Below, one piece after another: positions 1 through 64,000 of a stretch of DNA of 64,000 nt. This DNA is from Tomocerus qinae (Eukaryota > Arthropoda > Collembola > Entomobryomorpha > Tomoceridae). The stretch covers positions 43,834,001-43,898,000 of the forward strand of contig CM034546.1 of assembly GCA_020055645.1 (NCBI GenBank), in the 5' to 3' direction. Below the pieces are notes generated by a model. The model was given only the letters and a program-made list of their open reading frames with translations. It searched no databases and was not told the origin of the DNA. Made by a program: the position numbers and the translations under genes. Numbering within the stretch: position 1 is the stretch's first letter; each line of letters starts with the position of its first letter.

Positions 1-293
1 CATTTTAACTGTAAAGCTTAAAGCTTGATAAAATTATTAATTTTAAATACACTGTTGTGCAACGTGATAGTTACTGAATAGACACATATGTACATCATGA
101 TCATGACTATAGTATAAACATATACTGACTCCAGCGCATTGAATACTTCCGTATGTTTGTATGTCAGTATTTTTGTACCCATGAGAAGGTCATAAATTTT
201 CTAGCATACTGTGCGTGCTAGGTTACAGCTGGTTAATAAAGAAACAATTGATGATACTACAGGATCTTTAAAGTCATGAGTGTTGATGTTCAC
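1..293. other. 3' flank of aldehyde oxidase copy A
   Basis: AT-rich sequence downstream of the stop codon of the minus-strand aldehyde oxidase gene. It should hold the 3' UTR. I see no open frame or repeat with support here, and no clear poly(A) signal on the minus strand. Confidence 0.4.
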
Positions 294-3200
294 TTAATAC
301 GAGAACATTGAACTTGACACCAAAGAATTTTTGAAAACCTCTTCAAAGGTTACAGGCCCATCTGAAATATTAATGTTTGATTATGGATTACAATGTCAAT
401 TGAATAAACTAAACAACATCCATTATATAGAGATCTTCAGTATGAATTAACGGCGGATGACATAAATGAAAACTAAATATTGTGCAGGTATTACTCATTT
501 GAAACCATTCTTCGTTTCCAGCATCCTTTCTGGCGGAATCAATGGCTTTTTTCACAGCAAACAATACTGCCACGCCTAAATTTGTCGGTGGTTCTCCTGA
601 AGCTACGAAAATTGATATAAAATGGTATATTTCAGAAAATTACTTCGTTGTTATTTAAATTGAAATGTTTTATTACAACGCATAGCGGTAACTATAGGGT
701 TCAGCGCAAATCTTTATATACGTAGTAAGCCGAATCATAAAAACATTGCTGACCTTTCGTTTGTAAAACGCCTTCAGTATTGATGGAGCCAGAAAGCAAA
801 GCAACTCTGAAGTCTTCAGGAATGTCTTTTGTTTCTGGTGGTTTATAACTCTATCCACAAAAAAATAATATAAATATCGCCAAAGTTTCAAAAAATTCAA
901 TTAAAGCGCAGTAATATAGATATTCATGTTTTAGCATAAAGCCCAAAATTGTACTATAAATGAACAAAGAGAACATTAGTGACAAAATGGAATTGTCCAT
1001 TACATGTAATCTAGAATTGTATTAACAATGCAAACAACAAACGGAAATTACATAAGTATTATAAGTCAACAGTTGTCCATTATTTTCATCAAAAATAATT
1101 TCTTCAGTAGTCCACATGCCAGCGCCAAATACATATCCTCCCTCAACTACCAAGATTTATATTAATTAAAAATCATAATGTGAATGAAAAGGATATTGGA
1201 CATCACGACATCAGACACTTTGTATAGTAAATTGAAATAGTAACCTTGTCCAATGTCTACTAAAGGATTCAAACTGCGACCAACATCTTGCAAAATATCA
1301 ACCCTTGATTGCTGTGTATAAACATTATACAATTTAGTTGTTATTTTCTTTCTGTCAGAAATAATAATCGTGTAATTTATTATATAATTCATATACAATC
1401 ACCTTGTACTCTCCAGTAAGAATATCAACCTCAACTTCTGTGATTGCTACTTGATACCCTACATAATTTCTCCCTTTATGATCTGTTGGATCAGCAAACC
1501 TGTTAAAATATTCAAAATTATTAACATTATATAAAAGTTTTCTATGCCCTCCAACCAAATTGAATGTCTAAAAATTTATTTCATGGTGTCAAATAGTCAT
1601 TAAAATAATTAAATTTACATGAACGATGCTGACAAATCCACTTTTGAATGAAATGCTATTTCTGCCAGTTCTTGAAAGGTAGTATTCACTGGTAATTCCG
1701 CCTTTAAGGGTGCCAGTCTCTCCACCAAAATTTTACAAGCACGCATTGCAGCCTGAGTTCATTTATGTAAAAGTACAATATATAATGAAGGATAATCCTT
1801 GTAGATTAAGAAAACGTGTACATATTGTATTGTAGAATTAAAATAATTTACGTAAGCATTCAATTCGCTAGAAATGGACTGTGCAGATCTTCCTGCATTA
1901 TTTCCTGTCAAGTTGTTATTTGCTTTGACGCTTACTTTCTCCAATGGTACGTCCAAATACGTTGCTACAGTTTGAGCAACCTGGAAAATAAAGATAAAGA
2001 GATAAAGTGGAAAACTGGCTGCCACTCAAGCCGTCAGCACACAATACATTTATGCATTCATATTCAGCTATGAAGAATTATTACTCATTTATTAATGTCC
2101 AAGATATATTTCTAAATTCAACTGATAGTCGATAGTATTGTGCAGAAATTAATTTACTTTGATGTTAACGCCCGTGCCAAATTCGATTCCTGAATGGCTA
2201 ACTGCAACACTTCCGTCGTGATGGTAAATTGTAACGTAAGCAACGTAGGTATTTGTTCCATAGCTTACAATGTTTGTCGAAGTAGTGATTGCCAATCCGC
2301 GTTTTTTCCAACGGTTTTCCTGAAATAAAAAATGACATTCAAAATCATTATTTTCATTTTGATAACTAGTAACTGTAGTTTAGTAATTAGAGCACAAACT
2401 TTTGAAATTTACCTTATTGAATTTTTCAGTCGTTCGTTTCCTCATTTCGTATTCTCCAGTAATTTTTATTTGCTCAACCATTCGGGGCATTAAATTCTCT
2501 TCAGTAAAACTTTCGCCATTGAACAAACGATCTCCAAGCTTCAAATAATTTGCAGCTCTCACATCAAAAGGGTCCATTTTAAGCACAAATGCAATGTGCT
2601 CCATTATGTATTCACTAAAGGCTGTTCCATTTAATCCTCCTGAAAAACAATCATTATAAAATATGACTTCTTATGAATATTAAACTCTTTTTTATCTTCT
2701 TTTTGAATTTTATTAACCGACAAGGAAACCGTTTTGTTCGATACTACGCTAGGTGGATACGAATTCGGTACTAGAAATTATTATTCAAAAGGCAAGTCGT
2801 AAAGTGTTGGACAAGATGGAAAATGCACCTTGACTAAAAATTCAAAAACATTTAACCTGGTGCTCTTGTGTAAGTATTTGATGGAGTATTTGTCAGCAAG
2901 TACCCTCCCTTGACTTCCCAGTCGCTGGCAGCGTATAAATTTTGAAAATAAAGCAATTTTGGTGCAGCATAGGATTCGTTTCTTGTCCATCCAGAATCCG
3001 ACAACAAATAGGCTTTTAGTTTAATAATTTTTCCCGTTTCAGAAAATTTTACCTAGTTTTACAAACAAATATCATCGTAAAATATTTCCCCAATGTCTGT
3101 AAATACGTAGACTTGAAATAATTTTTAAACCCAACACAATCCGCAATTAGTATGCTTGTTTTATTGCTGCTATCCCTATTTATGTAAATCGGTGTTAGTA

Positions 3201-6200
3201 ATTTAGTATTTCGAGTATAAAGTAACCTGGTCTGCCGGAAGAAAGGAAGGAATGCTGAGTGAACATTATTATTTCAAATAATGGGACTGCAAGTATAATT
3301 TTGCTTATCGCAACCAAAATTTTAGATTAATCGCGTTAATTCATCTTTTTTCCTTTCATTTCTACGGGGCGACTAGTTTAGTTTGACGGAGACCAATTTA
3401 AGACCAATTTACGTGACAATTTTATCGTTTAAAACTTAAAAACAAAGTTTTACAACGGATCTCACGTTATATCGACAAACGTAGGGTTCTCGCTTCCCAA
3501 TCATCCTCATGTTGGTTTCCATGTCCATAATTACTCTCACTGGACGGTTGGTGACGAAAGCAGCGATGGCACAAGCACTCGCTACAGGAGTAGCTTTCGT
3601 AATCTTGGACCCAAATGCACCTCCAATTCGTTTCACTTTAACATTTAAACTGTAAGAAGTTAGGAGTAAAAGGTGTCCAATTAGTAATGAAATCCAAGAG
3701 GTTTAAAGAGATTAAAATTTTAATCTTTTTTGACCCCTAAGATAAATCTATTTGCCATAGTAGATATTTAATTTAGTAGATATTTCGAATTTAATATTTA
3801 ACTGACTAGTTGTCCTAGACGCCCAAAGCAGCAGCGACTGTCGCTTGTACATGATCCATCCACTGAGTGGCACTGAATACATCCATAGAGTCTTCTTTGG
3901 GAATGCAAAGACAACTCTGTGTCTCCAGGGAGTAGTGAAACTGGGACCCTTGTTCGTGCTCTCCAGAAATCTCACGCGTTCCCATCTCAAAAGTCGCCAC
4001 AGGAGTTTTATACGTTTGTGTTACATGGTCTTCCAAAGCTCCCTCTTGTTCCACTTTTCGTAAAGCTTCTCTGGCCTTCACAATCGGCTTTTTCATATTT
4101 TTGTATGTAACTTTCACCTTCGTGGCGGCTCTGTAAGCCACTTGCCTGGTCGTGGCTAAAATTAATCCAATTGGTTGACCTGCGGCTTCCACTTTGTCAA
4201 AGACAAAGATCTAATATAATTTACTACAATTAATACAATTTTACCAAAGTAAAAAATTCCTAAATATCTTGGACATTGTTTTAATTGATTTAAAATCATT
4301 AATATTTATTAAATACTTAATAAGTGCTAAATATTAAAACGACGCACAGGTTCCTTATCAACAACGGGTATTGCACCAAAAGCCATGTTATTGTTATCTC
4401 CAGGAATATCTTTCGCTACAATAAAGCGCACAACGCCGTCCATTTTCTGGAATCAATCATTTGATCAAAATAGCTTAGTATACAACTAACTACACTAATT
4501 ACAGCACCGGTACACTAAATTACAAACCAATGCTGCAGAAGCATCCACTGACTCCAACTGACAATTAGCAACAGTAGCTATAACAAATGCTCCGAATAAT
4601 TCGCCATCGATGGGAGGAGTATCGTCAATAAATTCCGCTTCACCTAAAACGACAAGGAGACAGGTCAGTGGATTCTTTGGCGAAAATATTTTACCATTAA
4701 TTTTATTACATTACAATTTCATAATTCTAACCAGAGCTTAGAACTTCAACATCTTGTCGTTTTGCAGATTTATACAAAGGTGTAAGACCAATTCCATCCT
4801 CGTAGGTTTGCTTTCCTCTATTTGTCTTTATAGCAATACTTGTACTTCCTGATTTCACATTGTCTTTTACTACGTTTCCAAGAATCCCTAGTATTGTCTG
4901 AAAACATCAAATAGAGTTCTTCAACATCAAAGTTTTTTATCATTCCAGCCATATTCGGTAGATTCTGTACTGTAAATTGATATTAAATAAATTGCCACCA
5001 AAGCGATAATTTGAATAATTTGAATTATATTATAATGATTCAAATTATTGTTGATTTATGAATTTTTTATAGCTATAGAAATTAACTAATGCTACAAAAT
5101 ATTGTTGAGCTCTTATTTCTTCCATATTTTGAATATTGCTTTCTTATATACAGTGTGTTGTGAGTTATAAAAGATTTAAATTGTCTACTATAATTTAACT
5201 AACTGTTAATTTTGAAAAAAGTTAATGTTACATGGTTAAAATGGACATTGGTATCCGAAGGATATATTTACCTTGTACAAAAGTGCTTTTGTTAAAAATG
5301 TCCTGTAGGCAACTGAAGGCTCATCTTGTTTAGTGTTAGGATTGACTTCTTTGTCGAGATGCTTCATTGCCCCTTGGAGTACCATTTCATCCGAAAGGGA
5401 TTTATTTAGCAAAAACATTTCCGTCGACCAAGCGTGAACCTTTTCAAAAATATTTCAATTAGTTTCCTCATTAATAATAATCAATATCAATAGTATTTTA
5501 AATGTATTGTATTAGTTTGCATTTGTAGTTATCTGTACAGATTAAGTAATCTTCATTTATTAATGTCATACAAAATTTTATTTCACTCTGCTACAAAAAA
5601 TGCAGTATAAAACGTGAAGACTTACAAAGTTGGGATGAACACCTCCAAAAACAATTCGTGGTTTTTCAACAACTTTATAGTTTTGCTGTTTGTCCACCTT
5701 CATAAGGATTCCTGCATTCAAAATGGCTTTACAGTTTTGATAACGACGAGAAATCTAAAAAAGGAAATATTGTTAAAATGTGAAAGTTTTAATTAAATTA
5801 CTTAGCGATCTTTATCCATAAATTAGAGCAGGTATACATGCAAAAATTTAATTACTTTGAATGCCCGAAAGTAATAATTTTTCAGTTGGGGTAGATTGAG
5901 ACGAATTAGCAACTTTCCAGTCATATCCATATTGAAAAATTGTAGCAAGGTAAATGTTTCCAATGAGTCGACAGATTTGGCTGTGAAAAATATTTGAAAA
6001 ATGGTTTAAAACATTATAGTGGTTAACTCTTTTCGTTCCTTAATTATACAACCAAATGAACTCAGCCGATTTTTGAAACGAAAATTCGCTACCTATTGTA
6101 ACGGTTGCACCAATCGCCTCCATACATATAAATACATCAGAAACGTACTCTTTGTACTTGTTTTTCATCAACAATTCTTCTCCAACTGTGGCCACCTATA

Positions 6201-6410
6201 AAACATACGAGTTCCAATTATATTTATGACGACACAGAAATATAACTAAAACAATTAATTATAACAAATGCCAAGAATTCATTTGCATCTTAATAAAAAT
6301 TGTTATGTTATAGGCATTTAACGTCCAAATGTATTTAATATAATTTTGGTACATTTACACAAGGATATATAATGGAATTCAAGCCAGTTAATAATGGTAT
6401 AACCTTTCCT

Positions 6411-6797
6411 TTAAGTATCCCATTATTTCATGTGCGGGAAAATTTGAAAATTGGACCATTTACATGTAAAAATAAAAGTCGCAAAGGCTTTTTAACTAAT
6501 TGCTTAATTGAAAAAAATAAAGAGACAAAAAATGTTTTTCATATTGTCATCTAAAAAGTGAAGTAGCTTTTTGACGATAGCCCACTTCCTTCCCATTTTA
6601 CAGCCTTCCAAAGTGGGAAGGAATTGTGCTATCGTCAAAATACTACTTCACTTTTTAGATGACAATATGAAAAACATTTTTTGTCTCTTTATTTTTTTCA
6701 ATTAAGCAATTAGTTAAAAAGCCTTTGCGACTTTTATTTTATATGTAAATGGTCCCATTTTCAAATTTTCCCGCACATGAAATAATGGGATCCTTAA
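6411..6797. mobile_element. Foldback MITE, TTAA-flanked, in copy A intron 7
   Basis: Two arms of about 190 bp are near-perfect reverse complements (about 6415-6590 and 6600-6793) around a short loop. TTAA lies at both edges (6411-6414, 6794-6797), as in piggyBac-type insertions. No coding capacity. Copy B lacks it at the matching intron, so it inserted after the gene duplication. Confidence 0.7.
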
Positions 6798-7165
6798 TAC
6801 CTTTACTTTCAACAATGCAATTTTATTAACACTTACATTTCTAACAGGAACATTGGCATCTCGTTCTAAAATCTTAATAATTTCTCCTGCATATTCATAA
6901 CCTTCTTTACCCGAGATTTCTTTGAGAATGGAAATGGTACTTGCAAGTGTAATAGTACTGCCAATAAAAACCCCATTTTGAGCTGGATTTGCCGAGTAAT
7001 TTCTCAATTCTTGCACTGTAGTTATATCCAGGTAATTTTTCACCGGGTCTTCTCTAACTGCCCCTAGGGAATATTGAAAATTTACTACACTCGTCACACT
7101 GTTACTTAAAAATCAGAACTTATTCCTTTTTGGTTGCACTAAAAATCTCCAATGATTTTTAAGTG

Positions 7166-7607
7166 CATGTGTTAACGGCAATTAGTAAATTCAGGCATTA
7201 AGCTTAATGCCTAGGCAATAAGTAAAATTTTAGATGAATTCTAGTTTTTGGTATTTGAAATTTAGAAGACCATTTATATTGTCCAATTATATTCTTTTTC
7301 CTAAATAAGGACATTGTAACGAGTTCAAAATGCCGCATATGAATAGCGTGCGACTAAGACTTAAGAAGTTGCAATGGTTTTTATGCAAAAGGTTTATAGT
7401 CTATAACTCGCACATTATTCATGACACAGTAAACATCTTTACCTTTTTGGACTTGTAAAAACGTCCTTATTCAAATATAAATACGAAATAATGGCATATG
7501 AATGTTCTTTCAAATTTTAAGTATGAAAAACAAAATGTTTCAAAATTACACTTAATGCCTAGGCATTAAGCTTAATGCCTGAATTTACTTATTGCCGTTA
7601 ACACATG
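7166..7607. mobile_element. MITE with about 50-bp terminal inverted repeats in copy A intron 6
   Basis: The ends, near 7166-7214 and 7555-7607, are inverted repeats that start CATGTGTTAACGGCAAT and contain GGCATTAAGCTTAATGCC. The interior is AT-rich and non-coding. It is absent from copy B. Confidence 0.7.
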
Positions 7608-7700
7608 TATATCAACAATATAAAACAATTCATAAATGAATACAGTATCGATAAAATCCCAAAGAGACTTATCTGATGAAAATAATTAAATAGTATACCC

Positions 7701-7873
7701 CGCAGACTGTAACAAACCCCAGGATGCAGGTCATAGTTAGTGGACGACAGATGACATTAAATATACCGAATCCTGTGTGTGATTATGTGCTATTATCAAC
7801 ACTCGGTATATTTAGTGTCAAGCTTCGCCTAATTTTTATAGTCCCATCCTGGGGTTTGCTATAATACAGTCTG
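7701..7873. mobile_element. hAT-like MITE at the exon 6 splice donor of copy A
   Basis: About 171 bp with CAG...CTG ends (cagactgta / tacagtctg) and an inner inverted stretch aaaccccaggatg. GTATACCC occurs on both sides (7693-7700 and 7874-7881), an 8-bp target duplication typical of hAT elements; two extra bases lie at the left junction. The duplicated target includes the splice donor of exon 6. Confidence 0.75.
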
Positions 7874-9143
7874 GTATACCCTGTTCGTTAATTCCAGTTA
7901 TAACTCGATATGGCCTTCCTTCGGTCATAAATGATTTCAGCACGCAAAATGCAGAATCAAGATTATCCACTCTCATCCATTTCTGGGTATTGCGAAAATC
8001 CAATTCAATTGCTCTGGAACACGTTCTTGTATTTAATGGAGAAATTTCCTGTTGCTGACGTCCTGGGCAGCCCTCGCATGGATTCTGTGTATAAAAAGGT
8101 CCAAAAGGTCATATAATGAAACTTTGAATCAAAACAAATACTGAAGCGTAGGTCATTCACATCATATGGGTTCTACTGTCTGCTAACAATAAATGGTACG
8201 TGTAAGTTATCATTGGTGTTGAAGAGACAAAATGTATGCTAAAACTATTGCAGACATATTTTTAAACAAGGAAATGCGTATAAATAACTCATTTCAGCCT
8301 TCTCTCCTTGCCGTAACGGCAAATGATGTAAATAAGGAAAATAGGTAACCGTTTTAGCGACTGTTTGAGAAGAGCCAAGCGATTTGAATGAATCAAGTAT
8401 TGGCCGATATCCAGTACAGCGACAGATATTTCCGTCCAAAATATCTTCAATGTTTGCCACAGATTTGGACTCTTGCAAGCTAAACACAGATGTACAAGTA
8501 AATATGAATTTGTACGTACCTACCTTTTCAAATGGTAGATTTCCATTTACCTGTACATGCTCATGACCATTCCAGGTGTACAAAATCCACATTGTATTGC
8601 ATTACAATCCACCAAACTTTTTTCAATTGGATGATATCCTCGCTTTTTATCACCCAAGTACTCCACGGTTATAATTTCCCATCCATCGCAACTAAACAGT
8701 GGAATGGTACACTAGCAACAATTTTGAAAAATTCTCATCAGTAAAAACGTATTGGATCATAATATTTGAATGACTTTGATATTATTGTAATAAGCATATT
8801 AGACCTTTGTCGCTCATCACAACATCAATTAAGACTACAAGAATTGACGTGCGTGGCTTGTCCTTTACAATAAAATTTGATTTTACGAGAAAGAAGAAAA
8901 TTACCGAAGGTACGGCTTTGGCAGTAGGATTTCCACTCAATTGGTCCTTCTCATATACAGTGACAATACAAGTCCCGCATCCTCCTTCCCGACACATAAT
9001 CTTTGTCCCTTTTAATTTCGCATCTTCACGAATGAAGTCTACAAGTTTTGAGTCCGCGCTCCATTTGTCCCTCTCCGAAACTAAAATGAAATATTAATGC
9101 TTTACAGCTTATCAAAGTCAAATTCCAAATACGTATTTAAATT

Positions 9144-9346
9144 CAAAGTGATTTGAATGTTTTCAAGGCTCCGCCCCCAGGGACAAGGTGACGAAATGCT
9201 CCAGAAAACTCTCCCCCAACCAGTTCTCCGAATCGAAATCGGGGGGAATGTTGTTGGAAAGAACTGGTTGGGTGAAACCAAATTTCTGGAGCATGTTGTC
9301 CCTTTGTCCCTGAGGGCGGAGCTCTGCAAACATTCAAATCACTTTG
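9144..9346. mobile_element. Foldback MITE in copy A intron 2
   Basis: 203 bp whose ends are the perfect inverted repeat CAAAGTGATTTG; the inner arms also pair (ccgcccccagggac and related). Non-coding. The matching intron of copy B has no such insert. Confidence 0.7.
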
Positions 9347-9683
9347 CGTACATTATTATTTTGTAAACATTACGATACGAACGAAGTTAACGAAGCAATT
9401 AAACTATATAATAACTATCACATAAGGTCGATTTATTCGTATCATTCATACGAAGTAGATTGCATAAAAACTAAGGACAGAGATTATGGTCATTCAATAT
9501 TATAGAAAATTATAATTCTTACCTGTGTATTCCTTGTCATTGATTAGAAGCTTGACGTCGTGTCTGCTCACAAACATTTCGCATGGTATTTTTAAAGGAA
9601 ACAGTATTAATGCAGTTATGAAATTGTAAATAAATATTGTTTACTGCCAAATTTGCTCACCTGGTTACTTTTGGTACGCTCAT

Positions 9684-12181
9684 TTTTTATTATTCAATTC
9701 AGTGATGGTAAACATTTACCTAAGCATTTTAGTAAATCGTCTGCTCTTAGCGTTTGTTACACCAATAATACCAGTTAAAGTACAATTTTATATTTTGAAA
9801 ACAAATCTATCAACATAACAGATTGTATACTGTTGATACGCTGAAAGAAAAAAAATAACAGAATTTCCAACTTATTTTGACCTAGACGCAAGATGCGGTT
9901 GTAAAAGAACTATTTGGTTGTGGTTTTCTTGTTACTGTGGCTATCTATTTCAAGGTATGTTGCAAGTACCTAATAAAGCAATTACGTCTCATGGCATAAT
10001 ATTATTTTCCATACTTACTTCCTCTATACCTTGTACTCGTAATATTATAACACATTTTTACAACTACATAATATCTCTTCTATGTGCATTTGCCTATTAC
10101 TGACGTCTTCCTCCCAAAATTATACACAAATATATTAAAGGCTCATTATACCAATCCGAAACAATATTCCAGGGATATCATATGGACAAAGTGGAAAGAA
10201 AGGAAAGTGTAATTAACTTAACTGATTGAATTTAAAGATGTAGTACACAAAGTAGACATGCGAAGGTAGTTGGACTAAAACTGCGGTCTGAATTCTTTGC
10301 TATATGTTAGCATTACAAACGATTTATAGAAAGCCAATGCAAATGAGCAATGTTTCAAGGTTTTTGCTTATGCCTCAGTAAATTTGTACAATCAATATTA
10401 ACTTTAAGTCTAGATAACAAGCCAAGTCAAATTAATTCAATAAAAATGTATACATTTTAAGGTTTGCCTGCACATAGACAGTAAACGCAGAAGGAATTTC
10501 ATTCTACTAATTAGAGTTGAAAAGCAGACAAACATTATTATCTGCCAAGATAAGACAAAAATTGTTGCCATTACTCAAACTCCAGTAAAATTCCAATATG
10601 CAGTTTTCAGATTTGTCTCTTGTCTAATTGCATTACTTAAGGCGTTGTTTACATGTTGAAGTGAACTCACAGATTTAATAAACAGAATGCAAAATACAAA
10701 TGAAGTTCATGGAAAAATAAAATGGCATGATGGTCATAGTCATTAACGTTACTATTCGACTAAGATGTGGGAGCATTTAAATAAGTTTGTGGAAATCTCC
10801 AGCATATAATTATTTAGTATCAGCACATTATCTAAAATATGTAAACTTGTGTGCTAGAATTTACAGGATCGTATTATATGTCCTATCTGTTTTTTCTTGA
10901 ACTTTTGTCCTTTTTTTGAATGTGTGACTTGGTTTGCCTTCCAGACCTCATAATTGCATAATTGGCCCAACCTTGGGTCAACCTAAACCTAAATGTATGA
11001 AGGTAACCTTGTCATTCCCTAAATCTATAAATATGTGCCATTTACCTTTAATCTTAAGCCACTAGCAGTTTGCTTTCAGCTGTATACACACCTCTCTTCG
11101 TGTAAATAAAAATTCTTTAGATTTACACGTTGTTGTTGTATCAGTCTCAATTTCTCCACATTTCGGCTAGGCTCCAGTGTACGCCTTTTCCCACCTTTTG
11201 CGCTTAATTCACACCCACCTGTGAGAAATGGGAGAAACGGGAGGGTGTGAATAATGGGAGAAATGGGAGAAGCTCCCACTTATTTGAATTTAGCGGGCGA
11301 TTTTAGGTGCCCACATTACCCCAAATAACCCTTTCTCCCATTTCTCCCACTCCCACCTTCCTTAATTCACACCCACCTCCCATTTCCAACAGTGCATTTC
11401 TCCCATCCTCACAGTGGGAGGGCGTACACTGCTAGGCTCATCTTACACTTTTTCAATTATTTTATTTTAGAAACTTTAGATTGTCCTAACGATTTTCATG
11501 AACTTTGTGTTGAGAACACGTAGCTAGGATAGCTTTTCTCAAAGTTGTTTAAAAGCAACATTCATGACAAATTAGTAGCTCAGTTATTTAGAAGCGGTTC
11601 ATAACAGCTGTTTCAATATTTTCTCCCGTGTAGTCTGTCTGTGAGTAAGCCGAATGAAAAGAGATAACCTAATTAAATTTTGTTGATGTGATGTGTTACT
11701 ATGGTACATAATATGAAGTTTTGCATAGAAATTGAAACTGGCGTCAATCTGACTGTATTATATCAATAAGTTGGACGATAAATAAAATTGTTGGAAAGCA
11801 TGAATTTCCCGCTTTACCGTTTATTAGCGTTTTAAACTATACACCAGTATTTTAATGTTTGTTTTAAATTGTTTGAATTCTATGTTGCACAATTTCATTG
11901 TAAGTAAACTTAATGCCATACTTAAGTGTAATTAGAAAAAATAATAACACTAATGGAGTATTAGATTTATGATTGATTAACATAATATATGCTAATGTTA
12001 ATACATACTATAATTATATTTCTTGACCATTGTTAAAATAAAATTATTTATAATGTAGATATTTTAATTTGATTTTAATTTCCGAAAGTGCTGATTATGA
12101 TGTTAATTTAGTGATGGTACCATTATTGAATGATTATATCATCCATCACTTACAATCTACAATGACAGTGACTTATAACCC
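9684..12181. other. Intergenic: promoter side of copy A, 3' side of copy B
   Basis: About 2.5 kb between the tandem aldehyde oxidase genes. It should hold the copy A promoter, next to 9684, and the copy B 3' UTR, next to 12181. One hAT MITE lies at 11175-11431. The rest is AT-rich with no gene that I can support. Confidence 0.5.
11175..11431. mobile_element. hAT MITE with 8-bp target duplication
   Basis: 257 bp bounded by CAGTGTACGCC and GGCGTACACTG. Perfect 8-bp flanking duplication CTAGGCTC at 11167-11174 and 11432-11439. The interior has repeats of the type gggagaaatgggagaa in both orientations, as in subterminal repeats of hAT elements. Non-coding. Confidence 0.85.
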
Positions 12182-15100
12182 TTAATACATGAACGTTGAA
12201 CTTGACACCAGGGAATTTCTAAAGACTTCTTCAAAGGTTACAGGCCCATCTGAAATACCATTATTATTATTATCTGATTAGCAATTAAATTAGATTATTC
12301 CTTAAATCAATTAAACGAAACCCATTAAAAACCATAGAAAACAAATTTGTTAATTTTGATAAAAATGTCAGCGATTGATATGGTAATTCGTTAGATGAAT
12401 AAAAATAAATGATGTAACAGTTAATGCTATAGTATTACTCATTTGAAACCAATCCTCGTTTCCGACATCTTTCCGGGCAGATTCAATGGCCTTTCTAACA
12501 GCAAATAATACAACCACGCCTAAGTTTGTCGGTGGTTCTCCCGAAGCTGCCAAAAATGAAATTTTAACAAATTAATCTGTATTATATTGCGTATTTTGTA
12601 AAAAAAATTATATATAATTACGCAAATGGATATATTCACTGTATATTGATATTATTGGTAAACCTATTTATAATAATTCAATTTATTACATAGCAAGTTT
12701 ATTAGTAGTAATAGACGATTACATGTATTAAAGAAAATACAGCTGACCTTTGGTTTGTAAAACGCCTTCAGTGTTGACAGAACCAGAAAGGAGGGCCACT
12801 CTAAAATCCTCTGGGATGTCTTTGGTTTCCGGTGGTTTATAACTCTTTACCATGTGGATAAAAATAATTTTTAAATGTTGATATTCAAAGTTTAAAATAA
12901 ATATTGTGAAAAACTAGGCAGATTTTTAAAACAATTATTAAAATTTAGTCAAGCAGGCAGGTAGAACTATATTATTATTAGTACATAAATATGTAAACAA
13001 TGAAAATGGAAATTACCCAGGTATTATAAGTCAACAGTTGTCCATTATTTTCGTCAAAAATAATTTCTTCAGTTGTCCACATGCCAGCGCCAAACACGTA
13101 TCCTCCCTCAACTGTCACATAATTTAGTTCCCAGCAAATAATTTGTTAAGAAATAAAAACCTAAATCGAGAATTCGTTAGTTAAAATGATGTTAACCTTG
13201 TCCAATGTCAACTAAAGGGTTCAAACTACGACCAACATCTTGCAAAATATCAACTCGTGTTTGCTGTGCAATCAACAAAAAATGTTAATTACGAACCTTG
13301 TACATCTAAGTTGTAATTTGTAAATTCTAATAATCAAATAATCACGCTGTTGTATCTGCTATTTTCACCTTGTACTCTCCAGTAAGAATGTCAACTTCGA
13401 CTTCGGTGATTACTACTTGATACGCTACATAATTTCTCCCTTTATGATCTGTTGGGTCGCCAAACCTGCAAGATATTTTATTATAGTGCAACAAACTAAA
13501 ATGTTAATGGCCAAATTTTCAGTAGAATTTTATAGTATAATAGTCATAAATAATTTAATTTACATAAACGATGCAGACAAATCCACCTTTGAATGAAATG
13601 CTATTTCTACCAGCTGTTGAAAAGAAGTATTTACTGGCAATTCAGCCTTTAAAGGTGCCAGTCTCTCCACCAAAATTTTACAAGCACGCATTGCCGCCTG
13701 AATTCATCAATGTACAAATAAAGCCATAAATAAATGCTACACCTTGAAAAGTACAAATTCAATTAAAATGCTTTACATAAGAATTCAATTCGCTAGAAAT
13801 GGACAATGCAGATCTTCCTGCATTATTTCCTGTCAGGTTGGTATTCGGTTTGACGGTTACTTTCTCCAATGGCACATCCAAATACGTTGCTACAGTTTGA
13901 GCAACCTGAAATGAATAAATGGTAGTTGATAGAAATGATTTTAACAAATTTACAACTAATTTGACGACTGTTAAGTAAAGAAAAGTAAGTAGGTACTTTA
14001 ATGTTAACGCCAGTGCCAAATTCGATTCCTGAATGGCTAACTGCAACACTTCCATCCTGATGGTAAATCGTTACATAAGCAACGTAGGTATTTAAACCGT
14101 AGTCTACAATATTTGCAGATGTACTAATTGCTAATCCACGCTTTTTCCAACTATTTTCCTAAAATAAAAAGCAGATATAAAAAGCAATGAATAATTCAGT
14201 AAATAATTAAAACACAATTTAACTTTCAAACTTAATACTCTGTTGAATTTCTCTGTGGCTATTTTCCTTAGTTCGTAATTTCCTGTAATTTTTATTTGTT
14301 CAACCATTCGGGGCATTAAATTCTCTTCGATAAAAGTATCACCATTGAAGAGGCGATCTCCAACCTTCAAATAATTTACAGCTCTCACATCAAAGGGGTC
14401 CATTTTAAGCACAAATGCAATGTGTTCCATTATGTATTCACTAAAGGCTGTTCCATTTAACCCTCCTGAATACCAAACATTAATGTGTAATAAAACCTTT
14501 AAAAATACACATTTTATCCGTAGTTTTATTATTGCTACCACAAAATACTAATTATTAAAAATAAAACAATATTGAACTAACCTGGCGCCCTTGTATAAGT
14601 ATTTGAAGGAGTGTTGGTCAGCAAATACCCTCCTTTAACTTCCCAGTCACTTGCAGCGTACAAGTTTTGAAAGTAGGGCAATTTTGCTGCAGCATACGCT
14701 TCGTTTTTTGTCCATCCAGAATCCGACAGCAAAAAGGCTTTCAGTTTAACTATTTTCCCCGTTTCAGAAAATTTTACCTATTTATACAATCAAAATTTGT
14801 TTTAAAATTTTCCTTATCATATTGTGCTTAAATTCTATTCCTTTGTTTTCCAGTTTATTAATCCGTGTTAATAAAATGAAGTTTTCCTATGGATCTCACA
14901 TTATATCGACAAACGAAGGGTTCTCGCTTCCCAATCATCCTCATGTTTGTTTCTAGGTCCATGATTACTCTCACTGGACGATTGGTGACGAAAGCAGCGA
15001 CGGCACAAGCACTCGCTATAGGAGTAGCTTTCGTAATCTTGGACCCAAATGCACCTCCAACTCGTTTTACTTTAATATTTAAACTGAAACAAGTAAATGT

Positions 15101-18100
15101 TATTTCAGTTAACGTTAGACTTTGACATATTAGATATTAAAAAATTGAAACGCCACATTATATAATCAATAAAGTCGCTGATTGGTATTAACATGCAGCA
15201 AAAATATTGGTCCTATTGCAAAACTAATGGCAATTACCACTAAAAGTATTACAAATTATGTAATGCTTTTCGAAATTCGAATTTAATACATTATTAATTA
15301 AATAAAAACGAACTAATTGTCCTGGACGCCCAAAGCAGCAGCGACTGTTCCTTGTACATGATCCATCCATTGAGTAGCACTGAAGATATCCATGGAGTCC
15401 TCCTTGGGAATACAAAGACAACTCTGTGTCTCCAGGGAGTAGTGAAACTGGGACCCTTGTTCGTGCTCCCCAGAAATCTCACGCGTTCCCATCTCAAAAG
15501 TCGCCACAGGAGTTTTATACGTTTTCATTACATGCTCCTCGAAAGTTCCCTCCCTTTCTACTTTCCTCAAAGAGTCTCTAGCTTTTACAATCGGTTTCTG
15601 TACATTCTTGTACGTGACTTTGACTTTCTTTGCGGCTCTGTACGCCAGTTGTCTCGACGTCGCCAAAATTAACCCAATTGGTTGACCCGCTGCTTCCACT
15701 TTGTCAAAAACAAAAATCTACAGTGGAAGATATAACTGCATTATTAAAAATTATATTTCAACGAACAACTTCATAGTAAAAATCGTAATCCGAAAAATCA
15801 TTGTGCTACTACTACAACAGTAACTACTGAAAAATGGTATATAATACTAATAATCTCAATCTCAAATCAATACCAATCTCAAAAATAAAAACTAGTACTT
15901 TATAATTGATTACAACTTAATATGTACTAAATTAAAATGACTCACAGGTTCCTTATCAGTAACAGCTTGTGTACCAAAAGCCATGTTATTATTATCTCCA
16001 GGAATATCTTTCGCTACAATAAAGCGGACAACGCCATCCATTTTCTAGAATCAATCATTTGATTAAAATAGCTTGTTAAACAATTAAGTATTTTGTTATT
16101 AATTATAGTACAGGTATTGCAAACCAATGCTGCAGAAGCATCGACCGATTCCAATTGAGAATTTGCAACGGTAGCTAAAACAAAGGCCCCGAATAATTCA
16201 CAATCGATGAGAGGAGTATCGTCAATAAATTCCCCCTCTCCTAAAATAGCACAAATGCAAACATTTCATGGTGAAAATAACTTAAAGGGTTTTCAATCGA
16301 CTTTTAACTCTAACCAGAGCTTAGTATTTCTGCATCTTGTCGTTTTGCAGATTTATATAAAGGTGTAGGGCCAATTTCATCTTCGTACATTTGCTTTCCT
16401 TTATTAGATTTTATGGTAATACTTGTACTTCCTGATTTAACTTTCCCTCTTACTACGTTTCCAAGAATCCCTAATATTGTCTGAAAACATTTTAATATTT
16501 TTTAGAATTTTGGCATTTTTAAACATTCTGTAAAACTTGATATTAAATTGCTGAAAATGAAATTAAAATCATTTTGATTATGAAGTTAGGTTATATAACT
16601 TAGGAATCAAAATGCTTTTTAACACAGATATATTAATCGATGGCACAAAATTTTGCTGTCATAGGCCATGAGGTAATAAAAGATGTGAAAACAAACTCCT
16701 TACTCCAAGTTCCGAGTCCATTTCCAAACAATTAAGTTAATATTATTATTATGCTAATAAAAAGGGATGCTAGGATTTTGAAGGACTTGCCTTGTACAAA
16801 AGTGATTTCGTTAACGATTTCCTGTAGAATGGTGAGGGTTCACCTTGTTTGCTATTTGGATTGACTTCTCTGTCAAGTTGTTTCATTGCTCCCAGTAGTA
16901 CCATTTCATCCGAAAGGGATTTGTTTAACAAAAACATTTCTGTTGACCATGCATGAACCTTTAGAAAAGTGATTTCTTTATGAAATAAATAAATGCTCCA
17001 TATAATAATAATTAAAAAACCAAACGTACAAGTTAAAGTTGCAGAAAATGCTTATTTAGAACAAAATAGTATTAACTGAAACAGAAAGTGTTAATTATAT
17101 TTCATACATAAAATATCATAAAGGAAAACTTACGAAGTTGGGATGAACACCTCCAAAAACAATCCGTGGTTTCTCAACTACTTTAAAGTTTTGTTGTTTG
17201 TCCACTTTCATAAGAATTCCTGCATTCAAGATGGCTTTACAATTTTGATAACGACGTGAAATCTAAACAAATGGACACTTATATGTTAATATAGACGGTA
17301 CTTTTAGGAAATATTTACGTATTTAAAGCAATGCAGTTGTATGTATGTTACTTTGAACGCCCGAAAGAAGTAATTTTTCAGTCGGGGTAGATTGAGACGA
17401 ATTAGCAACTTTCCTGTCATGTCCATATTGAAAAATTGCAACAAGGTAAACGTGTCCATAGTTTGCTCGGACTTTGCTGTAATATATAATAATATATATT
17501 AAATTTGTATTCGGCAATTAATTTACATTTTATTAATTTCTTCATTATCATTATGAAAAATGAAACAGTAAGACAAAAATGGTAACAATGAGTTATCTTT
17601 AAAACATGAAGCGTACCTGCAAACAAAATATCTATTTGTTACTTATTAATACTTACACTTATACAGTGTACGCTTTCTTCAAACATTTTTAAGTTTGTTG
17701 AATTAGGTTATTGCACTTAAACAAAATCTACCAAATTTTATAGTTATTACCAATTGTAACCGTTGCGCCAACAGCTTCCATGCAAACGAAAACATCCGAA
17801 ACATACTCCTTATATTTGTTTTTCATCAGCAATTCTTCACCAACTGTTGCTACCTGTAGAAACAGACATATAGTAAATCATTTATAGTATTGGGGAAAGA
17901 TATCTAAAATATTTAAAACCTAAACTTTTTGGAAATGGTTATTCCTTGACATTTTTAAACAGATATATTGCACCAATTTTTGTATTTTTAGCTGAGATAT
18001 TTTCTACAATATTATAAGTACTTACATTTCTAACTGGAACATTTGCGTCTCGTACCAAAATTTTAACAATTTCTCCCGCATATTCATAACCTTCTGTAGC

Positions 18101-20106
18101 CGATATCCTTTTGAGTATGGAAATGGTACTGGCCAGCGTGACAGTACTGCCAATAAAAACTCCATTTTGAGTTGGGTTTACCGAATATTTTCCCAATTCT
18201 TGCACTGAAGTGACATCCAGGTAATTTTTCACCGGATCTTCTTTAAATGCCCCTGAAATGTCATTGTCATCTCAAAATTTCAGACAGACGACACCTCAGC
18301 TAACATTAAACCTCCATGATGTCTATCGTTTACTCAAATTGTTTATATGGCATGGCATAAATGAAATAATGTAAAGCAAATAAATAAAATAAGAACTACT
18401 AAAAAGTAATTCTAATCTTCGTGCAAATCTTCATTCATAAAATGCCAATAAGAATCAAAATGGTTTATTATGTTAACAAAAATCTTGTTACCTTGTTCAT
18501 TAATTCCAGTTATAACTCGATATGGTCTTCCTTCAGCCATAAATGATTTCAGCACACAAAATGCAGACTCCAGATTTTCCACTTTTATCCATTTTTGGGT
18601 GTTGCGGAAATCTAATTCAATTGTGGGAGGTGAAGTGGAACAAGTTTTTGTATTTAATTGAGAAGTGTCCTGTTGCTTAAGTCCTGGGCAGCCCTCGCAT
18701 GGATTCTGTGTACAAACAGGGACCATAAAGAGATAATTTACTTAAGAATACCAATTTCCTTTAGTATAGAAATCGTCAGCCAAATTGTCGATTGCTAAAC
18801 TTAATGCTATCGAAATTATCAAGGAGTTGTTTCTCAAATGAACTCTTTAGCGACTAGTAGTTAAAAATAAGTATAAAAAATCTTAGCAAATGTCAACCCA
18901 TATATATTTAACTGTTATATTTCCATTTGCACCATGAGTTATTAAGTAACACTGAGTGAAATGAATATTGAAACAACAAGAAACGCAAGGAAGTGAGTAA
19001 AATAATTTGCTAGTCCTCTCTTGTTGTAACGGCAAAATATGTAAACAAGGAAAATATATGTAACCATTTTGGCGACTGTTTGAGAAGAGCCAAGCGATTT
19101 GAAGGAATCAAGTATTGACCGATATCCAGTGCAGCGACAGACATTTCCGTCTAAAATATCTTCAATATTTGCCACAGATTTGGACTCTTGCAAGCTAAAC
19201 ACAGATTTATAGACTGTAATTACACATTTACAAGTAAATATGGCTTTGTATGTAACTACCGTTTCATATGGTTGATAAAATTTTCAATTTACCTGTACAT
19301 GCTCATGACCATTCCAGGTGTACAAAATCCACATTGTATTGCATTACAATCCACCAAACTTTTTTCAATTGGATGATACCCTCGCTTTTTATCACCCAAA
19401 TACTCAACGGTTCTAATTTCCCATCCATCGCAATTGAACAGTGGAATTGTACACTGACAACAATTAAATAGTATTTGAAAAAATCAAAAAATCTCATCAG
19501 TAAGATAGTATTTGCATGGATATTTGGATGACTTTGATTAGATTGTAAAAAACCTATTAGACCTTTATCGGCCATTGCAATATCATTAAAGACAACAAGA
19601 ATTGACGTGGCTTGTCCTATTTTAAAATAACATATTTGAGTAAAATTACCGAAGGTACGGCTTTGGCAGTAGGATTTCCACTCAATTGGTCCTTCTCATA
19701 TACAGTGACAACACAAGCGCCACATCCTCCTTCCCGACACATAATCTTTGTACCCTTTAATTTCGCATCTTCACGAATGAAGTCTACAAGTTTTGAGTCC
19801 GCGTTCCATTTGTCCTTCTCTGAAACTAAAATCGAATTCCTTATGCTTTAGAACCTTTTTAAATCTGATAACTATTTTTATAAAGTTGTAAAGGCTAAAC
19901 TTGTAGAGAGTGGAAACAAATGTGATAATCTGCTTTTGATGTATGTTATTGTTATTACCTGTATATTCTTTTTCGTTGATAAGAAACTTGACGTCGTGTC
20001 TGGATTAACAGAGTAATAATTTTAAAGAAAACTCTATAATGTGATTACCTGTTGAAATATATTAATTGCCATTATATACCCACCTGGTTGTCGTTGCTTC
20101 GGTCAT
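12182..20106 (-). CDS. Aldehyde oxidase, copy B (27 exons, 1281 aa)
   Basis: Homodimeric molybdo-flavoenzyme expected to oxidise aldehydes to acids in the cytosol. Exons: 20106-20084, 19999-19959, 19825-19650, 19453-19293, 19194-19065, 18705-18492, 18252-18026, 17853-17751, 17476-17352, 17262-17134, 16958-16791, 16480-16315, 16240-16125, 16044-15946, 15717-15314, 15083-14900, 14777-14582, 14465-14239, 14158-13997, 13905-13777, 13697-13564, 13465-13369, 13263-13197, 13111-13017, 12844-12748, 12546-12439, 12249-12182. They total 3846 nt, an exact reading frame. Seen: first 2Fe-2S ligands C51, C56, C59, C81; second C121, C124, C153, C155; FAD-domain GVFIGSTVTLAS; molybdopterin segment RVGGAFGSK; catalytic Glu 1227 in ASGEPP. 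The xanthine dehydrogenase Glu after GGFGGK is replaced by Ile 777, which favours aldehyde oxidase. Exon 11 has a GC splice donor. Length matches the family (about 1270-1340 aa). Confidence 0.93.
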
Positions 20107-21531
20107 TTTTAATTAGGATTTTAAATTTTACTGACTAATTTCTCTGAATGAGAATGCCTTCGTGAGGTAATAATTGTTTACGTGGATTTCACTTAATATT
20201 ATATTATTATTCTTCGAGAGAAATCCATTCAGCCTTAACAATGCACTCTATAACTATAATTTTTATAATGTTTCAATCAAATTATCTAAAAAATCTTAGT
20301 TTCATTTATAGCAGGCGATAACTACTTCACCATGCGAAAAATGATTGATAATTAAAGATTCAAAGGTTGTGATTGAGAACATTAATGACAATATTATCAG
20401 AACTAACTTTGTCGTAATGTCTACTGATACAAATAATATGCAACGAATGTCTAAGGTACATTAGCATATGAAAATCAAATTGCGTATCTGTAAAGGTTTC
20501 TAGTGATTCTAATAACAACTGTATTTTTATTATGCTGAAAGCAGGAAATTAAGGAATTTCCTATTTTGTCGGTCCAGACAGTAGAGGAGGTTATGAAAGT
20601 GCACTCTGATTGTGGTTTTCTGTTGTAAGTTCAAATGATCCTAAGCTACAAATAGACTCGGAATAGTTAAATGGAAAATATTATGTTACAACAAGATATA
20701 GTAAATCAACATTGATTCATAATTTAAAATTGTTTCCTATACTTCCGCCTGCATATTTGTAACGTTGTAGTAGGACAACATATACTCAATAATATCACGT
20801 CATGAATATATTTATAATCAACTGGTAGACCATCAAACGTATGCGACTCAATTTTGCTAGGCCAACATAATCATGTCTATTATATCTGACTTGGCGTCAT
20901 TGATAGACAGAAAACGAATGGAGGGATTGTAAAGTAATATTCGAGTACAATTACATTTTGCAATTCATCTTCAATATAGTTATTGGGTTACTACAGTAAA
21001 CATTCACAGGAAAGATTTATTTATGGCTAAGACAGCATGTAATCATCATAAGCAACACTCAATGGCATGATAAGTGAAGTGACTTTCGACAATTTTTTTA
21101 TTTTTTATAAATGACATCCTTAAAATTTTGCATAAATAGCTCAAATCATAAAATTTCCATTGCTAGAGGCTCCCTTTAAATTTTGTGAGGTTTATTTTGG
21201 CAGTTCTGGGAGAACAGTTTAGTGTTTAATGACTTAAATGAATATGAATGATTCTAGTTCTTTTACTAATAAATTATATGAATTAAACGCAGTGGATTTT
21301 AGTATTAAGGAATGAGCTGATAACATATGCATCGTATTTAATCTACTTATTTACCTAAATTGAGTTGGCCATAGATGTAAGCGTACTTATACCTTACAAT
21401 TTTCAAACCCAGTGGATTACAATTACAACGAAAATGACTTTCAAATTTACGTACATCTTATAATAACGTAGTACACCATTTATTTGTACAAATAGGCTTT
21501 TAATTACAATTATTTTTATAATTTAATCAAA
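20107..21531. other. Upstream region of aldehyde oxidase copy B
   Basis: AT-rich, no open frame with support. It should hold the promoter of copy B on the minus strand. No repeat was recognised. Confidence 0.4.
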
Positions 21532-22569
21532 GGATACCTTTTTACGGGGCTTTCAAAGTAATTCTTTGGGCAGTAAATAAATGTTTTGGGGCAGTTTTTT
21601 TAATTGGCAGTAACCGGTATTGCTAGAGGGCCTTAAAACAAATGCATTAGGCAGTAGAACCCATGCAAATGGCAGTAATACAAAATTGTATTTTACATAG
21701 TATTTTTGTAGAATAGATTTACATGTCTACCTAAATCTTACAACTTGGAAGCTTAAGAATATTGTTAGTGGGTATTCCGATAATGCATTTAGCTAAAGGT
21801 AACGAACTTATTGGAATGTACCTGCTTTACATAAGATTGTCTTATCATGTGTGTCTTATCTTGTTTGAGTCTGAATGCTGCTGTTTTATATTTCTACCTC
21901 AGTTTGAAAGCAATACTGAAACTATAAAGACTGACTAACAAGTCAGAGAATGGCTTCCCAACTTACATATTATTTAGTGATTCCGACACTGACTCAGAAC
22001 GTGAAAATACTAACTTAAATAAAAAGAAAATTGACTGGAATCTTTTAAAAACGTATAATACAGAAGAAGACGCATTGTTCGAAATTGAAAGTGATTGGTC
22101 AATTCGTTATAAAAATATTAACTAAGGGGGAAGTGGAGAACATTTGAAGATTTTTTGTCATCAGAAACTTCAATGTGGCACGTTATGTTCTCACCCGACA
22201 ATTACAAAAATTCCTTATGCACATGTCCCATATTCCAGAAGAATTATATATGTAACCATATTATTGGCATTGCCAACATGCGTAAAGAGCTCACAATTCC
22301 TCCCTCTGCTAAGAAAGTACCCATTGCAGGGAAACGAAAACGAGGACGAACGAATAATCATGCTTGATTTTCTTTTTGAATTTACTTTTGACTGAATATT
22401 AGAAATAAATAACATTTTTGTGTTACTGCCAATAATATTATTTTTACTGCCTATCGCATTTGTTTCTTACTGCTCCGAAAAATTAAAAAAACTGCCGATA
22501 AAAAACTGCCTAAAAGAATTGTTTTTACTGCCCAAGGAATTATTTTGAAAGCCCCATAAAAATTTATCC
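21532..22569 (+). mobile_element. Mutator-like element remnant with SWIM finger
   Basis: 1038 bp with inverted ends (GGATACCTTTTTACGGGGC at the left, GGATAAATTTTTATGGGGC as complement of the right) and a perfect 10-bp flanking duplication TTTAATCAAA (21522-21531, 22570-22579). At 22155-22367 a frame carries a SWIM zinc finger, C-T-C then C-N-H in CTCPIFQKNYICNH, followed by a basic tail. MULE transposases usually carry a SWIM finger after the catalytic core. The core is missing, so the copy is internally deleted. Subterminal ggcagt repeats fill both ends. Confidence 0.8.
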
Positions 22570-22880
22570 TTTAATCAAACAATCAAACAACTACCTACTA
22601 TCTACATCAATATGCATTATAATAAAATTACCTAGACCAAATACCTACTTAGTATTGCAATGCAATATTTAAAGTCCTAATTTTCCATACAGTTCCTAAA
22701 AAACAAGGAAACACACGAAAATCAAAAGTGTCGCTTATGATGAAATAGTCTTTGTCACTTATGACAAAATGGCTCCAAGTCATTTTTAAAAGTGGCGCTT
22801 TTAAGAAAATGGTGACATGGCCCTTAACTTTCGACTTATAAAAGAAATACATCCCACATGTAGCTACATAGACAAGTCAT

Positions 22881-23018
22881 ATCGTCTGCTTAATATTACA
22901 ACGTAACAAGACATTTTATCATGGCTGCTACAAAGTAACAAACCACATCACCGTGGTTTGTTACATTGTCGCAGGCATTGTGAAATGGCTTGTTACGTTG
23001 TAATATTAAGCAGACGAT
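22881..23018. mobile_element. Foldback MITE, family ATCGTCTGCTTAA, copy 1
   Basis: 138 bp, nearly palindromic: starts ATCGTCTGCTTAATATTAC and ends with its complement. The arms contain repeated catggctgctacaaagtaacaa motifs in both orientations. Non-coding. Confidence 0.75.
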
Positions 23019-23077
23019 AAGTCATTTATAAGTTTTCATTATGCAATAAATAAAAATCACATTGAATTGGTCATAAA

Positions 23078-23221
23078 TCCAATTCGGTCCAATAAAGTCC
23101 AATTCGGTCCAATAAAGTCCAATTCGGTCCAATTCAGTCCCATTCGGTCCAATAAAGTCCAATTCTGTCCAATAAAGTCCAATTCGGTCCAATAAAGTCC
23201 AATTCGGTCCAATCGTCCAAT
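23078..23221. repeat. 20-bp tandem repeat, unit about aattcggtccaataaagtcc
   Basis: About seven units in tandem, some shortened to 10-11 bp (aattcggtcc). Small satellite, no coding. Confidence 0.85.
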
Positions 23222-23414
23222 ATTATTTGTTTCGGTATTATTTTGTCCAGTTTCAGAATTCTATAGTAAAATAATACATAAACAAAATAAGATGATTGCA
23301 TTCTAAAAATAAGTTATACCTACCGTTTCATATTTTTAGGTAGAGGCTCGCTCTTTGAAAATGTATATTAAAAATAGCGTTGGTTATTCATAAAATATTC
23401 TTACCAGGAATGAT

Positions 23415-23590
23415 ATCGTCTGCTTAACATTACAAGGTAACAAGCCATTTTATCATGGCTGCTACAAAGTAACAAGCCATTTTATATTGCTGCGACAAGG
23501 TAACAAACCACATCTCTTGATACAGTGGTTTGTTAACTTGTCTCAGCCATGATAAAATGGCTTGTTACCTTGTAATGTTAAGCAGACGAT
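23415..23590. mobile_element. Foldback MITE, family ATCGTCTGCTTAA, copy 2
   Basis: 176 bp, same ends as copy 1 (ATCGTCTGCTTAACATTAC and complement) with the same inner catggctgc/aacaagccatttta motifs in both directions. A third partial copy with only the right arm ends at 24117. Confidence 0.75.
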
Positions 23591-24030
23591 ATTACTGGGG
23601 CATTTTCTGCATCGTTGACAGTTAAAAATTGCATTGATACTCTGGGAATAGATTTGCTGTATCCTCTGTAACGACGTTTTCGCTGTCCTCTGGATTGATT
23701 TGGTTGGCGAACACATGGACCAATATTTTGGCTGTGTTGAATGATTCGATACTAAAATATGTTTTCAAATTGCGAGCGTAATTTTAAATTATAACTAGGA
23801 CGAAGCGGAGCCAATGACGACTTACAACGACGAGTGGGGATTGGGGAACTGACAGTCAGATGAAAATTTTGATGCTGCGCTCTTTGAAATGGCTGGAGAC
23901 GCCGACTTGGCCTTTCTTGCAGCCTTCCCGTTGCGTCTTCGTGGAGATGAGGAGGATTCTCGCACCCGAAACAGCTCTTTATATCTGAGAAACAATTAAA
24001 ACATGAATAAAATGATTTAAACTTATTTTG
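23591..24030. other. GC-richer segment, unrecognised
   Basis: Less AT-rich than its surroundings. The minus strand has a cysteine-rich open frame (23752-24147) that reads through the neighbouring MITE, so it cannot be one intact gene. It may be the inside of a larger transposon whose end is the MITE arm at 24030-24117. Identity unknown. Confidence 0.25.
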
Positions 24031-24117
24031 ACAACCACATTTCCTGATACAATGGTTTGTTACATTGTCGCAGCCATGATAAAATGGCTTGTTACGTTGT
24101 AATATTAAGCAGACGAT
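24030..24117. mobile_element. Foldback MITE, family ATCGTCTGCTTAA, partial copy 3
   Basis: Only the right arm is seen, ending gttgtaatattaagcagacg then at. Its version (acgttgtaatatt) matches copy 1 rather than copy 2. Confidence 0.6.
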
Positions 24118-24349
24118 CATTCGACAGTTCGATTCAAGGACTATCAACTGACATTTGATATTTCAACCCACAACTAAAATGACATCATTTCTTGGGAACC
24201 ACGTTTTTTTGAAATTATAAATTACAAGATCTGATTTTAGTCTAATGTTATTTTATAAAGGTCCCGTTTATATCGTATATCTATAGGCTATGATGTGTAA
24301 CCTTGGACAAAAATCTGTACTTGGGTTCCAGAGGACACAGCCATATACC

Positions 24350-25020
24350 ACTTAGGTCAAACTGCCACAATTCGTTCCAAATAGTGTCTTTTGTGATGAT
24401 GTGAGCCCTCGAATTTTGAAACCTAAAATAAATACTTGTCGTGTCCATATATTAATATCTAGATCACTATCTACTACCAAAACAAGAGGACGACACTCTA
24501 CGATCTTGTCATTACTACTTTGCAAATTGTATTGCAAATAAGAAGTAGACAGAATGGCCGCCTTAATGCTCTCAACATCGTCATTCTTAATGTCAGGATG
24601 TTCACAAAGTTGTTTACACTTGTCATTAAATATGGTCAAAGGATGGGCCAAAGTACCATTGTCAGCTTCAAAATTAGAATTTATTTGATTGAAAAATTGA
24701 GTGTTTTCGGACTATTATTCAATATGTCCAAAGAATTTTCCATGTCAGATGAACCAAAAGCTTTGAATTAATATAGGATTCTTTCGTCACTATATAGATA
24801 GTTTCACCCGCTGTCTCGGGTGAAACTTTCCTCTGCTACAACAGTTAGCTGCAGTAGCCTTGATCTGGAGCTGACGCTGAGGTAAATTATGTTGCATATA
24901 ATTTATTCAGCATTTTTGTAATTTATCAAGTCGTTTAAAAGTGTCGCTATCAACGCTCAACTTCCTTTGGTAGGACGCCTATCGTTCTTGGTTTGTCAAA
25001 GAACTCGAGTTTATTTACTG
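24350..25020 (-). pseudogene. Fragment of the large coiled-coil GTPase gene
   Basis: A minus-strand frame at 24440-24651 matches the segment after the GTPase domain in both full-length copies: HPLTIFNDKCKQLCEHPDI, then KAAILSTSYLQ and KIVECRPLVLVVDSDLD. Further right, broken stretches match DESF..L..., DTFKRL and the segment FFEKPxRIGILP. It starts inside the end of the GTPase domain and stops before the coiled coil, with several frame breaks. It is an isolated fragment about 10 kb from the nearest intact relative. Confidence 0.75.
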
Positions 25021-25397
25021 TCATACGTACGATACATACTTACTACTGTCATAACTGATATACCTATACACGGTATGGTATAAGTATATCACTCGACGCA
25101 CGTTGGCGTGCTCATTCGACCATTAAGGCGCAATTATATTCCCTATCTCTATTCCTTTATTGTCGATCTTCATTGTGTTTGATTTTTATATGATAGTAAC
25201 TGTATTGAAATACTATTAATAAAATTTTGTGCACTTTATTTTGTTCTACCGTCATCGGAAATATATACGGTAAGGGATTTTATAGTTATCACAGTAGTTT
25301 TAAAGAAGTATGGGGACTTTAAGGGAATTACTCGTTGGTAGGGTAACAAAAGTCAACATACGTCCTTAAGAGTTGTTTTGTTGCATACTATTTCTGG

Positions 25398-26545
25398 TAT
25401 CCGGAGATTTCGTCAATAAAATTTCGACAATTGACAATGGTGATTCCGACAATAGGTAAAAGGTGATTCCGATAATGTTAAAGGAGATATCGAAAATGTC
25501 AATGAGGAATTCGACAATGAATAGGAATATACTAATATTGTACTCTGTAATTCTGTGATGTTGTCTGTAGTGTATTATTTGCTACTTGATAAGACGTAAA
25601 TTAGTACTCCTCATTTGGTTCCCCTTAGTTAATTAATCTCCCTTAGTCCAAGATAATAAAATTAGTCATTTGTGTAAGTTGAAGTCAACATTGCTCAACT
25701 AATGTAATACTTAAACTACACTTCAATTGCACTGTAGAAGTTTAGCATTAGCATTTGTACCCCAGAATGAAATAAGGATTCGTTTTTTAGAACTCAGGAC
25801 TACGTTCCCATCAATTCTTACTCCAATCACTCAATATGTTAAAAAGAATTGGATAGGCACTTGGACAAGTCAACCAACTTTCCCTCCAGATATGTGGAAT
25901 TAGTTTATCAGGGATTCCGCGTACTACTAATAGCCAGGAGGGTTTTCATAACTCGATTAATCTAAGGTTTAGAACGCATCATCCTAGATTTTGGTGTTTC
26001 ATTGAAAAATTACAGTTAGAGGAGAGCAAGTGACATTTAGCTGTACAACGAATCGATGCAGGTTTATGGAAAAAACCTAGAAATAAATATGTCCTATTGG
26101 ACAGCAGAATAAGGAAAGTCATTGGAACTTACAATACCATTGATACTGCTCGATATTGTGCTGCTGTAGCCCACTTATTAGACAGTAGCGATAAAAGATT
26201 ATAAATTGAAGAAGCCTATGATAAAGGAGGTAATGAGAATGCTGCAATATAAGTTATGGCCATTATGATTATCATAAATAGAATTGTAAAGATATAATAA
26301 ACAGACTACAGAATAATAATATTGACAACGGAATTTTAAAAGTAAGTATAACGCTAATACTGCTAATTGGCATATTATTATGCTTACATGGTATGACATT
26401 TTGTGTGAATAAAAGAAATTTTTGATTTGTCGATATCTCCATTGTCATTGTCGAATAATCCTTTACCATTGTCGATATTAAACTTTTTCTTGTCGAAATC
26501 TCCTTTGTCAATTGTCGAAACTGTATTGACGAATTCTCCTACAAC
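25398..26545 (+). mobile_element. Second Mutator-like element remnant
   Basis: Inverted ends built from repeated gtcgaaatctcc-type motifs (25398-25520 and 26425-26545). Between about 25800 and 26200 the plus strand encodes, with stops and a frame change, a stretch resembling the C-terminal part of MULE transposases: LRFRTHHPRFWCFIEKLQLE, then RIDAGLW and ARYCAAVAHLL. No intact transposase. Confidence 0.6.
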
Positions 26546-27280
26546 CACTATTTCTATTCAATTTTCCATTATTCAGAAGAACTTTATCACTTGGACAACA
26601 AAAAGTTTCCACATCTGACTCTGCCTGCCTTTCCCTGGAAGCAAGAAAGACGCTTAAAGATAAGGTTAGTGCGTATTTAAACCAATTTCTAATGGCTGCC
26701 CATAAATACCGTGATATTATGGACGGTTTAAATCTGCATGTTTTTAAATAGGTGATCATATATAGGGATGCCGTAATACCGATACATTCCATGATAAATA
26801 TATTATTTGCATTTGATGCATAGATTACTTACTATTTACTATGCAAAATGCAAACAAACGCCAGTGGCAGATTTTGTTTATATGTATATCACATTGCTAT
26901 TATAGTAGTTTCATATCTGAATAATAATAATGATATTGTCCTACCTAGCATTGTTTTGTGATTTTTGTCTGGATATCGGAACGCTGATTTATTTCTGTTT
27001 TATCTTGATTAGAACGACTAGCATCTACTTCGATATGAATAAATTGTGTTCGTCTTTTCATTTATATTTACTCCTGTTCTCAGTGTAGCCATGCACTAGT
27101 AGTAGCTGCTTAATTTAACTATTTGGATGGGGGATTATTTTAATTTAAAGGCATGTTAATTATGCTCCTTCTGTATTTACCTGAACTTGGGTCTACCATA
27201 GAAGGAGACACACAGTCACTAGTCACTCCTTCTTATCATTATCATGGGGAAGTGTCATTATAATATGGAATATAATATGT
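26546..27280. other. Intergenic, nothing recognised
   Basis: AT-rich sequence between the Mutator-like remnant and a foldback element. No supported gene or repeat. Confidence 0.3.
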
Positions 27281-27703
27281 AGTAGTCTGGTAGAGCAGGG
27301 GCGGCAGTAGATATAATGGCTTGTCCACATTAGCACTGCTCTTGTAGCCTAGCCATAGGAGCTATCGACTTTAGTCCATAGGAACAGTTCTGATTTATTT
27401 ACAATAACAGCAAAAATTCATTAAAATTATTGATTATATATACGGCTACATACTTTCAATTTTGTTGTGTTAATTAGGATTATTAATTATATTTAGAATG
27501 CATCCTAAGGCTGTTTCATGCAAAATAATCATATTATGTAATCAATAATTTTAATAAATTCTTGCTGTTATTGTAAATAAATCAGAACTGATCCTATAGA
27601 CTAAAGTCGATAGCTCCTATGGCTAGGATACAAGAGCATATTACTTCTGTGGACTAGCCATGTAAGATCCACTGGCGCCCCTGCTCTTCCAGACTACCAC
27701 ACA
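27281..27703. mobile_element. Foldback element with arms over 150 bp
   Basis: Left arm from tagtagtctgg and right arm ending ccagactacca are imperfect reverse complements. The inner halves, from ctcttgta..cctagccatagg, pair much better than the outer halves, so a younger MITE may sit inside an older one. Non-coding. Confidence 0.7.
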
Positions 27704-28448
27704 TATCTATATGTATGTTTATTAGGGAAATCTTTGTGGTGGGGTGGAGGAGACAAATTAATCCCTCCCGATATGAATTTACTATTATTTTGCATTTGTC
27801 TTGGTTTCTGTCTTCAGCCCTGACTATACCAAAAAATAACATATCCCAACAGTGGAAACGTTTTCACACAAAAGATGCTAATCAACTGAAAGATCTCCAA
27901 CTCAGATTATATCCGCTGAAGAATATGTAGGGGCTTTTTGTTTTCATTATCGCTAATTCAGTTTGCATTCCGTATCTTTTACCTGCCCCACTGTATTATA
28001 TATACGCTGATCCAAACATTAGCCACTGCAGTCCAGATTTGTAGCTCCAGTAGTGCATTGTCCTTCCAGCAGCAGTGTTGAATATTTTTATTTTTGTTCA
28101 TTTGTAAGATTTCTCGTATTTTATCCTTACGCTTGCAATTTGTCATTGTAAAATCTAAATCACTAGTTACTAGGCTTTTAAAAGAACAAGGACAAATAGT
28201 TAAATAAATTGAACAATTACCTATTAAATTTAAACAATTAACTCATAAAATTCGTTTGTTTATAGTTGACTCGTCCTGACGATAAGAGGTTATTACAGCC
28301 ATGACGTTTTGAGATGTCCTGCCATGGTGTTTAAGTTAAAGTGAAGACATAAATCAACAGTTCCGTCTTTTCGAATTAAATCGAATTTTATTTGAGTGAA
28401 TATTCTACTGTGACTATTGGTAATTATTATTAATAATAATTGAGCAAC
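27704..28448. other. Upstream region of the PHD-finger gene
   Basis: AT-rich; should contain the promoter and 5' UTR of the plus-strand PHD-finger gene. No gene or repeat was recognised. Confidence 0.35.
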
Positions 28449-31327
28449 ATGAGGCCAATCTTAAAACCCGAAGACCCCAACTGTTCAAGTAAGTTGCATA
28501 AATATCTAATAAACATATACATTACTATAAATAAATTCCACTTGCAATAAATGTAGACGCATGTAAAATTTCATTTACAGTATAATATTGTGATGGAAAG
28601 ATCTAACTATAATAATAACATACAATTTGCTATTCCAAAACGATTATTTACCGCTTAGCATTTGCTGTTTTTCTATGCATTTGAGTTATTATTAGGAGTT
28701 GCTAATTTCCTCTATATATCTACAATATCAGTCTTTTTGCCTGTTCAATTGTCAAAAATTCTCTGGGCCCGCACATAAATTCCAAACGATTTAAACTAAA
28801 CTGTACATCAGGATACAAATGGAAATAAATAGAATAAGATCGGTCACCAGTCCCCAGCCCTGACTGGGGACTGAGGGGGGGGGGTTTAAAAACTATGAAT
28901 AACTATAAATCCATGTAACTTTGATTGTATTTTATCGATGTAGGTAATTATCAAATCTGTCTCTAAGTATTTCAAGGAAGCGTAATATATTTTAGCAACA
29001 TTGTAGATTACCATCAATGTTTTTAAATCTGCCGACAGTATTTTGAGGGTGATATCCAGATTTTATCTTTTTCTTTTTTAGGCTTAGGTTAAAAATTCCT
29101 GCAAAGTAACCGAAAATATATATGCCTTAAAAAGTACCTGCTCATAAGAACAAAGAAAAGCCGTTTTTATATACTGCAATCTAATTTTTGAGTTTATGTT
29201 TTCTGAAATGAGTGTAGGGAAACATATTTTGATAAGAGTCAAGATTTCCTAAAAAGTTTTTTCATTGATAGTGAAGAAGTTGACTATTTTAGCTTATTTT
29301 AATTTTATATAGCTGCAACTTTGAATTTGAATACGATAAGGTCAGAAAATTACTCTGGGAAGATATTTTGATCTGTCGTCATAAGAATAGTTGCAGAAGA
29401 ATTAATGTTTTTAATAATGTACCCAAAGCAGTTTATCCGATGTCCACTATATAATCAAAGTGCCTTTGTCGGGTAACTTTGGGAGGCACGGTAACAAAAG
29501 CACGTTGACTGTGGTGGGCGTCGGGTAAACTGCATTGGGGTACATTATTAAAAACATTAAATATCTAACAGACTTGACGCGGGTACAATTTTTAAAGCTT
29601 GCATTGTTTGAGCGCGCAACATGTAGGTATTGAGAATGAGTTTAGATATAGGTAAACTGAATTCTTTCAACTCAATTGCAAAAGCAAGTACTAAGTACAC
29701 ACGCAAAGCGAGGAAAACTATTGAGCAAAGCAAGTGTGTGTGTGTCTTAGCCTTCATATTTATGTACCCCAAAACATACCTTTAAAATTTTAGAATTGAA
29801 GATAATGTGCGGGGGTACATAAATGAAAACATTAATTCACTGTTGAAATTTCAAACAGCTTAACCTATACTCAAATACTTTTTTACCAGTTCTCTGTTAC
29901 TAATTACTAATCTCATTTATGTTTTTGTTGAATATCCATTTACTACCTTAGTTAAACAGGAGGGAGAGGATCGAAGTATGAGAAAAAAAGTCATCAATGG
30001 GAGAACAACTGTCCCGGTGAAACGGAAGAAAGGTGATTACATATTTTAATATTATTAATTATTCCCAGAATAGTTTTACACATCTATACTAAACTAGGGC
30101 GTATCCAGAAATTAAATTAAGGGGGTGCTTAAACAGAAGAGCAGAATTTTCTTATGTATAAAACTGCTTTTCATCAATTTTGGAGAATTATCTAGTGTGT
30201 TTTTGGGAAACTTAGGGGGTGCTTAAGCACCCTAGCACCCCCTAAATACGTCCTTGATACTAAATGTCCTTAAAATATAGAGCAAGCAAGGTTCAAGCAA
30301 CAGGGGGTACCCTCCCCTTTTAAATTAAATTAGCCATTTGTCTCAAAACGCAAAAATATCACAAAACTTTTGATGTTTGAATATTTTTCCTGGTAACTCC
30401 CACCCCACAAAAATCATATTTATATGGGGCTCTGCGGCTCTCAGCATATAGAAAAATCAAGCTTATATATATATATATAATTTAGATAGGTATAGTATAA
30501 ATAAATAAATAGAATTTAGATACGAAATGTCAGTATATAAAGTGGTAATAAAAATCGAAATTGATATTCTAAATCTTCAAATCTAAGTATGTAATTACAT
30601 TATTTTTACCAAATTTTTTATTTTACTTCTCTGTTTTAATAACTAATTATAATAATAAAATATTATTGCTTTCAGGCAACCGCAAGCGCAAACATAGAAA
30701 AATTAAAGACGCGTCTGCAAAGCCGATTAAAAAAGATGTAAGTAGAAGTCAATTAATATATGCACGATTATTTTGGTTAAATCCTTATTGTTTAGACAAT
30801 ATCGTCCTTTAAGGAACGAAAAGCCAATATCCATTTTTTGTTTGATGCAGGAAAAAGCCAATATCCATTTTATGTTTGGTGCAGGAAAAAGCCAATATCC
30901 ATTTTTGTTTGGTGGCGGAAAAAGCCTAAATCCATTTTTGTTTGGTGGCGGAAAAAGCCTATATCCATACGTTTGTTAGTGGCTATTTCCTGCACCAAAC
31001 GAAAAATGGATATTGGCTTTTTCGTTATTCGTTATTGGCCTTACAGAACGATACGTTTATTATTACTATCTAGTTATTTACTCGCATTTATTGAAATGCC
31101 TCATTTAACAGAGCTTTTGATTTCTTTCTTTTGCACACTAGTCGGACAATCACGACTATTGCGCCGTTTGCCACCAAATAGGTGATGTGTTAATGTGCGA
31201 TAACTGTCCACGATCTTATCACGCAGTCTGCCTGGACGAAGAAATGGAAGATTTTGATGATTTTCCTGATGAAGACTGGTATTGCCCACAGTGCACCGCT
31301 ATTCAAACTACTGGAAGAAAGTCATAG
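28449..31327 (+). CDS. Small PHD-finger protein (4 exons, 122 aa)
   Basis: Probable nuclear histone-tail reader. Exons: 28449-28488, 29952-30032, 30676-30737, 31142-31327, with GT-AG introns and matching phases; total 369 nt, 122 aa plus stop. The N-terminal half is strongly basic (KRKKGNRKRKHRKIKD), a likely nuclear localisation or nucleic-acid contact region. The C-terminal half is a complete C4HC3 PHD finger: CAVC, MCDNC, SYHAVC, then WYCPQC. It ends 14 residues after the finger. Larger PHD proteins such as PHF21A have further domains, so this is either a compact reader or one isoform. The acceptor of exon 2 was chosen because only it keeps the frame. AATAAA at 31436-31441 is a likely poly(A) signal. 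Confidence 0.85.
28845..28885. repeat. GC-rich hairpin with G run
   Basis: ccagtccccag and ctggggactg form a hairpin followed by a run of about ten G. It lies in intron 1 of the PHD gene. No function is claimed. Confidence 0.4.
29402..29560. mobile_element. Palindromic MITE in PHD gene intron 1
   Basis: 159 bp with inverted ends TTAATGTTTTTAATAATGTA / complement, arms about 38 bp. TTAA at both edges would fit a TTAA target. Non-coding. Confidence 0.65.
30094..30256. mobile_element. hAT-like MITE in PHD gene intron 2
   Basis: 163 bp with imperfect inverted ends (ctagggcgta / tacgtccttg), an inner palindrome gggggtgcttaagcaccc, and a perfect 8-bp flanking repeat ATACTAAA (30086-30093, 30257-30264). 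Confidence 0.7.
30799..31053. mobile_element. Foldback minisatellite element, copy 1 (PHD intron 3)
   Basis: Begins ATATCGTCCTTTAAGGAACG and holds about five tandem units of roughly 33 bp (gaaaaagccaatatccattt plus ttgtttggtg). The right side has one inverted unit and a worn end. Same family as the elements at 33155 and 60542. Confidence 0.75.
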
Positions 31328-32330
31328 TCAGTTAAAAGGCCGTTGACACTTATGTTCCTATTTCATGATTATTTCATACTTTCATTTTCATGACATATTC
31401 ATATTATGAGTATCAATTAATATGTTCTAAAATACAATAAAATATGTAACATGCAAAACTGCATTTTTTCAAAAATAATAAATATTATGCTGCAAATGAA
31501 ATTTCAAAACTTTCATTCATTGACACGCCACAATATCAGAATTTAGGATTATCTACATTCGGCTTAGTTTTAATATATAACATGTTTTAAACCAAGTTGT
31601 TAAATTAAAAGAACAGTTAATAATAGCATGCATAGCTGCGATGATAACTTCAGTACTTATTTAAAAAAAGAATAATTAGATACAAAAAACAACTGAAATT
31701 GCAATCAGCAGAACATATTTATTTATATTATATATTATTTATTTATAAGCAAAACATATTTATAACATATTTATAAACATATATATGCTAGGAGACTTTT
31801 ATTATTACAAGATATATTATTATAATAAAGGTAGAGAGCATTTGCTAAAGTCGATAATGTAATGAATTAACTCTGTCATAAGACCGTGAATCTGATTTTA
31901 TCTGCTCCAATCCACACAACTTGTATCAACATAGTTAAATAGTTATGCATTTTATATCATTAATTATAATGCTAACATGTGCACAGGGGCGATCTACGAT
32001 GCTTTTAAACTCGAGTCTTTTAAAATAAAAAGCAAATTCCAAAACAATTCTATAAAGCCATTTGTAAATTAATAATTAAAATGAACAGAAATTATTTATT
32101 TACTCGATTAAATAATGAAAAAGAAACTTTGTAATTAAAAATAATGTATTATTTTCTTATTACTTTGACAGGAAAGTATATCAATATTAACTACGTCACT
32201 ACGTCCCTACTTATAATACTAATTTAGTGGACATATATGTGAAAAGATCTTTAAAATGTTTTAACAAACTTGCAATTAGTGTTAATTTCTGTAATAATAA
32301 AAATGTGCCATATATTTAATATAGGTTACA
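31328..32330. other. 3' flank of PHD gene, AT-rich
   Basis: Contains the 3' UTR and poly(A) signal of the PHD gene, then AT-rich DNA with no supported gene. Confidence 0.35.
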
Positions 32331-33041
32331 TTAATTGAGCATTTTATACGATCAGCTTGCTATCTCGTATCCAGTGGGTATCCAGATAGTTTTAAAGCAT
32401 TGTTACTCAGGCCGACGAAATGTTATGAAATTTAAAATGCCGAATCCCCTGGTGGAAATACCTCTTGCCTAGTTTATTAATGAGAACTACCCACAGCAAC
32501 CTTACCAACTGTAAAAAATGAACTCAAATTCCATTTCTTTATGTAATTAAAATATATAGATTGATTCACTTAATTTTAAATACTGTAGTACAAACATATT
32601 TTTAGAAGGTACAGTTACAACGTATATATATACTCATCTAAAAATGGCCAATCCGCTCTGAATTCCATTGGAATTGGAACCTAACGGGTTAATGTTTTTA
32701 AATCTTTTACAAGTGGATTTAAAACCATTAACCCGCTGGATTTTTATAAAGAAACGGAATTTAAGTTCATATTATACAGTTTCAATATTTTGTTAGAATG
32801 GGGTACGGTATGAAAAGATTGCTATGGGTGGCTCTCATTATTAAACTTTCGTTCTCCGTTCTTTCTTAATAAATCTCCTATTGAGCTGATAATTTGAATC
32901 AGGCAAGAGGTATTTCCACCAGGGGATTCGGCTGTTTTAAATTTCATAACATTTCGTCGGCCTGAGTAACAATGCTCTAAAAATATCTGGATACCCCCTG
33001 GATACGAGATAGCAAGTTGATCGTATAAAAGGCTCAATTAA
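32331..33041. mobile_element. Transposon-like element with about 140-bp inverted ends
   Basis: Arms 32331-32470 and about 32903-33041 are 90% or more complementary by eye (ttaattgagc..., cgtatccag, cctggtggaaatacctcttg). The interior is AT-rich and non-coding. Family not recognised. Confidence 0.7.
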
Positions 33042-33154
33042 AATTAAATCGTAAATTATATCTTTTATTATGAATTATGTTGACTTGCTTTTAATCTAAA
33101 TGTTGCATGAATAGAATTACTATATATAGCTAATATAATATTATGATGATGTAT

Positions 33155-33874
33155 ATATCGTCCCTCAAGGATCGAAAAAGCCTTTATCCACTTTCATATT
33201 GGTGGACGAATAAGCCTAAATCCATTTTTTGTTTGGTGGACGAATAAGCCTAAATCCAGTTTTTGTTTGGTGGACGAATAAGCCTAAATCCATTTTTTGT
33301 TTGGTGGACGAATAAGCCTAAATCCATTTTTTGTTTGGTGGACGAATAAGCCTAAATCCATTTTTTTGTTTGGTGGACGAATAAGCCTATATATCCAATT
33401 TTCGTTTGGTGCAGGAATTAGCCTCTGTCATCTTACAGCCTTACGTAAAGTTGTCGGGGCACAGTAAGAATAAAAAAGTTGACGATATGAAGTATTTATT
33501 GTTTTTATGTTGATACTTGAAATATATCATGCTAGAATGTACATAAGCATTATAAAATTTTAGCTAATTACACAATAAGACAAAAACAAAACTTTTAATG
33601 ACACAAATTCGTATTTTGATATTGGATAACACTGAACTGGTTGAAGGAAGAATAAAAGTTCAATATTTCCGCCGCCCATATTAACTATGTATCAATACGC
33701 CCCTTTAACTTTACAAGCAAAGCTGCAAGAGGATAGAGGCTATTTCCTGCACTCACCAAACGAACATTGAATAATATAGGCTTATTCGTCCACCAAACAA
33801 AAAAAGGATTTAGGCTTATTCGTCCACCAATCTGAAAGTGGATACAGGCTTTTTCGATCCTTAAGGGACGATAT
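33155..33874. mobile_element. Foldback minisatellite element, copy 2
   Basis: 720 bp, ends ATATCGTCC / GGACGATAT. The left arm has about six tandem units of roughly 34 bp (ttgtttggtggacgaataag plus cctaaatccatttt); the right arm has two to three units in the opposite orientation. About 300 bp of unrelated DNA separates the arms. Confidence 0.8.
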
Positions 33875-33946
33875 TATTGCTTATCTATATAGAAGTAATT
33901 TATTTACCAGCAATACGTAATAAATGTAGATTCGAAAATTCAGGTT

Positions 33947-34153
33947 AAAAAAACGATAAAATGTCAGCAGAAAAAAGGTTTTTCAAATGGCGTCCATAAT
34001 TATCGCAGTAGTTAGTACACTTAACATCGCATGGTGTCATTATTCCATTTGGAGCGGAACTAGTATATGTTTTATAAGGACCATCAACCCAACAACGATT
34101 CAAAGCTGCTACAATTTAGCGAAGCACCCCAAGCTAACATAGTAGGGACTGTC
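33947..34153 (-). pseudogene. Detached C-terminal end of GTPase copy 1
   Basis: The minus strand encodes NRCWVDGPYKTY, then APNGIM and CDNYG, ending DILSFF and a TAA at 33947-33949. GTPase copy 2 ends the same way (NSCWVDGPYKTY, APNGKM, CDNYG, EILSFF, stop). This is the original 3' end of copy 1, cut off from the rest of the gene by the 980-bp palindrome at 34154-35133. The stretch next to the palindrome has a stop in this frame, so further changes have accumulated. Confidence 0.8.
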
Positions 34154-35133
34154 GTGGTATATCCTTTCCATCGGGGCCCACTCTATGAAAATGGTGAAAA
34201 CCATTATAAACTGTGGTAGGGGATGTGAAAATGTGTTAGCATACGATTTTGAGCCAATATAAAAAATGGGGGGCGAGCTACCCCCCTTTGGGGCTATCTC
34301 AGCCCCCTGTGGTAGGAATTGTTTGAAACTTAAAAGAAACCTTTCTCACATTTGTTAAAACTTATCTGCAAAGTTTCATGAAAATATTCCCTTTACTTTT
34401 TGAAATATTTAACTTCAAAGACAATTTTTTGTCATTTTGGGGCCCTTTTTGGACGCATATAACTCGAAAGTTGGTATAGTTTTTGCAGACTTTTTAATTT
34501 TTAGCATGCACTCCACATGTCGGTGCATCACTCTGATAAGAAATCTCGGTGGGAACAAGCTGATTTCTTAAGATATAAGGCTCAACAGCTAAGAGAGTAT
34601 TGGGTATCTTTTTTCAGGCGAAACCGTTCTCCAGTGCATATGTACTTCGGTTCCGCTGTACAGTTTCGCCGGAAAAATGATACCCAATACTATCTCAACT
34701 TTGGAGCCTTATATCTCAAAAAATCGGCTTGTTCCCACCGAGATTTCTTATCAGAGTGATGCACCGACATGTGGAGTGCATGCTAAAAATTAAAAAGTCT
34801 GCAAAAACTATACCAACTTTCGAGTTATATGCGTCCAAAAAGGGTCCCAAAATGACAAAAAATTGTCTTTGAAGTTAAATATTTCAAAAAGTAAAGGGAA
34901 TATTTTCATGAAACTTTGCAGATAAGTTTTAACAAATGTGAGAAAGGTTTCTTTTAAGTTTCAAACAATTCCTACCACAGGGGGCTGAGATAGCCCCAAA
35001 GGGGGGTAGCTCGCCCCCCATTTTTTATATTGGCTCAAAATCGTATGCTAACACATTTTCACATCCCCTACCACAGTTTATAATGGTTTTCACCATTTTC
35101 ATAGAGTGGGCCCCGATCGAAAGGATATACCAC
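34154..35133. mobile_element. 980-bp near-perfect palindrome inside GTPase copy 1
   Basis: Two arms of about 475 bp (ends GTGGTATATCC / GGATATACCAC) are almost identical in inverted orientation around a loop of about 30 bp near 34640. ACTGT at 34148-34152 and 35134-35138 may be a short target duplication. No transposase. The right arm now supplies the last codons and stop of the 968-residue frame. The high arm identity points to a young insertion or to arm homogenisation. Confidence 0.85.
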
Positions 35134-37974
35134 ACTGTGGCGGACTCCCCAAATTAAAGCTCCAATTTCAACTCCTGCTACAGCTTTGGTTGCTATCTGA
35201 GGGATAGCCGCCAATATAAAGTCATCCAACAAACTATGTGCCGTTAACAATCCCGTGCTTATTGCAGCTTTTACACTTGAATGGTTTGCAAGACGTCGGA
35301 AAAGTGCAAAGCTGTACTCATTAAGATAAGTTCCTTCTAGTATACATGCGTGTTGGCCTCCTTTTCCTGGCATATTGGTGACATTGATAAAATTGTCCCA
35401 GTTCCTATTTAAGTAACAAGACCCGCTATTGTTTCCTGCACTCCCCTCTGATCCACTTAATTTATAACACTCGTAATATTGATCATTGAAAGTAAATATT
35501 GATTTCAAAGCATGTGCGACTTTGCTTCCCAAATCCCGATCGTCCCATGTTCGACGCACTCTTTTTACCAAGTTAGTCTCTTTTAACAACAAATCTTTCA
35601 CGATTTTACCTTCCTCCATCAAGGCATCTTCAAGCATAATTTCACTGAGAACTACATCGTCATATGCGTCAATAACACTTTTGGCAAATATGCTTGAATT
35701 ACCAATTGATTGGCTTTTCAAGTTTTCATATTCTTTGTGTAAGGCATCAATCTTCCTTTTGATCTTTTCATAATTACCTAAAGTAATGTCCATCCTGTTT
35801 TTGTACTCCTGGGCATTTACTAATCTTTTTTGATGATTATTTTGCAATGAAACCAGTTCTGCGGCAAACCTATCTAAAACGGCTTCACAGTTTGTTAAAA
35901 AATATTCGCCAAATTCAATGGGATTATTACTTAGCAAATGAATCTTCAGTTTTTCGCAAATCTCTTTGTAATGCTCACGAACAGTAATTTCGTCTATATC
36001 TACTTCATATCTAGTCTGTCCTCTTATCCCCAGCGTTGACACCAATTCGTTCCATTTATCTGCCGCATCGATTAATTTTCCGTATATTTTTGTGGTAATG
36101 TACTCTTTAACCCAATCAAGTCGTTCCGCCTGATTCTCCATTTTTTGAATCTGCTGTACGCAATTTTCATAAAACTCTTTTTTGTTTATGTCCCCATAAA
36201 ATTCACGTCTTTCTGGTAAATAGCTTTTAGAAGCTGAATCACCGAGATAAATGTCCTTTTCCCTTAATATTGCGTAATAATTTCCTATTTCAACTTTTTT
36301 CTCTTGTGTGGCTTGGAAAATTTTATTGAATATTTCCTCAAATCTGCTAAACTCTAATGGGCGCATTTCCTTCAATTTTAAATTTGCTTTGGATAGAGCA
36401 TTCTGTTTAGCTATCTTATCACCCTCGCATTTTTTTACTTCTTCCTGCTGTGATTTTAGTTTCTTAATACCTTCCTCAGTATCTGTCACCAGTTTATTTA
36501 AAGTACCCAGCGATTTCTTTTGTTCATCTAATTGACTATGTATATATATTTCGAAATCACTTTTTTCATCCACCCCAAGAAAGTTCGACTTCCTTTCTGT
36601 CAAAATCCCACTCAAATCTTTGGCACTCAAATCAATTTCTACACCTCTAACTAAAATAGTATGCTTTTCAGAATATTTTTTCTCTGCTGACTCTTTTTGC
36701 TCTTTCCATTCTAAATACCCTGTGCTCTGGTTTTCAACAAAATTTGTCAAGCAAGACAAATTTGCTTCTATCTTTGTCAAAATGTTTTGCATTCCTTCTA
36801 AATCAATGTCATTAGCTTTCTGTAATTCTATAAATGTTCGTTCTGATTCAGACATTTCAGCACGGGCTTTTTCTATGCCTGATACCAATCTTGCTTTGGT
36901 ATTTTCATCATCTGAGGATGAATCAGGACTCGGCGAGTATTCATTTGAAATATTTTTGTGTTCGTTGCAAATTTTCATAAGTTCGTTTAACTTTTCTACC
37001 AAAATTAATTCTTTCTGTGTAATTTCCATTTCGTGACGTTCTTTGTTGGATTTATCTTTTAAATGGGCCCTTTCATCTGCAGTCGTTGCATTATCCCTAG
37101 CGATAGCATAATTTTCAAGAGCAGATTCCAGCACTATAGTTACTCTTATTTCCTTTTCAAGCTGGCTTACTTTCTCTCTTAAAATGTTTATTTCTTCCTC
37201 TAGATTTTTATCTTTATACGTTTTCAGCAATTCTACTACCTCTTTGTAGCTTTCTAATTTTTTTATTTGTTTCTCAATTTCTTCAATAATCGACTGGACA
37301 TAATTCAAATCAAATTTCCCATCCTCTCCATCAACTCCGTCTAATTCAATTAAAATGCTACCTCCCTTTACCTCCTCAGCGTATCCATAAAAATTGCCAC
37401 TATTTAAGATCCCATTGTCTCTTTGACCCTTTAGACTTATTTTCCTTTCGCCTTTTATATTCCAAATTTTGCTGAACATGGACAACGTTACCCCAGGAAG
37501 ATTTATATCCCTATCTACTACTAAAACCAGAGAATGACACTCTACAATCTTGTCATTACTATTTTGCAGAAGGTCTTGCAAATAAGAAGCAGACAGTATA
37601 GCAGCATTAATGGTTTTAACGCCGTCATTTGTAATATCAGGGCGTTCACAAAGTTGTTTATACTTGTCATTAAATACGGTCAAAGGATTAGCCCAGTTAA
37701 CAATGTCGGCCTCAGTGTTACAATTTAATTGATTAAAAAAATTCAGTGTTTTCAGAATATTTTTCAGTATATCCAAAGAATTTTCCATTCCAGATGATGA
37801 ACCAAAAGAACTTTGAAAATTTTCAATGAATGTTCTTTTGTCGTTAGAAATAGAAAATGGCTTAATTTCATTTAAGCTGTCTCGTGTAAAGCTTTCATCT
37901 GCTACGGCAGTTGCTACTTCAGTAGATTTGGCATTTGCTGCTCCTGTGGTAATTTCTGTTGCATATTTATTCAA
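35068..37974 (-). CDS. GTPase copy 1, coiled-coil part (968 codons), split from its GTPase domain
   Basis: Not a recognised named family. This long frame is colinear with the downstream two thirds of GTPase copy 2. In order: a helical linker; a domain with ECHSLVLVVDRDINLPGV and a Gly/Asp-rich segment (ELDGVDGEDGKFDL); long charged coiled coils rich in Lys and Glu; and a C-terminal GKGGQHACILEGTYLNEYSF region. It starts just after a 13-nt tandem duplication that shifts the frame relative to the GTPase domain, and a TAA closes this frame upstream. Its last residues come from the palindrome insert. The first codon is TTG, so it is not an independent gene start. No other stop interrupts it, so the break is recent or the product is still under some constraint. 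Confidence 0.7.
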   Translation of the reverse strand: MNKYATEITTGAANAKSTEVATAVADESFTRDSLNEIKPFSISNDKRTFIENFQSSFGSSSGMENSLDILKNILKTLNFFNQLNCNTEADIVNWANPLTVFNDKYKQLCERPDITNDGVKTINAAILSASYLQDLLQNSNDKIVECHSLVLVVDRDINLPGVTLSMFSKIWNIKGERKISLKGQRDNGILNSGNFYGYAEEVKGGSILIELDGVDGEDGKFDLNYVQSIIEEIEKQIKKLESYKEVVELLKTYKDKNLEEEINILREKVSQLEKEIRVTIVLESALENYAIARDNATTADERAHLKDKSNKERHEMEITQKELILVEKLNELMKICNEHKNISNEYSPSPDSSSDDENTKARLVSGIEKARAEMSESERTFIELQKANDIDLEGMQNILTKIEANLSCLTNFVENQSTGYLEWKEQKESAEKKYSEKHTILVRGVEIDLSAKDLSGILTERKSNFLGVDEKSDFEIYIHSQLDEQKKSLGTLNKLVTDTEEGIKKLKSQQEEVKKCEGDKIAKQNALSKANLKLKEMRPLEFSRFEEIFNKIFQATQEKKVEIGNYYAILREKDIYLGDSASKSYLPERREFYGDINKKEFYENCVQQIQKMENQAERLDWVKEYITTKIYGKLIDAADKWNELVSTLGIRGQTRYEVDIDEITVREHYKEICEKLKIHLLSNNPIEFGEYFLTNCEAVLDRFAAELVSLQNNHQKRLVNAQEYKNRMDITLGNYEKIKRKIDALHKEYENLKSQSIGNSSIFAKSVIDAYDDVVLSEIMLEDALMEEGKIVKDLLLKETNLVKRVRRTWDDRDLGSKVAHALKSIFTFNDQYYECYKLSGSEGSAGNNSGSCYLNRNWDNFINVTNMPGKGGQHACILEGTYLNEYSFALFRRLANHSSVKAAISTGLLTAHSLLDDFILAAIPQIATKAVAGVEIGALIWGVRHSVVYPFDRGPLYENGENHYKLW

Positions 37975-39225
37975 GATTTTTGCAATATTAGCAAGCCGTT
38001 TAAAAGTGTCGCTGTCAGCTTAAAAACAACACTCAGCTTAAAACTTATCAAAGAGTATTGAATTTGCTGCAATCTGAATACCAAATCGGAGAACATCTCC
38101 TTTGGTAAGATACCTATCCTTGTTGGCTTTTCAAAAAACGCGAGTTTATCTACCATACCATCTCTTCCCAGGATATTTAAAATACTTGATTTACTTTTTC
38201 TCTGTTCGTTATAATAAGCAAATTTTTGAACAAACTCACACTTTACTTCTTCTCTGTCATCATCTGATTCAAATGAGTCCGTTTTTGTAATAAGAAGGAC
38301 CAAATTATCCTGAACCAATTCCGGAGGGCAAACGGATGTTAAAATGTCAATGAAACTAATGAACGAAACTCCTCGTGAAGAATTGATTGCAGAAATATCG
38401 ACAAATAAAACAATCTTGGCAATTTGGACAGACTCGCTGAATTTTTTCATTAGGTATGCATTTTGAATTCGTTGTATATCTCCTTGAGTGTCAAAAAAAC
38501 CAGGAAAATCCCAATATACGATATTCTCCTTTACATTATAATAAGGTGTAATTGTTACCGTTTGCGAATCGTCGCTATTACCAATAATTGCAATTTGATT
38601 ACCTGTATTGGCAACCCTAATTTTAAATGTTCGGCCATGACGACCAAGCTTCATACACTCCAACTCGTTGCCAATTAAATGATTTATAACTGTACTTTTA
38701 CCGGTTCCTGTTGGCCCTAAGCAAAGAACATGTTTAGTGTCCTCCCTAAATGTTTGATGCCTGTCGGTGCTATACTCTTTTGTGATCTTGTCCTCAAAAT
38801 TTTGAAATCGTGGAAGAAATTTGGAAATATTATCTTTCAGATCTGATGAAAGCTGTGAATCTTGATTTTGTTGTGGATCCTTTTCCCAGTTGTCAGACAA
38901 ATTTTCCAAAAAAGATTGCAATTCTTTATTCGGATCTGTTAATTCTGAAAATATATCAATAAATATTTGTTTTAGTAATGCTAGACAAATCCATCTTCTT
39001 TACCTAATGATGATATAATAAAACACATTTATCGTTTATCTTGTTGTCTTTCTAAGAACACATATAATATCACTCATATCAGTTAAAATATCCGTCCCTA
39101 AACGACAACAGAAATTATTAGAAAAGAATTTAAGAATGAAAAACATTCTTACTGATGTAATGCGTATATACCTTATCGAAAAATAGTTAATTGGTTCTTA
39201 ATAGAATTAAAAATGAATTACCCAT
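37971..39225 (-). CDS. GTPase copy 1, N-terminal GTPase domain (2 exons)
   Basis: P-loop GTPase domain of a large coiled-coil GTPase. Exon 1 (39225-39222) gives ATG G; exon 2 starts at 38944 after a clear acceptor, giving MELTDPNKEL at the N-terminus. Motifs: G1 GPTGTGKST (about residue 78), G3 DFPG within YWDFPGFFDTQG, G4 TKTD. Pattern and spacing recall septin, AIG1/GIMAP or MnmE-type G domains, but I cannot place it. The frame runs into TGA soon after the frameshift at about 38015-38040, so the product would be a free GTPase domain of about 325 residues. A TATA-like TTATATAA lies about 75 bp upstream of the ATG. Confidence 0.7.
38011..38050 (-). repeat. Frame-shifting tandem duplication in GTPase copy 1
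   Basis: ttttaagctgag is followed 19 nt later by ttttaagctgac. Copy 2 has only one such unit and is 13 nt shorter here, so copy 1 shifted frame by one base. Confidence 0.8.
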
Positions 39226-39298
39226 TTTTGAAGCTCCTGTTTAGTGTCTTTTTTATCCGATTAAATTTGACGCGTTGTCCCTGTTAGTAGTTGCAGTG

Positions 39299-39306
39299 TT
39301 TATATA
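39299..39306 (-). promoter_or_regulatory. TATA box of GTPase copy 1
   Basis: TTATATAA on the minus strand, about 75 bp upstream of the start codon, with AACGCGTCAAATTTA about 35 bp downstream near the expected transcription start. The tRNA-derived insertion begins 24 bp upstream. Confidence 0.45.
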
Positions 39307-39329
39307 ATGGACATTTATCTTCTGTCAGT

Positions 39330-39896
39330 GTGTGTTAGGGGGAGAGCACAGCTACTACTATTGATTAGTATAGCTATGCTACCGCTCAAGCCGCGAGGGC
39401 TTACTTGCAGTGGCTCCCGGAACAACTTTACTAAGTGTACAGACTTACACGAAGAGACTTAGTGAAGAGTACTGAACCATGAGACGGAACGACTCAACAC
39501 TGTCCCGCAACTCGATCTGGTGGGCAGTCAGAGAGGGACCGGAACATGTAAGCCGACCGCCAGTGACCACAGACAAATCACTTACAGCAGTCTACTTCAA
39601 TCCACCTTATCACCTCATGTGCATCCCATTGTCCAGACTTGTGCTAGGTAGAACTCGTAGCACGTATACAGACCAACAGAACAATCCATACACTACAGAC
39701 AGGGCATTGATAGATAATCATATTGTCACTAAGATAGGCAAATCAATGCTAATAACGAATATACGGCAATGACAACTTCTCCCAGCTCCAGACTACTACC
39801 TTATAGACCTGAGGCGCTCCAGAGATTCGAACTCCAGACATCAGCCTGAGAAGCGGCTGTTTAGACCACTAGACAGACCTGTACGCCCATCAGTAG
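39330..39896 (-). mobile_element. tRNA-derived SINE-like insertion
   Basis: 567 bp, GC-richer than its flanks, with a perfect 14-bp direct repeat TATCTTCTGTCAGT on both sides (39316-39329, 39897-39910). Near its right end the minus strand has tRNA promoter-like boxes: TCTAGTGGTCTAAACAGC (A-box like) and GAGTTCGAATCTC (B box). This fits a SINE inserted by target-primed reverse transcription. It lies just upstream of the TATA-like box of GTPase copy 1. Confidence 0.75.
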
Positions 39897-39910
39897 TATC
39901 TTCTGTCAGT

Positions 39911-41003
39911 AGCTGAATTTTAAAATCAAGATAACATTCTGTTATCATAATATCTATATATTAATAGTAATAATATACGGATTAATGGATTACAAAAGAA
40001 ATCACTATTAAAAATTTGAAGGACCCTACGTCATCTACATTTTTGAAAGATAATCGATCTGTATTCAAATAAATTATTATGTTATACGTTTCGTACCTGT
40101 TTTGAAGAAATGAAGGTACATAGTGGGGGATATAGTATACTGCTATACTTACTTAGTCTTCATTTATTTTCCAAAAACCTTTATTTATACAAATGTAATA
40201 ATTACTTTGATACTAACTTTTCGTTATTCTCTTTCTTAGGATTGAACTTCAAATTAGAATATTCGAAAAACATGCTTAAATTTTTGTATTTACCAGTAGA
40301 TATTATTCGTTTGTGCCTAATTTAATACATAAAACAAACTTCCAATTAGTCTTGCTCCAGAAGAAAACAGTGAACGAAAAACTTAACCTTTTTTATATAT
40401 CAGAAGTTTTAATTTATGATTGTATGTAGCACAATTGTAAAGCTTTGTGCAGAATGGACAGAAAGGAAATGAGAAATCTCTGACATTTCTATAAGATAAG
40501 TCTTTCTTTCGTGTAGATTTACGAATGCAGTGATGTGAGGTTGTTCTGCTTAGTTTCACGAATATGATGATCTCATACCACAATGCAACGTCTTTTTCGC
40601 GACAAAATTGATGCAAGCATGTTGCTAAAAAAGATTATACATGGTGGAGTATATTCAATCAACTACAGAAAAGTATACATAAGCAAAATATACAACCACA
40701 CATCGTGTTCCGTATTTAGTACTCGCACTGTATCTACACTATATATAAATACCACATGGATATGTTATAGCATGTTTGAAGATGCTATAACCTTGATTTT
40801 ATTCAAGGCAATAATATTGTCTTTGGCCTTTGCGTTCGTAACAAGTTTTCCAGACAGACAAAAGCTGTAACTATGCAGGGGAATATGGGACACCTTCACC
40901 CGAAATCGAGTAAAATAAAGATAATATTATATGTCCCAAAAAGCAAAAACATTTCGCACGCAGTGCCCTTTCAATAATGGTTTCTGGTGGGAAAATAGGA
41001 ATT
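39911..41003. other. Intergenic, nothing recognised
   Basis: AT-rich sequence upstream of GTPase copy 1. Short open frames are present but none resembles a known protein and none has splice or homology support. Confidence 0.3.
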
Positions 41004-42104
41004 TGTATGGCACACACAGGAATCTTTGTATGGCAAGAAATTTCATCGAACAGTCGTACATTTGTATGGTACGTTATAAAAACCGAAGGGTATGGTATGG
41101 AAAGTAAAGGGCCTATGTATGGTACTAAGACAAAATTGTGGCTTTTATAATGTTAATATTTAGTCTCATTGTAAGTACATCATATTTATTTGTGTAATTT
41201 TGAAAATATGAGAAAAAATTAATTGCAATATTTAGTCATTTTAGGTACTATTAATTACTTTAACTAACGTAAAGAATTTTTACTTTAACTAACGTAAAGA
41301 ATTTGTGGTGAACAGGTAAAATAAAGTTAGGCAATGTCAACAATGAAATAAATTATAGGTATGGTAAAGGTAAAGTTATTGTCGTTTTAAAACTCGTGTC
41401 AGTTTCTTTGGCCGACCTGGTTTTCTTCGCTGTCCGATAGGTATGGCCTTGGCTGTCTCTGATATAATCTCTTTGTTACCTTTTAACCTGGCGACTGGCG
41501 ATTCCAATAACATGCTTACAAATAATATGTTTCAGGAACTGCCATAAATTTAATTCGTCAACTCCAACAACAATTTCAGTCCATTTTTGAAGCCTTTTGA
41601 TAGTATTTTCTTTGTCCGACACGTCACTGTCACTACTATCACTGTCAGTTAGATATTCTAAACTTTCAACATTTGACCCACCCATTTTGAATGTGGAGTT
41701 GTGAGCAACCCAAATGCTGACTGTCATACTAAAACCAAACAGATAAATGTATCCCTACAGACATGCAGCTAATATCTTCATTACAATTAGTAGATAAAAG
41801 AACATTAACTTGCCTTTCTCTTATTATCTACATTTTTATTTGCATTTCTATAGTCACTATTTCGTCGTTGTAGTAGCTACCCTCCCCATTACTTACTATT
41901 ATAGTACTCTTATTACTTATACTATCAGGTATATAGTATTATTACCTGTAGTACTCTCATCAAAGCCACAATTTTGTCTTAGTACCATACGTAGGTCCTT
42001 TACTTTCCATACCATACCCTTCGGTTTTTTATAACGTACCATACAAATGTACGACTGTTCGATGAAATTTCTTGCCATACAAAAATTCCTGTGTGTGCCA
42101 TACA
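41004..42104 (-). mobile_element. Mutator-like element remnant with about 140-bp inverted ends
   Basis: Ends TGTATGGCACACACAGGAAT / complement; arms 41004-41150 and about 41960-42104. The minus strand encodes an acidic stretch (LTDSDSSDSDVSDKE), then ICKHVIGIASRQ, the second half of a SWIM finger, then a basic GRPKK-type tail, the same order as in MULE C-termini and in the element at 21532. Catalytic core absent. No target duplication was found. Confidence 0.7.
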
Positions 42105-42361
42105 CGTTAATTCGCAGCCGTTTCTGGTTACGGCCCTGTTTATCATGAAATTGAGTTTGCTTTGCATCAAATTGAGTAGTATGACATTTATATATTATTA
42201 TGTAAATGTATATGAGGTTGGGAAATGTAACATTTGACTTGACGATTAGGTTGGGAGCAGAGTCCATCGTTATGTTATGTCTTATATTTATTTCTTGCTA
42301 ATCTTTGCTGATCTGTTAAATTGTGTTGCTTTTAGTCCATAGTTTAAGCATCCTCGCAGTT

Positions 42362-42534
42362 CAGGGCATGAAAAACCCATGGGTTTTTGCTTTTCGTTAG
42401 GAAAAACCCAACCCAAAAACCCGGGTTTTTGGGTTTTTGAGCAAAAACCCTGGGTTTTTGCTGTTTGCTACCCAAAAACCCACCCAAAAACCCAATAACC
42501 CAAAAACCCGGGTTTTTGGGTTTTTCATGCCCTG
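42362..42534. mobile_element. hAT MITE made of aaaaaccc repeats
   Basis: 173 bp, ends CAGGGCATGAAAAACCC / GGGTTTTTCATGCCCTG, interior almost wholly short tandem (aaaaaccc)n in both directions. Flanks TCGCAGTT and TCGTAGTT form an 8-bp duplication with one mismatch. Confidence 0.8.
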
Positions 42535-42542
42535 TCGTAGTT

Positions 42543-43661
42543 GGACAAAATTGTAATAATTTATTTTACCGAGAATGTAATCTAGACTGCTACAGTCTCT
42601 CCATCACATGATTATTTCATAAGCACTTCTTGTTTCAATTTTTGTGTCAGCGCTTCTGGCTCCTGGTTTCTGCATTTTTTAATTACCCATTCTCCTTAAC
42701 TTTCCACAGTAAATGATAATTTCTGATCTCCACAAGAATAACGACAGCAAGATCAAAATTCTTTAGAAGTTCATTGTAAAACGGGGGAGGTTAAAACTAT
42801 ACAATAAAAATTAATACTTAAACACTACACTTACACTACTCATTACCATTTTGAAGCAGTTTTAATATACCCATATTCAATTAGGTACGTAATTTCCTAT
42901 GGGAGTTAGCCTTTTATAATAGTTCAATCAATTCACTGATTCAATGCTTCATAGGCTACTAGAATTCCCAAATTAATACAAAATCCAATGTTATTTTTGT
43001 CTTTTAAAATGCAATACCCTTTACAACTTCCAAACTTTATTTTTAGCAAAATAAACCAGTGATAAATTTAGACATTATATTTTAAAATAATTTAAGGTAA
43101 ATTAAAAATAGTAAATATAACTTTATGACGGTATAAATTTTAAGTAGCTTAAATTTATTTTACAACAATAGACTAGCCATGTTACAATGTTCAAAACATA
43201 ATTTCAATAACAAAACAAAATTTCTGTACTGTTTATTGCTTCTAATGTCATATCTCAATTTCCCTATCCTTACATTTTATAGTAAGTTTGTATCGGAGCT
43301 CATTACATCCTCGAGCACAATGATCTTGTTGAATAAACATAATAATAATAATAATAATTGTTTAAAATCGCTAAATATATATCTTATGAACTATACTGAA
43401 AAAAGTAAGAAGCCATCCATAATGTACGATGATGGTAATTAAGTAAATGCTATATAATATTATGTAATATGATTAGTGCTAATTATTGTAAACATAGAAT
43501 AATAATAAAAATGGATAATATAATTTTAATTAAATTTAAAATAATAATTAAGCAAATAAATGCCTATACAACGGGCTCATCAGTCCAACCAAACTAAGCA
43601 GCTGGGACGTAATTTAGTAAATTGTTCTATTTATGGAACGGAGACTCAAATTGTCTATTCA
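42543..43661. other. Intergenic, 3' flank of fusion gene copy 1
   Basis: Very AT-rich. Should contain the 3' UTR of the fusion gene (minus strand). No other gene or repeat beyond a short (aat)n run near 43340. Confidence 0.35.
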
Positions 43662-45437
43662 TCACTCACATTGGCCACAATTTTGTATGATTGTTTTTTT
43701 GCTCCTTGTATATTGTCCGTCGAAAAACATTACGAGCCTTTCAAGATCATCCAAAACATTCATACCCTTTACCACTTTACCAAAAACTACATTTGTCCCA
43801 TCCCAGCCAGGTTGTTCTTTTAACGTGATAATGAACACAGAGCCATTAGTATTCTCTCCACGATTGTGCATCGACAAAATTCCTCTTTCAGAGTGCTTCA
43901 GTAAAAAATTTTCTTTCTTAAATGTGTCTCCATAAATACTCTTTCCTCCTGTTCCATCATCTTTTGTGACATCTCCTCCTATCATATAATTCTGCCGATG
44001 AATAAAGTGGAAACAAGTTCCTTTGTAGCCAAATCCTTTTTCTCCAGTGCAGAGACACCGAAAATTCTCAGCTGTGAATGGAACGACATCGAATCTTAAT
44101 TGGATTACAAGTCTTCCAAGGAATTCATTATTGTACGCCAAGTCCATGAATACTTTTGTGTTTCTCGATCTTGAACTCTCTTCAAATAATCAAAAAAATA
44201 GTAATCATGACCAGAATAATAACACAAATCCAAAGATATATCAATTGTTTGTGAGTTTCTTACTTAGAATACTGAATGGGAGACTTGAAGACTGTTCGAC
44301 TGTTTTATGCTCTGCAGAAGTAGCTTTCACTTTTGGAATGGCTGTAGCTTCTAACTGTTGAAAAGCTTTTTCTGTCTTTTTTCCAATTTTAACGTTGATG
44401 GTCCATTCGAGTTTATTTTCCCCATTGTATTTTCCAAATTGTTTTAATTGGCTCAAGGGTAGGAAAACTTGGGAATTGGCAGAATCTTTACAGTTTGCTA
44501 TGTCAAAGACTGGACAGTTGAACCTAATCTTGACGTCCTGAAAATGTAAATTTAAAAACATTTCTTGTTATAACGACCGAATTTGGAAATTTAGGCTTTG
44601 CTTTGTCCTCTTACAAATATGACATTATCTCCATCGTTTAATCAGAACTGCGAAAAATGGATGTATTTAAGAGACGCTTTTTATCCAACTAAAAATATGC
44701 CCTTGCAGTTAATGAGCTATCATTGAAATAGATTTTATTTGGATGATATATGAAAGTGTGAAAGACATTACCTTTTCAATGTTGGTCACAGAAAGCTGAA
44801 GGCAAAACTGTTTGGCTGCTAATGCATTCCCGATCATTACACATCTCCAAGATACAATTAGACTTGAATCATGATAACAATCCTTCTTCGTGCCACTCAA
44901 AAGAAAAAACGTTTCATCATGAGCCTCAAAATAAACGGGTAACCAATTATGTGGGTTTGTGAAGTCCTCCAATTCTTGAATGATAATTGCCTTGTCACCA
45001 TTGACCCCATTTAACCCATGTTCAATCATGTGAGCCACAATATGATTTCTAGTAGGGATATTGTCTCCACAGCCCTGAAACTCTTTCAATCCGAGCAAAA
45101 TGCAAAAGTTGGCAGACCTACATAAATAAAAATAAGCTATTAAAAATACAAATAAATTGTTTAAAAAACGCTATGCAATTAAAAAACTAAGTATATGGTT
45201 GATATTTCAAAAATTTGCGTACCTCTTCTTGCTTTCTCCATACTTTGAAATTTCTAATTTTTCCATAGATTCGGCTAGTTGTAGCGATCCATTGCACAAA
45301 AAACATTTTGTAAATTGTAAGCAACCGGAATTCGAACAGAGAAAATGTCCTTTTGTTCTTGTGCACCGATAAATTGGTGGAGTAATAGATTTAAAACAAT
45401 TTAGACACTCTAAAGTATCCTTCCGAGATAATTCCAT
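43662..45437 (-). CDS. RING / SINA-like / cyclophilin fusion protein, copy 1 (4 exons, 450 aa)
   Basis: Predicted E3 ubiquitin ligase with a cyclophilin as its C-terminal domain. Exons: 45437-45223, 45117-44772, 44537-44264, 44179-43662; 1353 nt with consistent phases. Residues 11-48: complete C3HC4 RING (C11, C14, C25, H31, C34, C39, C45, C48). Residues about 75-275: SINA/SIAH substrate-domain-like region (VYFEAHDETFFLL, AAKQFCLQL, KLEWTINVKIGKK), with the SIAH zinc fingers reduced or missing. Residues about 285-450: cyclophilin (TGEKGFGYKGTCFHF, GTGGKSIYGDTF, FGKVVKGMN). Pocket residues differ from cyclophilin A: Arg55 to Phe, Phe60 to Asn, Gln63 to Ile, Phe113 to Ile, His126 to Asn. An acceptor just before the ATG implies a 5' UTR intron. 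GTPase copy 1 follows on the same strand. Confidence 0.85.
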
Positions 45438-46864
45438 TGTCTGTAAATTAAAATTTTAATTATTTTCTATGAGAAATTCCTTTGAAAATAAATAATATAT
45501 TTAACTGAAATAAAGTAGTATTCAATTTTCAGAGAAATTCAACTCGGTACCGGAATAACTTGATTACACAGGCTGTGTCTTGTATCAGTGAGGTTTAAAT
45601 AAAAACTTGTATGTAATTGTAATTTGATGAGTTTTCAATGACGTAGTTAATAGTTGTTCACAAGTGAAATGTTGTGTATTCGGTATACACAGAAAGTGAG
45701 AAACTTCTGAAATTCTTTACTTAAAAGTGATGAAGTGAGACTAGCAAGATGATGCTTGAGGGGTTGAATAATTCAATTTCTTTACTTATGCCCGCTTCCC
45801 CACAGGGCTTATTTCACATCACATAAAATTGTATCCTTATACATATATGTATCTGTTTTTGTACCTTTAGGGTGTATAAGCCAAAGGATAAATGTAATCC
45901 TAAGTCTTATACAAATTCAAATCACAAAAATAGACTTCACGAAAACGATTCCATGTTATGTGCTTTGATCAAGGTCCGCGAGGTCGGTTGAGTACCTAAA
46001 AAGGACCAAAGCTAAAGCTCCAAACCTATTAACGATAGCGTCCTTTTAATAGTATTTTTAAGTCGGCGCTACCAAATAAGAAAATGGGTATGTTTCTACT
46101 AACTCAATTCTCACAGTCTTCTTCATGTAACTATACACAACTAAGCATAATATTATGAAACGTTTAACAAATAGATAATTAGATATAGGTAGGTATAAAT
46201 AAGTAAATGCCAACCTGAATCTACCTTGCCTGACATATTTTTAACGTCGCATTAAAGAACTGTTTCATAGTCCTAATACTTAATACAGACATAAACTTAA
46301 TTTTTTACAAAACATCTAACGCACAAAAAAATATATTATATTCTCAAAAACTCTCTCATTATATAATAAATTATATTATGTGAAAGAGAAGATTGAATAC
46401 CAGAAACCAAACGTGATTTGTTAAACGCCATTGACATTTCATTCTAAAAAAGTAAATCTTTTGAATTTAACTTATGTCAGATTTTAAATAATAACTGAAG
46501 GATTTAATTCAAATATCAGAGACAAGATGGGACTTAAAATGTGTTTCGTCGTTCTTGTTCCTACATAAAAGTCACAAAATTGTTATTTGCGGTATACAAA
46601 CGAGCAAATGTGTATGTATTTCTCTAATCTAACTTTGGCTTTCAAAATTTTAATTTTGTTTCATGTCCATTAGTGTGTCGATGTAATTTCAAACCACAGA
46701 AACTTTAATCAGCTTTATATGAATTGAGCTTCAATAATACCAAGAAATGTTGTCATTCATTGCTAATTCTAATTTTGTAATGAAATGAACTTCTTCTAAA
46801 TGTGTCATTAATTAATAAACATTTTTACCGACATAATATAAGGTATAAGATGTAATATTACAAG
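45438..46864. other. Upstream region of fusion gene copy 1
   Basis: AT-rich; should contain the promoter and a non-coding first exon. tgtgtattcggtatacac at 45673-45690 differs at two positions from 54879-54896, upstream of GTPase copy 2. No gene seen. Confidence 0.4.
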
Positions 46865-47978
46865 TAGGGCATCCAGTCTCGGGTAGCTTTGGCCAGTCCC
46901 GGGAAATGAGACTTCTCGGGAATTTCCCGGGAAATTCCCGAGACTGAAGCATACCTACCTATAGCACTAAAAATTTCCAAATTTTTATTTAAAAAGGATG
47001 AATATTTAATTTTTTAATGCCGGCAGAAAAACTTGGATTAAAATACTTATACCAATATTAAAATATTATAATATAACTTGCCCTAACTGCAATGAATTTC
47101 AATTTATACCTTTGAATTTATTCAAAAAATAAAAAAAAGTATCACTTATCAAGCTGGTTCTGATGGCGTGTTGTATATTCTAATTGACATTTAAGAACCA
47201 TGACTAGGCGCATCCTAAATACGCTACAACCGACGGCGACTAACTTATACTATTTGCCGAGTGTTAGATGTTTATTAGTTGTGTTAGTTTCTTCGTGTGG
47301 ATAGGATAAGCCCCATGATTACTGGTTGAAATGCCAATAATGTAATGTTTATGCTCTTCTAGAACTAAATGTTAAGTAAATATTTAAATTAATAGCGATA
47401 GCGAAGACTGTGATCATTCCTTTTGCTTTTAAGAATTCTATTCCTGTAATCTTAGACTTGTTGATTTCAACTAAGATTTCATTGTCCGGGATGGCCTACG
47501 TGATAGTCTCTATTATTTCGATTTCAAAGACATGGGATATTTGGGAGTCTATTTTAAATTTTTACAGTGCTTTTAAGCCATTTTAGGTTGCTAAAAGTAA
47601 GATTGCCTGTAAGATTTGAAGTTGACTGGCTAGGTAAATCTATAATTTGATGGAACGGAACAGCTCTCTCGTTTAGTAAATAAACTTATATGGAGAAATG
47701 TGTTAACATGTAATTAAATATTTTAATAAATGTTTGAGAAATAATAAATTAAAATAATATTGGGAGTAGAAACAATAGTTACTAATAATATCTTTCACGC
47801 CCACATACAAATAATTTGCAACGTAAAAATTTTTAAAACCAATTTTTATAAAAAATATTGCTCCATAAAATGTTTAATTTTTCGAGAATTTCCCGAGACT
47901 GATACAGCCAGTCTCGGGAAATAAGTCTCGAGACTCCCGGGAATTCCCGGGACTGATTTCCCGGGACTGGATGCCCTA
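46865..47978. mobile_element. 1.1-kb hAT element, non-autonomous
   Basis: 1114 bp bounded by TAGGGCATCCAGTC and its complement, with a perfect 8-bp flanking duplication ATTACAAG (46857-46864, 47979-47986). Subterminal repeats of gtctcgggaa type at both ends. The interior is AT-rich with no transposase frame. Confidence 0.85.
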
Positions 47979-47986
47979 ATTACAAG

Positions 47987-48665
47987 TTTATAAAGTGCAG
48001 TATGCAAATGCTTCTGTAACAGGTTTAGAGTGAAAATTGTACTGGAATCACCACAAAAAGGAAATAATTTCGTGTAGGCAATAATTTAATCGTACAAAAC
48101 TGATTTATTTTTAATAAAATTCTATTTACAATCTAAAAAGGTAACAAGATTTTTTATGTAAATAATTATAATAAACTTTATTTATACAATATAGACAGAC
48201 TATTTAACATTCCCATAATATTAATTCTTGTAAGCTAATTATAACCTTTTAATAATGTCTTGTACATTGTGTACATAGTGTTTAACCAATAGCAATATTT
48301 TTCAAGTAATTGTAAATGTACAGTAAATAAAATCCCAAAAGTCATATTCAGCCTAAAATTAATTAATAAACCAACATTGGTTCCATAAATATTTCTGGAG
48401 TTGATATAATGAATTGTAAAATAGTGAAGGATAAAGACTATGTTTTGTATTCATAAAATATCATTTTTCTTGATAATGGCAGAATAAATGATTCCCTTAC
48501 ACATGAATTAATCGTACGTAGATCAATTTTAAATTAAGTCAGTTTTTAAATTTTAAAACTGAATAAATGCCCCCTATGATAACAACTGCTGCCCTGTAAA
48601 TTCTTGGACAATTATATGATTTCATACTTTGTGGTAGGAAGTAAATTTACAGAAGATGAAAAGAT
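47987..48665. other. Intergenic, 3' flank of GTPase copy 2
   Basis: AT-rich; should contain the 3' UTR of GTPase copy 2 on the minus strand. Nothing else recognised. Confidence 0.35.
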
Positions 48666-51600
48666 TTAGAAAAATGATAAAATCTCAACTGAAAAGATAT
48701 TTTTTAAATTTTCACCATAATTATCACATTGCTCTATTAGTTCTACGTCCTTATCCGCCATTTTCCCATTTGGAGCGTAGCCTGGATAAGTTTTATAAGG
48801 TCCATCAACCCAACAAGAATTCATCCATACCGAAAGTGGAGTAGCAACAAAGCCAAGTGTTGCGACTGCTCCTAGTCCTATAGTGTATCCAGCACTAACC
48901 CCTAAAGTCGTAGCCCTCGCTGCTGCTTTAGGAGCAGCTGCCAATATAAAGTCATCCAGGAATTTAAAGGGCGCTGCCAAAATTCCTTTGGCCGCTGTTT
49001 CCAAAAAGTTTGTAGGATTATCAATACCTCTGACCCCTGCAAAGCAATACTCGTTAAGATATTCTCCTTCCAAAGTGCATGCGTGTTGGCCCCCTTTACC
49101 CGGTGTATTGGAAACTGTGATAAAACTGTCCCAATTCCTATTTAAGTAGCAAAAGCCGCTATCATTTCCCGCAATACCCTCTGATCCACTTAGTTTGTAA
49201 CTCTCATGATATTGATCATTGAAAGTAAGGATTGATCTAAACACTTGTGCAATTTTTCCCCTCAAATCCCGATCGCCCCATGTTCGTTCTACTCTTTTTA
49301 CCAAATTAGTCTCCTTTAATAATAATTGTTTTACGATTTCACCTTCCTCCACCAGAGCCTGTTTAAGTTTTTTGTCCCTAAGATTTAATTCATCATAAGC
49401 CTTAATAACTTCGTGTACAAATACGTTTAAATTAGATTTTTGCTGGTTTTTCCAACATTCATAAACTTTATTTGCAGCATTAACCTTGATTTTGACATTT
49501 TCATAATTTTCTAAAGTAATGTCCATCCTGTTTTTATATTCCTGGGCATTTATTAATCTTTCTTGATAATTTTGTTTCAATGCAACCTGGCTAATGGCAT
49601 ATGCATCTAAAATGGCTTCTCTTCCTGTCAAAAAATATTTGGTATATTCCATAGGTATAACTTTTAGCAGATGACTCTTCAATTTTTTGCAAGAATTTTC
49701 GTATTGTTCTTTAACAATACTTTCATTTACATCTACTTCATATTTAGCCTGTCCGCTAATTCTGAGTGTTGACACCAATTCGTTCCATTTATTTACAGCA
49801 TCGATTAATTTCACGTTTATTTTATTCGTAATGTAATTTTTTACCCAACCAAGTCGTTCCGCCTCATTTTCCATTTTTTGAATCTGCTGTACGCAATTTT
49901 CATAGAATTCTTTTTTGTTTATGTCCCCATAAAATTCACGTTTTTCTGGTAAATAGCTTTTAGAGGCTGAATCACCGAGATAAATGTCTTTCACTCTTAA
50001 AATTGAGTAATATTCCGCAGTTATAGCATTTTTTTCTTGGGTAGCTTCAGATATTTTTTGGAATATTTTCTCAAGGCTGCTAAATTCTGATGGACGCATT
50101 TCCTTCAATTTTGCAATTTTATGTGATAAAACTCTCCTTTTAGTTGCCTTATCATCACTGCATCTTTTTACTTCTTCTTGCTTTTCTCGTAGCTTTTTAA
50201 TACCCTCCTTTGTATCTTGGATCAATTTATTGTAAAATGCCAACAATTTGTTTTCAGCCTTTATCTCACCATCAATACCTTTTTCAAACTTACTCTTTGT
50301 ACCCTCATTTTCTGATAAAATTCCATTCAAATCTCCTGCACTCAAATCAATCTCTACACCTTCAACCAAAATAGTATGCTTTTCAAAATATTTTTTCTCT
50401 ATTGCCTCTTTATGCTCTTTCCATTCTAAATACCATGTGCTGTGATTTTCAACAAAATTTGTCAAGCAAAACAAATTCGTGTCTAACTCGACCAAAATAT
50501 TTTGCAGTCCTTCCAAGTCATTATCATTGGACGCCAATAATTGAAAAAATTTATTTTCTGTTTTAAATACATCAGCACGTGCTTTTGCAATGCCTGATAC
50601 TAACCTTGCTTTGGTATTCTCATCACTTGCGGATAATGCAGAGTTCGATGAGGGTTTTTTAGGAATGTTTTTATATTTGTTGCAAATTTTGATTAGATCG
50701 TTTAATTTTCTAACCAAAATTAACTTTTTCTGTGAACTTTGAATTTTGTGTCGTAAACGTTTGGATCGCCATTCTAAAACGCTTTTTTCTCGCGCAATTT
50801 CTGAATCATCCCTGGCAATGGCATAATTTTCAAGCTCAGATTCCATCCTCATAATTTCTTTTAAATGATTCTGATCCTTGCGTTCTACTTGAGTAACTTG
50901 TTTTATCTCTTCCTCTAAATTTTTCCCTTTATACGATTTTAAATAATTCACTGCCTGTAAATACTTTTCCAATTTATCGATTTCATTCCTCTTGTCATTT
51001 ATCTGTGCGTTAACATGGGTCAAATCAAATTTTCCGTCCTCTCCTTCAACTCCGTCTAACTCTAATAAAATGCTACCACCCTTTACATTCTCAGCATAGC
51101 CATAAAAATTGCCGCTATTTAAAATACCCTTTTTTCTATTACCTTTTAGACTTATTTTCCTTTCGCCTTTAATATTCCAAATTTTACTGAAAATGATCAA
51201 TGTGACTCCAGGAAGATCTAGATCACTATCTACTACAAAAACGAGAGAATGACACTCCACAATCTTGACGTTTGTATCTTTCAAAATATTTTGTAAATAA
51301 GAAGTAGACAGTATTGCAGCCTTAATAATATTTTTAACACCATTACCTTTAGTGTCAGGGCGTTCACAAAGTTGGTTATACTTGTCATTAAATGTGGTCA
51401 AAGGATGTGCCCAATTAAAAATGTTAGCCTCAAAGTTAGGATTTAGTTGATTGAAGAAATTGAGCGTTTTCAAAATTTCTTTTAGTTTGGCCAAAGAATT
51501 TTCCATGGCAGATGAGCAGAAAGAACTTTGAAACCTTTCGATAAATATGTCTTTGTTATAGAATATAGAAAATGGTCCAATTTCTTTTAATTTGTCTTTT

Positions 51601-52639
51601 GTAAAACTTTCATCTGCTACGGCAGCTTTCACTTGAATGGCTTTAGCCTGTTCTGCATCTGCCATAATTTCTTTTGCAAATTTATTCAACATTGTTGCAA
51701 TATTAGCAAGTCGTTTAAAAGTGTCGCTATCAACACTCAACTTAAAACTTATTGCAGAATATCGAATGTTCTGCAACGTAGATACCAAATCGGAGAACAT
51801 TTCCTGAGGTAGGATTCCTGTCCTTTTTGGTTTTTCAAAGAACGCTAGTTTATCTACCATATTATCATTTCCTAGTATTCTCAAAATACCTGATCTGCTT
51901 CTTCCTTGGTCGCTATAATATGCAAATCTTTGCACAAACTCGTGTTTTTCCTCCTCTCTTTCATCATCTGACTCAAATGGGTCTACTTTAGTAATAAGCA
52001 GAGCCAAATTCTCCTGAAGGAATTCAGGAGGGCAAACAGCTGTTAACATGTCAATGAAACTAATGAAAGAAACTCCTCGAGAAGAACTGATAGCAGAAAT
52101 ATCTACAAATAAAATAATCTTTGCAATTGGAACCATCTCACTAAATCTTTTCATTAAGAATGCATTTCGAATTCGCTGCATATCTCCTTGAGTGTCAAAA
52201 AAACCAGGAAAATCCCAATACACGATATTCTCCCTTTCATTATAATAAGGTGTAATTGTCACCGTTTGGGAATCGTCGCTGTTACCAATAGCTGCAATTT
52301 CATTACCTGTACTATTCACCCTAATTTGAATCGTTTGACCATTACGACCAAGTCTGATACACTCCAACTCGTTGCCAATTAAATTATTAATAAATGTACT
52401 TTTAGCAGTCCCTGTAGCTCCAAAGCAGGCTACATGTTTACTGTCATCCCTATAGGTTCTATATCCTTCGGTGTTGTTGTCTCTGGAGTCCTTGTCCACG
52501 AATGCTTGAATTTCTCTCAGAAAATTGGAAATCTTTTCTTTACGGTTCAACGACAGCAGCAATTTTTGATTTTCTGGTGTCTCCTTTTCCCAGTCGTCAG
52601 ATAAATTTTGCAACAAACTTTGCAGTTCATTATTCAGAG
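48666..52639 (-). CDS. Large coiled-coil GTPase-like protein, copy 2 (over 1316 aa)
   Basis: Single large exon starting at an acceptor (TTTACAG, 52640-52646); the start codon lies in an upstream exon not located (the first codons read LNNELQSLLQNL). Counted from codon 1 of the 1316-codon frame: altered P-loop GATGTAKST (66-74), where the Gly before Lys is Ala; G3 DFPG (135-138); G4 TKVD (209-212); then helical linker; a domain with VECHSLVFVVDSDLDLPGV and ELDGVEGEDGKFDL; about 600 residues of Lys/Glu-rich coiled coil; GKGGQHACTLEGEYLNEYCF; a small Ala/Gly-rich, possibly membrane-active segment (about 1210-1260); and a polar tail. Large size and coiled coils recall dynamin-like or interferon-inducible GTPases, but I do not recognise the family. 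The P-loop change may weaken nucleotide binding. The fusion gene copy 2 lies upstream on the same strand. Confidence 0.8.
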
Positions 52640-53799
52640 CTGTAAATTCAGAAAATTTATTAATGTGTTGCTTGCTTAGGTTATATTTTGATTCTTTATA
52701 GTATATTCGTTTTTGTTTATATCAAAAATATTCTACAATACTTCAGAAATAGATGAGAGTAATTGGTGGCTACTGACAAAAAGTCAAAACAGAACACCAT
52801 GTCCACAATGTCCAGTTATTTTGTTCAGTTTGACAAAAGCGTAATATGAGTGACATCGACATCCATTAATTTATTAATACATTTTGGTCTAACGCAGCAG
52901 ATGGATAAAATATAATATCAAATACATTGTGCCACTCAAGACTTTTTTGAAACAAGTAAAATTTCACAAAAGTTCCTCACTACTAAGTTTGACGCGTTCA
53001 AAAGTCAATCAAAATTTTAAGATTATGAAATACAACCACCGAATTTTTCTCAGAAACAATTATTTAGAATTACATCTCTACGTCTATTTGAAAATCAAAC
53101 TCCTAAATTTTAGGTAACGATAGTAACGAATATCATAGCTCTATTAAATTGTTTCTGTCAAAACTCAAAACCCTGCAAACAACTGATTGATTTCAATGGT
53201 GGGTTTTTGTGAATAAGGGTTACTGAAATTCCAAATCAGTTGTAGTGACTTATTTGTTACATAAAACTTTAAGGATAATAACTTAAATAAACATAAAGCT
53301 ATTTTTGGGACTGTAGTCAAAACCTGAGCAAAAATTGGCCATAGGTGCTTATTTTATTTCCACATTTTACCTTCTGTATTCATTAATCGTCAACAACCAT
53401 TATGAGTTAAAGGAAAAATGCAGAAAAGGTAATTTCAGTTTAGTAGGTATCAATTTTATTTTAATGAAAAAGTGAAAAAAGTAAATAAATTGACCCTCGT
53501 GGAAATTTGGAAATAAATATTTACTTACTCATAATAACAGCTCGTGTTTAATTTTGTTTGAATTTCTTTTCATTCGAATCCGACGTCAGTCAATGGGTTG
53601 TACAGTAGTTTCACGACAATGATTTAAAAACAGGATCTAGAGATAATTATTCAAGAGTAGCACAGTGGCAGTTGATTTGGCCAGGTGAAGTTTGTGAATG
53701 GAACCCTAGAATTGAGAATAGAAAATCAAATATAAATTCGCCATAGTTAAATTAGTTTTAGTGTAAAAAATTAACAAATTGATTACAAATTTTTGCATA
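52640..53799. other. 5' intron region of GTPase copy 2
   Basis: Probably intronic between the non-coding first exon near 54291 and the coding exon at 52639, and should hold the exon with the start codon. AACGCGTCAAACTTA near 52986-53000 (minus) matches a sequence downstream of the copy 1 TATA box (AACGCGTCAAATTTA). Confidence 0.4.
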
Positions 53800-55130
53800 A
53801 TTACATTTTTTAATGATTTTTCATCCGAAATTCATTGATATAAACCAATATTAATTTGATCAGACACTTTTCTGGAGACATAAAATCATCCATAATTTGT
53901 AGAATGCTAGTAACTTCCTAATTTTAAAATTTCGAACATATTATGTTGAAATAATCGTATTATATCGATATTTATTTAAAACCAAGAGAACTTTTCTCAA
54001 CGTTTCATTTTATGAATTCTTTTTCATCAACTGCAATTCATTTTAACCAGAAAACGATAGGCAATAACGAAGTTTGACTAAATTATCTTAATCTTAAAAT
54101 ATCGTACAGCCTTTAATTCTTTTTGAAAAAACACAAGATATTGATTAACGTATTAGTGCAACGTAGTGATATTTACTCATTTAAAAAAATAAATATCAAT
54201 GGACAATTTAACGAATTAAGATAAATTGTTTCATTGTTTCACAGACAATAATTTAAAATACTCAAGTTTAATCAATAAAAAATTACTTACCAACAACCAG
54301 TCGCTCTTTATGATATTTAATGTAATAGACTGTTGTAGTTTTGTAATTAACAGTATAAATGCTTTATAAGCACAGATAACGCACGATATTGGGCATTGTC
54401 TTGAAAATCAGCAGAAAATTAACTGAAATACTTCATTTGGTGAACAGAGTATAAATGAGAACTTTCCGTAGTTTGTGACAACTTTTGTACCCTTATACAG
54501 GATTTAATACTCAAAAGTCACGAGGAGGTGAATGCTTGGGATTACATGAATGCTACTTATCCAAAGAGCCAAACTGATTGTCAGACAGAACTACTATATA
54601 CCCAAAATTGTAAGTTACAAAAATAGTTTTCTTGGTATGTTCAATAATCCACCTTTTGTAGTAGTAGAAAAGTATAAATCCTATTTCTATTTACTCGACA
54701 AACACGCCACTTGAATCCAAAGTCCAACTATCGCATGTTCATATCTATTTAGTCTTTACATTCAATTTACATTTTATTGAAAATAATTTACCCTAAAGCT
54801 ACAATCATTGTTATTATAACAATTTGTATATAATACAGGAACAATAAAGCCAATCAAATTGAACTTCAAAATCTTCTATGTGTATTCAGTATGCACTTGG
54901 AAACGGTTCTGTTTCAAAAATAAATGTAGAATAATAATTTTTCATAATTTTAGAAAATTATTTTATTTATTATTATGAATTCAACTAAAGATATAATCAT
55001 AAATACACATAGTGCAAAGATATCACCAAGTGTTTGTAGTACATTTCCATGGACAAAGTTCATAATATCTTACATACACGATTTATTATTTTGTATAGCT
55101 TTAATATCATATAACTGCCTAAAGTGTACA
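53800..55130 (-). promoter_or_regulatory. Duplicated upstream region of GTPase copy 2 with non-coding exon
   Basis: Blocks of this region match 58730-59820 upstream of fusion gene copy 2, for example gtaagttacaaaaatag, catgttcatat, ataatcataaatacacatag. In both, the minus strand has a donor at the same place (GTTG|GTAAGTAATTTTT at 54291; TCTG|GTAAGTAATTTTT at 59225), so each gene probably has a homologous non-coding first exon. This copy has about 230 bp more inside the exon region. Confidence 0.65.
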
Positions 55131-55731
55131 TATCTGTTTGTATTTGTACTTATTGACATTTTTTATTCTATTATATAACAATATTATTATATTTAACACA
55201 ATTCTTGAGTTCGAAGGAAAGCTGAATCTTGTGACTCAACAAGTACAAGCATGCTTGGGATTACAATCGCTACTTATTTATACAGTCACGTCAAGTGATT
55301 ATGTTATTTCTCGAGAAGAATGGGTAGATAATACATTTGGATGTCACAAAACAAATTTTATTATTAATTCAACTACAGATACATGACACACAAGGGGTAT
55401 CATATTATATTAGTGCTTAAGCTACGTTTGCCTATGAATCACACATTATGAAAATGTTTTGGCTTTGACAAGAAAGCTGATTACCCTTCATACAATAATA
55501 CTACGTACAATAAGCAGTGAGTGACACGGCTGTATTTAAGGGTAAGATAAGGACTCAACAATACAATGTCCTACTTTTCTATGCCCAGGAGACAGATTTA
55601 GAAATGTCAAATAACGTCTAAGCCCAACCTAACATAAATTTGTTCTACGAGAAACTCAAATCGTTCCGACCCTTTAAAGTCCGGGTTCCTAGTTACGGAC
55701 TGAAATTTAAATTACACATAAACTTTTTTTA
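55131..55731. other. Intergenic, nothing recognised
   Basis: AT-rich stretch with short spurious frames only. Confidence 0.3.
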
Positions 55732-55996
55732 GGAGAAATCCCTTAGGATCTGAGACCTTTGGTCCTACACCCATACATTAAATGTAAAAAAGATTAGTCG
55801 AAACCTATTCTATGCAGGACATATTGAAAATTTCACATTTTTGTCTTCTGCTTAAAGATATAACAATAATATCTTGAAGCATAAGACAAAAATGTGAAAT
55901 TTTCAATATCTCCTGCATAGGATAGGTTTCGACGAATCTTTTTTACATTTAATGTATGGGTGTAGGACCAATGGTCTCAGATCCTTAGGGATTCTC
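55732..55996. mobile_element. Palindromic MITE
   Basis: 265 bp, two arms of about 130 bp in near-perfect inverted orientation (ggagaaatcccttaggatct / complement), almost no loop. Non-coding; family unknown. Confidence 0.75.
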
Positions 55997-56098
55997 TTGA
56001 AAAGAGCATGAATTTCGCATAAAATCGGGATTGCATTTACCCTCTATGACAATTTTTGCTAGTTACCTAGCAACATCCCCACTTGTGGCTGAGACAGG

Positions 56099-56281
56099 TG
56101 TCGAGTTGATGTGTAAAAAGTAAAGCCCGGCTGAGGGACTCGAACCCCCGCCCTTCCCGGTTAACGCGACCGATGCTCTTCCAACTGAGCTAAGCACGAG
56201 CTTATTACCTTCTTACACAATCAACAAGCCTAGCCTATCCTCGAGACTTCCAAGTCTCACATTATACCAACACCGCGACAA
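56099..56281 (-). repeat. tRNA-derived repeat, unit 1
   Basis: The minus strand holds a tRNA-like body (about 56210-56125): D arm TAGCTCAGTTGGAAGAGC, anticodon-like stem TCGGT/ACCGG, T arm GGGGGTTCGAGTCCCTC. Position 33 is G, not U, the acceptor stem has two mismatches and the variable loop is long, so it is a SINE head or pseudo-tRNA rather than a working tRNA. An identical unit starts 268 bp away. Confidence 0.65.
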
Positions 56282-56366
56282 CTTCCCATTTTTATTCAGA
56301 GTGCTTCCACGCACTCACCCGCTCCTCCTATGAGAAAATACGGGGACCGAAAACCCATCTCCACCA

Positions 56367-56549
56367 TGTCGAGTTGATGTGTAAAAAGTAAAGCCCGGCT
56401 GAGGGACTCGAACCCCCGCCCTTCCCGGTTAACGCGACCGATGCTCTTCCAACTGAGCTAAGCACGAGCTTATTACCTTCTTACACAATCAACAAGCCTA
56501 GCCTATCCTCGAGACTTCCAAGTCTCACATTATACCAACACCGCGACAC
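56367..56549 (-). repeat. tRNA-derived repeat, unit 2
   Basis: Identical over about 182 bp to the unit at 56099, same orientation, 268 bp period; the 86 bp between them are not repeated again. GACAGGT-like sequence lies outside both ends of the pair. Confidence 0.65.
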
Positions 56550-56680
56550 AGGTAAATGGTTTCAAAAAATATACTCTGACCTTAATAATTGAAAATAACA
56601 GAGGTAATAGTACATGGTACCATAACATATAGCAAATTTAAATAATATGAAATAGTGGTGAAAAACTATTCTCCATATAT

Positions 56681-58612
56681 TTACGCCATTTTCAGAGGGA
56701 TAGGATCTCTTACACATTGACCACAACTTTGTATGGTTGTTTTTTTGTTTCGAGTATATTGTCCATCAAAAAAAATTTCGAGCTTTTCAAGTTCATCCAA
56801 GACTTCCATTCCATCTACTACTTTCCCAAACGCTACGTATTCACCATCCCAGCCAGGTTGTTCTTTTAACGTGATCATGAAAACAGAGCCATTAGCATTA
56901 ATATTCCCCTTGCCGTTGTACATTGATATAATTCCCTTTTCAGAGTGTTTAAGTGAAAAGTTTTCATTTTTGAATGTGTCCCCGTAAATACTTATTCCTC
57001 CTGTGCCATCTTCTTTTGTGATATCTCCTCCCATAATATAATTATTCACGTTAATCCGGAAAAAGCAAGATCCTTTGTAGCCAAATCCTTTTTCTCCAGT
57101 GCAGAGAGATCGAAAATTCTCAGACGTAAAAGGCAAGATGTCATTTCTTAATTCGATTACAAGCCTTCCGATCAATTCGTTGTCGTAAGCCAAGTCCATA
57201 AACACTTTTATATTCCCCGACTTTGAACTTCCTTAAAAACCAAATGCAAAACGATCAGATTGGAATAACACAACATTATGTATAATAAAATAGCTCAATA
57301 AAATGAAACAAAAGAACTTTTCTTACTAATAATATTCAATGGGTGGATTAAATGTTTTATTTTGAGTGGAAGGGAAGAAGTTTTCACTTTTTGCTTTGCT
57401 ATATACCATATAGGTTTAAACTTTTGAAATCCATCTGTATTTTCGGATTTCTTCCCTATCTGAACACTAATGGTCCATTCAAGCTTATTTCCCTCGTTGT
57501 ATTTTCCAAATTGCTCTAATTGTGCCAAAGGTAGAAAAACCTGTGAACCGACACAATCGTCTTGGCTTTCAATGCCAGTGATGGGACAATCAAACAGATT
57601 TTTGATTTCCTAAAAAATGAAAAGTTAAAATAACCATCATAAACTATAGGGCAAAAGTATTATTGCTTTATGGATTACGTAATTCTTACTGTTTTTAAAA
57701 ATGTCAGTGCATGAATTTACTTTAAAAAACTAAGTCTTAGTGCAGTGCAAAATTAATTTCAATTAGAATTGAAGCTACTTAGCCTAAAAGCTTCCACGAT
57801 TAAGTAGATGCTGTCTCATTGCCAAATTTTGTATATCATTCAAAATTGCAAGTATATACTAGTACTTCTTGTGATTATATGTCATGTTTAAAAAATGTCA
57901 TGTAGATATACAGTACCTTATCCTTATTTGTCAGGCAAAGTTGAAGACAAAATTCTTTTGCTGTCAATGAATCTCCCACTATTCCACATTTCCAAGACAC
58001 CAATAAACTGGAGCTATGGCTACAATCCATCTGAGTTTCACTCATTAGAAAAAATATTTCGTCATGAGCCTCGAAATATACAGGAAACCAAATCTGTGGG
58101 CTTGAGAAATCTCCCAATTCTTGTATGACATCTCCACTGGTACCCTTCACTCCATTTATCCCATGTTGTTTCATGTGGTCTCCAAATTCATCTCTGCGAA
58201 TGCTTTTTTTACAATCTAGGAACTCATTCAATCCTGGCAAATTGCAATAGCTTGTCAGTCTGTATAAATCAGGGAAATAATTATACATTATAATTATTAA
58301 AGGAATGTTAGGACAAAAAAACAAATTTGGTACCGAGAAATGTATAAATAAACTTTTATTAAATTTTGAGGAAATATTTATAAAACAAAATAAATTTTCC
58401 AAATACCTTTCTCTTGATTTTGAAATGCTTAGTTTTGTGATTGTTTCCGCCAATTGTTCCGCTACTAGAGATCGAATAGGCTTCCCTGGAAGTCGCTCCC
58501 TGCATACCCCACATGTTGTAATTTTCCTTAAACAATCCGAGCAGACAATGTGGCCATTTGCACACTGATAAATTGGGGGAACAGGAACTGTTAGACAAAT
58601 TGGACACTCCAT
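56681..58612 (-). CDS. RING / SINA-like / cyclophilin fusion protein, copy 2 (4 exons, 460 aa)
   Basis: Paralogue of the gene at 43662-45437 with the same exon structure: 58612-58407, 58259-57917, 57609-57327, 57231-56681; 1383 nt, consistent phases. Residues 3-37: complete C3HC4 RING (C3, C6, C17, H21, C24, C27, C34, C37). Residues about 70-275: SINA/SIAH-like region (FPVYFEAHDEIFFLM, AKEFCLQLCL, KLEWTISVQIGKK). Residues about 285-455: cyclophilin (GEKGFGYKGSCFFRI, GTGGISIYGDTF, FGKVVDGMEVLDELE) with a short extra insert in the NGS loop. Arg55 of cyclophilin A is kept here, but Phe60, Gln63, Phe113 and His126 equivalents are replaced. The codon matching the copy 1 start (58634-58636) is GTG, so translation probably begins at the ninth codon, ATG 58612. 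Predicted role: ubiquitin ligase that recognises targets by the cyclophilin domain. Confidence 0.85.
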
Positions 58613-58729
58613 GGTTTCCGACAGTGACGATTCCACTTACAGCTAATTAACCAGTCTAATAAATATAACTGTATTAATTGAACTTCTACGGCAACAAAAT
58701 AGTTATACCAGTTAATAAAGTGTTACCCT

Positions 58730-59820
58730 ATCTCACACATTTTTCAAAAAAGTCATGGACATAAACCAATATTAATTTGACCAGATTTCCTTTCTGAAGA
58801 CAAAAAAAATAATACTTTCATACCGTAAAAATCTTTATATACAAACTATTAACTTCATAATTTTTTTATTTCGAGCAACCCAAAATATAATATTGAAATA
58901 ATCTGATACCGAAATTTACTTAATACTAAAAGAAATTTCTTCAACGTATAATTTTATGAATTTTTTCAGCAAGTACAAACAGAAAATGATTTTCAAGCAA
59001 TAACTATAAGTTTAATTAAATCGTCTTGCAGGAAATTAAAGCCGTTAATGTTTTTGGTAAACCATAATGAAATGATCAAGCATTGTAATACTAATCTATT
59101 ATTACATTCATATTTAATCTATTTTATAAAAGAAATGTCAATGTACAATTAAATAAAATAAGATAAATTTCTCTAAGAACAACAAATTAAAATATTCAAG
59201 TGCAATTAATAAAAAATTACTTACCAGAAACGCTCTTAATGATATTTTGTTATAAATTGTTGTATATAGTTTTGAGACTAAAGACTCAATAGTTTTGAGA
59301 AGGTGCATGTTTGGGATTAGATACCCAAAATTGTAAGTTACAAAAATAGACTTCTTGGTATGTTCAACAATCCAAGCAAACAATTGTAGTCGAAAGGCTT
59401 AATTACAAGCAAGTCGATGCTCGACAGACACGCCATACTTGATTCCAAGGTCCAATCATCACATGTTCATATCCATTTAAGCCAATTGTCTTTACATTCA
59501 GTTTTACTGAAAACAACATATATCGTAAATGTTGTAATCGTTATTGTCATAACAATTTGTAATATGTATTATGTGTGCAGTTGGTAATAATAAATGACAG
59601 AACGATACTTAATCATAGTGTTAGAAAATGATGTTATTTGTTATTATTAATTCAATTACAGATATAATCATAAATACACATAGTAGTGCAATGCAGTTGA
59701 TATTAGATATCACGAAGTTGTTACACTACATTTTCCTAGACGAAATTCATATCTTACATACAATGCATCTCGCTATCTTGGTATAGTGTAAGCAACATTA
59801 ACTATCTTAAAACTGCCTAT
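58730..59820 (-). promoter_or_regulatory. Upstream region of fusion gene copy 2 with non-coding exon
   Basis: Homologous to 53800-55130 upstream of GTPase copy 2 (see there). The minus strand has a donor at 59225 and an acceptor (TTAATTAG) near 58640, giving a 5' UTR intron of about 580 bp. The matched region continues upstream of the exon, so it should include promoter elements. Confidence 0.65.
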
Positions 59821-60541
59821 ATGATGTACTAGTGAACCCAGCTAAGGGGTGAACCTAGTACTCAAGAAAAATTCAGCAGGCCACCAATCACAGTAATAAA
59901 AACAATTCCGAAAAAATCATCGGTATTTCCCATTGGTTATTATATTGAATTTGTAAATACAATAATTTAAATATACTTTTATTTTCTTCAGCGGTTGGAA
60001 AAATTAGCTGCAGTTCCAAATTCCTGATAAAAAGGAATTTACTAAACTACAACAATAACTGTAGATCGCAGCATCAATCAAATACAGGGGACAATGAAAG
60101 ACTCCATTTTTAATAACCAGCTCAAAAAGTTACCAAAAAGTTCCCATTTAAAATCAGAAAAATAAGATTCCCCCTGGGATTTAGGAAAAACGTATAAATC
60201 CCGTGAGTACAACTTACGGATGAATATTTTTAAAAGGTAAATAGTGGCCCCCGGTACTGTTATTTAATTGTGCAAAAAGGTGTGCAAGCTGGCACAAAGG
60301 AATCAAGGGGGTCCAGGGGTAATAAAAAGTAAAACCAACTCGATTTAAGTTTGTCGATTTAACAGAACCAATTTGGATTAGGAGCTTTGAAATGCTAATT
60401 AATGCGCACATTACGAAATGTTCCCTTTCGCCAATCATTTCATTCTAACAAAATCATATTATTATGTAAATTTCAATTTTTGTTTTGATGTTAAAATAAT
60501 ATAGGCTCCCAGTACCATTGCTGAATTTCAAAATGATTATG
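59821..60541. other. Intergenic, nothing recognised
   Basis: AT-rich, no supported gene or repeat. Confidence 0.3.
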
Positions 60542-60873
60542 CATATCGTCCTTTAAGGAACCAAATAGCCTATCTCCACTTTTCGTTTTGTGTACGAAAT
60601 AGCCTAAATCCATTTTTCGTTTTGTGGACGAAATAGCCTATCTCCATTTTTCGTTTTGTGGACGAAATAGCCTATCTCCATAGCCTAGACACTCTCTACA
60701 TAGCACCTATACATGGCGCAGCATTTAGGCTCCATGGCGTTTAGGCTATTTCGTCCACAAAACGAAAAATGGAGATAGGCTATTTCGTCCACAAAACGAA
60801 AAATGGAGATAGGCTATTTCGTCCACAAAACGAAAAGTGGTGATAGGCTATTTGGTTCCTTAAGGGACGATAT
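60542..60873. mobile_element. Foldback minisatellite element, copy 3
   Basis: 332 bp, ends ATATCGTCCTTTAAGGAACC / GGTTCCTTAAGGGACGATAT. Left arm three to four tandem units of about 35 bp (tttttcgttttgtggacg plus aaatagcctatctcca), right arm three units inverted, short unique centre. Confidence 0.85.
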
Positions 60874-60979
60874 CATTGTCTAATTTCGAAATAACCTAAT
60901 GTTGTTTACCCATATTGGACTTCCTTGTTTTATGAAACATGCATTGCATACGCGCATGTGCATTGCAACAAAATGCCGC

Positions 60980-61031
60980 ATTGTCCATGGCATAGATAGA
61001 TACATAGATAGATAGATAGATAGATAGATAC
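60980..61031. repeat. (gata)n microsatellite
   Basis: Run of about ten gata units with one change. Confidence 0.9.
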
Positions 61032-61659
61032 CTGCGACATAGGAATAAATAATTTTATTATATAGAGATACCTATCTGTTTGTAATTGTATTGTACTCTA
61101 GAATCGTACCGACCGCGGTCGGTCGACCGGAGACCCTTTAATAATTAAAAAGAGCAGGTAATGTATATAGGTATACTCTTTCCCGATATGCATCAACATC
61201 AACTAAATATATAATACATAATATTATTTTAAGGTTTATGGTCCTTTTATGGACTATGGTTGGTGTTGGTACTTAAATCATAAAAATATTTATTTACAGG
61301 GACCTCATCATCAGTACCAGGAACTGCCAGGAAGAGGATTGTTTCTTATCTGCATATGATACACAATCCACTTTGCCTACCTATAACACACAAGGTTTTG
61401 ATAGGACACAATTTGCAAGCAAATAAGTGGTGTACAACATTATAATAATCTGTTGATATTGAGTTGGTGGTAATATTATAGTAATGGTGTTGCTCTACGG
61501 CTATCGATGAAAAAAGTTTTATATTATAGCAAATTTTATTTAAAATACTTCGGGTTATAAATAACTACTACTTATACTAATTGAACACGACCGCAAAATA
61601 TTTCTAGTTGTCTACAGTTTTGTATTATATTGGAAACGTCTATATATGCTAGCATGCCA
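61032..61659. other. Intergenic, 3' flank of receptor-like gene
   Basis: AT-rich; includes a short palindromic ccgaccgcggtcggtcg near 61110. Probably the 3' UTR of the minus-strand receptor-like gene lies at its right end. Confidence 0.35.
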
Positions 61660-63078
61660 TTATTTCAAAGCTTTTACAGTGGTTTTTCGACACCTAGTTT
61701 TACATAGATTAATAAAATATTCTGAAAAGAAAACAAAAACTGAGGCTGATAGAATAAATAGGTGAAGTAAAAATATCTGCACAATTTGAGAATATAGAGA
61801 AACAGGTTCGGCCTCATTTTTGTTGATTGGTGGACAAGTATGCTTGACTTGGCAAGTAAGGAAATAAAAGCTATAATATTCCACCCAAAAAGTGTAAATT
61901 CCATTTTGCCTCATTCTATTGCTTTCCCGGTAAAACAAATGTTTCATTTTGGAGGTATACAATATATATGAATTTCTAGAGTCAAAAGGTTCAATAACTT
62001 TATTACAGTTCCAATCTGGGTGTTTTGGCCTAACAAAGGAGTTGAGAAAGGAATCAACATTTAAATCTAGAACTGCAATGCCGTAATTATTTTTTGGGTC
62101 TTCTACTGCGTCGATAGAGACATTTTTTGGACTAGTGTAAATATCGATCTCTTTGGAAACAAGACTTGTATTATATTTGTCCTTCAATTTATGTTTCGTG
62201 AAAAGATGTAGAAGGTCAGTTCCTTGTATTATTTTGATTCCATTTCTTGTGTAGTGCGTTTCAAAGAATTTATAACCACTGTTAATAAAGTCTTTAAAGG
62301 TTTCAATGACTTTAGGTTTAGGTGGTACAATTATATCTCCAGTTACATAAGTTTCATAACATGTAAGAATAATGACAGACGCAAAAGACAAAAATAAATA
62401 TAATTTAACTCTGCTCGTGACTTCTTGACGCACAAGTATTGAGAAAGTGACAAAAATACCATCTATTATAGCATAAAATGCAAACTTTTTTGTCATAAAC
62501 ATAGAAACGACTCCAAAAGTAAATACCAATAATAGCCAGACGTGCATTTGGAACGGATTGAGCCATACTGAATTATTAAATCCTTGTAGCTTTATGTGCT
62601 TATCACAATACACAATTTCTCTATTTACTTGTACTAGGTAGAAAACCTCATAATATTTCTTTGACGTTTTTGCCATTTCTTGAAATGTTGTGTATTTGAC
62701 ATTTACATCTATACATACATGGCTTACAGGTTTCTTACTGTCTGGACTATCGATTACATAAAGTGAACCATTCAATCTGGTATTTATATCTATCATTAGT
62801 CGGATGATTGGTCTGCATAGGTTGTAACGCGTTTGACTTTGATTGTAATGCTTACACTTATTAACTGGTGATGTATTAACCATAACTGCAAATTTATTTA
62901 AGTTCGAGTTCAACTCCGTCCCGAAATTGCTCATTTGTTCACTAAGTAATCCGTATTCGCCCGGAACTTTTACGAATAATTGATTACAAAATGCACAATA
63001 TAACAATATCTTGAGGTTTGGGTCTTTGATGTCAGGTAAATGAATAAAATAGTACTGCGCATTTAAAGATTCACCCAT
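61660..63078 (-). CDS. Divergent ionotropic-receptor-like membrane protein (472 aa, 5' end uncertain)
   Basis: Resembles the ion channel and ligand-binding part of insect ionotropic receptors, chemosensory relatives of glutamate receptors in the plasma membrane. Seen, counting from ATG 63078: extracellular first half of the ligand-binding domain (1-175); TM1 MHVWLLLVFTFGVVSMFM (about 177-196); pore-like loop (about 201-217); TM2 VKLYLFLSFASVIILTCYET (about 224-243) followed by VPPKPKVIETFKDF, typical of the IR S2 start; S2 domain; TM3 IVQIFLLHLFILSASVFVFF (about 432-452). The glutamate-contact residues of iGluRs are not evident, as in most divergent IRs. No amino-terminal domain is seen. The frame is open beyond the ATG, and an upstream exon (63164-63355) is possible, so the true start may lie further right. 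No known partner nearby. Confidence 0.7.
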   Translation of the reverse strand: MGESLNAQYYFIHLPDIKDPNLKILLYCAFCNQLFVKVPGEYGLLSEQMSNFGTELNSNLNKFAVMVNTSPVNKCKHYNQSQTRYNLCRPIIRLMIDINTRLNGSLYVIDSPDSKKPVSHVCIDVNVKYTTFQEMAKTSKKYYEVFYLVQVNREIVYCDKHIKLQGFNNSVWLNPFQMHVWLLLVFTFGVVSMFMTKKFAFYAIIDGIFVTFSILVRQEVTSRVKLYLFLSFASVIILTCYETYVTGDIIVPPKPKVIETFKDFINSGYKFFETHYTRNGIKIIQGTDLLHLFTKHKLKDKYNTSLVSKEIDIYTSPKNVSIDAVEDPKNNYGIAVLDLNVDSFLNSFVRPKHPDWNCNKVIEPFDSRNSYILYTSKMKHLFYRESNRMRQNGIYTFWVEYYSFYFLTCQVKHTCPPINKNEAEPVSLYSQIVQIFLLHLFILSASVFVFFSEYFINLCKTRCRKTTVKALK

Positions 63079-63566
63079 GGCCACCACACAATTCTCTTTT
63101 CTTCCACAGACAATGAGAAATATTTCAATAATTTCAATAATGCTGCCTAGTCCTTGTATACAATCATAAATAACCTCTCGTTACCTTTGTTATATTTTTT
63201 AAAGCACGTACATTCCATTTCAACATGATTAGATGCACAGGAAATAGTATTTTCGCCCAGAAATGTCTGAAATGGAAATTTGTGTATTTAAATACAATAT
63301 TAAGAATTAATATGTGTCGAAACTTTAAAACTGTTCTAAAATATACCAGCACCATATTTTCGTTTGGTAAAGAAGTTAAAAATTGGGTAATTTAAACTAC
63401 TGGTATTTATGGTCTTCCTAGAAGCAAATCAGTTATTGTGTTTCAATGAATGTACAGGAAAAGACAATAAGTTAGAGTAAGACCTTCAATTAATACACAG
63501 TATTCTTTTAAGCCAATCCAAGGCTTTCACATTTCAATCAATGCAATTATTAAAACATGCCCTGAA
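63079..63566. other. Upstream of receptor-like gene, possible 5' exon
   Basis: Contains a minus-strand open stretch at 63164-63355 with a GTAACG donor-like site, which could be a first exon of the receptor-like gene. I could not find a phase-consistent acceptor, so it is not joined to the CDS. Confidence 0.3.
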
Positions 63567-63702
63567 AACGTGTTTCGTGAAACGTGAAAGCGTGTATTCG
63601 TGTTTCATAAAAGCGTGTATTCGTGTTTCGTAAACGCGTGTATTCGTGATTCGTAAAAGCGTGTATTAATGTTTTGTGAAAGCGTGTATTCGTGTTTCGT
63701 GG
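63567..63702. repeat. About 28-bp tandem repeat (gcgtgtattcgtgtttcgta)
   Basis: Five diverged units of about 27-29 bp, each with gcgtgtattcgtgtttcgt and a variable spacer. No coding. Confidence 0.85.
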
Positions 63703-64000
63703 ATGTAATGTCTTCATCCATAAGTGTTAAAAGTAAAAGAGCGTATAATATGCTGGTATGAATGATAAATACATTACATGAAAAGTTAATGCGATTATTA
63801 CTCCTATAGTCTTAATGCCCTAAAAACATTATGCATATTAAGTGTGCACGTCTTTAAAAGTTAACTGCCCTATTTATTGTATACGAAAATGGGATTTACC
63901 TTTGATATTGGAAAAACCGATAGTTTTATAATATTAAGAATTTTGACTTCGTAGTGAAGAGTGATGGTTTTTAAACGAATCTCAAGTGGATCTTATTTTA

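Follow-up and report, generated by a model that had tools for sequence, protein, structure and literature searches.

The window, a 64,000-nucleotide stretch of DNA from Tomocerus qinae (contig CM034546.1), was found to contain two genes in which exons encoding RING-type and SINA-like regions are joined to an exon encoding a cyclophilin, and a large open frame between them. The features are as follows:

58407..58612, minus strand: gene 2 exon 1, carrying the start codon and an intact SINA-type C3HC4 RING (58502-58606)
57917..58259, minus strand: gene 2 exon 2, second SINA zinc finger, plus the N-terminal half of the SINA-like substrate domain
57327..57609, minus strand: gene 2 exon 3, remaining half of the SINA-like domain, plus the linker
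56681..57231, minus strand: gene 2 exon 4, complete cyclophilin (56720-57199) and stop; of the pocket residues, Arg55 is retained and most others are replaced
48666..52721, minus strand: large GTPase-like ORF, 1351 aa in a single open frame, between both fusion genes and outside the fusion
45223..45437, minus strand: gene 1 exon 1, with the start codon and a RING-derived region in which two zinc knuckles each carry a 2-residue insertion
44772..45117, minus strand: gene 1 exon 2, second SINA zinc finger, plus the N-terminal half of the SINA-like domain
44264..44537, minus strand: gene 1 exon 3, remaining half of the SINA-like domain, plus the linker
43662..44179, minus strand: gene 1 exon 4, complete cyclophilin (43674-44147) and stop; Phe at the catalytic Arg55 position

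The original prediction of two four-exon genes was confirmed on the minus strand with the same ends, and GT-AG was found at every exon junction of both. Gene 2 (460 aa) was the sole open combination among the splice sites tried, and gene 1 (450 aa) the longest among 12 near-identical open combinations; an alternative donor of gene 1 exon 3 at 44272 likewise preserves the frame. The intron phases 2, 0, 1 are common to the two genes. The C-terminal cyclophilin, predicted to lie in a continuous frame with the preceding exons, was shown to be complete in both (Pfam Pro_isomerase 1.4e-32 for gene 2 and 1.3e-32 for gene 1). The GTPase-like ORF was observed to be duplicated locally together with the fusion genes. 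As an obligate partner of these genes it was rejected, since most of its 28 matches were located elsewhere on the same contig.

The two genes are part of a 17-locus family on a single contig, with all four exons present at 11 loci and intact frames at nine, including genes 1 and 2. Intact models could be built at seven of nine further loci with the same exon order, where model building required phases 2, 0, 1 (only in genes 1 and 2 was the phase left free); the enumeration of exon combinations gave no intact model for L010 and L014, and the cyclophilin of L036 is partial within the stretch read. Because further loci repeat this exon order, with intact models at seven of the nine, the fusion is not a product of chance. 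All models were read from genomic sequence, and the SINA-like exons and the cyclophilin exon might in principle be separate neighbouring genes. Such an artefact would be in line with the in-frame ATG that follows the preceding stop and comes before the cyclophilin domain at three of 11 loci read in frame (genes 1 and 2 left out), and with an internal Met near the domain start in gene 1, gene 2, L012, and L017. However, no such ATG was present at the other eight loci, and the order, spacing, and junction phase of the exons were alike at the nine intact loci, with the restriction on phase given above, which makes separate genes very improbable.

The fused cyclophilins formed one clade (ultrafast bootstrap 100) in a tree with weak deeper nodes, and AU tests found no significant conflict between the trees of the front and cyclophilin halves (0.235 and 0.065). 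The tree suggests a single origin of the fusion. Candidate donor cyclophilins showed mean identities to the fused copies of 51% (host L001) and 50% (human CypA), with weak nodes. An apparent full-length relative, P0001 (371 bits), was rejected, as it is a triple cyclophilin with a summed score. Omega was 0.267 for the RING, 0.282 for the SINA-like region, 0.368 for the linker, and 0.278 for the cyclophilin, so that all regions are under purifying selection (0.27-0.37). The notion of an independent fusion on a SINA-type ligase is supported, the front half being unlike that of primate TRIMCyp. In agreement with the suggestion that this domain order is not a described family, no description of it was found in the open-access literature at the level of titles and abstract openings, and no protein with a RING-SINA-like-cyclophilin order was found in protein database searches of limited sensitivity.

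A complete C3HC4 RING had been predicted in each gene. This was borne out for gene 2 (Pfam Sina_RING 6.5e-12), whereas gene 1 scored 15.9 bits, below the cut-off of 29.3. All eight Cys/His are present in gene 1, but the knuckle insertions give C3-H4 x5 instead of x3 and C5-C6 x4 instead of x2, and exon 1 carries an additional deletion 3′ of the RING. The regular C3HC4 spacing, outside which gene 1 falls, was found in 13 other family exon-1 sequences tested, and Sina_RING was above cut-off in five of five further members scanned out of the seven other intact models. Gene 1 is possibly a decoy with a dead RING, or else a copy in decay.

Besides the RING, all nine intact models contained the second SINA zinc finger only (C-x10-C-x11 or 12-H-x3-H), while both SINA zinc-finger patterns were present in five of five unfused relatives tested. 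Pfam Sina_ZnF was above cut-off in one of four unfused relatives scanned (L026, 8.2e-9) and below it in three. The predicted SINA/SIAH-like substrate region was invisible from the two window sequences alone: no Pfam match to a SINA substrate domain was obtained, SIAH was not among their PDB phmmer matches, and neither shuffled pairwise scores nor hhalign showed significance against the SIAH substrate domain. Within the seven fused proteins scanned, the best Sina_TRAF match was a weak one in L017 (0.06), and the other six gave none. A profile spanning the RING and the middle reached 1e-14 against SIAH1 and was rejected as direct evidence, since the RING carries the score; the middle region compared to SIAH1 was not significant. 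The fused middle matched the middle of the unfused relatives at 2.6e-24, and the region is tentatively assigned to SINA because these relatives from the same genome link the two. That part of the prediction is tenable by way of the relatives.

A structure model of gene 2 exon 4 showed an intact cyclophilin fold (pLDDT 79.9; TM about 0.8 to CypA), but it gives no firm pocket geometry, because the low-confidence residues 74-77 and 109-112 are loops. Pocket residues were scored in the 13 open cyclophilin exons of the family, using a list that we take to represent the catalytic CypA pocket and that includes Arg55, Phe60, Gln63, Phe113, Trp121, and His126. Phe60, Met61, Gln63, Gln111, Trp121, and His126 were absent from all 13 exons, Arg55 was kept in one and Phe113 in three, and a Trp at position 122, adjoining 121, was found in 12. 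Published work bears out Trp121 on this list (PMC6315705) and shows that positions 54, 58, 66, 69, 72, and 148 are involved (PMC2924388).

With these replacements, the idea that targets are picked by an ordinary cyclophilin pocket is not supported. A strictly TRIMCyp-like protein, with an ordinary CypA pocket that binds proline-containing loops of viral capsids, would have the N-terminal RING and C-terminal cyclophilin seen here; the gene 2 cyclophilin model lies near TRIMCyp Cyp structures, and Trp122 could partly replace Trp121. With six pocket residues gone from every copy and Arg55 from 12 of 13, this explanation is scarcely credible. A pocket that is changed and copy-specific is the better fit.

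Pocket entropy in the family was 1.68 compared to 0.81 in the rest of the cyclophilin, with none of 20,000 permutations as extreme, and the pocket was also higher in the 9-sequence subset (5 of 20,000). Thirteen ordinary cyclophilins, hand-picked from 78 proteins, showed the reverse (pocket 0.73, rest 1.23; 411 of 20,000 as low). Thus, the scaffold is conserved and the pocket is the most variable part of the fused cyclophilins, whereas elsewhere the pocket is well conserved. Site models of the 13 cyclophilin exons (M1a/M2a p 0.024; M7/M8 p 9e-4; M8a/M8 p 0.021) placed residue 55 at the top, with a posterior of 0.99 for omega >1 under M2a, and none of 92 null simulations matched the M2a statistic. 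This gives modest support for positive selection on the cyclophilin exon, apparently mainly at residue 55. The high-posterior sites 85, 120, 125, and 152 fall outside the pocket list used.

Alternatively, the pocket may have drifted under relaxed constraint after catalysis was lost, the cyclophilin being kept as a structural or dimer-stabilising tail. Omega >1 was unsupported in the full-length set of nine genes (M1a/M2a p 1.0; M8a/M8 p 0.50), exon 4 of these genes alone gave an M8a/M8 p of 0.058, and three close pairs showed no excess in the pocket (N:S 5:3 compared to 48:30 elsewhere). Moreover, the linker was likewise rich in high-posterior sites in the full-length models (10 of 28 with posterior >0.5). 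Drift would, however, have to account for a pocket more variable than the remainder of the same domain, for the result at residue 55 and its null simulations, and for the constraint still seen over the cyclophilin as a whole; we regard it as a doubtful explanation, albeit one of some weight.

The best support is for an array of ligases that read different targets, and we consider it rather probable that the window genes are members of a tandem E3 family whose diverged cyclophilin pockets mark different targets. From the domain content we infer that the fusion proteins would act as E3 ubiquitin ligases, probably in the cytosol. The RING would recruit a ubiquitin-loaded E2, and the SINA-derived part (second zinc finger and divergent substrate-binding domain) would hold either the dimer or a partner. 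The cyclophilin at the C-terminus has presumably lost prolyl isomerase chemistry and would now serve as a binding module, so that, with the pocket diverged between copies, each copy could ubiquitinate a different protein.

As to the nature of the targets, the genes may encode non-immune, fast-evolving ligases (germ-line or sex-biased) with pockets that diversify against partner proteins encoded by the organism itself. Except for the targets, this agrees with the reading above. Reproductive gene families, too, usually show tandem arrays, degraded copies, and rapid change, and no pointer to infection was found among the present results. We nevertheless consider it unlikely, as this ligase type has an antiviral precedent: a viral phosphoprotein is reported as a target that an insect Sina degrades (PMC12121772). 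For the array of ligases reading different targets, a possible but tentative extension is a germline array of intracellular receptor-ligases in which the cyclophilin active site has become a hypervariable recognition site for foreign or fast-changing proteins, and which would be the arthropod counterpart of TRIM5 or NLR receptors. Antibodies are absent from invertebrates. If the pocket reads targets, the family would be a candidate diversified intracellular recognition system for these animals and an example of a conserved enzyme site turned into a variable receptor.

Compared to known systems, the family resembles SINA/SIAH E3 ligases in its Sina_RING, second SINA zinc finger, and, via the unfused relatives, SINA-like domain. 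It differs in the missing first zinc finger, in the added cyclophilin, and in a substrate domain too divergent for detection with SIAH1 or Sina_TRAF. The top PDB sequence match was the C-terminal cyclophilin of RanBP2/NUP358, a protein of the SUMO pathway and the nuclear pore. There too a cyclophilin ends a larger protein tied to protein modification, but without a SINA part, and it fell outside the fused clade in the tree (deeper nodes weak). PPIL2, which is one conserved gene, likewise combines an E3 domain and a cyclophilin within one protein; its E3 domain is a U-box, whereas the fused family has a RING and SINA part (Pfam RING, not U-box, in six of seven fused proteins scanned; gene 1 had neither above cut-off). 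A host locus (G000:C5:5.16 Mb), outside the tree, resembles PPIL2 by eye, as all such names for host cyclophilins were assigned. In PPIL2, Trp-to-Tyr at 121 is described as abolishing isomerase activity and cyclosporin affinity with proline binding still possible (PMC6315705). Primate TRIMCyp (TRIM5-cyclophilin A) shares the N-terminal RING ligase and C-terminal cyclophilin, and the virus specificity of macaque TRIMCyp is altered by changes within and near the active site of its cyclophilin (PMC2924388). The fused family differs from TRIMCyp by its SINA-type front half, the replacement of most CypA pocket residues, and many copies instead of one gene; no B-box was among the Pfam matches of the seven fused proteins scanned. 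It may work on a TRIMCyp-like plan, but probably not through an ordinary CypA pocket. To our knowledge, known E3-cyclophilin fusions (TRIMCyp, PPIL2) are single genes; here, an E3 and a cyclophilin were joined on a SINA ligase and multiplied, with the catalytic pocket altered from copy to copy.

Splice-site enumeration recovered two minus-strand genes with the ends originally predicted, gene 1 and gene 2, whose proteins share 60% identity. For gene 2 only one model was open (460 aa); gene 1 gave 12 open models that were nearly identical, the longest of 450 aa with its ATG at 45437. Gene 2 matched both Sina_RING and Pro_isomerase in Pfam, whereas gene 1 matched Pro_isomerase with Sina_RING below threshold. 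The C3HC4 spacing was broken in the gene 1 RING and kept in all 13 other exon-1 sequences of the family tested; the complete RING that had been claimed for both genes thus holds for gene 2 but not for gene 1. The features of the window are:

43662-45437, minus strand: gene 1 (exon 1 RING, exons 2-3 middle region, exon 4 cyclophilin)
56681-58612, minus strand: gene 2 (same layout)
35068-38999 and 48666-52721: two large GTPase-like genes, the former broken across two frames
56099-56548: two identical 182-bp repeats, each holding a minus-strand tRNA-Thr (CGT) gene
34154-35133 and 55737-55993: long, near-perfect inverted repeats (474 nt, 97%, and 125 nt, 94%), possibly foldback elements
30798-33395 and 60509-60878: related 34-bp tandem repeat arrays on either side of the region, also in inverted form
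61660-63180: 506-aa ORF, ionotropic-receptor-like by eye, with an insignificant Pfam match
3815-4210, 6714-7112, 14131-14547 and 15313-15717: ORFs that by eye are putative pieces of repeated aldehyde oxidase/xanthine dehydrogenase genes

The GTPase-like genes, 67% identical in their GTPase part and only weakly recognized by Pfam (MMR_HSR1), are duplicated alongside the fusion genes at a spacing of 13.0-13.7 kb; relatives elsewhere on the contig have open frames of up to ~2,200 aa.

A search of the genome (334 Mb, 115 contigs; the window spans C1:43834001-43898000) gave 42 cyclophilin exon matches, many of them at 41.5-44.2 Mb of the same contig and one at 54.7 Mb, and at least 67 Sina_RING exon matches. 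A same-strand cyclophilin exon was found within 15 kb downstream of 11 of 67 Sina_RING exons (10 within 2.6 kb, one at 11.8 kb), and the cyclophilin fusions are one part of a large SINA-like expansion. Among the stretches examined, 17 loci are, or once were, fused; 16 of them lie at 41.5-44.2 Mb and the other at 54.7 Mb:

All four exons (11): genes 1 and 2, L009, L010, L011, L012, L014, L015, L016, L017, L018
Split locus (1): L037 (exons 1-2) and L020 (exons 3-4), ~11 kb apart
Damaged or partial within the stretch read (5): L013, L019, L021, L035, L036

An intact frame was present in seven of the nine loci modelled, giving nine intact genes together with genes 1 and 2. At 43.39-43.75 Mb, the near-identical pairs L010/L011 and L018/L016 occur in mirrored order and orientation with unequal spacings (~81 vs ~63 kb); either an assembly artefact or a large inverted duplication would look like this.

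Intron phases were 2, 0 and 1 in genes 1 and 2, where phases were left free; for the seven other intact models, GT-AG sites and these phases were required beforehand. No in-frame start codon preceded the cyclophilin domain in 8 of 11 loci (one was present in L015, L017 and L020), and purifying selection was detected on either side of the junction. The fused cyclophilins formed one clade (ultrafast bootstrap 100), with L009 branching first. The trees of the two halves differed, neither rejecting the other (AU 0.235 and 0.065, the latter narrowly). These results are explained most simply by a single fusion that was later duplicated.

The fused middle region alone gave no significant match by Pfam, PDB phmmer, shuffled pairwise scores or hhalign. 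Five unfused relatives in the same genome (L026, L028, L029, L031 and L032), none of them followed within 15 kb by a cyclophilin exon on the same strand, all combine a RING with the two SINA zinc-finger patterns and the middle region seen in the fused genes; unfused and fused middles matched at E 2.6e-24. Sina_ZnF was above cut-off in one of four scanned (L026, 8.2e-9, spanning both fingers) and below it in three. The first SINA finger is absent from the fused family. The second, with spacing read by eye, is C-x6-C-x11-H-x4-H in SIAH1 and L026; fused members have C-x10-C-x11 or 12-H-x3-H. Alignment to the host's own Sina followed the SIAH pattern as far as the C-terminus; comparison with SIAH1 itself gave no statistical support (best E 0.045 for unfused, 0.075-0.25 for fused). 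Since the unfused relatives carry the same middle together with SINA fingers and the host Sina alignment fits the SIAH pattern, there is good, though indirect, support that the fused middle region is SINA-derived.

Alignment of 13 open cyclophilin exons to CypA showed that the scaffold was kept and most pocket residues were lost: Phe60, Met61, Gln63, Gln111, Trp121 and His126 in all 13, with Arg55 and Leu122 kept in one each, Ala101 in two, Phe113 in three, Asn102 in 11 and Gly72 in 13. Position 122 is Trp in 12 of 13 exons, and a displaced tryptophan could therefore still form part of the pocket lining. Of two host cyclophilins, L001 retained normal pocket residues and L024 had lost several. 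The predicted structure of gene 2 exon 4 was a cyclophilin fold (pLDDT 79.9; loops 74-77 and 109-112 low-confidence) matching CypA, TRIMCyp and NUP358 chains.

Over 155 sites, entropy was 1.68 at 14 pocket sites vs 0.81 elsewhere (0/20,000 permutations as high), and 1.54 vs 0.79 without L010, L018, L013 and L014 (reached by 5/20,000). In 13 hand-chosen ordinary cyclophilins the pocket was instead less variable (0.73 vs 1.23; 411/20,000 as low). Sites 58, 59, 85, 125 and 109 were among the most variable yet outside the pocket list; residue 58 lies in an active-site loop (PMC2924388).

Codon site models (in-house implementation, branch lengths from a GY tree and rescaled only) favoured diversifying selection for the 13 exons (M1a/M2a p 0.024; M7/M8 p 9e-4; M8a/M8 p 0.021), and the observed statistic of 7.43 was above that of all 92 data sets simulated under M1a (maximum 7.11). 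Nine sites exceeded 0.8 under M8 (55, 57, 59, 63, 85, 101, 120, 125 and 152), of which only residue 55 did so under M2a (0.99). The main rival is that relaxed constraint explains the variability of the pocket. Pointing away from diversifying selection are exon 4 in the nine genes with intact frames (M1a/M2a p 0.017 but M8a/M8 p 0.058), the full-length nine-gene set (M1a/M2a p 1.0; M8a/M8 p 0.50) and three close pairs, in which the pocket had no replacement excess (N:S 5:3 vs 48:30 elsewhere). The full-length set also gave M7/M8 p 5e-4, with pocket sites ranking high inside the cyclophilin domain (13/20,000 permutations). Because the 13-exon tests favour it while the full-length set and close pairs go the other way, diversifying selection on the pocket is likely but not proven.

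No description of this domain order was found in the portions of open-access literature covered, and no protein with the order RING-SINA-like-cyclophilin among 5.8 billion sequences by exact-word matching, which may miss divergent relatives. A profile search gave five Sina_RING proteins, three of which, from Centruroides scorpions, are named as SIAH- or sina-like. No relative was found among the viral contigs scanned.

RING ligases pass ubiquitin from an E2 onto a bound target. In the fused family, we infer that a non-catalytic cyclophilin pocket would select the target of the ligase, differing copy by copy. PPIL2 is reported to have a cyclophilin that has lost isomerase activity but can still bind proline (PMC6315705). 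In macaque TRIMCyp, cyclophilin changes at 66, 69 and 143 shift virus specificity (PMC2924388), and an insect Sina reportedly degrades a viral phosphoprotein that it targets (PMC12121772); by analogy with these systems, the fused family may have a viral link.
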